Below, in pieces: positions 1-64,000 of a DNA stretch of 64,000 nucleotides (position 1 is the stretch's first letter; the number at the start of each line of letters is the position of its first letter). The stretch covers positions 58,237,775 through 58,301,774 of the forward strand of contig OW121744.1 in the NCBI GenBank assembly GCA_933228675.1, given 5' to 3'. This DNA comes from Stomorhina lunata. Lineage: Eukaryota > Arthropoda > Insecta > Diptera > Rhiniidae. The translations under genes and the position numbers were made by a program. Below the pieces are notes generated by a model, which saw nothing but the letters and a program-made list of their open reading frames with translations, was not told the origin of the DNA and made no database searches.

Positions 1-529
1 AGAAATGAAAACAATTTTAAGAGATTTCCAAACATTATTAGACGATAACATAATGAGAAATGTAAGGACGTAAAGGAAACGCTGCAATTTCTTTGACCTT
101 TTTTCCATTTTTTTGTGTCCAAAAAACATCAAAATAAAATAAACAAGAGATGTGTTTTCGGGCGATAACAATTTATTGAATAATTTTATTTGTGTAAGAC
201 TTTTTTTAAATTGGTTTTTATTCAATCTGTAATTAAAAAAAAAAAATACTTTTTGTGAATTTCTATAAATTTTTTACATGTCAAAAATTGTTTTTTGATA
301 GTTTAAAAAGTATTTTGTTTAATTGCAGTTTATATCGATCACGGTATTATCGACATTTTATCTTCTCCACAAGCCAATCTACATGGTTGCATTTCTTTTA
401 TCAGCTGACAGCCGTTACTACGTTAGTTACGATTTGTGAATAGGATCTGTAACTATCTGTTAACTATTTTTTAGTATCTGTTTAACTAATTTCGACTTTA
501 GTTACGATTTCTGAATATGCGCCAATGAG
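1..529. other. AT-rich Camta intron, nothing recognised
   Basis: No exon, RNA gene or clear repeat boundary seen on either strand. It is part of the Camta intron that continues past the left edge. Confidence 0.6.
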
Positions 530-955
530 TCGATGTTTTGTGATAAAGCACTATCCAGAACCACAGTATATCTAGAATTTAATAGTGGCCGTAGTTCCGC
601 CTCTGGCGAATTCCGTGAAGGTTGTCTAAAATCGGTTGTTGTACAACAATACATTCCAAGAAGAAGCAAGTGTTTGTTTGCTTCTTCCGGCAAATGGATC
701 ATGTGGCAACTGTTCCGCTTGATCAATGGAGAACTGTCAATTCAAAGTTCTATCCTGACTTGACAATGAGTTTTTCATGTTTCCGAATATTCAAAGAGAA
801 CTGCGTAACCGAAAAAGCTGTTAAAGCGTTTGGAAAGTGTCTTAAAAGGTATGGAAATCCTGCTTTAACAAAAGGTTTGAGCAAATACAATTGTATGGAC
901 CATCAAGAGGAACATGGAAAAACTAAAGTAAATCGAAACACAGAAAACCAAAATT
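530..955 (+). pseudogene. Degraded mariner transposase remnant with an internal deletion
   Basis: Two mariner-like patches are joined: at 533-645 FCDKALSRTTVYLEFNSGRS then GEFREGCLKSVV (the N-terminal helix-turn-helix part), and from about 660 QVFVCFFRQMDHVATVPLDQ then WRTVNSKFYPDL, which in mariner lies in the catalytic half. The roughly 150 residues between them, including the first catalytic Asp, are absent. Frames change between patches and the 3' part is unreadable. It is a long-dead copy inside a Camta intron. Confidence 0.65.
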
Positions 956-2187
956 GACAATATCTGATAGAAATAAAGACAATTGTCCTTTCTTCAACAT
1001 TTTTAATTTTAACATTTTTTATATCACTCCAATTACTTTTGATGGAGTCTTTTACATCTAATTGTATTGTAATAAGGCGGTTTCCCACCTTATTAAATAA
1101 TTTTATTTGTTATTAATTTATTATTTTTAATATAAATTATATCTGGGTCAAACAAGGCTATGCAGCCAGTGTTCGTCCTCAGATTTGGTTGTCACAGTAG
1201 TCTAAAAAGAACTTCCTGTGTCTGACCAATTATTTAGTTATAGTTTTATTTAATTATAAAAATGAAGTAATACGCTTTTAGTTTTAAGGTGTTTATTGTT
1301 TAAAAGTTGCATCGAGAATGACAAAATCAATAACTAACTTAGATCAGGTCAAATACATAAGTCGTCTAGTACAAAGGGAATTCGAAAAAATATAAAAACA
1401 GTGTAATAGGGATAAGAAAATAATAATGAGCGTGAGAGCTAATATTAATTGTTACGCTCTTTATTATTGATGAACAATATCATAAAGAATTTTGTATAAC
1501 AGTTAGTGATAAATGATTAGGGTGTTCGGTCAACAAATAAAATACAATAAATACAAAAATATAAAACATGATAATAAACAATAATAATGATGCAAAATAA
1601 TAATTTTAATAATAATTTGAAAATAATATATATCCCATTTTTAATAAAATAATAATTATAAAAATGAATAAAATAATATTTAATTCAGGCTGCTACAGTA
1701 TAAAATTAAGCAGACTTTGAGCCCCTATTGAAACCTAAATGGATGTATTTGATTTGATATTCGATTTTTATGAACTTTTTAAAAACCTATTATTTTCGAC
1801 ATGGGTGCAAAATTTTGTCCTTGGTTTAAGGTTTTTTGGATTTGCCCATATGCAATAGGTAATCACTGTGCATTCAGGACATAAGGCTTTCATTTATAAA
1901 ACTTTTCATATATTTAGGTAGCAGGTTTTACCATTAATGACATAAGTGTTAAAAATTATGAATATTTCTTTAGATTGTACATGATATTATAGTGAATGTT
2001 AAATGTTTAAATTTAAGTGTTAGTATATAAAGAAAATTAAAAGCACACAAAATTTTACAAATAAATAGAAATAAATAACACAAATGTTGTATTTATGAAT
2101 GTGTGAGTGTATTAGAATGTAACGAATGTCAAGAATGTACAAAATAACAAGAATACTCTTTTTTGAATTTTCCATTAAAATTAGTTA
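956..2187. other. AT-rich Camta intron, nothing recognised
   Basis: Only simple AT-rich sequence with short A/T and AAT runs. I found no exon with matching phase on the minus strand. Confidence 0.55.
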
Positions 2188-2240
2188 TTATTATTATTAG
2201 TAGTAGTAGAAGTAGTGGTAGTAGTAGTAGATATGTAGTA
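2188..2240. repeat. TTA/TAG trinucleotide microsatellite
   Basis: Runs of TTA followed by TAG, with one AAG and one TGG interruption, just downstream (in gene sense) of the last Camta exon found. Confidence 0.8.
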
Positions 2241-2267
2241 GATTATGATGACTTTTAAATAACTGAC

Positions 2268-2396
2268 CTACAACAGCATCAATATTTTTATTTGGTAAAG
2301 TTACATCGTCATTACAATCATCATTATCAATCGTCGATGTATCATCATCGTTATTTTTGTCTGGCAAAGGACTTGAATCACCAGTTGATACTTCGC
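2268..2396 (-). CDS. Camta: Camta exon n: acidic linker, last exon found
   Basis: 129 nt. After an AAATTAG acceptor it reads (C)EVSTGDSSPLPDKNNDDD, then an Asp/Asn-rich stretch ending NKNIDAVV before GTCAGT. Acidic composition and phase fit. The acceptor lacks a strong pyrimidine tract, so the exact 5' edge is less sure. The following exons, with the IQ motifs, must lie left of the window. Confidence 0.8.
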
Positions 2397-5300
2397 CTAA
2401 TTTGGTTAATAATTTTGAAACGCATAGTTTTTTTTTATTTTTTTGGTTAAGAAACGAAATTAAACAAAAAATTTAATTAAACGAACAGAAAATTAAAATA
2501 AATATATATTTTTTTTTTGGAAATTAATAAAACATTTTTTTTTTAAAGAAAAAGTAAAGGATTTTAATATGCAGTGATTGAAAAATGGGGAAAGGGATAA
2601 AAGTTTTAAATAATTGGTTTATTATATTGTCGATTGTTTAACTTACACAAAGCGAAATCCATTTTCCTTAAAGGTGATAAAAGGGAATTCGTTGTATTTG
2701 TTGTTGTACCAATGGTATCCAAAGGTGACTCCATGGAACTGTTGAAATTTTCATGTGCATCAAGACTATGAAATGATGGAAAAATGAATAATTATTATAT
2801 AACAAAGAGTCTTTTCATAAATGTCCAAAAAATTAATATAAATTATAAAAAAAACGTTGCTATAACAATTGAAATTACCTGTGCAAACGTGTTAAATCCT
2901 TAAATGTTTTCATGGGCTTCGTTCTAATGTCCATGCTTATGCCACTATCAATTGACGATCGTTTCGAAAAACGACTGCTGTTGGGTGGACTTTGATTACT
3001 GTAAATGAAATATATTTATTTAATAATCCATTGACAATAAGATGAAAAAGAGAAGTAATGTGTGTTATTTTTAGAGGTATAGAACTTCGAATTGAAATAA
3101 AACACAAGAAAATCGTTTTAATGTCCATCAATTTGGCTTTATTGGAAGGATAATTTTATGCCATTAATGTTTAAATATCATTTCGGGCATGTGGCCGCCG
3201 CGGCTGGCTCGAATAAAGCCAATTCTACAGGTCCAATTTTCAACTACTTTTTCGAGCATATGGGGCCGTATGTTGGCAATAAAGCCACGAATGTTGGCTT
3301 CCAAGTCCCCTAACGTTTCTGGTTTGTTGGAGTAGACGAGCGACTTCACATATCCCCAAAGAAAATAATCCAGTGGTGTCAAATCGCACGATCTTGGTGG
3401 CCAATTGACAGGTCCATTCCACGAAATTATGCGCTCATCGAATGTTTCCTTCAATAAATCAATTGTGACGTGCGCTGTGTGGCATGTAGCGCCGTCTTGT
3501 TGGAACCACAACTCATCCACATTCATGCCATCCAAGTGGGGAACAAAGTAGTCGGTTATCATGGCTCTATACCGGTCTCCATTTATGGTAACTGACTCTC
3601 CAGCATTATTTCGGAAGAAGTGTGGCCCAATGACTCCACCAGCCCATAGAGCACACCAAACAGTCAGTTTTTGTGGATGTAATGGCGTCTCAAAGGTCTC
3701 ATGTGGATTCTCTTCACTCCAAATGCGGCAATTTTGCTTGTTGACGTAGCCATTCAACCAAAAATGAGCCTCATTACTGAACAAAATTTTGCGATGAAAA
3801 TCAGCATCGAGATCAATCTCATTTTCGGCCCATACACCAAAATCACGACGCATTGCATGGTCTCGCGGCTTTAATTCTTGCACAAGCTGGATCTTGTAAG
3901 GTCGCAAGCCAAGATCTTTGCGCAAAATCTTCCATAAAGTTGATGGACAAAGCTCCAATTGCTGTGCACGGTGGCGAATCGATTCATTCGGGTCCTCTTC
4001 AACACTTTGCTCTACAGCGGCAATTGTTTCTTCGGTGCGCACTGTTCGACGTCGCTGCGGATGCGTATTATCACATAGAGTAAACGTAGTTCGAAAACGA
4101 TCCATGGTTAACCGAATTAATTGCTCTGATGGACGATTATGTCGACCATAAAATGGACGGAGCTTGCGGTAAACTTCGCGAACTGAACCATTATTTTCGA
4201 AATAAATTTGCACGATTTGCAAGCGTTGTTCTTTTGTCAACCTGTTCATGATGAAATGGCAAACCAAACTAAATATTAATCACTTGACAGCTGACAAAAT
4301 GGCCTCCAGTTAAAAAAGTGATGCCAACTTAAAGTTCTATACCTCAATAAAAAACACCCGATACAATTACGACATAAAAATTATATGGACAAAAAAGTAA
4401 ATATACATCGTCGAATACGACCCCCTGATGCCGCCTACACTACTATGTTCATATGTTAATCGACTATATAATTTTTAAATTTTGTCACAATCAGTCTTTT
4501 TCGACAACGGGTATAGAGCTAAGCCTAAGTATAAACTTATTGACACCATCAACCTCGCCTCTTTGGTACAGGTAGTCACTGAAGATTTATGGCTTCATTG
4601 TAGAATATTACAGCAATTTCAAATTTCCGGAAGTAACAACAATAACAGGCAACAAGGATTGACTTTTGTTGCCATCTACAATATGATTAATAATTGAAAA
4701 GGCAACTGAGTTTCTGTTTCCTGTTATTAGTTGACGTATGGCAACTGCCATTTTGGCAATAGTTGGTTTCGTTTAGTGAATATAGATCATCCACATCATG
4801 GCATGTCGCCATTATCGTGCAGTCGTTCGCGTATGATATCACTTCTACTATTAATTTAACCGTCAAGCGATGTTACAGAATCCTTCAATAATGCTTAACC
4901 ATCCAAAGCGATGCTATTTTGATGTTAATGCTTCAAAACCTCAAGACCCACAGTTTTTAACATAAGTAATTAATATGTCTCTTAGAACTATGGTAATACC
5001 CTTGGCGTAGAAGTTGGGTAAAGTGGTATCATTATTAAAACCTGAGAAAAATAAGAACCCAGGAGAATCATGCAGGCCAATCATCTCTCTGTCATCTATA
5101 GCAAAGACTCCCACCGAGTCGGATGCAACATCACCAGCTGCATCACATTAACATGGATTTTATAAAAAACACAGTCCAACTATTAAGATGACTGCCATCA
5201 TCACAAATATATGTCGTTCATCCATATAGGCATTTGACACGGTCAGTCATAGAACCCACTTTGAAGAAATTACCCATACAAGTCTCCCAAATTCCATCAA

Positions 5301-8300
5301 AAGATGGGTTGTAAGTATGTGTAGCCGCAAGTCATTTGTAAAGTTTAGAGCAGACCTATCCATTTGTGGTAAAAAGATTTTAAAGCTCTTATGGTCAGTG
5401 TTGCCAGATTTTAATTTTTCTTCACATATTCGAGCAGTCTTAATATAATCGAGCAAAAAATTCGAATCTGGCAGCACTGACTTTGAATAGTTCACTAGCT
5501 TTGTGAGCGGGAAAAACATAGTTAAATCTCGGTCATACATAGTGTGTCGGTGTGAAAGCTCAAAAGCTCTTTTGTAAAAGTTCGCACATTGTGCTGTTGG
5601 GCTGGACGGCTCCGGCTTATAGACTAAAAGTCCAAATTTAAGAAACTTTTTTACTACTAGGAAACTGCAGCTTTTACCAGCCAAATCATAGCAACGCTCT
5701 TCACCATTTAAGCAAAGGAACTACAGCTTGAATTAAATGTCTTAGTCGACGATGGTAAAATTCCGACAAAAACCTGCCCAAAAATATTGTGAGTGATATT
5801 CGACAGCTTATACTCGTTCTCAGGACATGCCACTGCAAGTTGCGATAAATAACGGTGTAGGAATAAGTCCCTCCGATGGCAAAGAAATCCTACATGTGGC
5901 GAATAAAACTATTGGTCGGTCAGTGGCAAATTATGCTGCACCAATGTGGTGTCTAAATTTGACTGAAAAGCTGTGGAAAAACTCCAGAGCTGTCAAAATG
6001 CAACCCTTAGTACCGACTGCTTAAAATGTCCTCAGAATCCCATCTAAATGAAAAGACGAAGGTCCTACCACTTAAGAAACATATCCAAATGTAAACAAGG
6101 CAGTTCCCTCTGGGATGTCATCGCAGTCATCTAAACCACCATCCAACAGAGTTAAATCCCATTTGGCATGTCAAAAACGACCTTCGTGATATGCGAAAGC
6201 ACACCATCCAGCTGCTCAATATCACCTCATACAAAGCAGCTCTGAAACACATTCATAAAAACATGGTAACATCGACCATAACTAGCACCAGTACGACCGT
6301 TCTTTCACAAGACCTCTGCTGGTTCAAGATCTGAGCGATCTGAGTGCTAATGGAATGAGGGATATCGGTATGAAGAATAAACTCTCATTCCCTCACTCTC
6401 ATTCTACTTATTTTCCTGACAGCGGGTATAATGAGACTTCATACTGACAGATTAAGGATACACGCCAGGAACTCGTCTAGGTGTTTTAACATCAGCATGG
6501 GTATTCCGTGGGGGCAAATTACAACTTATGGTAGAAGGCCAATACACGGCATGCGGTTACAGGCGGTCATAGTAATGCCAGTATTTTATGCATTTGTTTA
6601 CAAAAATATTCATATAAAAAATATGTAATTAAATCTGGCAGCATTGAAAAAATCTGCCGCGCAGAAAAGTAGAATTTTGTTATACTTTTTTCAATTGCCG
6701 CTTCCAATTTGACAGATCCAAAAACAGCTTATTGCCGCCCGGAGCCTCGTACTTTGGCCTCCCATCTTTAACCGGGCTTTGTTGTTGTAACTGCGATATT
6801 ATTGGTAATGTCACAGAGGTAGCAGTCCTTGGTCGGAATTCTGATATGATGCCCGCTTTCCTACGGAAATGAAAGCGGGCATCATATATGAATTTTGAGT
6901 CAAATATTGACCGTTTCAGCTATATTAAACTCAATGATTTCTGTAGCGATCAAAACAAATTTTATTAAGGAAAGCTTTACATAGCGAATGTTTTCTAAAG
7001 GAAAGCTTTGGATGGCGAATGCTTTCTATAAGAGATCTTTCGATATTAAAAGTTTTCTATAGGAAAGCTTTCGATTATGTTTCTATAGGAAAGCTTTCCA
7101 TATTAAAAGTTTGATTTGGAATGATTCTATATGAAATCTTTTGATATTCAAAGTTTTATGGAGAATATCAAAAGTTTTCTATAGAAAATCTTTCCACATC
7201 GAAAGTTTATTATTAGGAAGCTTTTCGAAATCAAAAGATTTATATAGGAAATCTTTAGATATTGGCATTTTTATATTGTAAAGCTCTGAATATGGAATGC
7301 TTATAATAGAAAGCTTTGGATATTAAAAGTAACCTTTAGGAAATCTTTTGATATACATAAATGGTTTTTAATCCGAAATATTTTGACGACAAATGTTTTA
7401 TATGAGAAATCTTTTGATATTGAAAGTTTTCTATAGAAAATCTTTCAATATCAAAAGTTTGGTATAGGAAGGAAACCTTTTGACATCGAAAGTTATATCC
7501 GGAAAGTTTTCGAAATGTAATGTTTTTGATTAAAAGCTTTTTATATTTAAAGTTACATATAGGAAAGCTTTGATATTGAACGTTTTTTTTTATAGAAAAG
7601 TTTTATAAAAGAAATCGTTCGATATCGAAAGTTTATTATAGGAATGCTTTCGACATTGAAAGTTTTTATTAATAAAACTTTAGATAAATAATCAGGGGTG
7701 TCATAGAAACCAATTTCATTGGTATTGGTTTTGAAAACGACAAAAAATTAAATTGGTGTCATGAATTCCAATATTATTGTTCGAACTACATTTTCTATTG
7801 GTTTTATGTGTCACAGAAAATAATATTATTGGTTTAGTACTGGAAATAAACCAAGCAACTTACAGTTAACAGATTTCATTTCAAAATTGGTATATCTATT
7901 TAAAACAAAGGCGTTACTGACCAACTGGTGCCTTTTCAGCCTTGTGGGGGATAAAAAAGGGTAAATTCAGTAACGATATGATTCCCAAACTAAAAACAAT
8001 AGAACTAAAACTTAAATCGAGTTTGGATCAGCTACAAAAATAACAGTACAAGTGGTAAGTAATTTTCGAAAAAAAGGGGAGAAAAAGAGAAAATTTTTTT
8101 TGGTACTTTTTAGCTTTAATTTTCAAATAAAAAGAGATGGGTGAAAAGTTTACATAGAATTTGTTATCATGTAATAAGATAAAAGCAAGTTTTGGTACTT
8201 TTTTGTGTCTTTGAAATCAATGAACCTTATCGACAAACATAAAGAATTTCAAAAATAGGGAAAATTGTAAGGCTATTCTTTGTGTAAAGGTACTGACGAA

Positions 8301-11300
8301 GCAAATGCATATCAATTTAACGGATATCAAATGTAAGTGACAATCGTCCTTTGATTGACTGTGGTTGGTTTCTTGGTGTAGGTAGATTACATTTTTTCCA
8401 GTCCGCAATTCGGTCATTTCATGATGTTGGGGTATACAAGCTTCATTTATCCAAATAGCAGCGTTTGCTTTATATCTATACCACAAACATCGCAAAAAAC
8501 TGAAAGTTTTTCTTCAAATACGTTTTTTTAATAATTTTTATTTTATTTTTTTATTTGATTTTTGATGTTTCAAAAAAATTTCGAATGAAATAATAAACTA
8601 TTGATTCGAACATTTTGTTTGATTTAAAACCAATAATAACAAAACCGACTTGGTTTCATGACACCAAATATAACCAGTATTGGTTTTCAAAACCGAGAAA
8701 TTTAAAAACTGACTTGGTTTCTATGACACCCCTGAATGACAGTTTTTTTATTGGAAAGCCTTTGCAGTGGAATGTTTTTAGTAGAAAGTTTTAGATATTA
8801 GAAGTTGCCTATAGGAAAGCTTTTAATATTTAATATTTAAGAAATCATTATAGATCCAACCGAAAGCTCTAAGATTTAAAAAATTTCTAATATTTGTTGA
8901 TGCAACGACACATAATTTGGGGAACAAGTTAGAGCTTTTTAAAAAAATACTTAAATAACTAATTTTGATCAAATTGCCTTAAATTTTTGTGAGGTTTTTT
9001 TCAAAAAGAAGTGTATTTGCATTTGATCCCAAATCTGTTACATTTATTTATTAATGTAACAGACCAATTTATTGATAAAAAGCCAAAAAATGTTTGCGGA
9101 GAAACCAAATTCCTCGACGCGTTTCGATGGTTGGTTAAGCCATCTCTTCAGGAGGATTATCCCCAATTTAGACAGATCGAAAACCTCGCATTATTACTAA
9201 ATTTACAAACATAACTATTAAGAATTATGTTCATAAACCAAAAGTAAAAGCGTAGATTATCGACTGAACAAAAACAAACATTTTTCAGTTTTCATCTACC
9301 TTCACTTCCCATTTTTTGTGTTAAATGCATTCACAAAAAAAATCAATTTCAAAAAAGTGTTATTTAGGACCTTTCTACATGAGGCCAACGGTATGTAGAG
9401 TTGGGTTTTAGAACCTATATTTTTATGCATTACGTACATCAACAAATCAATCTTATATATTATATCGAGAGCCTATATTTAATACCGTCTATGAACCAAA
9501 TTTTTTTAAAATCACTTTTTAATGAAAAACTGCTTTTTTTATAATAGTAACACCACTTTCAATAAAAATCAGAGAGAAGAAATCTATTTTAGAACTTTGA
9601 CTTTAATATATTCTAAAAAAAAATAATAATGACTTCTGTTTAAATATTTTGGATATTAACAGTTTTTTGCCCCTCATTAAAAATATTCTATTTGGTTTAT
9701 AGTCGGTATTGAATATAGGCTTACGATATCTTGTAAACTAGAGTTATTTCGTAAAAATTACAATAATGTTTCGATACAGTGTTTCCTAGTTATCTAGTCA
9801 ACATTTCTTATGCCTGAAAATTTTCTTTCCCTGATTTATTCTAAAAGAAAAAAATATTTATTACCTCGACACTGCAACTGGCCTTAAAAATACTCCGTCA
9901 TGACTGCGTTGTGAGTCACTGGAATCGAAAATGGCAAAAGATCGGTGATCATCACTGTCCTCATTACTTAGCTAATAAATAATGAACAAAACATTAGCAA
10001 ATAACAAAATATTTAAATGCAATGAAAGCTATAACTTACCGAATATTTATTAAGATTTATAGACAAACTAGTTAAGGAGCCTCTACTTTGTTTGCGTTGG
10101 CGTTCGTGTTCCAAGCGATAAATTTCCGCAACAATATTTTTGTGACTAAAATCGAAAAACAGATAAGGAAAATTAATGGAAATTATAAAAATATTCGTAA
10201 ATCGAATACCCTTTATGATCGGCCACATCCAAAGGAGTTTGTTGTGAATGATTTTTAATCTTCAAAGCATTTTGATTCCATTTATACAACAAAATGGCAG
10301 TATCCAAATGACCACGAGAACAGGCCCAGGTCTAAATTATATTAACAAAATATTAATTGCAATTTGATATTATACAATTTGTTAACAAATATACTTACCA
10401 AAGGTGTATAGCCATGTGAGTCCTGACTGAAGGCATCTATTTCAGTTTCCAATATAATATGAGGATTTTCTGAACGCCAATTCAGTAGAGCACAAACTAG
10501 TTTATTATAACCCAAAGCAGCTGCTAAATGTAAAAGCGTCATGCCTTTGTAGCCCGAGTTCCAGTTGCTGCTACCTGAAGCACTGCTTTGCCAGGACATT
10601 TTTGTCAATTGATGACAATAATTGACCAATTTTTCCTCTAGATTTCCCTGCAGCGAAAATATTTGTTGCGAAGCCGATACTGTAACAGCCTCACCTTTAG
10701 TTTGCATAGTCTCCTCAATGGTGGTGAGACGATTGTATAGCGAGAACTTGTAAAGGCAATCATTAGTGTTGGCATCAAAGGGCGCCTCTTGACAGGTCAT
10801 CATTTTGTACTCAAACATTACAGAATCTGAGATGACAAAACCATCACAGGATACCTGTAAAGTGGCATAGCCCACTTCATGCGATGGACAATAGCAACGC
10901 AAAACACCCTCTTGCACTAAAACAGTGGGTACTGGATGCGAATCGAATAGTACCGTGTAGTGAGCATCTAGGGACCAAGGGCCCGCTACCAAAACTTTGA
11001 CACCACCCTCCGGATAGGACCAGTCTGGACTGAAATCACATATTTTCAAAACCTTTTTGTCACAACTCAGGGCTGATGTTGAGCTACTATCATACTGGGA
11101 AAGCTGGTGTAAATTTTGGCATGAAGAATTTACACTTAATGCCTCATTAGCAGCCACTCCTGACACAGCTTGTTCCAAGGCCGTATTTGTAAGAGCCTGT
11201 TTATCATCCAAATCTAATTCGGGAAATTCTACCAACATATCAAATGCATCCAAATTGGCAAAGACATCATCAGTATCTTCATCGTCAGCCTCGGCTCCTC

Positions 11301-14300
11301 CGGAAATTTCCGGATCCGGATCACTCTGCACATTTGTTACAATTGCACTACTAACTCCAGTTGAAACTGACGAATTCATAAAGTCCAACGAAGTCAAAAG
11401 CGTACCCTCTCCGGGCATATTCGCTATAAGGGTTCTCTGTATATCTTCATGAGATAAGTCCAGGGTCTCATTAAAGAAACCCAAAGTATCATGCAATTCC
11501 GAGGAGTGTGTTTGCACATGATTGCCGCCATGATGTTGTTGAGTTTGCTCTAAATTTTCAAAACAAATTGTTGAGGAGTTCGAAGTTGGATTGTGTTGTA
11601 AATTATCTGTATTAATGGTTTGTTGTTGTTGGGTACTCGTTAAGGTGCTGCTATTATTGTTATTGGAAGCATCTGAGGATGAGGGTGCACAACCACTGTT
11701 AGTTTTATTACTATTATTTATGTTGTACTCTTCTAATTGATTGTTTCTGTTATTACTATCATTATTGTTAATGTTGGAAGTGTTTATGCTCAAATCGTTG
11801 TTATTAGAAGACATCTGAAAAGGATGATATAATTATTTAACATTAATAATATTAAAATATTTCATATACCAAATTATAAAGTATAAAATACGACCAACAA
11901 TAACAAACTATGGAACAAAAACTAGAATCCTGATAAATACTCGACTGTTTAATAACATCACACGTTATATTTACGGATTACTCAGATTCGAAAGTATATC
12001 TGCTTTCTCAAAACAAATTAATAGAATTTGTTTTGATGACTACCTGAAATTAAGGAACTACTACGGAATCTAACCATCTTTACAAATAACTGACTTTTAC
12101 CACTTCGCTGAGAAATAATTCAATAAGAACCAATTCTATATATTCACCATATATCTCTGGAACCACCTTCCTGCTAGTCTAACTTGGACACTAACTTTTT
12201 ACTGGCATGCTAGGCGGATGACTATTATAGGTCTTTGCGATTTGCAAACGAAAACCAATCCAAAAATATAACTTCTCTTTAATATTCTTTGAAAACTTTA
12301 AGTATTGGAATGTATTCTGATCTGTCCAAGTTTAACGTTTTTATGGCTCTTAAATTAACTTCAATGGCTACCAGGGCTACATGTTCTTACGATGGAACCA
12401 AGTTTAAGATACTTACGTAGAATATATAGATTTTTAATCGATATTAAAGATATATTAAACAAGTTTCATGATTAACCATGTACATACATTAGGGTGGAGC
12501 GAAAAACATATTTTTTTTGAAATTCGATACTCCTGTATTAAAATTGATGCTCTACACCCTAAGGCGATCAGAAAACCAATTTTGTCTTCCTAGTTTAATG
12601 TCCTGAGACATTTGACTTTTATTTCTAGAACCCATTCGTATGGGAAAAGGGAGTTTTTTGGTTTTAGCTAAAGCTAACCAACAAATATTGTTTTTGAAAT
12701 AGTGTGTTTCAAGGAGAATTTCCTAAAATCTGATATATAATTCATGTATGTCCGTACTCCAGGAGAAGGGTTTTTTCGTTTCTTCATTTAATTTTTTTAC
12801 CAAAATTTCCAAATACAGTCGGCAAATTGTGGTACATCAAACTTAGTGTTTTGGCGATATCTCAGGTGTTTATGTAACGACTTGATAAAAACTGCGTGTT
12901 TGGGGGGAGGATTTCCCCAACTCGGATGTATAATTTATTTTTTCTCGTACTATAGAATAATGTTTTTTCTCTTGTTATTTAAAAGTATTTTTCAATCAAA
13001 AATTTTATATTTATATTATATTCATATAGGTCTATATTCCAGGAGCTCCACAGACAGACGGACATCGCCAAATTGAATCTCCTGCCGATTTCATATTTCC
13101 GCCTACTTTAGTCGCTAGACACAAAAATTACAGTCCTAAAGAATTTTTCATATTATGTAATAAAAAACTTAATCTAGACTAATAAATACAAACATTTTTG
13201 AAGAAATGTATACCGTAGACCAGTGAAGCGATTGTACTGGTTCTCGTGTGTTTTATCGCGAATGATTAACAAAAAAAAAAAACTGTAAAAAATGTGGAGC
13301 TAAAAAATATTTTTATGCTCTGTACAATTGTTGTATATATATAACATCTGGCGAAAACAGTCTAGATCGAATGACATGAGCATTTAGAAGATTATTTTTT
13401 GAATAATCACCAAAGAGAGTCTTTTTCGACCAGTGTGGAAGACCAAAAAATGATTTGTCGTCTGCGCAATTAAAAACTAGTCGAAGGAGATTCCCGCTTA
13501 TGCTTTAAAACTTACTGTTTAAAAATATAATAACAAAAAGTATATCAATTCAAAATCAAGCATTTGAGGGACGCTATTTTGCAATCAGATTTTGCACAGT
13601 TAGATGATAAAAAGGTTACTCCTATAGTCTTGGTCTTGAAATACTATTTAACGCGCATAGATAGTGGGTGCTGTAGCTAGGAGGGTTAGCACACCGACTA
13701 CGAAACATAACATATCATTTTTAGCCTAAGTTAGTCCCACGTCGCGGTCGTCGATGAAAAATAAATAATAACGGCAGTCGAAAAAGAATCAAATATGATC
13801 AGAAAATAACAATAATGCTGACTGGGAAGCTCACTTTAAGAGAATTTTGCAAAAATCTGTTACTAGGGGATAAAATGAAGACAAGTTCGAATCAAACAAA
13901 ATGGCGCATAAGTTATTTTAGAGCGTTCTTTATACACTAAATCCCAGTCAGCATTCAGAAGATTATTTTTTGAAAAATCACCCAAATGAGTCTTTTTTAA
14001 CCGGTTTGGAAGACCAAAAAACGCGATTAAAAAACTAGTCGAAGTAGATTCGCGCTTATGCTTTAAAACTTATTATTTAAAAATTGAATAACAAAAAGCA
14101 TATTCATTAAAAATCAAACATTTAAGGGATTGAAATTCGACAATTTGTAACGCTATTTTGCAATCAGATTTTGCGCAGTTAGATGATAAAAAGGTTACTC
14201 CTATAGTGTTGTTTCTGAAATACTATTTAACGCGCATAGTGGGTCAAATATGATCAGAAAATAACAAAAATACTGACTGGGATGTCAGGCCACACATCTC

Positions 14301-17300
14301 AATACATAGTTACAAAAAACACTGCGAATTTGGTTGTGAGGTTCTTATTTAACCGTCTTATTTATAGACCGGACTTAGCATGATTACTACTACACCAATG
14401 CATTGGTGAAAAGCTCACTTTAAGAGAATTTTGCAAAAATCTGTTACTAGGGGGTGAAATGAAGATAAGTTCGAATCAAAAAAAATATTAAAGTTATTTC
14501 GGAGCATTCTTCTAAGAGGATAAAATTAGAATTGAAATGTCCCACTACCTAATGTTAGAGGAGGATGTCCGAAACTTCGATAGAAAGACCAAGTAGAGGA
14601 ACATTTTTCAAAGTTTGGCCTATAAAATTGGAGAATATTCGCACAAGATCGAAATCCATGGAATTCTAAAATATGCTCGGACTTGGACCTTAACAGGTTG
14701 TAACAGTTAAGTAAGTAAGAGTCAATTTTATGTAAAAACTTATACAAAAAAGAAGATTTAAATTGTTTAAGTTTTAAAATAATTTTAAAAAAGTCTTAAA
14801 ATACCCAGCAAAACTTTGGTAATGGCAAGTACTTTGATAACTGCTTACCTTGTAACGACTACAACATACCATCCGAATAAATAATAAGTTATTATATAAG
14901 TACTTATTTGTAATTAAGATGGTAATTTAAACTGAATGGCCCCGGTTCAAATCCCACCAAGGGCAACAATTTTTTCTAGTTTTTTTTTTTATTAAAAGAG
15001 TCTTTTTAAATGATTTTTGAATTTTAAGAACTTAAATATTATCTTCTGTAAAAAAAATTTGTAAAACTAACTCATGTTAATGAAAAAATACCATAATGAG
15101 TCAATTTTGATTATGTAGGGGATGTTGAATACCAAATACGATTCTAATTGGTCTTAACTTGGTAAGTCCAACTTATCTGGGTCATCCTTCATCTCAACTG
15201 TGGACACATACCTCCTCATGGTATCGCCCGGGGAGCTAGTTTAACACCCATTAATATTGTGAGTTAACATGTTGCGAGAGTTGTCCCATAAGATCGATAA
15301 AAATGGGTTAGGATTACGGGTTAGTAACCCTCTCTTGAAAAAAAATACAATGAAGAGGATAAAATTAGAATTGAAATGTCCCACTACCTAATGTTAGAGG
15401 AGGATGTCCGAAACTTCGATAGAAAGACCAAGTAGAACATTTTCGCACAAGATCGAAATCCATGGAATTCTAAAATATGCTCGGACTTTGACCTTAACAG
15501 GTTGTAACATATAAGTAAGTAAGAGTCAATCTTATGTAAAAACTTATACAAAAAAGAAGATTTAAATTGTTTAAGTTTTATGATGGGTTTATATAACTCA
15601 AGCGTCTGACGATTGAGTGAAATTTACATGTGTTTTGTCATTGTAACAAAAACAAAATACATGTAAATTTCACTCAATCGTCAGACGCTTGAGTTATATA
15701 AACCCCACTTTAAATAATTTAAAAAAATTTTTAAAATAATTACAAAAATCGTATAAAAATATTTTTCCAAAAATTACAACAAAGCAAAAAAAAGCAGGGA
15801 AAAACAAAGTTATTTTCACATGATTTTGGATCTAAAAATAAAAATTGTTTATATTAATTATAAGCTGCTAAGTTTTCAACATATGAAGTAGCTCAGTGGA
15901 AGAGTCTCTGCCTAGCAGTCGGAGGGTCTGGGTTCGAGCCCCCATGGGATCATAAAAAAATTTTGTATTTCGTTTAAAAATATATGTTTTTAATAAAACA
16001 ACAACAAAAAAGTTGTTGCTGTTGATGTTGTTGCTTTCAAATTGCTTACCAAAGTCATTACATTTCTGCAATTGGTAAGTACTTGCCTCCAATGACATCC
16101 CCATGTTAATGTAATGACTTAAACAGCGAATGAGTAAGTAGTTCGTGTTCAATAGTTTAACTGTTTAACTCATTATTTGGTAATGAAAAGTTTTACTGGG
16201 TAATTACAAAAAATCGTATAAAAATTTTTTTCCAAAAATTACAACAAAGCAAAAAAAAAAACAGGGAAAAACAAAGCTATTTTCACATGATTTTGGATCT
16301 AAAAATAAAAATTGTTTATATTAATTATAAGCTGCTAAGTTTTCAACATATGAAGTGGCTCAGTGGAAGAGTCTCTGCCTAGCAGTCGGATGGTCTGTGT
16401 TCGAGCCCCCATGGGATCATAAAAAAAAAATTTTGTATTTCGTTAAAAAATATATGTTTTTAATAAAACAACACCAAAAAAGTTGTTGCTGTTGTTGTTG
16501 TTGCTTTCAAATTGCTTACCCAAGTCATTACTTTTCTGCAATTGGTAAGTACTTGCCTCCAATGACATCCCCATGTTAATGCAATGACTTAAACAGCGAA
16601 TGAGTAAGTAATTCGTGTTCAATAGTTTAACTGTTTAACTCATTATTTGGTAATGAAAAGTTTTACTGGGATATTACGGCTAGTGGAAATCGCTAGGGTG
16701 ATATAGGGTATACTGGATACCAAGCAAAGGTTCTGATTCGTCTTAATTTATCTTGGTTATCCTTCATCTCAACTGTGGACACTGACTTACTCGTGGTAAT
16801 ACCCGGGTAACTGCGTTAACACCTGTTAATGTAGTTAGCTAACATGTGTCGCGAGTTATCCCATAAGAACGATAAAAAAATATGGGTAAGGACGTCAGGC
16901 TAGTAACCCACTCCTGGGGGAAAAAAAACAACCACTATGAAAAAGCTAAATTTAGAATAACAACGGTCCCTCTGATGTTAAAAGAAGACGTTCGAAACTC
17001 CGATGTAAAGACCAATTAGAGAAAAATCTTTCAAAGCTTGGCCTACACAATTAGAGAATATGCGCACAAGATTGAATATGCTCGGCCCTTAACGTAAGCA
17101 GGTTGTAAATATAAGCTATTTAATTAAGTAAATCGCTACAAAGAACTGATTCGAAGCTTATTGTGGCGAAAAATGTGTGATTTAGAAGACTTTGTAGACT
17201 ACAAATGTAGTCTAAACAGCTTGGTGCCACTCCACACCATGGATCTAATAAAAAGTTCAAAAATCGCATTATTTCTTGTAAAGGTGGAGTTAATTGGGGC

Positions 17301-20300
17301 TTTTTGAAAACGAAAATGTAGAGCTATATTCTCACAACAATTTCCAGCCATTGCCAGCAGAAAATGTAGAGCTATATTCTCACAACAATTTCCAGCCATT
17401 GCCAGCAGTTTTTTTTAAATGCGACTTATAATTATAGTCAAAATTATAGTCAAAGATAGTAAAGAATTACCTACCAAGGTCATTTGAACCAAATATTATT
17501 TTATTTCATTAGCCGAAACATATTCTTAAGATACTAAAGTAAAAACATTTTTAATATTTAAAATTAAAAAAAATATATTAGCCCAATTCACAATCCGTTA
17601 CAAATAGTCTAGCATCGTAGCATTTGCAAATCAGTTTGATAAATGAAAAATTTTATATTTTATTTCTACAGAAATATTTGTCATTTGCTACACCGATTTG
17701 CAAATGCTACGATGCTAGACTATTTGCAACGGATTGTGAACTGGGCTATTATATTTTCATAAAATTGAAATGATACCTCATTCTTGGACACCCTTTATAT
17801 GTTCAAAACATTTCTTAAAATAGTTTAACTTTAAAGGGCTATAACTTTAAAATTCGAGCTTAGTTTCCCTAACCCTTTAAGGGTTTTGGTCTACTGACAG
17901 CCTACTATGACTTCCATTTGGTATCGTTCGAAGGAAAAATTCTTACCTGTGCATTATCAAGATTATTATTATTTTTACTGTTATTATTGACTGTTGTAGT
18001 AGATTTATGATTTACATCCATGAAAGTTTGAGTTGTCGAAGAGGACAACGATGACGATGAAATCGAAGATGATGTTTCGGATATCGAATCCGAAGATGAA
18101 ATAATTAAATGTGTTTGTTGTTGCTGTTGGTTGAGTTGAGATTGTGGTGACAGACTTGATGTGGTAGAGGAGGAGGAGGGTTGATGTTCTGGTGACATAC
18201 ACATGGGCTCAACAGTTGAGGAGGCAGCTACTACCGTATTAGATGTTGTAAGGGATGACGATTGCTGCTGTTGTTGTTGTTGCTTGAGATGTTGCAATTT
18301 ATAAAATTGTTCTTGTGGTGAAGAAAGTTTTTGTTGCTGTTGTTGGTTTGCAGTATGAGAATTTAAAGAATTATTATTATTGTTGTTGGAAGTATTTAAT
18401 TGCTGTTGATTGTAATTATTAAATTTTGTTGTTGCTGTGTTGTTGTTGTTGTTATTGTTGCCACTTCCATTTATGACATTATTATTTATGACATTTAAAT
18501 CATTTTGTTGCTGCTGCTGTTGTTGATTGAGATGAGGTGTTGATGACATCAATTGTGGTGTAGTTGTCGTTGTAGATGTAGACGATGTAGAATTTGTTGC
18601 TGCTGCTATTGGTGTTGTCGATGTTGTTGTTAGTGTATGATTTGAATTTGGATTTTGTTGGTTTGTGGTATTGTTATTTGTGTTGTGGTTAATTTTATTA
18701 TTTGTATTAGAATTCGTTGTACTCATCGCCTGATGATTCTGCTGATGGAGTGAGTGATGGCCAGTGTGAGTTTGTGTATTTAACAAATCAACAGCAATTT
18801 CACCACTACCAACACCTGCACCTCCTCCTCCCACTGCTAAGCCACCATTGTTCGACGAACCAGAGGAAACGGATGTTAAATTATTGCTGTTATGTTGTTG
18901 GTGTTGGTGATTTGTATTATTACTATCCATTGCAGTAATTGTTGTTTTTGCTATTTGAAAACGATGTTGTTGCTGTTGTTGTTGTTGTTGCTGTGATTGC
19001 ATTGGTGTGGCATTGCCATTATTATTTGTATTATAACGTTGTAAATTGTTGCTGTTATTATTAGAATTAGAATTGTGGTTGGTATTACTGTTATTTTGGT
19101 TATGGACTTGATTGAAATTTGATTGATTTGTATGCATTTGCTGCTGCTGCTGTTGTTGTTGTTGTTGCTGCTGATGCTGCATAATTAAATTATTTCTCGT
19201 TGCTATCAATTGTTGATGATTAGCCTGTCCAGCTGATGAACTATTGCCATTGGCATTATAATGATGACGATAGTGTTGCTGTTGTTGCTGCTGCTGCTGT
19301 TCGTTGTGTGGCGGTATAATTTGAAATTTAATAGCTGACTCTTGAGTCAGCTGTTGTGTTTGACCGTGATGTCCATGACCATGATGATGTTGATAGCCAT
19401 TAGTATCCATGCTATGAGAGGAATCTCTAATAGCGGCTCTTTTATCAGCCCATCGAGAATAGAGCTTGTAAAGAAAGTAAAAAATCAAAACAAATCATTA
19501 TAAATCTGTATATCCTCAGGTCACCTTATGATTACAAATAAATCTCTTAAAACCCTTTTCATTAACTCACCTTCGGTCCTATTACAACATTCGGCGTATT
19601 AGTGGCATTGTATGGTTCTACGGCATTAGTGGCTGGCAAACGTTTTTCATTGCTGGCCTTTATAAGACTCGGCCGTCGCATTACCGGATGTGTACAGGTT
19701 TTACCATCTGCACATGAGGCATCGCCACAGCCGCAATCTAATTGTTTGACTAGAGCTGCTTGTCTTGAAAGACGTTGTTTTTCCATTAATTGGCAGACTA
19801 TGGATTCCACAGTTTCGGCAGTCTGATATTATTAAAAATTTATTTTAAATATGACATTTAACTTGGTTTTAAGTTTCTTACCGATATTTCAATGTCATTG
19901 CCGGAGTCGGATTCATCGTCCGATGTTACTGTTGATACTAAAATAAAAAAAATATTAAAATATTACATTTTTATTTGTTCAAAATAATAAAAAAAAATCA
20001 TATAATATCGAGCAATCAGATTTAAAAAATCGTAAGCGACATTCCGTTAAATATCTCTTAAACTATTAGAGATAAAGTAGTACAGTAAGCATATTTTTAT
20101 ACCCTTCACCAATAGGTGAAAGGGTATTATAAGTTTGTGATTCCGTTTGTAATTTTTTATTAGTGATCGTAGACCCCATTATACCGATCGACTCAGAATC
20201 GGGAGGAGAATCGATTAAGCGATGTCTGTCTGTCTGTCCGTCTGTCTGTCTGTCTGTCTGTTGAAATCAAGTTTCTGAAGCCCCTGGAGGATGGACTTAC

Positions 20301-23300
20301 ATAAATTATATATCAGATTTTAGGAAATTCTCCCGCAATGAACGCTATTAAATTTCATTAAAATCGGTTTATAAACACCGAAAATATCGAAAAAATACCA
20401 AAAATTAGACGAAAATTTGAAAATTTTTGATTGAAACACACTTTTAAATAACAAGAGAAAAAAGATACTCCTGGTGTACATGTGATAATATGTTATATAT
20501 CAGATTGTAGGAAATATTTTCCCAAAGCACTCTTTCATCAAAATCGGTCCATAAACAACTGAGATATCGCCAAAACACTGAATTTGATGTATCGCAAATT
20601 GCCCAAAGTACACATTAGAGAATGTTTGTTGAAAAAATTAAATGCAGAAATAGGAAAAACTATCCTCCTTTAGTACGGACCTACATAAATTTTATATCAG
20701 ATTTTAGGAAATTTCCCCACCAAGCACGTTATTAAATTTTATGAAAAGCGGTCTATAAACAATTGAGATATCGCCATAACACTACATTTGATGTGCAGCA
20801 AATTGCCCAAAGTACGTGTCTAAGAAATTTTGTTTACATTTTGTAAGTATTGTTTCAGCGATATCTCAGGTGTTTATGGACCGATTGTGATGAAATTTGA
20901 CATCGTTCTTTATGGGAGGATTTTCTAAAATCTGATATATATACTCCACAAATCTGATTATGAATACCATTCAAATTGTACCGATCAACTCAGAATCGGC
21001 ACAAGAATCGATTTCGCGACCTCCGTCCGTCTGTCTGTTTGTTTGCCCGTCCGTCCGTCTGTTTGTTTATCCGTCCGTCCGTCTGTTTCTTTGTCCGTCC
21101 GTCTACCTGTCTGTCCTTTTTTCTGTTGTAGTCAAGTTTTTGGAGCTCCTGTTTTGTCGATATCTCAGATGTTTATTTTGATGTAGTTTAATAGCGTCCT
21201 TCGCAGGGGATTATCTAAATCCTGATGCATTCTGTAATTTGTGGTAGATATAATTTAGCGTTTAAGCGATGTTGTTTTGATCGACAATGTTGAAATTCAG
21301 GGTGGGACAATTCAGGAGCTCCACAAATCTGGTTTTAGCAGACAGACACACTGCATTTATCTTAATTTTGTGTCTGACTTTTGAACATTATGATAACATT
21401 TGAGAATGTATTATACATATATCAAATTACAGGTAATCTTCCTAGGAAGTACAAAAATGCTATCCGTTCAAAACCTACATATGTATGTAAGTATCTCACA
21501 TATCAACAAAAATTTAAATTTTTTAATTGCAATTGGGAGAAATCCGTTCACGTTTGACAATTGATCCCGTATAACTTCGCCTAAGGCAATCTCTTAGTAG
21601 CTAATAAATGACAAATTATAATAGATACGATGATGACATTTAGTAAAAAGACGTTGTACAATATTGATATTCAGGACAATAGCGCCTAAAATAAACTTTC
21701 TAGAGGGACAACATTTGACAAAAGTATTTCTGATCTCTTGAAAAGTTCGATATTGAAAATGGGCGAGCTCTATTCACATTTAGTGAAATCTCCCATATAA
21801 ACCCGACCGGGAATCGATTTAATGCTGATAAATTGCACAAAGAACTAGAGCAAAACTTTCCAAACATCCATCGGACAGATCGAAAGAACTACACCATTTT
21901 CAATTGTAATTGAGAAATGTTCAAATTGAATTGAGAAATTTTCAATTGAAATTGAGAATTTTCAATTGAAATTGAGAAATATTCAATTGGAATTGAGAAT
22001 TTTCAATTGAAATTGAGAAATCTTCAATTGAAATTGAGACTTTTCAATTGAAATTGAGAAATATTCAATTGAAATTGAGAATTTTCAGTTAAAAATGAGA
22101 AATTTTTAATTGAAATTGAGAAATTTTCAATTGAAATTGAGAATTTTTCAATTGAAAATGAGAATTTTTCAATTGAAATTGAGAAAATCCCAATTGGAAA
22201 TGAGAAATATTCAATTGAAATTGAGAATTTTTAAATTTAAATTGAGAAAAGCCCAATTGGAAATGAGGTTGATTTTTTTAATTGAAATTGAGAAATTTTC
22301 AATTGAAATTGAGAAATTTTCAATTGAAATTGAGAAATTTTCAATTGAAATTGAGAAATTTTCAATTGAAATTGAGAATTTTAGAATTGAAATTGAGAAA
22401 ACCTAAATTGAAAATGAGGTTGAAATTTCATTAGGGGGATTCCCTATTTTATTGAAAAATTCTCAATTTAAATTGAAAATTTCTCAATTTAAATTGAAAA
22501 TTTCTCAACTTCAATTGAAAATTTCTCAATTTCAATTGAACATTTCTCATTTTCAATTGAAAATTTCTCATTTTCAATTGAAAATTTCTCAATTTCAATT
22601 TAAAATTTCAACCTCATTTTCAATTGTGCTTTTCTCAATTTCAATTGAAAAATTCTCAATTTAAATTTAAAAATTCTCAATTTCAATTGAAAATTTCTCA
22701 ATTTCAATTGGGCTTTTCTCAAATTCAATTCAAAAATTCTCAATTTCAATTGAAAATTTCTCAATTTCAACTGAATGTTTCTCAATTTGAATTGAAAATT
22801 TCTCATTTTTAATTGAAAATTCTCAATTTCAATTAAAAATTTCTCAATTTCAAATGAAAATTCTCAATTTCAATTGAAAATTTCTCATTTTCAATTGAAA
22901 ATTCTCAATTTCAATTGAAAATTTCTCAATTTCAATTGAATATTCTCAATTTCAATTGAATATTTCTCAATTTCAATTGAAAATGGTGTATACATCCCAA
23001 ATATTATTGATGAAGTGTTCATATTAATTAATCAACTAACTTCAAATTAATAAGTAAACTTTTCCGACAAAGCTGATATCCATCCATTCAAAAGCTATAT
23101 ATTTCACGTATGTATCTAAAACTAAGAGTGTATACCCTATAATTTTAAGGCTTGTATACATTGACAATTATTGTTAAAGCTTTGACCTAAATCAGTCCGC
23201 TAACTTCAGAGTTTTACATAACTAATCAAGAACTTTTACTAGTTGGATAATTCGTACGAATTAAAGTGCACAACCCTCACTGGGCACAGCGTTTTTGGGT

Positions 23301-26300
23301 TGCATGTCAGAATACTTAAACTTCATCAAATCGATGTGCTATTGCAAATCTAAGGGCATCTACATTTTGAAGCATCTTTTCTGCATGGTTTATCTGGTCT
23401 ATCGAACTTTATTAAATGTTCGTAAAATATGTGTCTATTTTATTTCGAAGCTACTGGCTGGCTTAAATATGCATTCTCTACTTGTAGTCTATTAATCATT
23501 ATTTTTCACAAAGGGACCACTTTAGAACCCAAGTGAAGCTTCCCCAGACATCAGCCACCTGTCCAACCTAACCTTTGGGTGCATAACTATTCTAGATTAA
23601 TTTTAAAGACTCTTTGCATATAATACTAGTATAACCAAATATTGCTACGAATTACATTAAGTACTTTTGGAACACCATTGGTGAAGGGTATCCAAGATTC
23701 GGCAAAGCCGAATATACCACTCTTACTTGTTCTTTCTTAAGTAGTTTTCGAATGAGTAAAAATCTTTTCTTTTATATTTACGAAAGTTATACAGACCAAT
23801 AGGTTTTACATACAATGGAGCTCAACTTTGGGTCAGTGTAGAGGCCACTGTGCTAAAAATAGACATGTTTTTAAAACATAGGACTAAAACTCCAACTACC
23901 CATTGGCCGATTTCTGCATATTGTGCTACAACCCGCCCAGTAGCTTAAAAGTTATTGAAGTAAAACTAAAAAACTTCATTTGCAATACTTCGCACCATAA
24001 CTTCTAAACCAGTTGGAAAAAATTTAATTAGTTTGTGAAAGTAGCAAACTAACAAATAACAAAAATGTTATGCACCAAAATATTCCCCGTTTTTGTTTAA
24101 TTAAGATTTTTTATCGCTTAAGATCAATATTTTTCCTGTCGCTTGCGATCATTTAAATCTAAGGGCTCGATATAAAAATAGAATACTTACACATGGGTTT
24201 TAGTTGACTAACGAGTTCCTCTTTAGTCCACTCTTTCTTGTCGCCCCATAAACTGATGCTGGGTGCAATAACAGCCATTTTATTATCATCCGGATATGGA
24301 ACATTCAAATAATGAACCAAAACAATATCGGGATTCTAAATTAGGCAAAAGAATAATGAAAATAATTTACTTACAAATCCATCAGCATAAAAAACTAAAA
24401 AGGGAAAGAAAAAAGATAATGTTAGTTTTTTTTTTATTGAAATTACCTGTAACAACCAGTAACATCTGCGATGAAATGTGGGCAAAATGGCAGAATGTAC
24501 ATAACAACCATAGATGCACTGAAATCATAAAGAAAAGAAATTGCGAAATATATAAAATTTGGGACAAACAAAAACATAAAAATGTTGTAAAAATCTTAGA
24601 ATATCAATAAAAATTATTATTATTTTCAAAATTAAAGATTCTAAGAAAAACAAAAATATTTTTGTATTTATTGAAGATAAATTAAATTAGTTTTTAGTGT
24701 TTTTCTTTAAGAGATTTGACTTTTAAGTTTCATTACAACAAAAAAAAAGACAATTTCCATTTACAAAGTAAAGGCCAAAGAACAACCTCTTTTGGTAACT
24801 AGTGCCAATATACCAACCCTTTTATTCTTAACATTCGTATTTTTTGTCCACAAATTCCAAAACAAAAAATGCTAGAGTTACAAAAAAATCAGAAGAACAT
24901 TTCGTTTTAAAAATGATAAATTTTTATTTTAGTGATATACTGATATACCGCTGTTTCGTAATCTAATTCATTGAGCGAGGACCAAACATTCATTCTACTC
25001 CTTCAGTTGTAATTTTCTTTGATGGCAGGAGTTTCTATATTTTTTTTTTCTTTGGTATGTTCCTATTTTTGTGTTGTTGCTTTCATTTCATATGAAGAAT
25101 ATTAGTTTATCGCGTAAAAATATTCCAGACATTAGACAGACGCGTTGTTGTCTTAGCATTTCCGTCTTCAAATAAAACATAAATCTTAAAGTTACATTTT
25201 TTTCTTGGCCTTTTTCAAAGGCAAAAATTAGAAAAAAAAATTATACGAAAAAAAGCTAACATTTACATCTACGTTTAAACATATTTAAGATATAAGTTTG
25301 AATGGCTGAGGAAAAAAAAACGTAAAGAAAATGGGTTGGCAAATATAAATTCATAAAAATTAAAACTCAAAGCGAAAAATGAGTTGAAAAAAATTGGCGT
25401 GAAATTACTTTGTTTTTTTGTTGATTTTTTTTTTTTTTTTCTAAATGTTGTTTATAAGAAAATACAAATATGGAGGGGACTACCGAATATGGAGTTGAAC
25501 TAGCGGAATCCACTAAATGTTTTTAATTACTCAGGGGTGTCATAGAAACCAAGTCGGTTTTTCAATTTCTCGGTTTTGAAAACCAATACTGGTATTATTT
25601 GGTGTTATGAAACCAAGTCGATTTTGTTATTATTGGTTTGAAATCATACAAAATGTTCGAATCAATTGTTTATTATTTCATTTGAATTTTTTGTGAAACA
25701 TCAAAAATTAAAAAAAAAACATAAATAAAAATTATTTAAAAAAAAATAATTTGAAGAAAAATGTTCAGTTTTTTGGGTATAGGTATAAAAAAACGCTGCT
25801 ATTTGGACAAATGAAGCTTGTATACCCCAACATAATCAAGAAACAAACCACAGTCAATCAAAGGACGATTGTCACTTACATAGGATATCCGTTAAATTGA
25901 TATGCATTTGCTTTACACAAAGAATATTCTAGCCTTACAATTTTCCCCATTTTTGAAATTTTTTATGTTTGTCGAAGCTAAAAAGTACCAAAAAAAATTT
26001 TTCCCTTTTTCTCCCCTTTTTTCGAAAATTACTTACCACTTGTACTGTTTTTTTGTAGCTGATCCAAACTCGATTAAAATTTCAGTTCTATTGTTTTTAG
26101 TTTGGGAATCATATCGTTACTGAATTTAACCTTTTTTATCCCTCACAAGGCCGAATTATCAAAAATCCGATCTTAGTGGATCTTTAAATCGAAAAAGGTA
26201 CCAGCTGGCCAGTAACGCCTATGTTTTGAAATGAAATCTGTTAACTGTAAGTTGCTTGGTTTATTTCCAATACTAAACCAATAATATTATTTTCTGTGAC

Positions 26301-29300
26301 ACATAAAACCAATAGAAAATGTAGTTCGAACATTAATATTGGAATTCATGAACCAATTTAATTTTTTTGTCGTTTTCAAAACCAATGAAATTGGTTTCTA
26401 TGACACCCTTGATAAATTGGATTTTGATTTTATTTCTTGTATATTTTGTTTTTGTCTTTTCTTTAACAAAGCGCCACCAACCGACTTTGTTAACATCCAA
26501 ATCTCAACTGAATAATTTTAATACTCATTTTTACGAGTTTCATGATCGTGATCATGATATATGAATACAAATGATCGTGATCCACTCCTGGTGGTATAAA
26601 CTGCCTATCTTTGGTTATAAGTTACTTATCAATAACTTTTCCGATATAGCTAAATTGTCAAAAAAGAAATGGTTTAATACTTTAGAAAAACTCATATATT
26701 ATTGGTGCAACAATGAAATGTCTTGTTATTCAACACAATTTTTGAAGGATTCATAAAGAGTACGGCAGAATAAATGTGCTTTCTGCCACCTTTTTCAAAC
26801 ATCTTCGGTCGGTCCCTGGAAACACTTTTTTTATTTGGTCTTAATCTAACATTTAACCCTTACACACAAGAAAAAAAATCGCAAGTGTTTGTTTTCCTTC
26901 CTACTAGTAATTTTGTATGTTTCCGTTAGGAAATCATAATTCATGGCATTTCCCCAAAATTAAAAAAATGAACACGAATAAAAGAAACTAATAAAAACAA
27001 AAGCGATATTTGAGTAAAATGGGAATAAATCCAAAGATAAACAAACATATTCCTTTTACAAACATATCTTAGCCAGAAGAAAACAAAAGGCTACAAATCT
27101 CAGTCATTTTCTTTTTTCTAATTCTTTTTTTTCTACATTCTTCTACATTCTTGTACTTTTTTCTAATTGTATTCTTTATTAAGTCGTAAATTAATTCCAA
27201 AGAAAATCCTAATAAACGACGCTAATTTGCCGGCACTTAAAAACACTTAGGAAATGGAATAAACGAGAATTACAAATGATAATGTTATGGCATATGGTTG
27301 GTCATTTTTGTCGTTATTTAGCGAATTAAGTCGGAAAGTAAACAAAGATAGGGAATGGAAAACAGACATCATATATGTAAAAAAAAGATGGCTAATTGCC
27401 TAATGCTTAAGTGTATGTTCTTATTACTTTTATGTTTACTTAAGAGAAAGTGTTAACATGTAGAAAACTTTTAGATTAACCTTTAGCAAACTAAAAAGTA
27501 AAATCTCATATTTTTTCTTAACACTTGTCCTGTATAATGGGTCAAAATTGCCCAAACGGTTTTTATTGCTTGATATTTTCGCAACTATTCAATTAATGTT
27601 TCTGAAAATTTTGTACTTTTATTTATTTAGCGAATAGTGTATAAATAAAACATATAGATCTCATAGCCCTTTTCAGAACGTCTGTATTAAAAAAGTAACG
27701 TATTTGACATAAGTGGGTCAAAAGTGCCCAATACAAAATAATCAATAAACACATTATATCAAGACTCAGAAATTTTGTTTTATGTTCTCTGTGTAAAAGG
27801 GGATTTACTACCGATCTTACAAATTAGTGTAAATTGGAGTTAACGTATTTTATAACGGGACTATGAGCAGCCACAAGAGAAACGAAAAACGAATTTATTC
27901 AGTAGAAGTGCAAATTTTCACAGTATTAGACTTTTGTTGTTGTTTGTCGGGTTTGTGTTTGTATTATTATTACTATTCATATTTTGGAATAATGAAACCA
28001 GAAGAAATCAGTGCTGTTTTGATGCAGTCAGATCTAGAAGAGGAATCTGCTAATGATGCATCAAGTTCAGATGAAGAAGATTTCGTTTCGGATGTTGGAT
28101 CTGTTTATGATCCTAATATTTCCTTGAGCTCCAGTGAAGAGAATTTCGAAAATCTAGTTTAAGCAAGTTCAGAAACTACGACATACACTTCTAAGAATGG
28201 CAAATATATATGGTCAGATACATCAGCGATACAAGGGGTTGGAAGATCAGCTAAAGAGAACATTATCTATGTCGCCCCTGGCCCTACTCGTTATGCTATT
28301 TCTAGAGCAGATGACATAAAATCTACATTTATGTTGTTTATGCCAAATGAAATAATGAAATTAGTTGTTGACATGACTAACCTTGAGGGTAATTATGAAA
28401 CATATATTGAGAATAAGTCAGTATTCGGATGATTTAGTTCATACTTTTAGGTCAATCGGTGTTTAAAAATGATTGGATACCTGTAGACAATGTCACCATC
28501 GAAGACTACATTGGACTTCTTCTACTGGCTGGAGTATATCGTTCTCATGGGGAAGCATTGGAATCTTTATGGGATGACCATAAAGGCCGACCATTATTCA
28601 AATCAGCTATGAGCTTGAGAAGATTTCAAAATATATCTCGTGTAATCCGATTTGATAAGAAGTCTGATAGAAATGAAAGACGAGCTCGTGATAAAATTAA
28701 GAAAAAATTACAATCCATCTGAATTTGTAACTGTGGATGAGCAGATAGTTCCATATCGTGAACGTTGCCCCTTTAAATAGTACATACCGTCAAAGCCAGG
28801 GAAATATGGTATTAAAATTTGGGCATTGTGCGATGCAAAAACCAGTTATGCGTGGTCTTTACAGGTATATACCGGCAAAGGCAGAAACTGTAAGCCAGAA
28901 AAAGATCAAGGGCGACGTGTCGTCTTAGATCTTATCAAAGATTTAAAAGGACATAATGTTACCTGCGATAATTTTTTTACTTCCCATGAATTGGGTATTG
29001 ATTTGTTGAAACGAGATATAACAATGGTCGGTACTGTAAGAAAAAATAAAACGTTTTTACCTCCAAAATTTTGCAGCTAAAAGGTAAACCAGAGAGCTAT
29101 GCACATTTTCTATTTGACAATCAAAACAAAACTACAATACTTGGATATGTACCTAAAAAAAATCGATCTGTTTTTTTACTTAGTACATTACACCACAATA
29201 AGGAAATAAGAGCAGATACTAAAAAGCCGGAAATTATTCACTTTTACAATGAGACTAAAGCTGGAGTTGATGCATTAGATCAATTGGCAAGAACATATAC

Positions 29301-32300
29301 TTGTAAGAGAAGAACAAATACATGGCCTCAGGCATTATTTTACAACATTTTGGACATATCAGCCTACAATGCATACGTGGTTTTTCTTAACATTAATCCG
29401 GACTGGAATTGCAGTAAAAAATATAAGCGTCGCATTTATTTGGAGGAATTGGGCTTAAGTTTAATTACGGTAGAGATGTCAAGCAGAACGAATTTACCGC
29501 GAGGTAGTGATGCTAAATTATTTGTCAACAGCGTTCAAAATGACCTAGCAACAGGCTCAAAAGTAAAAAATTTGAAAAGAGCTCGCTGTTTCTTTTGCCC
29601 AAATCGGTCGAATAGCACAAAATATTCTAGTAAGTGTTCGCAATGTAACAAATTTATATGTAAAAATCATTCGGAGGCTAAAATAACATGTCATGTATGT
29701 AAAAAAATTAATAAATAAGTAATATTTAGTATTGGGAAAAATTGACCCACAAATGTTACATTTTATTTCTTAAGCGCAGGATAAGGGCTAATTTCATATT
29801 TTACACAAATTTTATAAGTGTCTAATCATATTAAAGGGGTCTTAGGCTCTTTGGAAAATTTTAGAAAAAATGGATCTACGTATTTTATTAACTGATCCTA
29901 GTTAGGGGTTTTGGAAAATTATTGATCAAACAATAATTAAGATGATTGGAACAATAATTAAGATGGCAAAACACATAAACGCACAAACAAACATAAATTC
30001 CATGAGCACGTGTGTGTGCCTTAGCTTTTTCTCATTGGATAGTCGTCTCCATTGTTGTTTCTGAATTAGAGTAAAAGCGGTATACTCTCTTTTATATGGG
30101 ATTTTTCAAAACGACCATACGGGAAATCAATGTATGGAAGTGCAACATCTTTATATTATAAAGTCTTTGATTGCAACAAACAAATTTTAAAAAATATTTC
30201 CATATTTAACTCAAAATCTGTTAGTAAAACTGAAACCGAAGTTACATTTTTTGTCACTTCTTAGATTTTGACATTTAAAACGCAAACATGACTTATTCTA
30301 ACTAAACTTAATTCAGCATGGCCACTATAGCTTTGGAAATTGAATGCAACTTCTGTTTCTTATTTAAATTTGTATATATGTTATTGTTAGTACATTTCAT
30401 TATTTCTATTTACAATAAAGCTTACCTCAGTGCCTTGTACTTTAAGTTTCATATGATCTTCTCTGGTAGTCTTGCCATCTTTACGTTTTTTCCAGCAATA
30501 ACCGTCACGTCGATAGCGCACCTTTTTCCGGGAATACAATAACAGAGAGCCACTCTTCGGTCTACAATATTTAATAAATTTAGTTTTTATAAAAAATTAA
30601 GTCAAACATATAAAAAAGAAATTTATATATAAAATAAAGCTAAACAGTTTGTTTTTAAACTCTCAGACATTTTTATACCCACCATCAAAAAGAATGGGAG
30701 GTATATTGTGATTGTCATTCCGATTGTAATTTCCTTAATATTGGCTCAAAAATCAAAAACGGTATATATTCTGAATCCTTATGAAATTCTAAGACGATTG
30801 AGCGATGCCCGTCTGTCTGTCTGTTGAAACCACGATAACGCCTAAACGAAGGAGCTAGCTCACTGAAACTTAGTAGAAACATTCGTCATCTATAAGAAAA
30901 TTTTGGTATTGAAATTGGGCAAAATCGGTTAACATTTGACCATAGCTCCCGTATAACCTCGTCTAGACTAATCGCATATTTGCTAATAAATAACAAATTA
31001 TAACAGCTATGATGACAAAATTTGGTATCTAGAAGTTTTACATAAGCACTAGGCAGCATATAAAATCTCATCGAAATCGGTTCACATTTAAACATAGCTC
31101 CCATATAAAAAACTTACGAAAACAGCCTAAATTCCACTTGAAATTCACTTAAATGCCAATTAATAATAAACTGTAAAAGCTTTGGCCACTAAATTTAGCA
31201 CAAGGAAGTCTTATTATGCCAGTGTGCAAAATTTTGTCACAATCCGTCACCATTTGACCATAACTCCCATATAAAAAACTTACGGAAACACAAAAATACC
31301 AAAAGAAAAGGGGGTTTATGTCCGTCTGTCATTTATATAAAAGCGGAATAGCGCCTTAACTAAAAGGGCTACAGCAACAAAATTTTACAAAAGAAAGTCT
31401 TATGTGAATGCCAGCCAGTGTGCAAAATTTCGTCACAATTAGTCACCATTTGACCATAGCTCCCATATAAAAAACTTACGGAAACACAAAAATACAAAAA
31501 GAAAAGGAGATTTATGTCCGTCTGTCCGTCAGATAAAAGCGCGACAGCTCCTTAACTACAAAAGCTAGAGAGACAAAATTTTACAAAAGTATTTTTGATA
31601 TGTAACAAAAGTTGTGTACTGAAGATGGGCGAAATCGGTTCACATTTAGTTAGAGCTCCCATATAACCCAGCCCCGGGAAACACATGAATGCTGATAAAT
31701 TGAGTACAATTGTAATAGCTATGACGACTAAATTTAGAATAAAGAAGTTTTATGCAACTATTGGTCAGTATATCAAATTTTATAGGAATCGGTCCATATT
31801 TGACTATAGCTTTCATATAAAAAACACTCCTGGAAACCAAAAAAAAAAAAAAAAATGAAGCAAAGGCCAGTTAAAAGCTATTAAATTAGAAACTGTGACA
31901 GCTATTGCCACTAAATTTTGCAAAAATAAGCTTTATATAAATACCAGATAGTGTGTGAAATTTTGTTACAATCGGTCAACATTTGGCTATAATTCTTATA
32001 TACATATATTACATCCCCTTTTTATATCTACAATCAAAAAGATTAAAAAAGACAACAGCATATTAAGATTATGTATATGGCAGATGCATTAGGAACTCCT
32101 AGCAAAATATATGGACCCGTCGTATTATTATCAACTTATTTATCCTAACTAAATATTAAGCTAAACGAAAAGTATTTAACAATTTATTAATGTAGAACCA
32201 TACCCGGTTACGATAACGAATTTTTTTCAAAGTAAATAAATACTAGGGAAACCACTTACACACTTTTGATTGTTGAACTATAAAGCTACTGCAACCGAAG

Positions 32301-33441
32301 TTATTTCAAATATTTTACCAACAATATCAACTAGCGAAACAACTTTTTTCCAATTTGGTCCACGTTTTGAATTTGCTGCACCCTCGTAGATACATGGGAT
32401 ATATTTCTAAATTTAACACAACTTGATGGTGGGTATATAAGATTCGGCACAGTCGAATATAACACTCTTACTTGTTATACCCTTAACCACCATAGGTGGA
32501 AAGGGTATTATAAGTTTGTGCTGATGTATGTAACGCATAGAAATATTTGTCTTAGACAAATATTACAAATATACCAATAGGTTTAGAATCACTTTCTGAG
32601 TCGATTTAGCGATGTCCGTCCGTCTGGCTGGCTGGACCCCCATGTAAACCTTGTAATCAAACTACAGGTCGCAATTCTAAACATAATTTGATGAAATTTA
32701 GCACAGATAATTTTTTTGATAGTGGGACCATGGCTATTGAAATTCGTCAAAATCGGTGCATTATTTATGGTACCTCTCATAGGTCCCAATTCCCGGAATT
32801 GATATATTGACCACAAATATAAATATTTTTTCATAAAATTTAAAACAAATACTCCTTATGTAAACATAAATCACTGTACCAAATTTCGTTGAAATCGGTC
32901 CACATTTGGCCATAGCTCCCATACAAACTCTTCTGTCAAAACGCACTAAATGAGACGAAAACCAATAAAAAAAGACTCACAAATCTGAAGATAATGAGAA
33001 TTTTGAGTTTATTTTTCGCGAACGTAATTTTTGTATAAACTGTAATAAATTTGCTTAATTTCAAGATAATCGGTCCACATTTGACCCTAGCCCCCATTTA
33101 AGTCAAAATGTCAAAAACAGCTTAAATATATAAGTTTTGAGAAAATGTTTGTATGATGGCAAAATTTAGCAAATATTTGTCTTTATACAAGAAAAAGAAC
33201 AGCGGTGAAGGGTATCGTATGGTCGGGCTTGGCCGACTATAGCACTTTCTTACTTGTTTTTTTTTTTTTTTTTAATTTTACTATTTATTAGTTATTTGTT
33301 AGTTAATTTCAGAAGCTTTTAACCTAAACCAACAAAAAAAAAATAGAACTAAAAGATTAAGAAAATGACTCACCTTGTTTTAACTTCTTTGGACTGCCAC
33401 TCATTGTGTTTATCAAAACTGATAAGAATCGCAGCGATTTC
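2268..33441 (-). CDS. Camta: Camta, calmodulin-binding transcription activator (14 internal exons; both ends outside the window)
   Basis: CAMTA proteins are nuclear, calmodulin-regulated transcription factors; in Drosophila the single Camta gene is known for its role in rhodopsin deactivation. Seen here: joining 14 minus-strand exons gives about 1,455 codons without a stop, every intron has GT..AG ends, and all phases match. Domain order is CG-1 (exons 33374-33441 to 24191-24335), acidic linker, a Cys-rich stretch (CGCGDASCADGKTC), a Gln/Asn-rich 506-residue exon, TIG/IPT, ankyrin repeats, then a Ser-rich tail. The first part of CG-1 with the start codon and the C-terminal IQ motifs are missing, so the gene extends past both sides of the set I found. 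Intron sizes range from 59 bp to 6.9 kb; the long ones are filled with mobile DNA. Recognition rests on remembered CAMTA family sequence plus frame continuity; I am very sure of the family. Confidence 0.95.
2647..2765 (-). CDS. Camta: Camta exon m: Ser/Thr/Asn-rich linker
   Basis: 119 nt reading SLDAHENFNSSMESPLDTIG, then TTTNTTNSLLSPLRKMDFAL and the first base of a Cys codon. Acceptor CATAG, donor GTAAGTT. Confidence 0.9.
2879..2998 (-). CDS. Camta: Camta exon l: conserved Ser/Arg motif region
   Basis: 120 nt. It reads SNQSPPNSSRFSKRSSIDSG, then ISMDIRTKPMKTFKDLTRLH and a split codon. Its 3' splice site lies only about 60 bp from the end of a DD41D transposon. Phases match both neighbours. 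Confidence 0.92.
3058..4361 (-). mobile_element. DD41D Tc1/mariner-superfamily transposon, copy 1, with TA target duplication
   Basis: The ends are inverted: left ATGTGTGTTATTTTTAGAGG, right reverse complement TCGGGTGTTTTTTATTGAGG, both followed by TATAGAACTT. TA dinucleotides flank at 3056-3057 and 4362-4363. 1,304 bp, one transposase gene. It sits in the 6.9 kb Camta intron in the same orientation as Camta. A second copy is at 50515-51807. Confidence 0.88.
3164..4249 (-). CDS. Transposase of DD41D element, copy 1 (full-length frame, first catalytic Asp changed to Asn)
   Basis: A cut-and-paste transposase of the IS630-Tc1-mariner superfamily. I place the start at MNRLTKEQRLQIV (4249); six residues lie upstream in the same frame. 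An N-terminal helix-turn-helix region (residues about 1-120) precedes the DDE/D catalytic domain. Catalytic positions seen: the first, in the ILFS[D]EAHF motif, is Asn here (AAT at 3773-3775) but Asp in the other copy; the second is the Asp of WFQQDGATCH; the third is the Asp of LTPLDYFLW. By my count 41 residues separate the second and third, so this is a DD41D type. The frame is otherwise uninterrupted, so this copy probably encodes a stable but catalytically dead protein. Confidence 0.85.
   Translation of the reverse strand: MNRLTKEQRLQIVQIYFENNGSVREVYRKLRPFYGRHNRPSEQLIRLTMDRFRTTFTLCDNTHPQRRRTVRTEETIAAVEQSVEEDPNESIRHRAQQLELCPSTLWKILRKDLGLRPYKIQLVQELKPRDHAMRRDFGVWAENEIDLDADFHRKILFSNEAHFWLNGYVNKQNCRIWSEENPHETFETPLHPQKLTVWCALWAGGVIGPHFFRNNAGESVTINGDRYRAMITDYFVPHLDGMNVDELWFQQDGATCHTAHVTIDLLKETFDERIISWNGPVNWPPRSCDLTPLDYFLWGYVKSLVYSNKPETLGDLEANIRGFIANIRPHMLEKVVENWTCRIGFIRASRGGHMPEMIFKH
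4364..5019. other. Unassigned intron sequence
   Basis: No recognisable coding patch. It may contain the decayed upstream part of the LINE relic that follows, but I could not confirm homology. Confidence 0.4.
5020..6300 (+). pseudogene. Jockey-like non-LTR retrotransposon relic (reverse transcriptase and C-terminus)
   Basis: Readable patches in several frames: near 5035 LLKPEKNKNPGESCRPISL (RT block before the palm), near 5190-5350 TISRAFDTVSH-type AFDTVSHRTHFEEITHTSLP then NSIKRWVV (palm Asp motif), and from 5890 ANKTIGRSVANYAAPMWC, then HLTELNP-like and KAALKHIHKNMV toward 6250. The YxDD region is lost where an 88-bp palindrome and unrelated DNA intervene. Many stops and frameshifts; an old dead copy. 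Confidence 0.7.
5394..5481. repeat. 88-bp element with inverted ends inside the LINE relic
   Basis: The ends GTCAGTGTTGCCAGATT and AATCTGGCAGCACTGAC are inverted repeats with one mismatch. A related single end, AATCTGGCAGCATTGA, recurs at 6631-6646. Probably a small MITE; no clear target duplication. Confidence 0.6.
6844..6889. repeat. Perfect 17-bp-arm hairpin
   Basis: ATATGATGCCCGCTTTC and its exact reverse complement are separated by about 10 bases. It is GC-richer than its surroundings. It could be the fused ends of a decayed MITE; function unknown. Confidence 0.75.
6960..7690. repeat. Degenerate tandem array of about 30-bp palindromic units (left part)
   Basis: Irregular repeats around AGGAAAGCTTT, GATATTNAAAG and TTTTCTATAG recur every 28-35 bp with much divergence. 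It is the same theme as the clean 31-bp array at 62577-64000, so probably an old relative. The array resumes at 8735 after an inserted element. Confidence 0.7.
7693..8734. mobile_element. Non-autonomous DNA element with CAGGGGTGTC ends, copy 1
   Basis: Both termini carry CAGGGGTGTCATAGAAACCA as inverted repeats, followed by looser subterminal similarity (GGTTTTGAAAAC, TTGGTGTCATGAA). 1,042 bp, no transposase. It interrupts the palindromic array. Copy 2 at 25532-26411 is the same element in the opposite orientation. CAGGGG ends recall hAT elements, but I found no 8-bp target duplication, so the superfamily is open. A 92-codon minus-strand frame at 8217-8495 shows no known domain. Confidence 0.8.
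8735..8870. repeat. Degenerate palindromic array (right part)
   Basis: GGAAAGCCTTT, AGAAAGTTTTAGATATT and AGGAAAGCTTTTAATATT units continue the array seen before 7690. Confidence 0.6.
9018..9272. repeat. Dispersed repeat carrying a hammerhead-like core, copy 1
   Basis: About 250 bp nearly identical to 39288-39540 in the same orientation, from GCATTTGATCCCAAATCTGT to ATCGACTGAACAA. It includes the small dyad around TGTAACATTTA and ATTAATGTAACAG. Similarity stops abruptly at GACTGAACAA. Hammerhead ribozymes of this kind are known in Penelope-like retroelements and retrozymes; I see no Penelope protein here. Confidence 0.8.
9111..9156 (-). ncRNA. Candidate hammerhead ribozyme, copy 1
   Basis: Read on the minus strand: stem I strand TCCTC, catalytic box CTGAAGA, stem II GATGG with loop CTTAACCAA and CCATC, then GAAA, a minimal stem III region CGCG, then cleavage triplet GTC and stem I partner GAGGA. 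This matches the consensus CUGANGA-stem II-GAAA-stem III-UH in full, and both stems I and II pair perfectly over 5 bp. Cleavage would fall between plus positions 9116 and 9115. Stem III is only the self-complementary ACGCGT, which in known minimal hammerheads is thought to work as a dimer. No activity is shown here. Confidence 0.7.
9465..9728. mobile_element. MITE with about 33-bp inverted ends, copy 1
   Basis: GAGCCTATATTTAATACC at the left and its near reverse complement GGTATTGAATATAGGCTTA at the right, both extending through ATGAACCAAAT/ATTTGGTTTAT. About 265 bp, no coding content. Copy 2 at 48905-49164 lies in the same orientation. Confidence 0.75.
9865..9971 (-). CDS. Camta: Camta exon k: Ser/Asp-rich linker
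   Basis: 107 nt reading LSNEDSDDHRSFAIFDSSDS, then QRSHDGVFLRPVAVS and a split Ser codon. Acceptor TTATTAG, donor GTAATA. A 6.9 kb intron full of mobile DNA follows. Confidence 0.9.
10040..10145 (-). CDS. Camta: Camta exon j: end of ankyrin block
   Basis: 106 nt, acceptor TTTTAG, donor GTAAGTT. It reads (G)HKNIVAEIYRLEHERQRKQ and then SRGSLTSLSINLNKYS. Introns of 64 and 68 bp flank it. Confidence 0.93.
10210..10331 (-). CDS. Camta: Camta exon i: ankyrin repeats
   Basis: 122 nt. It continues GYTPL with TWACSRGHLDTAILLYKWNQ and ends QQTPLDVADHK plus a split Gly codon. Intron of 67 bp before it. Confidence 0.95.
10399..11814 (-). CDS. Camta: Camta exon h: Asn-rich linker, TIG/IPT domain and first ankyrin repeat
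   Basis: 1,416 nt, 472 codons, phase 0. It begins right after TTTTCAG with MSSNNNDLSINTSN; the Met is internal, not a start. An acidic patch (AEADDEDTDDVFANLDAFDM) follows, then the TIG/IPT fold at about 11,060-10,800 (KVLKICDFSPDWSYPEGGVK to SDSVMFEYK). After a helical linker the ankyrin motif GMTLLHLAAALGYNKLV begins near 10,555. It ends at GYTPL before GTAAGTAT. Confidence 0.95.
11815..12769. other. Intron sequence with scattered repeat debris
   Basis: Mostly unassigned. From 12490 a stretch opening TTAGGGTGGAGCGAAAA resembles the end of another dispersed element. GGCATGCTAGGCGGATGACT at 12203 faintly resembles the tRNA-like head of the SINE at 34192-34510, too short to call. Confidence 0.4.
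12770..13090 (-). mobile_element. Fragment of an INE-1/DINE-1-like (Helentron) repeat
   Basis: In minus orientation it shows pieces found in the large element at 20.1-23.7 kb: the CGATATCTCAG(G)TGTTTATG block, the AACAAGAGAAAA block, and the CTGTGGAGCTCCTGGA block next to a short GTCT/GTCC tract. Both typical ends are missing. Confidence 0.65.
13378..13830. repeat. Older copy of the CCCAGTCAG element
   Basis: From GCATTTAGAAGATTATTTT to AATAATGCTGACTGGG it parallels 13943-14281 but lacks the left terminus and carries extra DNA near 13680-13760. The sequence following both copies (AAGCTCACTTTAAGAGAATT) is also duplicated, at 13831-13935 and 14408-14515. Confidence 0.6.
13943..14281. mobile_element. 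MITE with CCCAGTCAG ends
   Basis: Left end CCCAGTCAGCATT, right end AATACTGACTGGG, inverted with one mismatch over 13 bp. 339 bp, non-coding. Its ends share the CCCAG start with the larger elements at 14804 and 33708. Confidence 0.65.
15585..15705. repeat. Perfect 47-bp-arm palindrome
   Basis: Arms 15585-15631 and 15659-15705 are exact reverse complements (starting GGGTTTATATAACTCAAGCG) with a 27-bp loop that continues pairing weakly. Compared with the duplicated block at 14757-14790, which lacks it, it is a clean insertion into AGTTTTA/TTTAAATAATT. The RNA would be a long hairpin. Confidence 0.9.
15882..15951 (+). repeat. tRNA-Ala-like module 1
   Basis: A-box-like TAGCTCAGTGGAAGAG, an anticodon-arm-like CTCTG...CGGAG with CTAGCAG in the loop (AGC at the anticodon position if a 7-base loop is assumed), and a perfect B box GGTTCGAGCCC (15931-15941). 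The acceptor arms do not pair, so it is a tRNA-derived module, not a functional tRNA gene. Confidence 0.75.
16346..16416 (+). repeat. tRNA-Ala-like module 2 (B box mutated)
   Basis: Same block as 15882-15951 within the tandem copy, with TGGCTCAGTGGAAGAG and a B box changed to TGTTCGAGCCC (16397-16407). Confidence 0.75.
16675..17140. repeat. Diverged relative of the CCCAG element interior
   Basis: It parallels 15110-15470: the CCTTCATCTCAACTGTGGAC block, then TTAACACC, TTATCCCATAAGA and the reads into GACCAA(T/G)TAGA. It carries about 20 percent or more differences and no ends. Confidence 0.6.
17312..17407. repeat. Two exact 48-bp tandem copies
   Basis: 17312-17359 is repeated at 17360-17407 without a change (unit starts GAAAATGTAGAGCTATATTC). 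Identity implies a recent duplication. Confidence 0.9.
17581..17746. mobile_element. Palindromic MITE with TA target duplication
   Basis: The ends GCCCAATTCACAATCCGTTA and its near reverse complement pair over about 52 bp with three mismatches. TA flanks at 17579-17580 and 17747-17748 suggest a Tc1/mariner-type target. 166 bp, non-coding, in the Camta intron about 200 bp from the giant exon. Confidence 0.85.
17947..19464 (-). CDS. Camta: Camta exon g: giant Gln/Asn/Ser-rich low-complexity exon
   Basis: 1,518 nt, 506 codons, phase 0 at both ends. It starts LYSRWADKRAAIRDSSHSMD, the conserved anchor, then turns into runs of Gln (up to about a dozen), Asn, Ser, Thr and His almost to the end (NNNNLDNAQ). 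Donor is GTAAGAA at 17941-17946. The frame is uninterrupted although most codons are CAA/CAG/AAC/AAT, which argues for selection on the frame. Long Gln/Asn tracts are common in fly transcription factors and often serve activation or condensation; that role is inferred. Confidence 0.92.
19571..19822 (-). CDS. Camta: Camta exon f: Cys-rich segment after CG-1
   Basis: 252 nt, 84 codons, phase 0 at both ends. It opens TAETVESIVCQLMEKQRLSR, carries the compact Cys cluster CGCGDASCADGKTC, and closes VVIGPK. The Cys cluster could bind metal, but that is inference. Confidence 0.92.
19882..19937 (-). CDS. Camta: Camta exon e: short acidic linker
   Basis: 56 nt reading STVTSDDESDSGNDIEIS. It is too short to stand out as an open frame; it was found from the TAG acceptor, GTAAGAA donor and matching phases on both sides. 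Intron of 59 bp to the next exon. Confidence 0.9.
21892..22988. mobile_element. Foldback element built entirely of 21-bp repeats, TA flanked
   Basis: The left arm repeats GAAATTGAGAAATTTTCAATT with small changes every 20-22 bp to about 22,430; the right arm is the same in reverse complement from about 22,450. Outer ends are CACCATTTTCAATTG and its exact reverse complement, flanked by TA (21890-21891, 22989-22990). The centre is AGGGGGATTCCCT. The open frames across it are translation of the repeat, not genes. Confidence 0.88.
23281..23575 (+). pseudogene. 3' fragment of an RNase H-bearing LINE
   Basis: It aligns by eye with 59160-59500: GTTTTTGGGTTGCATGTCAG against GTTTTTGGCATACATGCCAG (the GHCVFGIHARRL region), and CACAAAGGGACCACTTT then GAACCCAAGTGAAG against the 3' untranslated end. 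The middle zinc-binding-like Cys/His part is decayed. Confidence 0.7.
24191..24335 (-). CDS. Camta: Camta exon d: end of CG-1 domain
   Basis: 145 nt. It begins NPDIVLVHYLNVPYPDDNKM and runs through the aromatic/acidic WGDKKEWTKEELVSQLKPM end of CG-1. The last base completes a Leu codon with the next exon. Donor GTAAGTATT is near consensus. Confidence 0.95.
24447..24518 (-). CDS. Camta: Camta exon c: CG-1 domain
   Basis: 72 nt, exactly 24 codons (CIYGCYVHSAILPTFHRRCY, then WLLQ). Acceptor TTTCAG, donor GTAATT. Only 111 bp of intron separate it from the next exon. Confidence 0.95.
24519..25531. other. AT-rich Camta intron, nothing recognised
   Basis: Poly-A/T-rich sequence between exon c and the CAGGGGTGTC element. 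No exon, RNA or repeat boundary seen. Confidence 0.5.
25532..26411. mobile_element. Non-autonomous CAGGGGTGTC-ended element, copy 2
   Basis: Left end CAGGGGTGTCATAGAAACCA, right end TTGGTTTCTATGACACCCTTG (one base changed). 880 bp, in opposite orientation to the copy at 7693-8734 and about 160 bp shorter internally. Confidence 0.8.
26412..27517. other. Intron sequence with one dispersed repeat piece
   Basis: 26420-26560 resembles 39800-39910 (shared TTGTTAACATCCAAAT, AACTGAAT). It has a perfect palindrome CATGATCGTGATCATG-like patch at 26541-26556. The rest is unassigned. Confidence 0.45.
27522..29787 (+). mobile_element. piggyBac-family transposon, inactive
   Basis: The left end CACTTGTCCTG follows a TTAA (27518-27521). 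The right end, read inward, is CCCTTATCCTG next to CTAA (29788-29791), a one-base change from the expected TTAA. The ends match over 11 bp with two differences. It encloses a broken piggyBac transposase. Located in the 5.9 kb Camta intron, opposite to Camta. Confidence 0.8.
27992..29718 (+). pseudogene. piggyBac transposase pseudogene
   Basis: Readable in order: an acidic N-terminus MKPEEISAVLMQSDLEEESA (27992), the region SAIQGVGRSAKENIIYVAPG (about 28230), DYIGLLLLAGVYRSHGEALE (28485), the catalytic-domain motif VDEQIVPYRERCPFK (28732), CDNFFTSHELG (28966), AGVDALDQLARTY (29258) and a C-terminal Cys-rich zinc-binding-like region with repeated CxxC (29589-29700). The three Asp of VDEQ, CDNFF and VDALDQ are where piggyBac needs them. 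Lesions: stops after 28159 and at 28441, a frameshift near 28715, a TAG at 28777-28779 and a frameshift near 29075. The C-terminal 215 codons remain open. Confidence 0.85.
29792..30425. other. Camta intron with a repeat piece
   Basis: 30036-30175 matches 55332-55485 in inverted orientation (GATAGTCGTCTCCATTGTTG, CGGTATACTCTCTTTTATATG, GTCGTTTTGAAAA blocks). The rest is unassigned; exon b follows at 30426. Confidence 0.55.
30426..30561 (-). CDS. Camta: Camta exon b: CG-1 domain core
   Basis: 136 nt between a TAG acceptor and a GTAAG donor. It completes the split Arg codon and reads RPKSGSLLLYSRKKVRYRRD, then the basic GYCWKKRKDGKTTREDHMKL stretch and KVQGTE. This is the basic heart of CG-1, expected to contact DNA and act as nuclear localisation signal. 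Confidence 0.95.
30672..32475 (+). mobile_element. INE-1/DINE-1-like element, type with ACCCACCATCAAAAAG start
   Basis: 5' ATACCCACCATCAAAAAGAATGG-like head, short GTCT tract (30810-30825), repeated blocks of about 170-220 bp with CATTTGACCATAGCTCCCAT, and a 3' hairpin GATTCGGCACAGTCGAATAT followed by ACTCTTACTTGTT. It ends exactly where the next element starts. Confidence 0.7.
32476..33258 (+). mobile_element. INE-1/DINE-1-like element, type with CACCATAGGTGG hairpin
   Basis: 5' ATACCCTTAACCACCATAGG then GGGTATTATAAGTTTGTGC; GTCCGTCCGTCTGG tract; 3' GGTCGGGCTTGGCCGACTAT hairpin then AGCACTTTCTTACTTGTT. 783 bp. It ends about 115 bp from the Camta exon at 33374. Sister copies: 36612, 38345, 42905. 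Confidence 0.8.
33374..33441 (-). CDS. Camta: Camta exon a: CG-1 domain, N-terminal part
   Basis: 68 nt, starts in phase 0 after TTTTCAG and ends before GTGAGT. It reads EIAAILISFDKHNEWQSKEV followed by KT and a split Arg codon, a signature of the CG-1 DNA-binding domain. The residues normally preceding it (with the start codon) are not recognisable upstream as far as 64,000. Confidence 0.93.
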
Positions 33442-33707
33442 CTGAAAATATAAATAAAATTATAAATTAGATACTAAAAAAGAAATCTCTCAAAATATTT
33501 AAGTAGTCAAAAGATAAAAAAAATCTAATTTATGACGTAGAGATAAAAGAAGGAACTACTTTTAAAAAAACTAAGGGCTTATAATGATGACGTTGGAGAA
33601 CAATGAAATCGTGTGCAAGTTTACAGTAAAAATAAGAAGATTTGGTCTTCAAAGTTAAATATCTTAGTTTAGTTCTTTTCCATAAATAATTAGTATAAAC
33701 GAAACAT

Positions 33708-34863
33708 CCCAGTAAGAAAAAAGGTTTATTCTCAAATTGAGGATGATTTGAAAATAAATCTTTTTTTAAAGGTCAAACGTCTGATACTGATTTGATACTG
33801 ATTTGAGAATAATAGCGTTCTCAACAAAGAGGGGACTTTATTCTCAAATTGAGAAATGCCTTTATTCTCAAATCATTATCAAAACTCATTCTCAAAGGTT
33901 TTTCAAATGTGGATATCATCTACATGTGGAACATAAATAAAATGGCGTTGTATTTTTGAGTTTGTTTATTTTGTTTTTGAAAACGGTGCATCATATTTGA
34001 ATTCTTTTGCTTAAAATATAATTTTTTTATTGTTAGGTAAAAAAAAAAATTAAGAAACAAAGAAAATTTACTTATTATTATTGAATTTTTAATCTTGAAA
34101 TTTTTTAAGCAAGGTTTTATGGTCAAATATGGGTCAATTTTAAAAATCCAAAAAAAAAAAAAAAAATAACGAATTTCTTTGAAATGCAATATATAATATA
34201 TATATAATTCCCCGACAACATTCCAATTGGAACAAGGGGTACTTCTCTCAGACAATGAGCTGCATCCGATTCTATTTTTTAGACTCATTGAAAGGGACCT
34301 ACGTTTTAATGCCGACTCCGAACGGCTAATGCATTAGTTAGAGAAGTTTTACATAGCCTAATACTCAATAACCAGTGGCTAGCTGAGTTATGAGGTGAAC
34401 CGCCGCTTTTTTGAAAATTTATTTTTGTTTTTTTCAAGTTGGTCTGGCCAGGGATTGAACTTGGGACCTCGGTATGCTAGGCGGATGTCTAACCTGCTAT
34501 ACCACGGCGGTTGAAATGCAATACCATTCCATTAAAATATCTTAAACATTAATTTTATTTAACATAAATTATTTTTTTTAATGTTTGAAAAAAATTTGAA
34601 ATAATGTTTGATTCAAATTTATATAACACCTTTTTTCAAATTATTCTCAATTCATCTTAGGGTTTGATAATGATTTGAGAATAACCTTTATTCTTGACTT
34701 GAGAAACTATCATTTTTCAAACGTTTATTCTCAAACGAACCCTCATTAGAAAATGAATGTGAGTCTCAAACATCTGTTCAGGTTTGAAAAATGTTTGAAA
34801 AAACGTTTGATATCAAATGTAAAAGTCATCATATTTTAAACGTTTGGTACTGTTCTTACTGGG
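33708..34863. mobile_element. CCCAGTAAGAA-ended element, left unit of an inverted pair
   Basis: It opens CCCAGTAAGAAAAAAGG and closes CTGTTCTTACTGGG. The body is mostly variants of TTTGAGAATAA, TTCTCAAAT and CAAACGTTTGA. It holds a SINE at 34192-34510. Without that, it mirrors 34874-35753. Confidence 0.8.
34192..34510 (-). mobile_element. tRNA-derived SINE with 13-bp target duplication
   Basis: TTGAAATGCAATA occurs on both sides (34179-34191 and 34511-34523), while the mirror arm at 35280-35310 has this site uninterrupted. On the minus strand the 319-bp insert begins CCGCCGTGGTATAGCAGG (A box), then CCTAGCATACCGAGG and AGTTCAATCCC (B box), i.e. a tRNA-like Pol III promoter, and ends in a TA-rich tail. 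These are the hallmarks of a SINE. An Ala-type origin is possible from the CTAGCAT loop. Confidence 0.85.
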
Positions 34864-34873
34864 ATGTGCCTTT

Positions 34874-35753
34874 CCCAGTAAGAACAGTGTCAAACGTTTG
34901 AAATATGATGACTTTTACATTTGATATCAAACGTTTTTTTCAAACTTTTTTCAAACCTGAACAGATGCTTGAGATTCACATTCATTTTCAAATGAGGGTT
35001 CATATGAGAATAAACGCTTGAAAAATGATAGTTTCTCAAATCAAGATGTTTGAGATTCACATTCATTTTCAAATGAGGGTTCATTTGAGAATAAACGCTT
35101 GAAAAAATGATAGTTTCTCAAATTGAGAATAAAGGTTATTCTCAAATCATTATCAAACCCTAAGATGATTTGAGAATAATTTGAAAAATGGTGTTATATA
35201 AATTTGATATCAAACCTTATTTCAAAATTTTTTCAAACATTAAAAAAAATAATGTCAAAAAATTAATGTTTAAGATATTTTAATGGAATGGCATTGCATT
35301 TCAAAGAAATTCGTTATTTCTTTCGGATTTTTTAAAATTGATCCATATTTGACCATAAAACCTTGCTTAAAAAATGTCAAGATTAAAAATTCAATAATAT
35401 TCATATGCATAAGTAAATTTTCTTTGTTTCTTAAAATTTTTTTTACCTAACAATAAAAAAAAGAATTCAAATATGATGCACCGTTTTCAAAAACAAAATA
35501 AACTCAAAAATATAGAAAATACAACGCCATTTTATTTATGTTCCACATGTAGATGATATCGACATTTGAAAAACCTTTGAGAATGAGGTTTGATAATGAT
35601 TTGAGAAAAAAGGCATTTCTCAATTTGAGAATAAAGTCCCCTTTCTGTTGAGAACGCTATTATTCTCAAATCAGTATCAAACGTTTGACCTTTGAAAAAA
35701 TATTTATTTTCAAATCATCCTCAATTTGAGAATAAACCTTTTTTCTTACTGGG
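34874..35753. mobile_element. CCCAGTAAGAA-ended element, right unit of the inverted pair
   Basis: It is the reverse complement of the left unit, separated from it by 10 bp (34864-34873). It carries a tandem duplication of about 65 bp (34960-35090) absent from the left unit. Confidence 0.8.
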
Positions 35754-36611
35754 TTTATTACATAAAAAAAAACTTAATTGAAGCAATTGAATGAGCCCTT
35801 CTGTTTAATGTTAATGTAACGTTTACACAAATCCTCATTTCCTAAGCACTTCCTTTCAAGAAATATTACAATATTTGTTCAAAATAAATAATTTTGCATG
35901 AACTTTTTATATTCCCATAAAACTTTCAACCTCGACCTTGTATGTATTTTCTATAAATCTCAATTTGTAATGTTTAGGTTTTCGTTTTTTTTTTTTGAAA
36001 ACGTAAAAAAAATTGTGCTGAATTTTATAAATTTTTTATAGATTTTTATGAAGGTCTTTTATACTGTAAAATTTATTTTATTGGTAAAGACGTGCGTAAA
36101 CATGTCTAACATCTGTAGATTATAGCAAAATGTCATAAATATTTGAGAAAAAAATGGTATATTTCTAAAAATGCACAAACATTCACATAAATATTGTATC
36201 GTTCAAATAAAGCAAAATCACTGAATCATTGAAACGCTGATTGAATCAGAAGTTTCTACTTATATTGAGATTCTACTTTGTAGAAGACGGAAACGGAAAT
36301 AGATTTTAAACATGTTTTACAAGTGTTTTTTTAGATCTATCATTTGTTATTCTAGATTTATTTAAGCCTTTTTTCATACAGTAAATACTTGTACATAACC
36401 GAAGTTAGGATACATTCTACTAAATATTACTTATATTTACACAAATATGTATGTGTAAAAGTATTCAAATATACTAATTTACTAGATGTTACACTGTTAA
36501 AAAATAAAATATGGGAAATACTAAATATTAAAACCTTTAGAGCTTTTATTTCAACTTGTTCAAAATGCACTGTGAAGCTAAATTAATATCTTTCGATTAC
36601 TAAACTTGAAA
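35754..36611. other. AT-rich sequence, nothing recognised
   Basis: No exon, RNA gene or repeat boundary seen on either strand. Confidence 0.5.
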
Positions 36612-37345
36612 AAAACAAGAAAGTGTTATAGTCGGTCAAGCCCGACAAAACGATTCCCTTCACCACTAAGTTCAAAAGTGTTCTTTTTCCTGTATAAAGA
36701 CAAATATTGGCTAAATTTTGCCATCATACAAACATTTTCTCAAAACTTATATATTTAAGCTGTTTCCATCATTTGGACTAATATGAGAGATAGGGTCAAA
36801 TGTGGACCGATTTCCTCGAAATTTGACAAATTGATTACAGTTTTCACAAAAATTATTTATGCAAAAAATAGACTCAAAATTCTATTATCTTCAGATTTAT
36901 AAGTTTTTTTAGAGATTTTTTCTCATTAGTGCGTTTTGACATAAGAGTTTGTATGGGAGCTATGGCCAAATGTGGACCGATTTCAACAAAATTTGGTACA
37001 GTGATTTTGGTTTATATAAACAGTATTTGTTTTAAACTTCATGAAAAAATATTTATATTTGTGGCCAAAATATCAATTCCGGAAAGTGGGACCTATGGGA
37101 GGTACTATAAATAATGGATCTATTTTGAGAAATTTCAATAGCAAAAAAAATAATCTATGCAAATTTCATCAAATTATCTTTAGAATTGCGACCTGTACTT
37201 TGATTACAGCCGTCCAGCCAGACGGATGGACTGACATCGCTAAATCGACTCAGAAAGCGATTCTAACCCTATTGGTATACAAAAATGTGGGTCTAAGACA
37301 AATATTTCTATGCGTTACATACATCAGCACTACTTTATAATAACT
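36612..37345 (-). mobile_element. INE-1/DINE-1-like element, 5' truncated
   Basis: In minus orientation it has the 3' end ACAAGAAAGTGTTATAGTCG with GGTCAAGCCCGACaa hairpin at the left, GCCAGACGGATGGACTGAC tract, and TACATACATCAGCAC at the right, where it stops before the ATACCC head. Sister of 32476-33258. Confidence 0.75.
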
Positions 37346-37496
37346 GGTCGGCGCAAAGAAACAAAACAAAAACTTAATAGCCAGAGTTGTCGTTTTTTTT
37401 TATACTTTTAACTAAAATATGTGTTTTTTTTAATGTGCAGTTCTAACATTTGAACAAGAAAAAGTTTTCTACTCCATTTTTTTAAATATTTTTGTA

Positions 37497-38340
37497 TACA
37501 AATTCTATAGAAAATTTTTTGATCATAAATTTGACTATAAAAATTTTTTTTATCAAAAATTTTTCTATCAAAAATTTTTCTATGGAAAATTTTTTTATCA
37601 AACATTTTTCTATAGAAAATTTTTGTATCAAAAATTTTTCTCTAGAAAATTTTTTTAACAAAAATTTTATTATAGAAAATTTTTTATCAAAAATTTTTTT
37701 ATAAAAAATTTTTTTATCAAAAAGTTTTCTATAGGAAATTTTTTTATCAAAAATTTTTTGATCGAAAATTTTTCTATAAAAAATTTTTTTTATCAAAATT
37801 TTTCTTTAGAAAATTTTTTTATCAAAGTTTTTCTATAGAAAATTTTTTTATCAAAGTTTTTCTATAGAAAATTTTTTTATCGAACATTTTCCTATAGAAA
37901 TTTTTCTATAGAAAATTTTTTTTATCAAAAATTTTTCTATAGAAAATTTTTTGATCAAAAATTTTTCTATAGAATATTTTTTGATCGAAAATTTTTCTAT
38001 AGAAAATTTTTTGATCAAAAATTTTTCTAAAGAAAAATTTTTTTTATCAAAAATTTTTCTAAAGAAAAATTTTTTTTATCAAAAGTTTTTCTATAGACAA
38101 TTTTTTTAACAAAAATTTTTTTATCAAAAATTTTTTTATCAAAAATTTTTTATCAAAAATTTTTCTATAGACAATTTTTTTAACAAAAATTTTTTTATCA
38201 AAAATTTTTCTATAGGATTTTTTTTATAAAACATTGTTTTAATTTTTTTTTGTCAAAAATTTTTTATCAAAAATTTTTCTATAGACAATTTTTTTAACAA
38301 AAATTTTTTTATCAAAAATTTTTCTATAGAAGTTTTGAAA
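37497..38340. repeat. 30-bp palindromic tandem array
   Basis: Units of 30 bp alternate two dyads, TTTTCTATAGAAAA and TTTTTTGATCAAAAA, clearest from 37920 to 38040. Others vary by small indels. The array is cut by a DINE at 38345-39121 and resumes weakly at 39122-39240 and 39630-39710. Open frames here are repeat translation, not genes. Confidence 0.88.
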
Positions 38341-38344
38341 ATTT

Positions 38345-39121
38345 TTATACCCTTCACCACCATAGGTGGAAGGGTATTATAAGTTTGTGCTGATGTATGT
38401 AACGCATAGAAATAGACCCATCTTTTAGTATAGTACCAATAGGCTTAGAAGGACTTTCTGAGTCGATTTAGCGATGTCCGTCCGTCCGTCTGGCTGGCTG
38501 GACCCCCATGTAAACCTTGTAATCAAACTACAGGTCGCAATTCTAAAGATAGTTTGATGAAATTTGCCACAGGGACCATGGGGACCATGGCTATTGAAAT
38601 TCGTCAAAATCGGTTCATTACTTATGGTACCTCCCATAGGTCCCACTTCCCGGAATTAATATATTGGCCACAAATATCAATATTTTTTCATGAAATTTAA
38701 AACAAATACTGCTTATGTAAACTAAAATGACTGTACCAAATTTCGTTGAAATCGGTCCACATTTGACCATAGCTCCCATACAAACTCTTCATACAAACGC
38801 ACTGAGACAAAAAATCACTAGAACGCTCGTATATCTAAAGATAATGAAAATTTTGAGTTTAGTTTTTGCATACATAATTGTTGTAACAACTGTAATCAAT
38901 TTGCCAAATTTCGAGATAATCGGTCCACATTTGACCCTAGCTCTCATATAAGTCCAAATGACGGAAACAGCTTAAATATATAAGTTTTGAGAAAATGTTT
39001 GTATGATGGCAAAATTTAGCAAATATTTATCTTTATACAGGAAAAATAACACCTTTGACCTTAGTGGTGAAGGGTATCGTATGGTCGGGCTTGGCCGACT
39101 ATAGCGCTTTCTTACTTGTTT
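38345..39121 (+). mobile_element. INE-1/DINE-1-like element inside the 30-bp array
   Basis: Full-length: ATACCCTTCACCACCATAGG at the 5' end, GTCCGTCCGTCTGGCTGGC tract, GGTCGGGCTTGGCCGACTAT and CTTTCTTACTTGTT at the 3' end. 777 bp. Flanks on both sides are array sequence. Confidence 0.85.
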
Positions 39122-39277
39122 GATATAAAAATATTTTTATCGAAAATTTTTACACAAAAATATTTTATCGAAAAATTGTCTATAAAATATAATTTTTATC
39201 GATCAATTTTCTAAAGAAAAGTATTTTTTATTAAAAAATAACAAAATTGCCGGGATGTAAATATTATTCAAAAAAAA

Positions 39278-39628
39278 TGACTATTCGCATTTGATCCCAA
39301 ATCTGTTACATTTATTTATTAATGTAACAGACCAATTTATGGATAAAAAGCCAAGAATTGTTTGCGGAGAAACCAAAATTCCTCGACGCGTTTCGATGGT
39401 TGGTTAGGCCATCTCTTCAGGAGGATTATCCCCAATTTAGACAGCTCGAAAACCTCGCATTAGTACTTATTTTACGAACAAAACCAATCAGAATTATGTT
39501 CATAAACCATAAGTAAAAGCGTAGATCATCGACTGAACAATTTTTGGCTTTTTATCAATAAATTGGTCTGTTACATTAATAAATAAATGTAACAGATTTG
39601 GGATCAAATGCGAATAGTCATTCATTTT
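39278..39628. repeat. Hammerhead-bearing repeat, copy 2, with long inverted ends
   Basis: 39278-39350 and 39543-39628 are inverted copies (GACTATTCGCATTTGATCCC; CTGTTACATTTATTTATTAA), so this copy is framed by roughly 70-bp inverted repeats. The body matches 9018-9272. It lies within remnants of the 30-bp array. Confidence 0.8.
39380..39425 (-). ncRNA. Candidate hammerhead ribozyme, copy 2
   Basis: Minus-strand core identical to copy 1: TCCTC, CTGAAGA, GATGG, CCATC, GAAA, CGCGTC, GAGGA. Loop II differs (CCTAACCAA against CTTAACCAA). All conserved catalytic bases and both 5-bp stems are kept. Confidence 0.7.
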
Positions 39629-40155
39629 GAAAAAAGTATTTTTATTAAAAATTTTTCTATAAAAAAATTTTGGATCGAAAATATCTAAAAAAAAATATTT
39701 GAAAAATATTCCCAATATTTACAAAAATATTTCCAATGTTTACAAAAGTAAAAATGTCGTGGCAACAATGTTCGAGATTATATTTCTTTGTTCTCTCGAA
39801 CCATGTATTTTGTTGCTATAAATTGATTTTTGATTTGTTTCTTGCCGATTTTGTTAACATCCAAATTCCAACTGAATGATTTTATATTTGGTATTTACGA
39901 AAATTACAGAAGTGTATCGGCTTCTGGTGGTGTGGGCTGCTTACTCCTGCTTATAATACCCTTTCCACCAATTGTGGTGAAGGGTTTAAAAATACTTTGA
40001 TTTACAAATGTTTCCAAAATAATATGTCATTCTAAAGCGTAATCTGTTTTCTTTTAGTTGTTAAAAAAAAAAATAAAATCGAATACAAACCGGCTGAGCT
40101 ACGAGTCGGTAATGTGACAAAGCTAAAATCGTTTGTTTTTTACTACGAGTATTAA

Positions 40156-41385
40156 CCCAGTAAAACTTTTCATTACCAAATAATGAGTTAAACAGTTAAA
40201 CTATTGAACACGAACTACTTACTCATTCGCTGTTTAAGTCATTACATTAACATGGGGATGTCATTGGAGGCAAGTACTTACCAATTGCAGAAAAGTAATA
40301 ACTTGGGTAAGCAATTTGAAAGCAACAACAACAACAGCAACATCTTTTTTGTTGTTGTTTTATTAAAAACATATATTTTTAAACGAAATACAAATTTTTT
40401 TTTATGATTCCATGGGGGCTCGAACCCAGACCCTCCGACTGCTAGGCAGAGACTCTTCCACTGAGCTACTTCATATGTTGAAAACTTAGTAGCTTATAAT
40501 TAATATAAACAATTTTTATTTTTAGATCCAAAATCATGTGAAAATAACTTTGTTTTTCCCTGCATTTTTTTGCTTTGTTGTAATTTTTGGAAAAATATTT
40601 TTATACGATTTTTTGTAATTATTTTAAAACTTTTTTAAAATTATTTTAAAACTTAAACAATTTAAATCTTCTTTTTTGTATAAGTTTTTACATAAGATTG
40701 ACTCTTACTTACTTAAATGTTACAACCTGTTAAGGTCAAAGTCCGAGCATATGTTAGAATTCCAAGGATTTCGATCTTGTGCGAATATTCTCCAATTTTA
40801 TAGGCCAAGCTTTGAAAAATGTTCCTCTACTTGGTCTTTCTATCGAAGTTTCGGACATCCTCCTCTAACATAAGGTAGTAGGACATTTCAATTCCAATTT
40901 TATCCTCTTCATTGTATTTTTTCAAGAGAGGGTTACTAGCCCGTAATCCTAACCCATTTTTATCGATCTTATGGGACAACTCTCGGAACATGTTAACTCA
41001 CAATATTAATGGGTGTTAAACTAGCTCCCCAATTTAAGACCAATTAGAATCGTGTTTGGTATTCAACATCTCCTACATAATCAAAATTGACTCATGATTT
41101 TATTTTTTCATTAACGTCAGTTAGTTTTACAATTTTTTTCACAGAAGATAATATTTAAGTTCTTAAAATTCAAAAATCATTTAAAAAGACTCTTTTAATA
41201 AAAAAAAAACTAAAAAAAATTGTTGCCCTTGGTGAGATTTGAACCGGGGCCATTCAGTTTAAATTACCATCTTAATTACAAATAAGTACTTCTGTAATAA
41301 CTTATTATTTATTCGGATGGTATGTTGTAGTCGTTACAAGGTAACCAGTTATCAGAGTACTTGCCATTACCAAAGTTTTGCTGGG
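40156..41385. mobile_element. CCCAG-ended element with tRNA-like modules, copy 2 (inverted)
   Basis: It opens CCCAGTAAAACTTTTCATTA and closes CAAAGTTTTGCTGGG. It contains, in reverse order, the tRNA-Ala-like block (40412-40482, minus), the CAACAACAACAACAGC run, the GAGGATAAAATTGG-type block and the second B-box-like site (41232-41245, minus). It lacks the palindrome at 15585. AA flanks both sides. Confidence 0.75.
40412..40482 (-). repeat. tRNA-Ala-like module 3
   Basis: Minus-strand GTAGCTCAGTGGAAGAGTCT then CCTAGCAGTCGGAGGG and B box GGTTCGAGCCC (40416-40426). Same derived structure as 15882-15951, with an unpaired acceptor. Confidence 0.75.
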
Positions 41386-42590
41386 AACTTCTAATTCTGA
41401 ATGTTTTTTCCACGTACTCAGAGTGTAATCGAAAAAATGTACAAAGACTTTTGAATTTGTAGAAAATCGGGCTATATTTTTTTCTTGATGGTGTAGTTTT
41501 GATGAAGCCCAAATGGAGCTAAGAGGCATTTACAAAGACACTATAGTTTTAAAGTACTTGATTTAAATTTTTCTTATCTTCGCCTTTATTCAAATATTAC
41601 CCACTGCTTAAAGTACTATGTTCAAAAAAAAAAAAAAAATGATATATGTATGAAGTGTATTTGAAATTCGCGACAATATGTCACTCTAAAGTGGCTTACA
41701 TAATGGACTATGGTACTGCCACAGATGTTTACCAAATAAAAAACCCTAAAAGGAAAATGACATGAACTGTTTTTTGTTCAAAAAAAAAAAAAGAGTTTAA
41801 CAAGTAAATCACATACATCAGCTTTACCAAAAAAAAAAAAAAAAAATTCTCACACACTCAAGTTAAATTATTCATAAACTACCATGACTACCAAACAATA
41901 TCAAAAAATATGTATGTCCATAAGTAAAAAAAGGAAAAGGAAACAAAAATCATACATCATTTATTCAAATTGATAAATACAAATGGATTTTTTACTCCTC
42001 AATTATTTTTAACAGTTTTCGATTTTTGTTGGTTCCCTTGATGTGCGAGTAATTTTTATAAATATTAAAATAACATTTTATTTTTTATTATGAATTTTTT
42101 TCCCTCAGACCATTTTGGCCATTTATTTGTTATTAATTGATTAATTTGTACATGAGGCCTGTGTCAGAAGAGGGAAGGGAAAAAAATAGCCAACATTTCA
42201 AGTTAAACATTTGGCATAAATAATTCCAAAGACAATAAAAATAACTCGCGAGTAAAACCAACACGAAAAAAACCCACAATAAATGACTTCTTATATGACA
42301 CCTGTAAATTAAAGGATTGTGGTTTAAACTGTGTGTGTGTGTGATATCACTTGTGTATGTATGCATGTGTGAAGTGATAGTGCTAGTGGTATAACCTTAA
42401 ACACACACAGCTATAGACACCCTTTGGTCAGTTTTAGTGCAGGTTAAATACTGTGATGAAGCCAGAAGAATATAAGGACAAATAAACCAGCAAAAAGTTT
42501 TTTTCGGTTTTAGTTAAAAAAAAAGATTTTGGGGAAATTTAACAGTTACCATTAGACTTTAGTATTTTAGGCCTTACTATTCTATGCTAG
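41386..42590. other. Unassigned AT-rich sequence
   Basis: A-runs at 41625-41640, 41782-41792 and 41830-41846, a short TG run near 42330. No gene or element recognised. Confidence 0.5.
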
Positions 42591-42905
42591 CGGGTAGGGA
42601 AGTCTCCTGGGCCAAATGGCATACTAGCACTGGTCTTTAAGCAGGGCTCTTCGACGTTACCTCATCCATTGCCCAACCTTTTTAATTATTTATTCCATTT
42701 TAGATAATTTTTATGTGTTGGAAGGTATCTAATGTAACGCCAATTCCCTGCTTTTGGTGTAGGAAACCATTTCTCCCGGTTCATATCGAGCTTTCTCAGA
42801 GATCGCACTTTAAGAGTTGTTATAGATGCGATATAATCCGACGAGTTCAAGATTAAGTCGGGGGTAACACAAGGCTTCGTTATTTCTCCTACACTTTTTC
42901 TGATT
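42590..42905 (+). pseudogene. Non-LTR reverse transcriptase relic, N-terminal part
   Basis: Patches: SGKSPGP-like GREVSWAKWH region (42592), then near 42790 SFLRDRTLRVVIDAI and SDEFKIKSGVTQGFVISPTL then FLIFI, which is the RT GVPQGSVLSPTLF block. The frame stops where a DINE begins at 42905 and the next RT motif appears only at 45157. Confidence 0.7.
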
Positions 42906-43221
42906 TTTATACCCTACACCACCATAGGTGGAAAGGGTATTGTAAGTTTGTGCTGATGTATGTAATGCATAGAAATATTTGTCTTAGTATACCAATAGGC
43001 TTAGGAATCATTTTCTGAGTCGATTTAGCGATGTCAGTCTGTCCGTCCGTGTGGCTGGCTGGACGGCCGGACCCCCATGTAAACCTTGTAATCAAACTAC
43101 AGGTCGCAATTCTAAAGATAATTTGATGAAATTTTGAACAGATAATTTTTTTTGATAATGGGACCATGGCTATTGAAATTCGTCAAAATCGGTTCATTTT
43201 TTATAAACAAATACTGCTTAT
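42905..43221 (+). mobile_element. INE-1/DINE-1-like element, 5' part (split by a Helitron)
   Basis: TATACCCTACACCACCATAG head, GTCCGTCCGTGTGGCTGGCT tract, and the block ending AACAAATACTGCTTA. The sister element at 38345 continues GTAAACTAAAATGACTG, which here appears only after 44758. Confidence 0.8.
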
Positions 43222-43243
43222 TTATATTCTTAAACGAGCAATA

Positions 43244-43246
<3 letters not shown>

Positions 43247-43280
<34 letters not shown>
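43247..43280. repeat. (TA)n microsatellite
   Basis: About 17 TA units near the 5' end of the Helitron-like element. Confidence 0.9.
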
Positions 43281-43284
<4 letters not shown>

Positions 43285-43928
43285 GCTATCTCGAAAACGG
43301 CTCTAACGATTTTGATAAAATTTGGACAGTGGGTATCTTTTTTGATGTATAGGTCGAAGAAGAAGGGACTTTTGGAACTTTTACCTCTAAGAGGGTAAAA
43401 ACGGGTAAAAAGGGGAAAAAATCGAAAACGCTATGTCTCCTAAAGTAATAGGTATAGAAACAAAATTAAAATTACGTTTTAAACAGCTTTGAAAATAAGC
43501 GGACAGGTGTTTGGTACTTTTTTGAAACTATGTCCGATAGGGGGTAAAAAAGGGTGAAAATAGTTTTTTTTGGCACCTTTTTAACCCACTCTTATATTTT
43601 AAACTAAAGAATATAGAAAGAAACTTGGTACTGCAATCAATAGATGTAAAAAAAACATGAAACACGTATTTGGTACTTTTTTGATTTTGGAGCCAAAATT
43701 TGTAAAAAAGGGATAAAATGATAACTTAACATCTCCAAAGTAATATGAATAGGAACATTATACATTATGTTAAATGCGTTTTAAAAAAATGTACCGAATT
43801 CAATTGGCACCAAAAAAGTACCAAATATACATATGGAACTTTTAGAAATTAGGGAATAAAAAGGGGGAAAAATTAGTATTATTTTAAACAAATGAATGTT
43901 TGTCTGTATGTATGTTCTTTATAGAATA

Positions 43929-44590
43929 GTAAACTGTGAATTTGATTGTGTTATGCTCTTTAGCGAAGACGTTGCGGATAAGCCGGCGAAGGTTTTAAAG
44001 TTAATAAGACTAATTTCCGACAGATGGCGCCACTGAAAATTACTAAAAATTAATTAAATCGTAAACTGTACATTTGATCATGCTATGATCTTTAGCAAAG
44101 TTGTAGCGCATGAGCCGACGAAGGCTTTTTAGTTGGTATGAATAATTTCCGACAGGTGGCGCTACAGAAACTTACTCAAAGTCAATTTAATCGTAATCTG
44201 TACATTTAATCATGCTACAATCTTTAGCAAAGTTGTTGCACATGAGCCGACGAAGGTTTCTTAGTTGGTATGAAGAAATTTCGACAGGTGGCGCTACTGA
44301 AATTTACTCAAAGTCAATTTAATCGTATGCTGTACATTTAATCATGCCATAATCTTCAGCAAAGTTATTACGCATAAGCCGAAGAAGGTTTATGAATTGG
44401 AATAAGCAAAGTCCGACAGGTGGCGCCACAGAAAACTACTCAAAATGAATTAAATCGTAAACTGTGCATTTGATCAGACTATAATCTTTAGCAAAGTTGT
44501 TGCGCATGAGTCGATAGAGGTTTCTGTTGATATGAATAATTTCCAAAATTATTCAAAATGAGTTAAACTGTAAACTATGCAAACTATGTG
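43929..44590. repeat. Five tandem units of about 130 bp
   Basis: GTAAACTGTACATTTGATCA or variants start at 43929, 44061, 44195, 44325 and 44457 (spacing 130-134). Each includes CTTTAGCAAAGTTGT, GAGCCGACGAAGG and GACAGGTGGCGC. The same block recurs inverted at 49600-50215. Confidence 0.85.
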
Positions 44591-44757
44591 TTGGTCGCAC
44601 AAAATAAATCAAATAATTCAAAATTAACTGAATATTTCTACAATGTCTTTCCTCTAAATTTATTTTAGCACTTTATAATATAAAATATATAAAACCTTTA
44701 AAATTTCCCTCAAAATGCTTATCATAAAGCTCCGAGCAAGGCTCGGTCTACCAGGTA

Positions 44758-45156
44758 CTATAAACTTAAATCACTGTACCAAATTTCGTTGAAATCGGTT
44801 CACATTTGACCATAGCTCCCATACAAACTCTTCTTTAAAAACGCACTAAATGAGACAAAAATCACTAAAACGCTGGTAAATTTAAAGATAATGAGAATTT
44901 TAAGTTATTTTTTTAAGCCAACATAATTTTTGTAACAACTGTAATCAATTTGCTAAATTTCGAGACAATCAGTCCACATTTGACCCTAGCTCTCATATAA
45001 GTCCAAATGATGGAAACAGCTTAAATATATGTTTTGAGAAAATGTTTGTATGATGGCAAAATTAAGCAAATATTTTATACAGGAAAAATAACACCTTTGT
45101 CCTTATTGTTGAAGGGTATCGTATGGTCGAGCTTGACCGACTATAGCACTTTCTTC
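44758..45156 (+). mobile_element. INE-1/DINE-1-like element, 3' part
   Basis: It continues 42905-43221: AAATCACTGTACCAAATTTC to GGTCGAGCTTGACCGACTAT and AGCACTTTCTT. Confidence 0.8.
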
Positions 45157-45900
45157 CAATTCTATGATAGTAATATTTAGCATTCGTATTCATCCAACCA
45201 TAGACCTAGTACGTTGGAGATTAATGCCAATAGGCAAACTATGAATGATATGCTAAATTCCGAAGCAACTCAATCTCCAAGTGGGGTCGCTCTAACAGGG
45301 TCGATTTTAAAGCTAGTAAGACCCAATGTTGTGTGTTAACACGCAAACGCGACCTGTAATTATGGATGGTATAAATATTGGGAAATCCGAGATGTTCTGG
45401 GCATGAAAAATCAGTGCGATGTCCGTTGGACTAAACACATTGTCGAAAGAAGCATTCAAGCGTCTCGGCTTTCTAAAGCAGTGTAAGGTATACTTCACTC
45501 CAACTGATCTTCTTACTACTTATACAATTGTCATGTATTGACTGGTACTTTATAGTCCATTTAAGAGCTTCTCAACTGTGTACAAGAGATATACTATCGT
45601 TACTATAATGGTATGTGCTCAAACGATATAGGGATCTTGTTCCTAGAACCCATACATTTCTTCGTAGCACGCGAAATTCAACAAGGGCTTAGGCCTTTGT
45701 AGTCGTTTTTTTAGTAGATCGCAGTTTCATCATAAAGCATATGCCTAAGTATGGATGAAACATGTTTCCACCATTAGATACCGGGGTCTAATCGACATTC
45801 AGCCGAGTTCTGAAGCGATTCCATAACGCAGAAAGACGGTACAGTCAAAAGAAACGGCTATTACATAAATATTTTGGAATACACATCATATAATATTCAT
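45157..45900 (+). pseudogene. Non-LTR reverse transcriptase relic, C-terminal part
   Basis: It resumes right after the DINE with DSNI(stop)HSYSSNHRPST, then LEINANRQTMNDMLN, KTQCCVLT-like and FKRLGFLKQCKVYFTPTDLL in a second frame near 45450, and RYYNGMCSNDIGILFLEP near 45590. It is the part after the YxDD motif of the RT begun at 42590. Many stops and frameshifts. Confidence 0.7.
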
Positions 45901-46410
45901 CGATCATCTTTAAAAGGAAAAAATCATCAATAGCGACTATAAGATAGCGTTATTTGAGCGTTTAAAGAAAAAATTGTGTAAATACGGCCCTTTTTGAAAA
46001 AGAAGAAAGTGCTATCAGAGTGTCAAAAGTCAATAAATTCGTGAAATTGCTTCCGAAGTCTTCTAGATTTTTCCCCAGCGACTCATTTCCTTTCCTCGAC
46101 ATCGAGAATGCTCGCTGGAATGAGAATGTAGAAAAGGTGCAGATATTGTGGTATACCTATTTGCTTTTTAATTGTCAATTTTTTATTTTTGTCCGATTAA
46201 AATATGATTTCAAAATCCCCATTGTGCACGTGAAATGGTACCGGCAATTTGACTACCACTATAATTATTTCTCTTCTAATTCCCTGAGAATTACGCGTGT
46301 TTTCGCTATTCTTATATTCTATACCCATTACCAACCTATACCACATTAACACCCCTTACTCTTATCATCGAAATTGAAGCCTATTTTGAAGATAAAGTCA
46401 AATCATACTA

Positions 46411-46500
46411 TAACAAGTAAGAGTTTTATATTCGGCTTTGCCGAATCTTAGATACCCTTCAGCAATGGTGTTTCAAAAGTTTGGATTTGCTGATCAGTTC
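46411..46500 (-). mobile_element. 3' end of a DINE-like element (20.1-kb type)
   Basis: On the minus strand: AACACCATTGCTGAAGGGTA, GATTCGGCAAAGCCGAATAT, then ACTCTTACTTGTTATAG. It may be the same element whose 5' end is at 52119-52280. Confidence 0.75.
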
Positions 46501-46679
46501 AAGTTCGTTGCATTTAAGCCAGCTTTTTAAGTGTAGATATATTCTGATATTTTTAGAACGATGTATAAAATACATAGCGTCGGTATAAATTTTTTAATTG
46601 CCTTGGTTTATATTGCGGTTTAAATATCTAAATATACATATATTCCATATACATAGTTTGTGATTCGTGAGCTCAAAAA

Positions 46680-47352
46680 ACGTAAGACTTCACGGTTCTA
46701 AAAAGTTCATAAATTTGCACTTTTATCTGACCTGCGAAGAATGAACATTTCTCAAGCTTGTTTGGATCGTTTTAAGCGAAATAAAATGGATTTTTAGCGT
46801 CGTTTCATAACTGTTGATGAGACATGGATCCACCACTATACTCCAGAGACAAAGGAACAACAATCCAAACAATGGACTGAAGCTGGAGGAAGTGCCCCAA
46901 AGAAGGCAAAAGCAATTCAATCGGCTGGTAAGGTTATGGCAACGGTTTTTTGGGACTTCAAAGGTATCTTATTGATTGACTTTCTGCAAAAGGGTAAAGC
47001 AATAAATTCAGAGTACTATTGCAAACTTTTGTACAAATTCGAGAAAAACGTTCTGGCTTACAACACAAAAAAAATAATTTTTCATCAAGATAACGCACCA
47101 GCGCACAAGAGTGTTTTAACGATGGCTAAAATCAACGATTTAAAGTACGAGTTGCCCAGTGACTTTTACCTGTTCCCAAATCTAAAAAAATTCCTTGCTG
47201 GCAAGCGTTTTAGCTCCAAGGAAGATGCAATTACAGCTGTAAACCACTATTTTGAAGACCTTGAGGAAAACTATTTTATTCAAGGGATAGAATTGCTAGA
47301 AAAGCGTTGGACTAAGTGTATTGAAGTTTCAGGAGACTATATTGAAAAATAA
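46680..47352 (+). pseudogene. mariner transposase, 5' truncated and lacking the third catalytic Asp
   Basis: Readable: LRRMNISQACLDRFKRNKMD, a TAG stop (46796-46798), RRFITVDETWIHHYTPETKQ (first Asp present), KVMATVFWDFKGILLIDFLQ, IIFHQDNAPAHKSVLTMAKI (second Asp present), then YELPSDFYLFPNLKKFLAGK. Between YEL and PSDFYLF about ten residues that precede the third catalytic site are missing, with TTGCCCAGTGAC at the joint. C-terminus RWTKCIEVSGDYIEK is complete. It resembles SETMAR-type mariners. Left end lost; the 3' end reaches about 47475. Confidence 0.85.
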
Positions 47353-47480
47353 AAATATTTTTGAACGTTGTCCGATTTGGCTCAAATTTTCAGATCTAAA
47401 CTTTTAGACCTAGTGTCACAATATTCCGTAGAAAAACTTGAAATCAAAGAAAAAAAACTATTGTCACCCTAATGTACATA

Positions 47481-48776
47481 AAGAGTGCTCTAAATAAAAT
47501 TTGTAGTTGGATTTTCTTAAATAAAAATAAAACCTTTTAATATAAAAACTCTACAAAATACGCAAATATAATGACATATTATACAAAATCATTTAGCATT
47601 AAAATGTTTACTTTGTACTCGGGTTTTGCAAAACTATCGACTTTTTTCGGAAACCCTCCCATTAAAGATTTTACAGTTGCTTCTGATACCTTTTTGGAGC
47701 ATGTGTTTCACCTGCGCTTAAAATCGGACATGTTCTTGGAAATCTTTCCTGTGTTCTTCAATTCCTTTTTTACCAGAGCCCAATACCTTTCCACAGGCCG
47801 AAGTTCTGGACAGTTAGGTGGATTTGCCTCTCGTGGTACAAAAATGACATTATTCTTTGAGTACCACTCAAGTCCTTTTTTCCATAATGGCATGATGCCA
47901 AATCGGGCCAAAAAAATGTAGTCACTCTGTGCTCTCTTAAAAAGGGTAACAACCGTTTTTGTAGGCACTCCTTTATATAAATTTCTGTGTTTATTGTGCC
48001 AGATGCCACAAATACTTTACAACAACTGTAAATAGCTTGCCACACGAGAAACTTCTTAGGGAATTTTGTTTGTTTTTTTGTGCGAAACTCTTGCCGAACA
48101 TTGCCCCGTTTATCAGCAACATAAAAATCTTGACCAGGGAGTTGAGAAAAGTCTGCCAGTACGTATGTTTCATCATCCATCACACAACAGGTGTATTTTT
48201 TTATAAAATCAGACTTCAATTTTTTCGCTCGTTTTTTTGCTTCTAAGTTCTTTATAGCATTGCGATCTGGAACCTTTTGGACTTTGTATATCTTCACTCT
48301 AGCATAAGCTTTGACTCTATGTGCAAAATTCGTAGAACATTTCACCGTACGAGCTGCTTTTCTTAAAGAAGTGTTAGGAGATCTTCGAAAGAGTCGCTCG
48401 ACTTCTTTTGCCTTACCAATATCTGTAGGACCTTTTTTCCTCCCTGATCCAGGTTTTCTTTCAATGCTCAGGTTTTCCTTATACCGTCTGATGGCATTAG
48501 AAACCATTCGAGGGTCAACTTTCAAATTTTTAGCTATTTTTTTAAAAGTCCATGACGGATTTTTTTGAAAAGTTTTAATTATATATTCACGAACTTTTTT
48601 TTCGCAGTCCATTTTGATTGAAATAACTATTGAAAATTAATAATTTCTAAAATAATAGTATCTGACATATCTATAGAAACTAACTTGATCAAAAAATAAA
48701 TTATTTCTTGCACTATGGATAAATTTTGTCTAAAATAGTAAATGCATTTTTTTTAGAGCACTCTTTATATCAAAAC
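47481..48776 (-). mobile_element. DD37E Tc1/mariner-superfamily transposon, copy 1
   Basis: Inverted ends AAGAGTGCTCTAAATAAAAT and its counterpart TTTTAGAGCACTCTT, flanked by TA (47479-47480, 48777-48778). 1,296 bp with one broken transposase gene on the minus strand. Copy 2 is at 59525-60792, same orientation. Confidence 0.9.
47580..48612 (-). pseudogene. Transposase of DD37E element, copy 1 (frameshift and stop)
   Basis: Start MDCEKKVREYIIKTFQKN at 48612. An N-terminal helix-turn-helix block with a GRKKG hook (about residues 57-61) leads to the catalytic domain: Asp of CVMDDETYV, Asp of FFWPDLASCHY, Glu of LRPVERYW, the last two 37 residues apart in the other copy. Lesions: one T fewer in the run at about 47876-47882 shifts the frame right after YGKK, and TGG to TGA at about 47707 (RRW to RR stop). 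The frame before the shift (280 codons track) is otherwise clean, and it keeps the C-terminal stretch that copy 2 has lost. Confidence 0.85.
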
Positions 48777-48904
48777 TATATTAGAAAGTCAGTAGTTAAC
48801 CAAATCCATCTTTCAAGTAAATAGACCAATTTTTATGGGTTCTTCCTGAATAATATTTGAAAGTTATCTTTTATCGAACCATTTCAGAGTAGGCTCGTAA
48901 CTGC

Positions 48905-49164
48905 ATATCGAGAGCCTATATTCAATTCCGTCTATGAACCAATATTTTTTAAAACACTTTTTGTTGGGAAACTGCTTTTTTAAAAAAATAGATATGTTTT
49001 AATAAAAATCAGAGGGAAGAGATCTAAATAGAAACTTATTAACTTAAATATATTGTAGAAGAAATATTGGCTTCTACTAAAGTAATTTGAATATTAAAAA
49101 GTTTTTACTTCTCATTCAAAATATTTTATTCGGTTCATAGGCGGTATTGAATGTAGGCTCATTA
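48905..49164. mobile_element. MITE with about 33-bp inverted ends, copy 2
   Basis: GAGAGCCTATATTCAATTCC at the left, GGTATTGAATGTAGGCTC at the right; body matches 9465-9728. Confidence 0.75.
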
Positions 49165-50514
49165 TATATTCTACGAACATAAATATTCCTTTAACAACTA
49201 TTAGGTTTAGATGTATGTGCAAAATAAATTTTAAAAAATTATTTTCTTTGTAAATCCTACAAAGATAATCCTCATTGACATACAACAATTTAATACAAAA
49301 AGTCACTAAAGATCCATCGTGTTTTGTAAAAAAATGTTATCTTGATTCTGGTCTATTGGCGATATCTCTATTGTAATGAGTTATATTGTAGTAATTTTAT
49401 ATATTATATTTTAATATATGTATGATTAATGGTTGCACAATGTTCGAATGTCAGAAAACAAATTCATGCTGGAGGAAATACTGACATGAAATTATATATC
49501 AGTACCTGGTTGCCCGAGCCTTGCTCGGGGCTTTATGATAAGCATTTTTAGGCAAATTTTAAAGTTTTTATATATTTTATACAGTTACAGTTTAACTCAT
49601 TTTGAATAATTTTGGAAATTGGTCATACCAACAGAAACCTCCGTCGACTCATACGCAACAACTTTGTTAAAGATTATAGTCAGTTTACGATTTAATTCAT
49701 TTTGAGTAGTTTTCAGTGGTGCCACCTGAGGTTGTTCATACCAACTAAGAAACTTTCGTCTGCTTATGCGTAACAACTTTGCTTATGATTATAACATGAT
49801 CAAATGCACAGTTTACGATTTAATTCACTTTGAGTAATTTTCTGTGGCGCCACCTGTCGAACTTTGCACATTCCAATTCATAAACCTTCGTCGGCTTATC
49901 CGCAACAACTTTGCTAAAGATTGTTGCATGACTAAATGTACAGCTTACGATTTAATTGACTTTGAGTAAGTATAGCGCCACCTGTTCAAAAATTATTCAT
50001 ACCAACTAAAAAGCCTTCGCCGGCCCATGCGCTACAACTTTGCTAAAGATCATAGCATGATCAAATGTGCAGTTTACGATTTTATTAATTTTTAGTAATT
50101 TTCAATGGAGCCATCTGTCGGAAATTAGTCTTATCATCTTAAAAACCTTCGCCGGCTTATCCGCAACATCTTCGCTAAAGAGCATAACATGATCAAATTA
50201 ACAGTTTACTATTCTATAAAGAACATACATACAGGCAAACATTAATTTGTTTAGAAGGTATAATATTATTAATTTTTTTACCTAATTTCAAAAAGTTCCA
50301 TATGTATATTTAGTACTTCTTTGGTACCAATTGAATTCGGTACATTTTATTAAAACGCAGTTAACATAATGTTCCTATTCATATTACTTTTTGAGATGTT
50401 AAGTTACCATTTTATCCCTTTTTTACCCATTTTGACCCCAAAATCAAAAAAGTACCAAATACGTGTTTACTGTTTCTTTCACATTTATTGATTGCAGTAC
50501 AATGTTTCTTTCTA

Positions 50515-51807
50515 TCGGGTGTTTTTTATTGAGGTATAGAACTTTAAGTTGGCATCACTTTTTTAACTGGCGGCCATTTTGTCAGCTGTCAAGTGATTAA
50601 TATTTAGTTTGGTTTGCCATTTCATCATGAACAGGTTGACAAAAGAACAACGCTTGCAAATCGTGCAAATTTATTTCGAAAATAATGGTTCAGTTCGCGA
50701 AGTTTACCGCAAGCTCCGTCCATTTTATGGTCGACACAGTCGTCCATCAGAGCAATTAATTCGGTTAACCATGGATCGTTTTCGCACTACGTTTACTCTA
50801 TGTGATAATACGCATCCGCAGCGACGTCGAACAGTGCGCACCGAAGAAACAATTGCCGCTGTAGAGCAAAGTGTTGAAGAGGACCCGAATGAATCGATTC
50901 GCCACCGTGCACAACAATTGGAGCTTTGTCCATCAACTTTATGGAAGATTTTGCGCAAAGATCTTGGCTTGCGATCTTACAAGATCCAGCTTGTGCAAGA
51001 ATTAAAGCCGCGAGACCATGCAATGCGCCGTGATTTTGGTGTATGGGCCGAAAATGAGATTGATCTCGATGCTGATTTTCATCGCAAAATTTTGTTCAGT
51101 GATGAGGCTCATTTTTGGTTGAATGGCTACGTCAACAAGCAAAATTGCCGCATTTGTAGTGAAGAGAATCCACATGAGACCCTTGAGACGCCATTGCATC
51201 CACAAAAACTGACTGTTTGGTGTGCTCTATGGGCTGGTGGAGTCATTGGGCCATACTTCTTCCGAAATAATGCTGGAGAGTCAGTTACCAAAAATGAGAC
51301 CGGTATAGAGCCATGATAACCGACTATTTTGTTCCCCAATTGGATGGCATGAATGTAGATGAGTTGTGGTTCCAACAAGACGGCGCTACATGCCACACAG
51401 CGCACGTCACAATTGATTTATGGAAGGAAACATTCGATGAACGCATAATTTCGCGGAATGGACCTGTCAATTGGCCACCAAGATCATGCGATTTGACACC
51501 ACTGGATTATTTTCTTTGGGGATATGTGAAGTCGCTCGTCTACGCCAACAAACCAGAAACGTTAGGGGACTTGGAAGCCAACATTCGTGGCGTTATTGCC
51601 AACATACGGCCCCATATGCTCGAAAAAGTAGTTGAAAATTGGACCTGTAGAATTGGCTTTATTCGAACCGCCACATGCCCGAAATCATATTTAAACATTA
51701 ATGGCATAAAATTATCCTTCCAATAAAGCCAAATTGATGGACATTAAAACGATTTTCTTGTGTTTTATTTCAATTCGAAGTTATATACCTCTAAAAAAAA
51801 CACCCAT
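50515..51807 (+). mobile_element. DD41D transposon, copy 2, with TA duplication and a visible empty site
   Basis: It starts TCGGGTGTTTTTTATTGAGG and ends with the inverted CACCCAT; TA at 50513-50514 and 51808-51809. The Helitron copy 1, read in reverse near 43600, has TTTCTTTCTATATTCTTTAG uninterrupted, i.e. the empty site. Confidence 0.92.
50627..51724 (+). pseudogene. Transposase of DD41D element, copy 2 (frameshifted)
   Basis: Start MNRLTKEQRLQIV at 50627. All three catalytic residues are present: Asp of ILFSDEAHF, Asp of WFQQDGATCH, Asp of LTPLDYFLW. A one-base deletion near 51293 (ATGGAGACC to ATGAGACC) breaks the frame after GESVT, and about 10 bases are missing near 51670 (the SRGG stretch of copy 1), changing the C-terminus. 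The two open parts are 50609-51316 and 51313-51726. Over 95 percent alike copy 1 by eye. Confidence 0.9.
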
Positions 51808-52118
51808 TATATTCTTTAATTTAAAATATAAGAGTGGGTTTAAAAAGTACCAAAACAACTATTTTCACCCTTTTTTTACCCCCTATCGGACATAGTTTCA
51901 AAAAAGTACCAAACACCTGTCCGCTTATTTTCATAGCTGCTTAAAACGTAATTTAAATTTCGTTTCTATGCCTAATACTTAAGGAGATATAGCGTTTTCG
52001 ATTTTTTCCCTTTTTATCCGTGTTCACACTCTTAGAGCAAAGGTTGCAAAAGTCCCTTCTTCTTCGACCTATACATCAAAAAAGATAAAAGATACCCACT
52101 GTCCAAATTTTATAAAAT

Positions 52119-52280
52119 TTTTTTTAACAGACAGACGGACAGACAGACAGACGGACATTGCTTAATCGATTCGCCTCCGATTCTGAGTCGATCGGTATAA
52201 ATTTTTTCTGCGACAAATAATGAAAAAATTACAAACTGAATGACAAACTTATAATACCCTTTCACCTATTGGTGAAGGGT
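52119..52280 (-). mobile_element. 5' end of a DINE-like element (20.1-kb type)
   Basis: On the minus strand: ATACCCTTCACCAATAGGTG, TATAAGTTTGTCATTCAG-type head, GATCGACTCAGAATCGGAGG and a GTCC/GTCT tract ending where the Helitron starts. Confidence 0.8.
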
Positions 52281-55200
52281 ATAAAAATGGTATCGGAAAT
52301 AGTCCTTGAATGCAATTATGAATAGAAGTTTTATACCAGAAGACACTTCGTAAGTTTTTGCTGGGTTGTATATAGTAGGCAGTTTGTGTGTCAAGGAGAA
52401 ATATTTCTACAAAGCTACATACCTACATATACGAATATATGTATGTTTTGTTACTTTTCTGGTCCTGTCTCTTGTGGTTAAATAAAAAAATTTAAATCAT
52501 TTCCTGCCCCAGCATAGTTTAGGGCTCATATGAGAACTGTGAAATAATGGAAGGTTATCACACTTACAAATTTACTTACATACAAATGAAAGCACAAACA
52601 TTTGGATGGTTGGAAGGAATGTATGAAGGCAACTGAAAACGAAGTATGAGAGCAGGAAATTGTAAAAATATTTACTTGGACAGTGTAACAAATTTTCATT
52701 AGGGCATAAAATTGTTGCTACATATTCATACTCCTTGACCATACCATTTATTACTCTACATTTGGGGCACAATATCCTAGAGGAGTTGAAGTTTTTTTGT
52801 ACAAATGAGCGTGTGAGTATTATATTAACCAACGATTCCGAAATCTGGGACTAACTCCAAAACTAGCTTATTGTTTAAGTGTCACAATCCACTTTCGGTT
52901 TTCCAAAAAGTACTATAACTAAAAGTTCCTTCTAGCCATATCAAAGCATAATCTCATGTGTTTTAGTTTGGAAGACGTTCCTTCTAGTTGTAACTACCGG
53001 GCAGCTTCTTTTTGTTTTTGTTTTTGCTTGAGTATAGGTGCAAGTAGCATGTGATCAAAAAAATATGTTGGTGCAAGTAGAAAATATTCGAAGCAATACT
53101 TTTATTATAAACAAGGTGCGAAAAACCACTTCCTTCCGCGTGGCCTGTGGCATGTGCTCTTAAACATTCATGTAAAATTCTCATTTTGCCGGTTTGTTTT
53201 CGGTTATTTTATGACGATGGTGAAAGTTTTAAGATGTTACAAATGGGAAAATACACGTTGAATATTGTAATGGTGAAGTACATCCGCAAATATTTTCGAA
53301 AATGTTCACATTGATCATTATATCAAATTACACGACAGCTTGAATAAATAGTAAGCGATTTACTAAATCTGATCTTCTTAAGATTTTTATCACTTTTGTA
53401 CAATGTACATACACTAGTCGGCATAAATATTTTGACATGCCAGTTGTTTTTCTTCTTTTTTATTTCCGGTCGTATATAATTAAAAAATGAATTAAAAATA
53501 TTGAAGTTTTGCTGGGACACAGAAAAATTCTTCAATGTTTGTTTACCGAAATAAGCTGGAAAAATTAATTTGTTTTTTCAAAATTTTTAATTTTTTCAAA
53601 CATTTTCAAAAATATTAGGCTGTAGAGATGCGTGTAAACTTTTTGAATGATTTTCGACATGCACCCTACAACCAGCAGTGGTCGAAAATATGCAATTTTC
53701 GGACAAAACTTGAGTTTTTTGTTTGATTATGGATTAAATTATATTAAGGGTAATGTTCGTAATCTGATAGGGCCCGGTCATAAACGGCACATTTTTCTAA
53801 GAAAAAAAACTCAAATTTTCGAGTTTGTATCTGTATTCAAAAATGTTAATTAAGATTTCAGAACCTGTTCTGAAATTTATATTTTTGAATTTCTAAGTTA
53901 TTGGTCTATACTGTGTCCAAAACTGGTCATAATACCTTGTTTAACCTTAATCTGTGTACCAGTATAAGGTTAAACACTTCCTTTTTACAACTTCTATTTT
54001 TAAAACACTTATTTATCAAAAGAATTTTATTTACTTTTAATTTCATAAAACCAACAAATCTATTTGAATTTAATTACAAAAGAATTTGAAATATTTATTT
54101 TGCATTGTCAAATGAAAAAGTTGAATTGAATTGAAACTATTAATAAACATTTTAATTCCTTTGTTAATAAAATTCTGATGATTTTTTAGCATCACTTCTC
54201 TTTTATATCCTTTATTTTTTATAAAAAAAGTTTTTGTCAGTGTTTTGAGATTTTTCTTCTTTAAAGGATATTGTGTATTCTCCTGGTGGATATTGTCCCT
54301 GCTTAAGGTGACCAAAAATAGATATAAATGTATGTGTGTGTGTGTGTTTGGTATATTTTAAACGAATATTTGTATATGAAATAAAATTATAGCCTGAGGC
54401 TCACGTAATGCTAAAAGTCAACTATTTACAATAAAAAAGTTTTTCTTTTATTTCGCTTCCTTTTTTTATTTTTATTACGAGGTTTTATTTTATTTTTAAT
54501 TTTTTCATTTTCGCTGTTTTACTTGTGAATTAAGAGCAACCGCAAATATTCATTTGTCAGATGTAAAGTTCAACGGCGTTCCAGGTTGGCTTAAAAACAG
54601 CCAAGACCAAGAGTTCAGAAAATTTCATTAGAGTGGGAAATTCGGAGGATAGGCAGGTTAGCATGTCCTGCGAAATTAACATATACGAAAAGTCAGGAAT
54701 GATGTTGGTGATGTTGATTATGATGGGTTTTCGAAATGATACAACATATTTTAATACAATGTATTTATAGATGACCAGAGAGATGGTAGGGAAAACGGTC
54801 TGATCAAGAATATAATACTGGACAAATACTTAATGCCAAGTATTTAATACGTTCGCACATAAAATCACACGTAAATACATATATAACTAACAAGGCATGT
54901 TCTTGCTTGTAGAACACACATACGAGTACATATTTATTTTATAATAAAAAATGCCAACCAAGTTTATAAAACAAGTTGACTAAATTAAAAATAAAAGTTT
55001 ATTAAAATACCAAAAAAGTTAAAAAAACACGTAAAATTGTGTACAAAAATATAAATAAAAAACCAAAAAATTTACAAAAACCCATGAATGAATGAATGGC
55101 CCATACTCGAAGTAAAGCAACATTCCAAACATTGGTTAAGTGGAAGTCAACCTGTACGAAGGGTATGTCAAATATGTACAAATAATATTTGGTTGGATGG

Positions 55201-55331
55201 TTGTTGGTTAACTAGTTGGATGTTTTGTTTTGTTTGGTTGTAAATGCCATGAAATGCTTTCCCAGCAAAAAGTTTGTTTAGTTTAAACAGATACTCGGAC
55301 CATCCGATTTCTCTATTGTGCTTCAATTACC
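52281..55331. other. Unassigned AT-rich sequence
   Basis: No exon or element recognised. A short TG run at 54331-54348. The short open frames here (for example 53647-53853, 54070-54315) show no domain. Confidence 0.5.
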
Positions 55332-55485
55332 CAAAATATTACCCAAAGACTCTATAATATAAAGATATTGCATTTCCATACATTGATTTGCCGTATGGTC
55401 GTTTTGAAAAGTCCCATAAAAAAGAGAGTATACCGCATTTACTCTAATTCGGAAACAACTAATGGAGACGATTATCCAATGATAG
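55332..55485. repeat. Dispersed repeat, inverted partner of 30036-30175
   Basis: CCGTATGGTCGTTTTGAAAA, GAGAGTATACCGC and CAACTAATGGAGACGATTAT blocks match the other copy in reverse complement. Confidence 0.6.
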
Positions 55486-55789
55486 AAAGCTATTGTGCGT
55501 TTTTGTGCTTTTCATTATTCTTTATCTCACATTTGACAGAAAAAAATGTATGTAGTGCAATAAATTTATATTATATGTATTGTCTTTGTATTACCTTTAA
55601 GACTCATATGGACTTAAAAAAAAATAATAAGAAAACCCGGATTATAAAAAAACAAGTAATAGTGTTATATTCGTCTGTGACGTATTTTTATCAAATTATG
55701 TTTATTTTGGAAACATGCCTTACATATCTATGAAGGTTCAGCTAATTCAAAATGTGAACCAAATTCGAAAAAAATTCGTCTCAAACCGT

Positions 55790-56290
55790 GCATATACATA
55801 TTTTGTTCCTAATAAATCTACCTATATCTCAATGTAGTGGTCATAGCTGTTATAGTTTATAATTTAATAGCTTTTACTGGCGTTTGTGGCATTTTAGTGG
55901 TTTCCGGGAGTGGTTTTTATATGAAATCCATGGTCAGATATGGACCGAGTTTAGTGGCCATAGCTACTGCAGTTTATCATTTATTGGTATTTAAGTGTGT
56001 TTAAGGTGGAATTTAGGCTGTTTCCGTATTTCTTTTGGTATGGGAGCTATGGTTAAATGTGAGCAGATTTCGATGAAATTTTTCATGCTGCGTAATGATC
56101 ATGCAAAACTTCGCTATACCAAGTTTTATTATCATACCTATTATAATTAGCGAATAAGCGATTGGCCTAGGCGAGGAGCTATGGTTAAATGTGAACCGAT
56201 TTCGCCAAATTTCAATACCAAAATTTTCTAAGCAATGAAGAATGTTTTTTGAAAAATTTCAGTGACCTTTTGTATAGGCCAACAACAGAC
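55790..56290 (-). mobile_element. Fragment of the 30.7-kb-type DINE element
   Basis: In reverse it shows the repeated CATTTAACCATAGCTCC and CCACTAAA blocks of 30672-32475, with the GTCT tract reduced to ACAGACAGAAC at 56285. No 3' hairpin. Confidence 0.65.
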
Positions 56291-56564
56291 AGAACTATTT
56301 CTTTGGACAACCTTTTCTACTGGGACTATTTTAGTGTACTTTGACATTCTTCATGTATTTGACAACCACTTGTAGCCCGACTTCTATCAGAGGCTTATAG
56401 ATGAGCGCAAAGACTTCTGGAGGATGTTTGTTCCACATATGGACATTATAGTTTAAAAAAAGTATTTTCTCCAGTGGCCAATCAAAATCAAACTATTTTA
56501 GTATAATCTTATATTCCGATTATTGTATTGAACTCAGAATTCACTTTCATACTTCAATTACATA

Positions 56565-57136
56565 GGAGCTGACACAAATGCACACCACGTCATTTGGGGA
56601 TGCTCTGATACAAACACAAGAGGTGAGTCAATTTTTGATTTTATTCTTTGTAATAACTTAGAGATAGTCAAGTCCGGGTCAGAACCCACTTTTGTTGTTG
56701 CTAACAGACAGGAGGTCCTTGACATCACGATAGTTAGCAGCATGCACTCAGCTCTGATCAAGAACTGGAGGGTATCAAACGACTGCTTCTTTTCTGATCA
56801 CCGCTATATTGAATTTGAAATCACTCTACAACAGGAAACATTCACTCCCTACCGAAATAGGAGGAAGACAAACTGGGTTATCCACAGGGGCACCCTGGAA
56901 CGTCTCCTTCCCTCCTTACCGAGCATCAACACTAGCAATGATATTGATCATGCGGTTAACGTAATAACCGACGTCCTGAATCAAGCCACAAATCAGGCAT
57001 GTAAACTCACCATCAGGAGAGGTAAAAAGAAACCTCCCTGGTGGTCCGCCGACATTGTAACACTCAGAAAAGAATGTCGCCGACTTTTTAACGAGGCCAA
57101 AAGGACCGCAAATTGGTACCCCTACAAAGCGCGTTA
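56565..57136 (+). pseudogene. LINE endonuclease C-terminal half and linker
   Basis: GADTNAHHVIWGCSDTNTRG, then NRQEVLDITIVSS and FFSDHRYIEFEI, the conserved D-x-N, LD and SDH motifs of APE-type endonuclease. A frameshift near 57115-57135 separates it from the RT frame. Confidence 0.8.
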
Positions 57137-57141
57137 ACAAA

Positions 57142-59058
57142 TTTAAAAATCTAGTCAGGAAAGCGAAGAGACAGTCCTGGATGAACTTTTGCAGTGGCAT
57201 CGAAGGTTCTTCCGACACTAGTAGACTCCGCAAAATCCTGACCTCATCGCCTTCGGTAGCTGCCTATATCCAAAGGGACAGCGGCCATTGGACTACGAGC
57301 GGATCTGAAACCCTCGAGGTCCTCTTAGACACCCACTTTCCAGGTTGCAAACCTCTAGGTGCGGACACATCCACTAACCTCAATGTCCTTGAGTCCACCC
57401 CCATCCCTCTTACTAGGGATAGGATCCAATGGGCTCTTGACAGTTTCAAAGCTGCGGGTCCTGATGGTATTATTCCAGCTGATCTTCAATATAATACCGA
57501 TCTCTTAATGCGCTGGCTCCTTCTGTTATATGATGGTTGTCTCAGACTATCTCATATACCAGAGGCATGGACCAGGTGCAACGTTGTCTTTATCCCCAAA
57601 GCAGGTAAAACTTCGCACAAGAAACCGAAGGACTTCAGGCCCATTAGTCTTAGCTCCTTCCTTCTTAAAACTTTGGAACGCATCATTGAGGAGCACATTC
57701 GTGCTTCATTATATCCAAGGCTTCTGCTCAACTCACAGATTGCCTACAATAAAGGCAAATCAGTTGAGACTGCACTCCACTCACTAGTTAGTCATATTGA
57801 AAAATCTCTTGAGTTCGGCGAATTCACACTTGTCGCCTTCCTAGACATAGAGGGCGCTTTTAATATCATACGACCTGAGTCGATTTTATCGGCAATGGAA
57901 GACTTAAGGGTTGACAAATCTATTATATCGTTTGTAGATAAGCTTCTCACCTATAGAGTCATCTGCTCAACCATGGGCACGGCTACAATCTATAAAGTAG
58001 CTTGTCGCGGTACTCCACAAGGGGGTGTACTATCACCTCTTCTATGGAAACTTGCCATTAATAAACTACTCACTGAATTAGATTCTCTGAGATTTAACAC
58101 CATCGCATACACGGACGATGTTGCTATAGCAGTGCAGGGAAATTTTTTAGCACATTGTCACAACGTCTCGAATCAGCTCTTGACATACTTTATCGATGGA
58201 GCGTCTCCAATGGCCTTGGAGTCAATCCAACTAAAACGGAACTTGTACAAAATACCCAGTTTTACCCTTCCTAAATTAAATAAGGTTGAACTTATGCTGA
58301 CTGACCATGCCAAATATCTGGGGGTCATTCTGGACTCTAAACTGTCCTGGAGCCTGAACACCCAATCTAAAGCGTCTATTGCACTCTATTCATGCAGAGG
58401 GGCCATTGGCAAAACCTGGGGGCTTACTCCCATCAACACTACCTGGCTCTTCGACATGGTAGTTAAGCCTATATTAATGTATGGTGCGCTAGTCTGGTGG
58501 CCAGCACTCACCAAGGCTAACCATAGGGACTATTTTAACAAAATTCAACCGGACGGCTGTCTGGAGGTTTACACTGATGGATCGAAGTCAAAGTTAGGCG
58601 TATGGGGGGGCTTCTTCATCCCACTTCTAGGGAAGGAAATTTGCTTTAGGCTCCCTGATCAATGTAGTGTCTTACAATCCGAGATATCGGCCATTCTCAA
58701 AGCAGTCAAATGGTTGAGATACCACAGAGTATACGACAGGGATATTCGTTTCTTTATCGACAGTCAGGCTGCAATAAAATCCCTACTTAATGTCAATACG
58801 ACATCTGTTCTTACCCGCGAATGCCGGGCATCTCTTAACGAGATGGCGAGACATTGCAAGATCAAACTTTTCTGGGTACCCAGGCACAACAACATACCTG
58901 GTAACTCCACCGCGGACAAACTTGCTAAATCCAGTGCTCTCCTGCGTCAGGACAACATCAACCAATTTACGGGCTTACCGCTATCCGCCTGCAAATCAAT
59001 AATTAGGCAATTACTTTTTGCGTCAGTGCAGAGCGAGTGGTCATCGGAAATCACTTGA
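57142..59058 (+). pseudogene. LINE reverse transcriptase and RNase H (open frame with a hidden out-of-frame stretch)
   Basis: RT motifs in order: AAGPDGIIPADL, FIPKAGKTSHKKPKDFRPIS, FLDIEGAFN, GTPQGGVLSPLLW, AYTDDVAIAV (YTDD at 58108-58119), KYLGVILDSKLSW. RNase H follows: YTDGSKSKLGVWGGFF, QSEISAILKAV, FIDSQAAIKSL, NIPGNSTADKLAK. The frame is open for over 600 codons, yet between about 58155 and 58245 the conserved RT motif GLGVNPTKTELV is found in another frame, so two offsetting indels lie there. Truncated by a TGA at 59056. Confidence 0.85.
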
Positions 59059-59075
59059 TCCATATCTAGGCAATC

Positions 59076-59402
59076 ATGGCCCACCTACAACACTCAACGT
59101 TCAATATCTTGGTAACTTTACCCCGTCGCAGACTCCGCAACCTTATTTCAACCCTAACAGGTCATTGCGTTTTTGGCATACATGCCAGAAGACTTAATCT
59201 TCAATTTTATGACTACTGTCGTAGTTGTCATAATATAGAAGAGGAGGAGACAGTGACTCATCTTCTATGTCACTGCCCCGCCCTCTCGACTTCAAGGGCT
59301 CACAATCTGGGGGCACCCTCTCTGCATGATTTATCAGATCTAGCGAGTATTAACATTCGTAACATCGACTCATTTATCAGGGCTACAGGATGGCTTGATT
59401 AG
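59076..59402 (+). pseudogene. LINE C-terminal Cys/His domain
   Basis: After a frameshift near 59120 it reads TGHCVFGIHARRLNLQFYDY, then CRSCHNIEEEETVTHLLCHC, a CxxC...HxxxC metal-binding-like motif, and ends SFIRATGWLD, the usual C-terminus of this LINE group. Confidence 0.82.
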
Positions 59403-59524
59403 ATTCTCATTGATAGCCTGGAGTAATTATTGTTGTTCTTTTCTTCCAGTCTATCCCTTGCAGGTAACACAAAGGGACCGCTTTTTGGAACCCAAGTGAA
59501 GAGTGCTCTAAATAAACCCAATTA

Positions 59525-60792
59525 AAGAGTGCTCTAAATAAAATTTTTAGTTGGATTTTCTTAAATAAAAATCAAACCTTTTAATATAAAAACTCTACAA
59601 AATACGCAAATATAATGACATATTATACAAAATCATTTAGCATTAAAATGTTTACTTAGTACTCGGGTTTTGCAAAATTATCGACTTTTTTGTTGCTTCT
59701 GATACCTTTTTGGAGCATGTGTTCCACCTGCGCTTAAAATCGGACATGTTCTTGGAAATCTTTCCTGTGTTCTTCAATTCCTTTTTTACCAGAGCCCAAT
59801 ACCTTTCCACAGGCCGAAGTTCTGGACAGTTAGGTGGATTTGCCTCTCGTGGTACAAAAATGACATTATTCTTTGAGTACCACTCAAGTGCTTTTTTTCC
59901 ATAATGGCATGATGCCAAATCGGGCCAAAAAAATGTAGTCACTCTGTGCTCTCTTAAAAAGGGTAACAACCGTTTTTGTAGGCACTCCTTTATATAAATT
60001 TCTGTGTTTATTGTGCCAGATGCCACAAATACTTTACTTCTTTTGCCACAACTGCAAATAGCTTGCCACACGAGAAACTTCTTAGGGAATTTTGTTTGTT
60101 TTTTGTGCGAAACTCTTGCCGAACATTGCCCCGTTTATCAGCAACATAAAAATCTTGACCAGGAAGTTGAGAAAAGGCTGCCAGTACGTATGTTTCATCA
60201 TCTATCACACAACAGGTGTATTTTTTTATAAAATCAGACTTCAATTTTTTCGCTCGTTTTTTTGCTTCTAAGTTCTTTATAGCATTGCGATCTGGAACCT
60301 TTTGGACTTTGTATGTCTTCAGTCCAGCATAAGCTTTGACTCTATGTGCAAAATTCGTAGAACATTTCACCGTACGAGCTGCTTTTCTTAATGAAGTGTC
60401 AGGCGCTCTTCGAAAGAGTCGCTCGACTTCTTTTGCCTTACCAATATCTGTAGGACCTTTTTTCCTCCCTGATCCAGGTTTTCTTTCAATGCTCAGGTTT
60501 TCCTTATACCGTCTGATGGCATTAGAAACCGTTCGAGGGTCAACTTTCAAATTTTTAGCTATTTTTTTAAAAGTCCATGACGGATTTTTTTGAAAAGTTT
60601 TAATTATATTTTCACGAACTTTTTTTTCGCAGTCCATTTTGATTGAAATAACTATTGAAAATTAATAATTTCTAAAATAATAGTATCTGACATATCTATA
60701 GAAACTAACTTGATCAAAAAATAAATTATTTCTTGCAATATGGATAAATTTTGTCTAAAATAGTAAATGCATATTTTTTTTAGAACACTCTT
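59525..60792 (-). mobile_element. DD37E transposon, copy 2
   Basis: Ends AAGAGTGCTCTAAATAAAAT and TTTTTTTAGAACACTCTT, TA flanks at 59523-59524 and 60793-60794. 1,268 bp. A lone extra terminus (AAGAGTGCTCTAAATAAA) lies just outside at 59501-59518. Inserted at the 3' end of the LINE. Confidence 0.9.
59652..60637 (-). pseudogene. Transposase of DD37E element, copy 2 (frameshift, C-terminal deletion)
   Basis: Start MDCEKKVRENIIKTFQKN at 60637. The frame breaks in the T run near 60098-60103 (one T fewer than copy 1), then is intact through FFWPDLASCHYGKKALEWYS and LRPVERYWALVKKE, where copy 1 is broken. About 29 bp are missing near 59690, replacing the C-terminus. Catalytic Asp, Asp, Glu all present. 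Confidence 0.85.
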
Positions 60793-60794
60793 TA

Positions 60795-62009
60795 GCTCCT
60801 GTTAGTGCAACTACGGTCTACTATTTACTGCAAGAGCCCTTATATACTGATTATCGGAAGCACGCACCCTAAAACTCCTTAAATCCCCCAAAAAATGTTG
60901 CTGGGTTATACGAAATATCTTCATACACACGGAGCAAATGAATAAATGTAATATTGTCCAAATACAAAACATAAATAAAATTACGCACGCTTATTTTGGT
61001 CGTGTAACAACAACCAACCAACAACCACTTAAAACAAACAACTCGAAACTACGAATATTCATCCATCTCTAAAAGCTGGACCTGGCATGGAGAGTGCAGG
61101 GCACTAGCATCCACTATTAGTTCATATATACAATATTCATAGGAATAAATAAAATATACTAAATGCATTTTTACCGGCAATTGGTTTAACACAGAAAATT
61201 CCTACATACTCGTACATTCATTCGTTCATCTATAGAGCCACGGCATGACCAGAAGAGTACGGGTAACCACATTGTTTTAATTTTTCCCAAAATTTAAACA
61301 GTAGATAAACAGTTTTTTATATGATTTTCCTATCGTAAAGTAACCAAAAATAAAAATAAATAAAACCGTAAAAGAGACACCAAACAAAAGGTTAAATATT
61401 AAAAGTTATTGTTTTCAAAACACACCGACCGACCAACCGACCGACAAACTGAAAAGTAAATAAAAGGTTTTTTTTTAAAGTTTAATTAATAAAATCACAA
61501 GTTAATTTCCATTGTTTTAGTTGGAAGAACGAATGACTGTTGTTAGTGTAAAAAGTTTTAGAAGCGAAATTTTTTTCAGCTGGTCTTTTCCCTGATTATA
61601 ATTTACCTCTAATGTTTTTCCCATACGAAGACTTTTTGAAAGTCTAAGCAGAAAAATAAAATATTGATAATTTTTATAATGAACATTTTTGGTATAGCGA
61701 AGTCAATCTGAACCGGAAATATTAAAGCATTTAAATCTCTTTCCCGGACTATCCCGAGAACTGATAGTACTAATTTTGGTCACTGTTGTGCTTTTAGTGT
61801 GCCAGAGGCCAATTGAGACTCAATTGGTAATTGGGAAAATGGAAAATGGGACACAATCGGTTTTACTACCAATGTACGAGGAGTACTATTTCAAATTATT
61901 CAAGTAATCTTCTAAAAGGTCCTAACTTATTCCCAAAAAATATATATTTTTTAAAAGCCTTATTATGTTTTATTTCATATACAAAAAAATAGAAAACTTT
62001 CGAATATTA
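60795..62009. other. Unassigned sequence
   Basis: Nothing recognised on either strand. Confidence 0.5.
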
Positions 62010-62576
62010 AAGCTTTCGTTTTGGTTTTGGTTATTATATTAAACTTTTGTTGACAAAATTTCAATAATAAAAGCTTACCTATAAATGTTTTCTTTTTTCG
62101 AAAGATTTCTTACATAAAATATTTGCCATCAAATTAATTCAGGTATAAAACTTTCCGATATAAAAATATTAATATCAACACCTTACCTATAGATAACTTT
62201 AATTAAGCTTTCTAAAAAACAGTTTATAACAAAAATTCCTATATAAAACACTCGATGTCGAAAGGATTCCTATAATAAACATTCAATATCGAAAGATTTC
62301 TTATCTAAAACTTTTCTAAAGAAAACTTTTGATATAAAAAGCTTTCAATTAAAAACATTCCATATTGAAAGTTTTCCGAAATAAAACAATTTCCTATATA
62401 CAACTTTCGATGTTAAAAGCTGTTCTATAATAAACTTTTGATATTAAAAGATTTTCTATAAAAAATCTTTCTTTATCAAAAGATTTCTTATATAAAACTT
62501 TTGTCGTCAAAATATTTCGGATAGAAAAATCTGTTGATATAGATTTTCTATAGAAAAAAAAAAAACTTTCGTATCG
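62010..62576. repeat. Degenerate edge of the 31-bp palindromic array
   Basis: AAACTTTCGATATTAAAAG-like and TTTCCTATA-like units with increasing divergence to the left; same orientation as the clean array. Confidence 0.75.
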
Positions 62577-64000
62577 AAAGAAAACTTTCAATATTGAAAG
62601 ATTTCCTATAGAAAACTTTCAATATTGAAAGATTTCCTATAGAAAACTTTCAATATTGAAAGATTTCCTATAGAAAACTTTCAATATTGAAAGATTTCCT
62701 ATAGAAAACTTTCAATATTGAAAGATTTCCTATAGAAAACTTTCAATATTGAAAGATTTCCTATACAAAAAACTTTCAATATTGAAAGATTTCCTATAGA
62801 AAACTTTCAATATAGAAAGATTTCCTATAGAAAACTTTCAATATTGAAAGATTTCCTATACAAAAAACTTTCAATATTGAAAGATTTCCTATAGAAAACT
62901 TTCATTATTGAAAGATTTCCTATAGAAAACTTTCATTATTGAAAGATTTCCTATAGAAAACTTTCAATATTGAAAGATTTCCTATAGAAAACTTTCAATA
63001 TTGAAAGATTTCCTATAGAAAACTTTCAATATTGAAAGATTTCCTATATAAAACTTTCAATATTGAAAGATTTCCTATAGAAAACTTTCAATATTGAAAG
63101 ATTTCCTATAGAAAACTTTCAATATTGAAAGATTTCCTATAGAAAACTTTCAATATTGAAAGATTTCCTATAGAAAACTTTCAATATTGAAAGATTTCCT
63201 ATAGAAAACTTTCAATATTGAAAGATTTCCTATAGAAAACTTTCAATATTGAAAGATTTCCTATAGAAAACTTTCAATATTGAAAGATTTCCTATAGAAA
63301 ACTTTCAATATTGAAAGATTTCCTATAGAAAACTTTCAATATTGAAAGATTTCCTATAGAAAACTTTCAATATTGAAAGATTTCCTATAGAAAACTTTCA
63401 ATATTGAAAGATTTCCTATAGAAAACTTTCAAAATTGAAAGATTTCCTATAGAAAACTTTCAATATTGAAAGATTTCCTATAGAAAACTTTCAATATTGA
63501 AAGATTTCCTATAGAAAACTTTCAATATTGAAAGATTTCCTATAGAAAACTTTCAATATTCAAAGATTTCCTATAGAAAACTTTCAATATTCAAAGATTT
63601 CCTATAGAAAACTTTCAATATTGAAAGATTTCCTATAGAAAACTTTCAATATTGAAAGATTTCCTATAGAAAACTTTCAATATTGAAAGATTTCCTATAG
63701 AAAACTTTCAATATTGAAAGATTTCCTATAGAAAACTTTCAATATTGAAAGATTTCCTATAGAAAGCTTTCAATATTGAAAGACTTCCTATAGAAAACTT
63801 TCAATATTGAAAGATTTCCTATAGAAAACTTTCAGTATTGAAAGATTTCCTATAGAAAACTTTCAATATTGAAAGATTTCCTATAGAAAACTTTCAATAT
63901 TGAAAGATTTCCTATAGAAAACTTTCAATATTGAAAGATTTCCTATAGAAAACTTTCAATATTGAAAGATTTCCTATAGAAAACTTTCAATATTGAAAGA
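62577..64000. repeat. Homogeneous 31-bp tandem array, continuing off the window
   Basis: About 46 units at a strict 31-bp step (for example 63065, 63096). Each unit is two dyads: CTTTCAATATTGAAAG (a perfect 16-bp palindrome) and TTTCCTATAGAAAA. Most units are identical; a few carry single changes, and two carry a small insertion (CTATACAAAAAAC near 62763 and 62860). Confidence 0.95.

What the first reader, a model, noticed from the sequence alone, without database searches (positions are those of the whole stretch)
9111..9156. Complete hammerhead ribozyme core in a fly dispersed repeat (copy 1, minus strand)
CTGAAGA, GAAA and a GTC cleavage triplet are spaced exactly as the hammerhead consensus needs, with perfect 5-bp stems I and II and the canonical G-C pair next to the CUGANGA box. 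Stem III is just the self-complementary ACGCGT, as in minimal hammerheads that are thought to act as dimers. Such motifs are known in Penelope-like elements and retrozymes; here I see no Penelope reverse transcriptase, so the host element is unidentified.
Basis: partly seen in the sequence, partly recalled or inferred. Interest (0 to 1): 0.8.

Follow-up and report, generated by a model that had tools for sequence, protein, structure and literature searches.

The report
Fly mini-Penelope element with hammerhead ribozyme
The motif is a small self-cleaving-type RNA sequence inside a short, protein-less jumping element that has spread in many near-identical copies through a fly genome and carries the insertion marks of Penelope retrotransposons, a kind already known to carry such ribozymes.

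Summary
On the minus strand at 9156-9111 there is a full minimal type I hammerhead core, with a sister copy at 39425-39380. No core with both 5-bp stems arose in 150 shuffled windows. Rfam has no hit.

The host repeat can be named. Copies from the own genome show two families of non-coding head-to-tail units, A (469 nt, the finding) and B (485 nt). Both bear Penelope-like element (PLE) marks: an ATG in stem II, variable 5' ends, two main 3' ends about 40 nt apart (the PLE "tail"), and head-to-head twin inserts (26 of 82; tail-to-tail 0). Of 21 twins with both ends classed, 17 have one short and one long tail.

The A and B ribozymes are 43/46 identical against 281/454 elsewhere. In 109 copies the fixed core changes about five times less than loop II.

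Best reading: a young, non-autonomous PLE derivative moved in trans. No helper was found; that search did not complete. Cleavage is untested. A fall in insert lengths at the upstream cut site hints at ribozyme-made RNA ends (post hoc).

The parts
9000..9311 (-). Family A element, copy 1: single 5'-truncated copy ending at the short 3' end (...CACTTCTTTTTGAA)
   Evidence: all 40 scored genome copies match the 285-nt query at 99-100% (687 first-look candidates, 40 scored)
9111..9156 (-). Minimal type I hammerhead core; predicted cleavage between 9116 and 9115
9141..9143 (-). ATG inside stem II, stopped at codon 3 (ATG GCT TAA); 28 nt from its A to the C before the cut
   Evidence: Sequence; [quoted passage not shown]
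9034..9063 (-). Hairpin TCTGTTACATTAATAAATAAATGTAACAGA, 14-nt arms, 93% complementary
   Evidence: I9
9000..9013 (-). Short 3' end shared by most copies (inferred site where reverse transcription starts)
39226..39631 (.). Family A copy 2: head-to-head twin insert; long-tailed arm 39226-39540 (-) and short-tailed arm 39536-39631 (+, end read by eye); flanking repeat AAAAGTATTTTT(T)ATT by eye
39380..39425 (-). Hammerhead core of copy 2, same core and stems, one change in loop II

Best explanation
The motif is the minimal, dimer-type hammerhead ribozyme of a non-autonomous Penelope-like retroelement family (A, 469-nt head-to-tail unit) that is young and repeated many times in this fly. The unit keeps the cis signals of a PLE pseudo-LTR: the ribozyme with an ATG in stem II, and two internal sites about 40 nt apart where reverse transcription appears to start. 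Its typical form has no open frame there, so it must be copied in trans by a PLE enzyme. Shown: core, stems, conservation of core against loop, tandem units, two main 3' ends, 5' truncation, head-to-head twins with mostly unequal tails, a related family B. Inferred: transcripts run through more than one unit; the PLE enzyme nicks AT-rich DNA, starts cDNA at an internal site and often primes on both strands, and the two cDNAs join head to head; [quoted passage not shown]
For: Core and 5-bp stems, 0 of 150 shuffles. Genome copies: 687 first-look candidates, 40 scored, all 40 at 99-100%. Tandem units in L008, HHR spacing 462 and 469 nt, and in L036/L037 (one place), 485 nt. Two main 3' ends, short and about 40 nt longer. 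82 insertions: 55 single, 26 head-to-head, 1 complex, 0 tail-to-tail; 21 of the 26 twins have both ends classed: 17 short+long, 4 short+short, 0 long+long (one-sided permutation P 0.003 for unequal twins; the end classes were set). Like traits are described for PLEs: tail on one of the inverted pLTRs, TSD, head-to-head (PMC3846280); two adjacent internal RT starts, cutting and extension on both strands, ORF start at stem II (PMC11167929). A versus B: HHR 43/46 identical, rest 281/454 columns, Fisher p 3e-6; the 3 differences are N7 and two loop II sites. Fixed core 5/1090 against loop II+N7 27/1090 changes, p 1e-4. Twin arms share a private variant in L019 and L042.
Against: No PLE reverse transcriptase carrying this ribozyme was found: the GIY-YIG search gave 2 matches, a SLX1-like host gene (my reading) and a PLE-like endonuclease fragment with no clear similarity to A or B; the protein search with P0011 did not complete. 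No Rfam hammerhead hit. Predicted folds prefer other pairings: monomer -16.5 against -10.2 kcal/mol for stems I+II, dimer -40.7 against -28.9; the 65-nt ribozyme stretch is no more stable than its shuffles (z 0.11). Stem I 5' strand (13 changes in 545 site-copies, 8 at one base) and stem III (12 in 654) vary nearly as much as loop II. Target repeats scoring 10 or more: 22 of 82 inserts against 7.7% by chance, blurred by AT-rich repeated targets. Five of 55 single ends and 5 of 26 twins did not fit the two end classes. No RNA data.
Confidence: 0.85

Rival explanations
1. A metazoan retrozyme proper: multimeric transcripts self-cleave, monomers are circularised, and the RNA circle is the template; the copying enzyme is a LINE or PLE.
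For: Head-to-tail units of 469/485 nt close to the 150-450 bp given for animal repeats with type I HHRs (PMC7229834); units inside one insert can be identical over the compared segment (L036, L048); inserts longer than one unit exist.
Against: The HHR is the minimal PLE type without a usable stem III, unlike the canonical type I HHRs of most invertebrate retrozymes (PMC7229834). The two tails and unequal head-to-head twins are PLE marks. A circle does not predict the fall in lengths just past one unit plus 116-118 nt (post hoc).
Confidence: 0.3
2. Dead sequence: the core survives because copies are young or because the stretch once began a reading frame; the ribozyme has no role and the element moves by its promoter and 3' signals alone.
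For: [quoted passage not shown] Folds do not favour the hammerhead. Stems I and III vary nearly as much as loop II. At least two copies (first unit of L008; the B-like copy in L021) lack the codon-3 stop, so an ancestral frame is possible.
Against: A and B differ in 38% of the other aligned columns (gaps counted) but at only 3 free positions of the HHR; the fixed core changes about five times less than loop II within families. The sequence just downstream, which a frame would also hold, is not conserved to the same degree.
Confidence: 0.15
3. Head-to-head twins arise by self-priming on an antisense template (proposed for Adineta Penelope), not by priming on both DNA strands.
For: Proposed in PMC3846280 (passages). 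Inverted copies of one locus are a little closer to each other than copies of different loci (A 1.5% against 2.1%, B 1.3% against 2.6%; some of these are separate insertions).
Against: The two arms mostly end at different 3' sites (17 of 21), and L055 joins A and B sequence in one insert, which suggests more than one template.
Confidence: 0.2
4. Chance match to the hammerhead consensus in an AT-rich repeat.
For: The bare CTGANGA...GAAA pattern is as frequent as chance; no Rfam hit.
Against: Full descriptor 0 of 150 shuffles; selective conservation between and within families.
Confidence: 0.03

Closest known systems
Small hammerhead variants of Penelope-like elements (Cervera & de la Pena 2014; Lunse, Weinberg & Breaker 2017: seen only as citations, not held; described in PMC6155905 and PMC7761336, passages read)
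   Same: Type I core without a usable stem III, in PLE pseudo-LTRs and as dispersed motifs, thought to act as dimers.
   Different: Here the host unit is a 469-nt non-coding repeat without a PLE reading frame.
Poseidon PAc of Anolis (PMC11167929; parts 1, 2 and 4 of 4 read)
   Same: Start codon at stem II, cut 26 (PAc) or 28 nt (here) downstream, two adjacent internal RT starts giving the optional tail, AT-rich targets, both strands used.
   Different: PAc encodes RT and GIY-YIG endonuclease; the paper sees no top/bottom difference in start site in vitro, whereas 17 of 21 twins here have one short and one long end.
Adineta vaga Penelope families (PMC3846280; passages read)
   Same: Head-to-head inverted pLTR, a 31-bp tail optional on one of the inverted pLTRs, short TSDs, a case where pLTRs sufficed for integration in trans.
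   Different: Elements with reading frames; the word hammerhead does not occur in the main text (0).
Metazoan non-LTR retrozymes (PMC7229834; part 1 of 3 of Results, Discussion and passages read)
   Same: Small tandem non-coding units with type I HHR, low GC, PLEs proposed as movers.
   Different: Theirs carry canonical HHRs or amphibian types that act as dimers; ours is the PLE minimal type and has PLE tails.
Short non-autonomous Penelope elements of heliconiine butterflies (PMC6685494; two passages read)
   Same: Short, non-autonomous, recently accumulated Penelope elements in insects.
   Different: No ribozyme or end structure is described in the passages read.

Membership tests
PLE-type minimal hammerhead ribozyme | CUGANGA...GAAA...UH core with stems I and II | tested here: met
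PLE-type minimal hammerhead ribozyme | Stem III absent or only a short self-complementary segment | tested here: met
   ACGCGT at 9122-9117, no loop; nested dimer structure computed, not the minimum-energy fold
PLE-type minimal hammerhead ribozyme | Self-cleavage, as a dimer | not testable with these tools
   Needs in vitro transcription
Rfam hammerhead families | Covariance-model score above gathering threshold | tested here: not met
   None in the window, none at E<=10 in 8900-9400, none at E<=5 in L008, L010, L013, L021, L032
Penelope-like element, autonomous | ORF with telomerase-like RT and GIY-YIG endonuclease | tested here: not met
   Units A and B are 469 and 485 nt, frame from the stem II ATG stops at codon 3
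Penelope-like element, cis structure | Head-to-tail partial tandems of pseudo-LTR units | tested here: met
   L008, L036/L037
Penelope-like element, cis structure | Optional 30-40 nt tail at the 3' end | tested here: met
   Short and long ends; singles 41 short, 9 long, 5 other
Penelope-like element, cis structure | Head-to-head inverted copy, tail on one of the two | tested here: met
   26 of 82 inserts head-to-head; 17 of 21 classed twins unequal
Penelope-like element, cis structure | Target site duplication | tested here: inconclusive
   22 of 82 with score >=10 against 7.7% null; AT-rich repeated targets; L014 and L018 look clear by eye
Penelope-like element, cis structure | A helper PLE in the same genome sharing these signals | tested here: inconclusive
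   GIY-YIG search: 2 matches, neither linked to A or B; protein search with P0011 did not complete
Metazoan retrozyme | Small tandem repeats (150-450 bp) with type I HHR, no coding capacity | tested here: met
   469 and 485 nt, slightly above the stated range
Metazoan retrozyme | Canonical type I HHR with usable stem III | tested here: not met
   Six-nt palindrome without a loop in place of stem III; loop 1-loop 2 contacts were not tested
Metazoan retrozyme | Abundant circular RNA | not testable with these tools
   No RNA data

The most novel reading that the evidence does not exclude
Genomic inserts record ribozyme action in vivo: the RNA that is reverse transcribed has its 5' end made by hammerhead cleavage in the upstream unit, so that a full-length insert is one unit plus the stretch from the cut to the RT start (585 nt in A, 603 in B). 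Insert lengths fall nearly fivefold at that point in both families together (19 arms before, 4 after), and one B insert (L048) begins exactly at the cut. This would give the so far unknown role of the minimal PLE hammerheads. Against it: only 4 of those 23 arms start within 12 nt of the cut, and no fall is seen at the first cut (7 arms shorter than it, 10 in the next equal stretch, counted from the list), so the downstream ribozyme would have to stay uncleaved.
Probability: 0.25. Interest if true: 0.7.

Novelty: new member of a known kind. Interest (0 to 1): 0.42.

Why it matters
[quoted passage not shown] A young, many-copy, protein-less PLE derivative in a fly gives many clean insertions in which RNA ends, RT start sites and two-strand priming can be read from genome sequence, so both questions become testable.

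Tried and rejected
Rfam at gathering and relaxed E-values gave nothing hammerhead-like. I read this as the models not covering so short a stem III; that is inference. Exact-pattern scan of viral contigs: 0. A MITE or tRNA-SINE was not favoured because 5' ends vary and the 3' ends are of PLE type; no test for terminal inverted repeats was run. An apparent cluster of 5' ends at phase 176-177 in A is not used: my query began near there, so the sample is biased. The HHR-like stretch in L032 after the endonuclease stop has a spare base before stem II, so I do not count it. Identification of the fly stops at "nearest listed relative Lucilia cuprina, 88% over MED31". Papers: searches were 30 of 862 listed; 20 of 38; 20 of 28; 11 of 11; 5 of 5; 10 of 1,990; none of the 10 listed holds "hammerhead ribozyme"; in what I saw no paper describes hammerheads in this fly group. 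Two key papers are not held.

Limits of the counts: loci are the best-scored ones for queries that contain the ribozyme, not a random sample. One search left out L031, L032, L063 (not this element) and L001, L011, L015, L037 (same places as others), plus inserts under 150 bp or cut by a locus end (number not printed). One search removed 5 duplicates by flank, but L052 (same flank as L040 with one change) and the two inserts of L081 (shared right flank) stayed in. may hold a few double counts, its copies are related and its classes were pooled after seeing the rates, so p is optimistic. The test was designed after seeing the lengths. Most twin or tandem comparisons show no private shared variant; L019 and L042 do, and L081 does for two inserts that may be duplicates.

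Full report
What is there. The minus strand at 9156-9111 reads TCCTC-CTGAAGA-GATGG-CTTAACCAA-CCATC-GAA-ACGCGT-C-GAGGA. [quoted passage not shown] A descriptor asking for all of this finds two places in the window, 9151-9116 and 39420-39385, and none in 150 dinucleotide shuffles. The loose pattern alone is not unusual. Rfam finds nothing.

The element. The window lies in a 728-Mb genome held as G000. The closest named match of its MED31 exon is Lucilia cuprina at 88%, so it is a blowfly-like calyptrate. A 285-nt query around copy 1 gave 687 first-look candidates; 40 were scored and all 40 match at 99-100%. The family is therefore young, with at least 40 near-identical copies. Aligned copies give limits of about 9000-9311 for copy 1. 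In L008 three ribozymes follow each other at 462 and 469 nt, so the unit is a head-to-tail repeat of about 469 nt. A second family, B, with a 485-nt unit, was met beside A copies and gave 3821 first-look candidates, of which 40 were scored, at 91-100%.

Penelope marks. The 3' ends of copies fall mainly at two sites, a short one (...CACTTCTTTTTGAA in A) and one about 40 nt further. The 5' ends vary. I parsed 87 insertions, 82 after removing 5 with shared flanks: 55 single, 26 head-to-head twins, 1 complex, no tail-to-tail. Of the 26 twins, 21 have both ends classed: 17 short+long, 4 short+short, 0 long+long; the excess of unequal twins has one-sided permutation P 0.003, with end classes set after seeing the data. 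Singles are 41 short, 9 long, 5 other. Window copy 2 (39226-39631) is such an unequal twin. This matches what is described for PLEs: head-to-head pLTRs with an optional 31-bp tail on one of them (PMC3846280, passages) and two adjacent internal RT start sites, with cutting and extension on both strands (PMC11167929). The lizard element also has its start codon at stem II and its cut 26 bp downstream; here an ATG lies in stem II 28 nt before the cut, but the frame stops at codon 3. Target repeats are only partly clear (22 of 82 at score 10 or more, null 7.7%).

Selection on the ribozyme. Between units A and B the 46-nt ribozyme is 43/46 identical and the rest 281/454 aligned columns (Fisher p 3e-6). 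The three differences are the free N7 and two loop II bases, and only windows overlapping the ribozyme (9 of 455) reach that identity. Among 109 copies the fixed core (CUGA-GA, GAA, C17) has 5 changes in 1090 site-copies, loop II plus N7 has 27 in 1090 (p 1e-4). Copies are related and the classes were pooled afterwards, so p is optimistic. The stems are less tidy: stem I 5' strand 13 changes in 545 site-copies (8 at one C; the variants shown there are mostly C to T, which keeps a G-U pair), stem III 12 in 654, stem II 11 in 1090. In the typical A and B units the frame is closed at codon 3, but the first unit of L008 and the B-like copy in L021 lack that stop, so an older coding constraint cannot be fully excluded.

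Mechanism. Shown: the parts, their conservation, the ends, the twins. Inferred: a PLE enzyme acting in trans copies an RNA spanning more than one unit, starting inside it at one of two sites, and often on both strands of one target. In L019 and in L042 (all three units) the copies of one insert share a private variant, so there they come from one RNA or one source; on average inverted copies of one locus differ a little less than copies of different loci (A 1.5% against 2.1%, B 1.3% against 2.6%). L055 joins A and B sequence, so both families probably use the same machinery. A nested double hammerhead of two units is possible at -28.9 kcal/mol but is not the minimum (-40.7); the monomer is likewise not favoured, and the 65-nt ribozyme stretch is no more stable than shuffles. 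The PAc ribozyme showed no cleavage without its protein, so help may be needed here too.

A possible trace of cleavage. Measured to the short end, most arms longer than one unit stop before, or close to, the cut site of the upstream unit: 19 arms lie within one unit plus the 116-118 nt to the cut (plus 12 nt), 4 in the next equal stretch, where 17.7 would be expected if the decline went on smoothly (Poisson P 1e-4). Sliding the boundary, the difference is largest 5 nt past the cut (18 against 2; 16 against 1 at 15 nt), and L048 starts exactly at the cut. Against this, only 4 of the 23 arms start within 12 nt of the cut, and at the first cut there is no fall (7 arms shorter, 10 in the next equal stretch, from the list). 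The test is post hoc, the sample was drawn with queries that contain the ribozyme, and a transcription start in that stretch would look the same. The query that would settle it was sent repeatedly and not answered.

What is missing. The GIY-YIG search of the genome gave 14 candidates and 2 matches: a SLX1-like host gene and a fragment of another PLE-like element (both names are my reading). That model is a poor probe here: of 4 homologues of that fragment none reached its cut-off. The direct protein search did not complete. So the helper is inferred, not found.

Place among known things. Minimal hammerheads are reported in all available PLE sequences (PMC6155905, passage), PLEs are proposed to move retrozymes (PMC7229834), and short non-autonomous Penelope elements are mentioned in butterflies (PMC6685494). 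This is a new member of a known kind, useful because its many fresh insertions record how it moves.

Noticed in passing
window 10345-11832 (-): Exon-sized open frame with a TIG domain, by recall a CAMTA-like gene; copy 1 lies about 1 kb downstream on the same strand, so the ribozyme may sit in an intron in sense orientation.
   Followed up: partly
window 62055-64000 and 6957-7667: AT-rich array with a 31-bp spacing at 62055-64000 and a stretch about 69-73% similar to it at 6957-7667; by eye, many A and B elements are inserted in sequence of the same kind.
   Followed up: partly
window 36609-39121: About 2.5-kb near-palindrome, 77% self-complementary, with related pieces at 32472-33263, 42903-43204 and 44759-45155.
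   Followed up: no
window 3167-4279 (-) and 50597-51316 (+); 29050-29715 (+); 46798-47349 (+); 47773-48636 and 60008-60661 (-): Open or broken frames that look like DNA transposases; Pfam above cut-off for three of four tested (DUF4817, DDE_Tnp_1_7, Transposase_1), HTH_32 below cut-off for 47773-48636; the first and last pairs lie in 97% and 95% repeats.
   Followed up: partly
window 56532-59058 (+): Non-LTR retrotransposon with endonuclease, RT and RNase H domains in two overlapping frames.
   Followed up: no
L032 1371-1863: PLE-like endonuclease frame (GIY-YIG 29.3 bits) with a long palindromic hairpin at its 5' side and a hammerhead-like stretch about 160 nt past its stop.
   Followed up: partly
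L030 2379 onward: One twin is interrupted by a sequence that looks like a tRNA-derived SINE (by eye and recall).
   Followed up: no
L040, L041, L044, L052, L079, L080: Six loci share the same flanks (L052 with one change) around one B insertion, so that insertion rides in a larger duplicated or mobile sequence.
   Followed up: no
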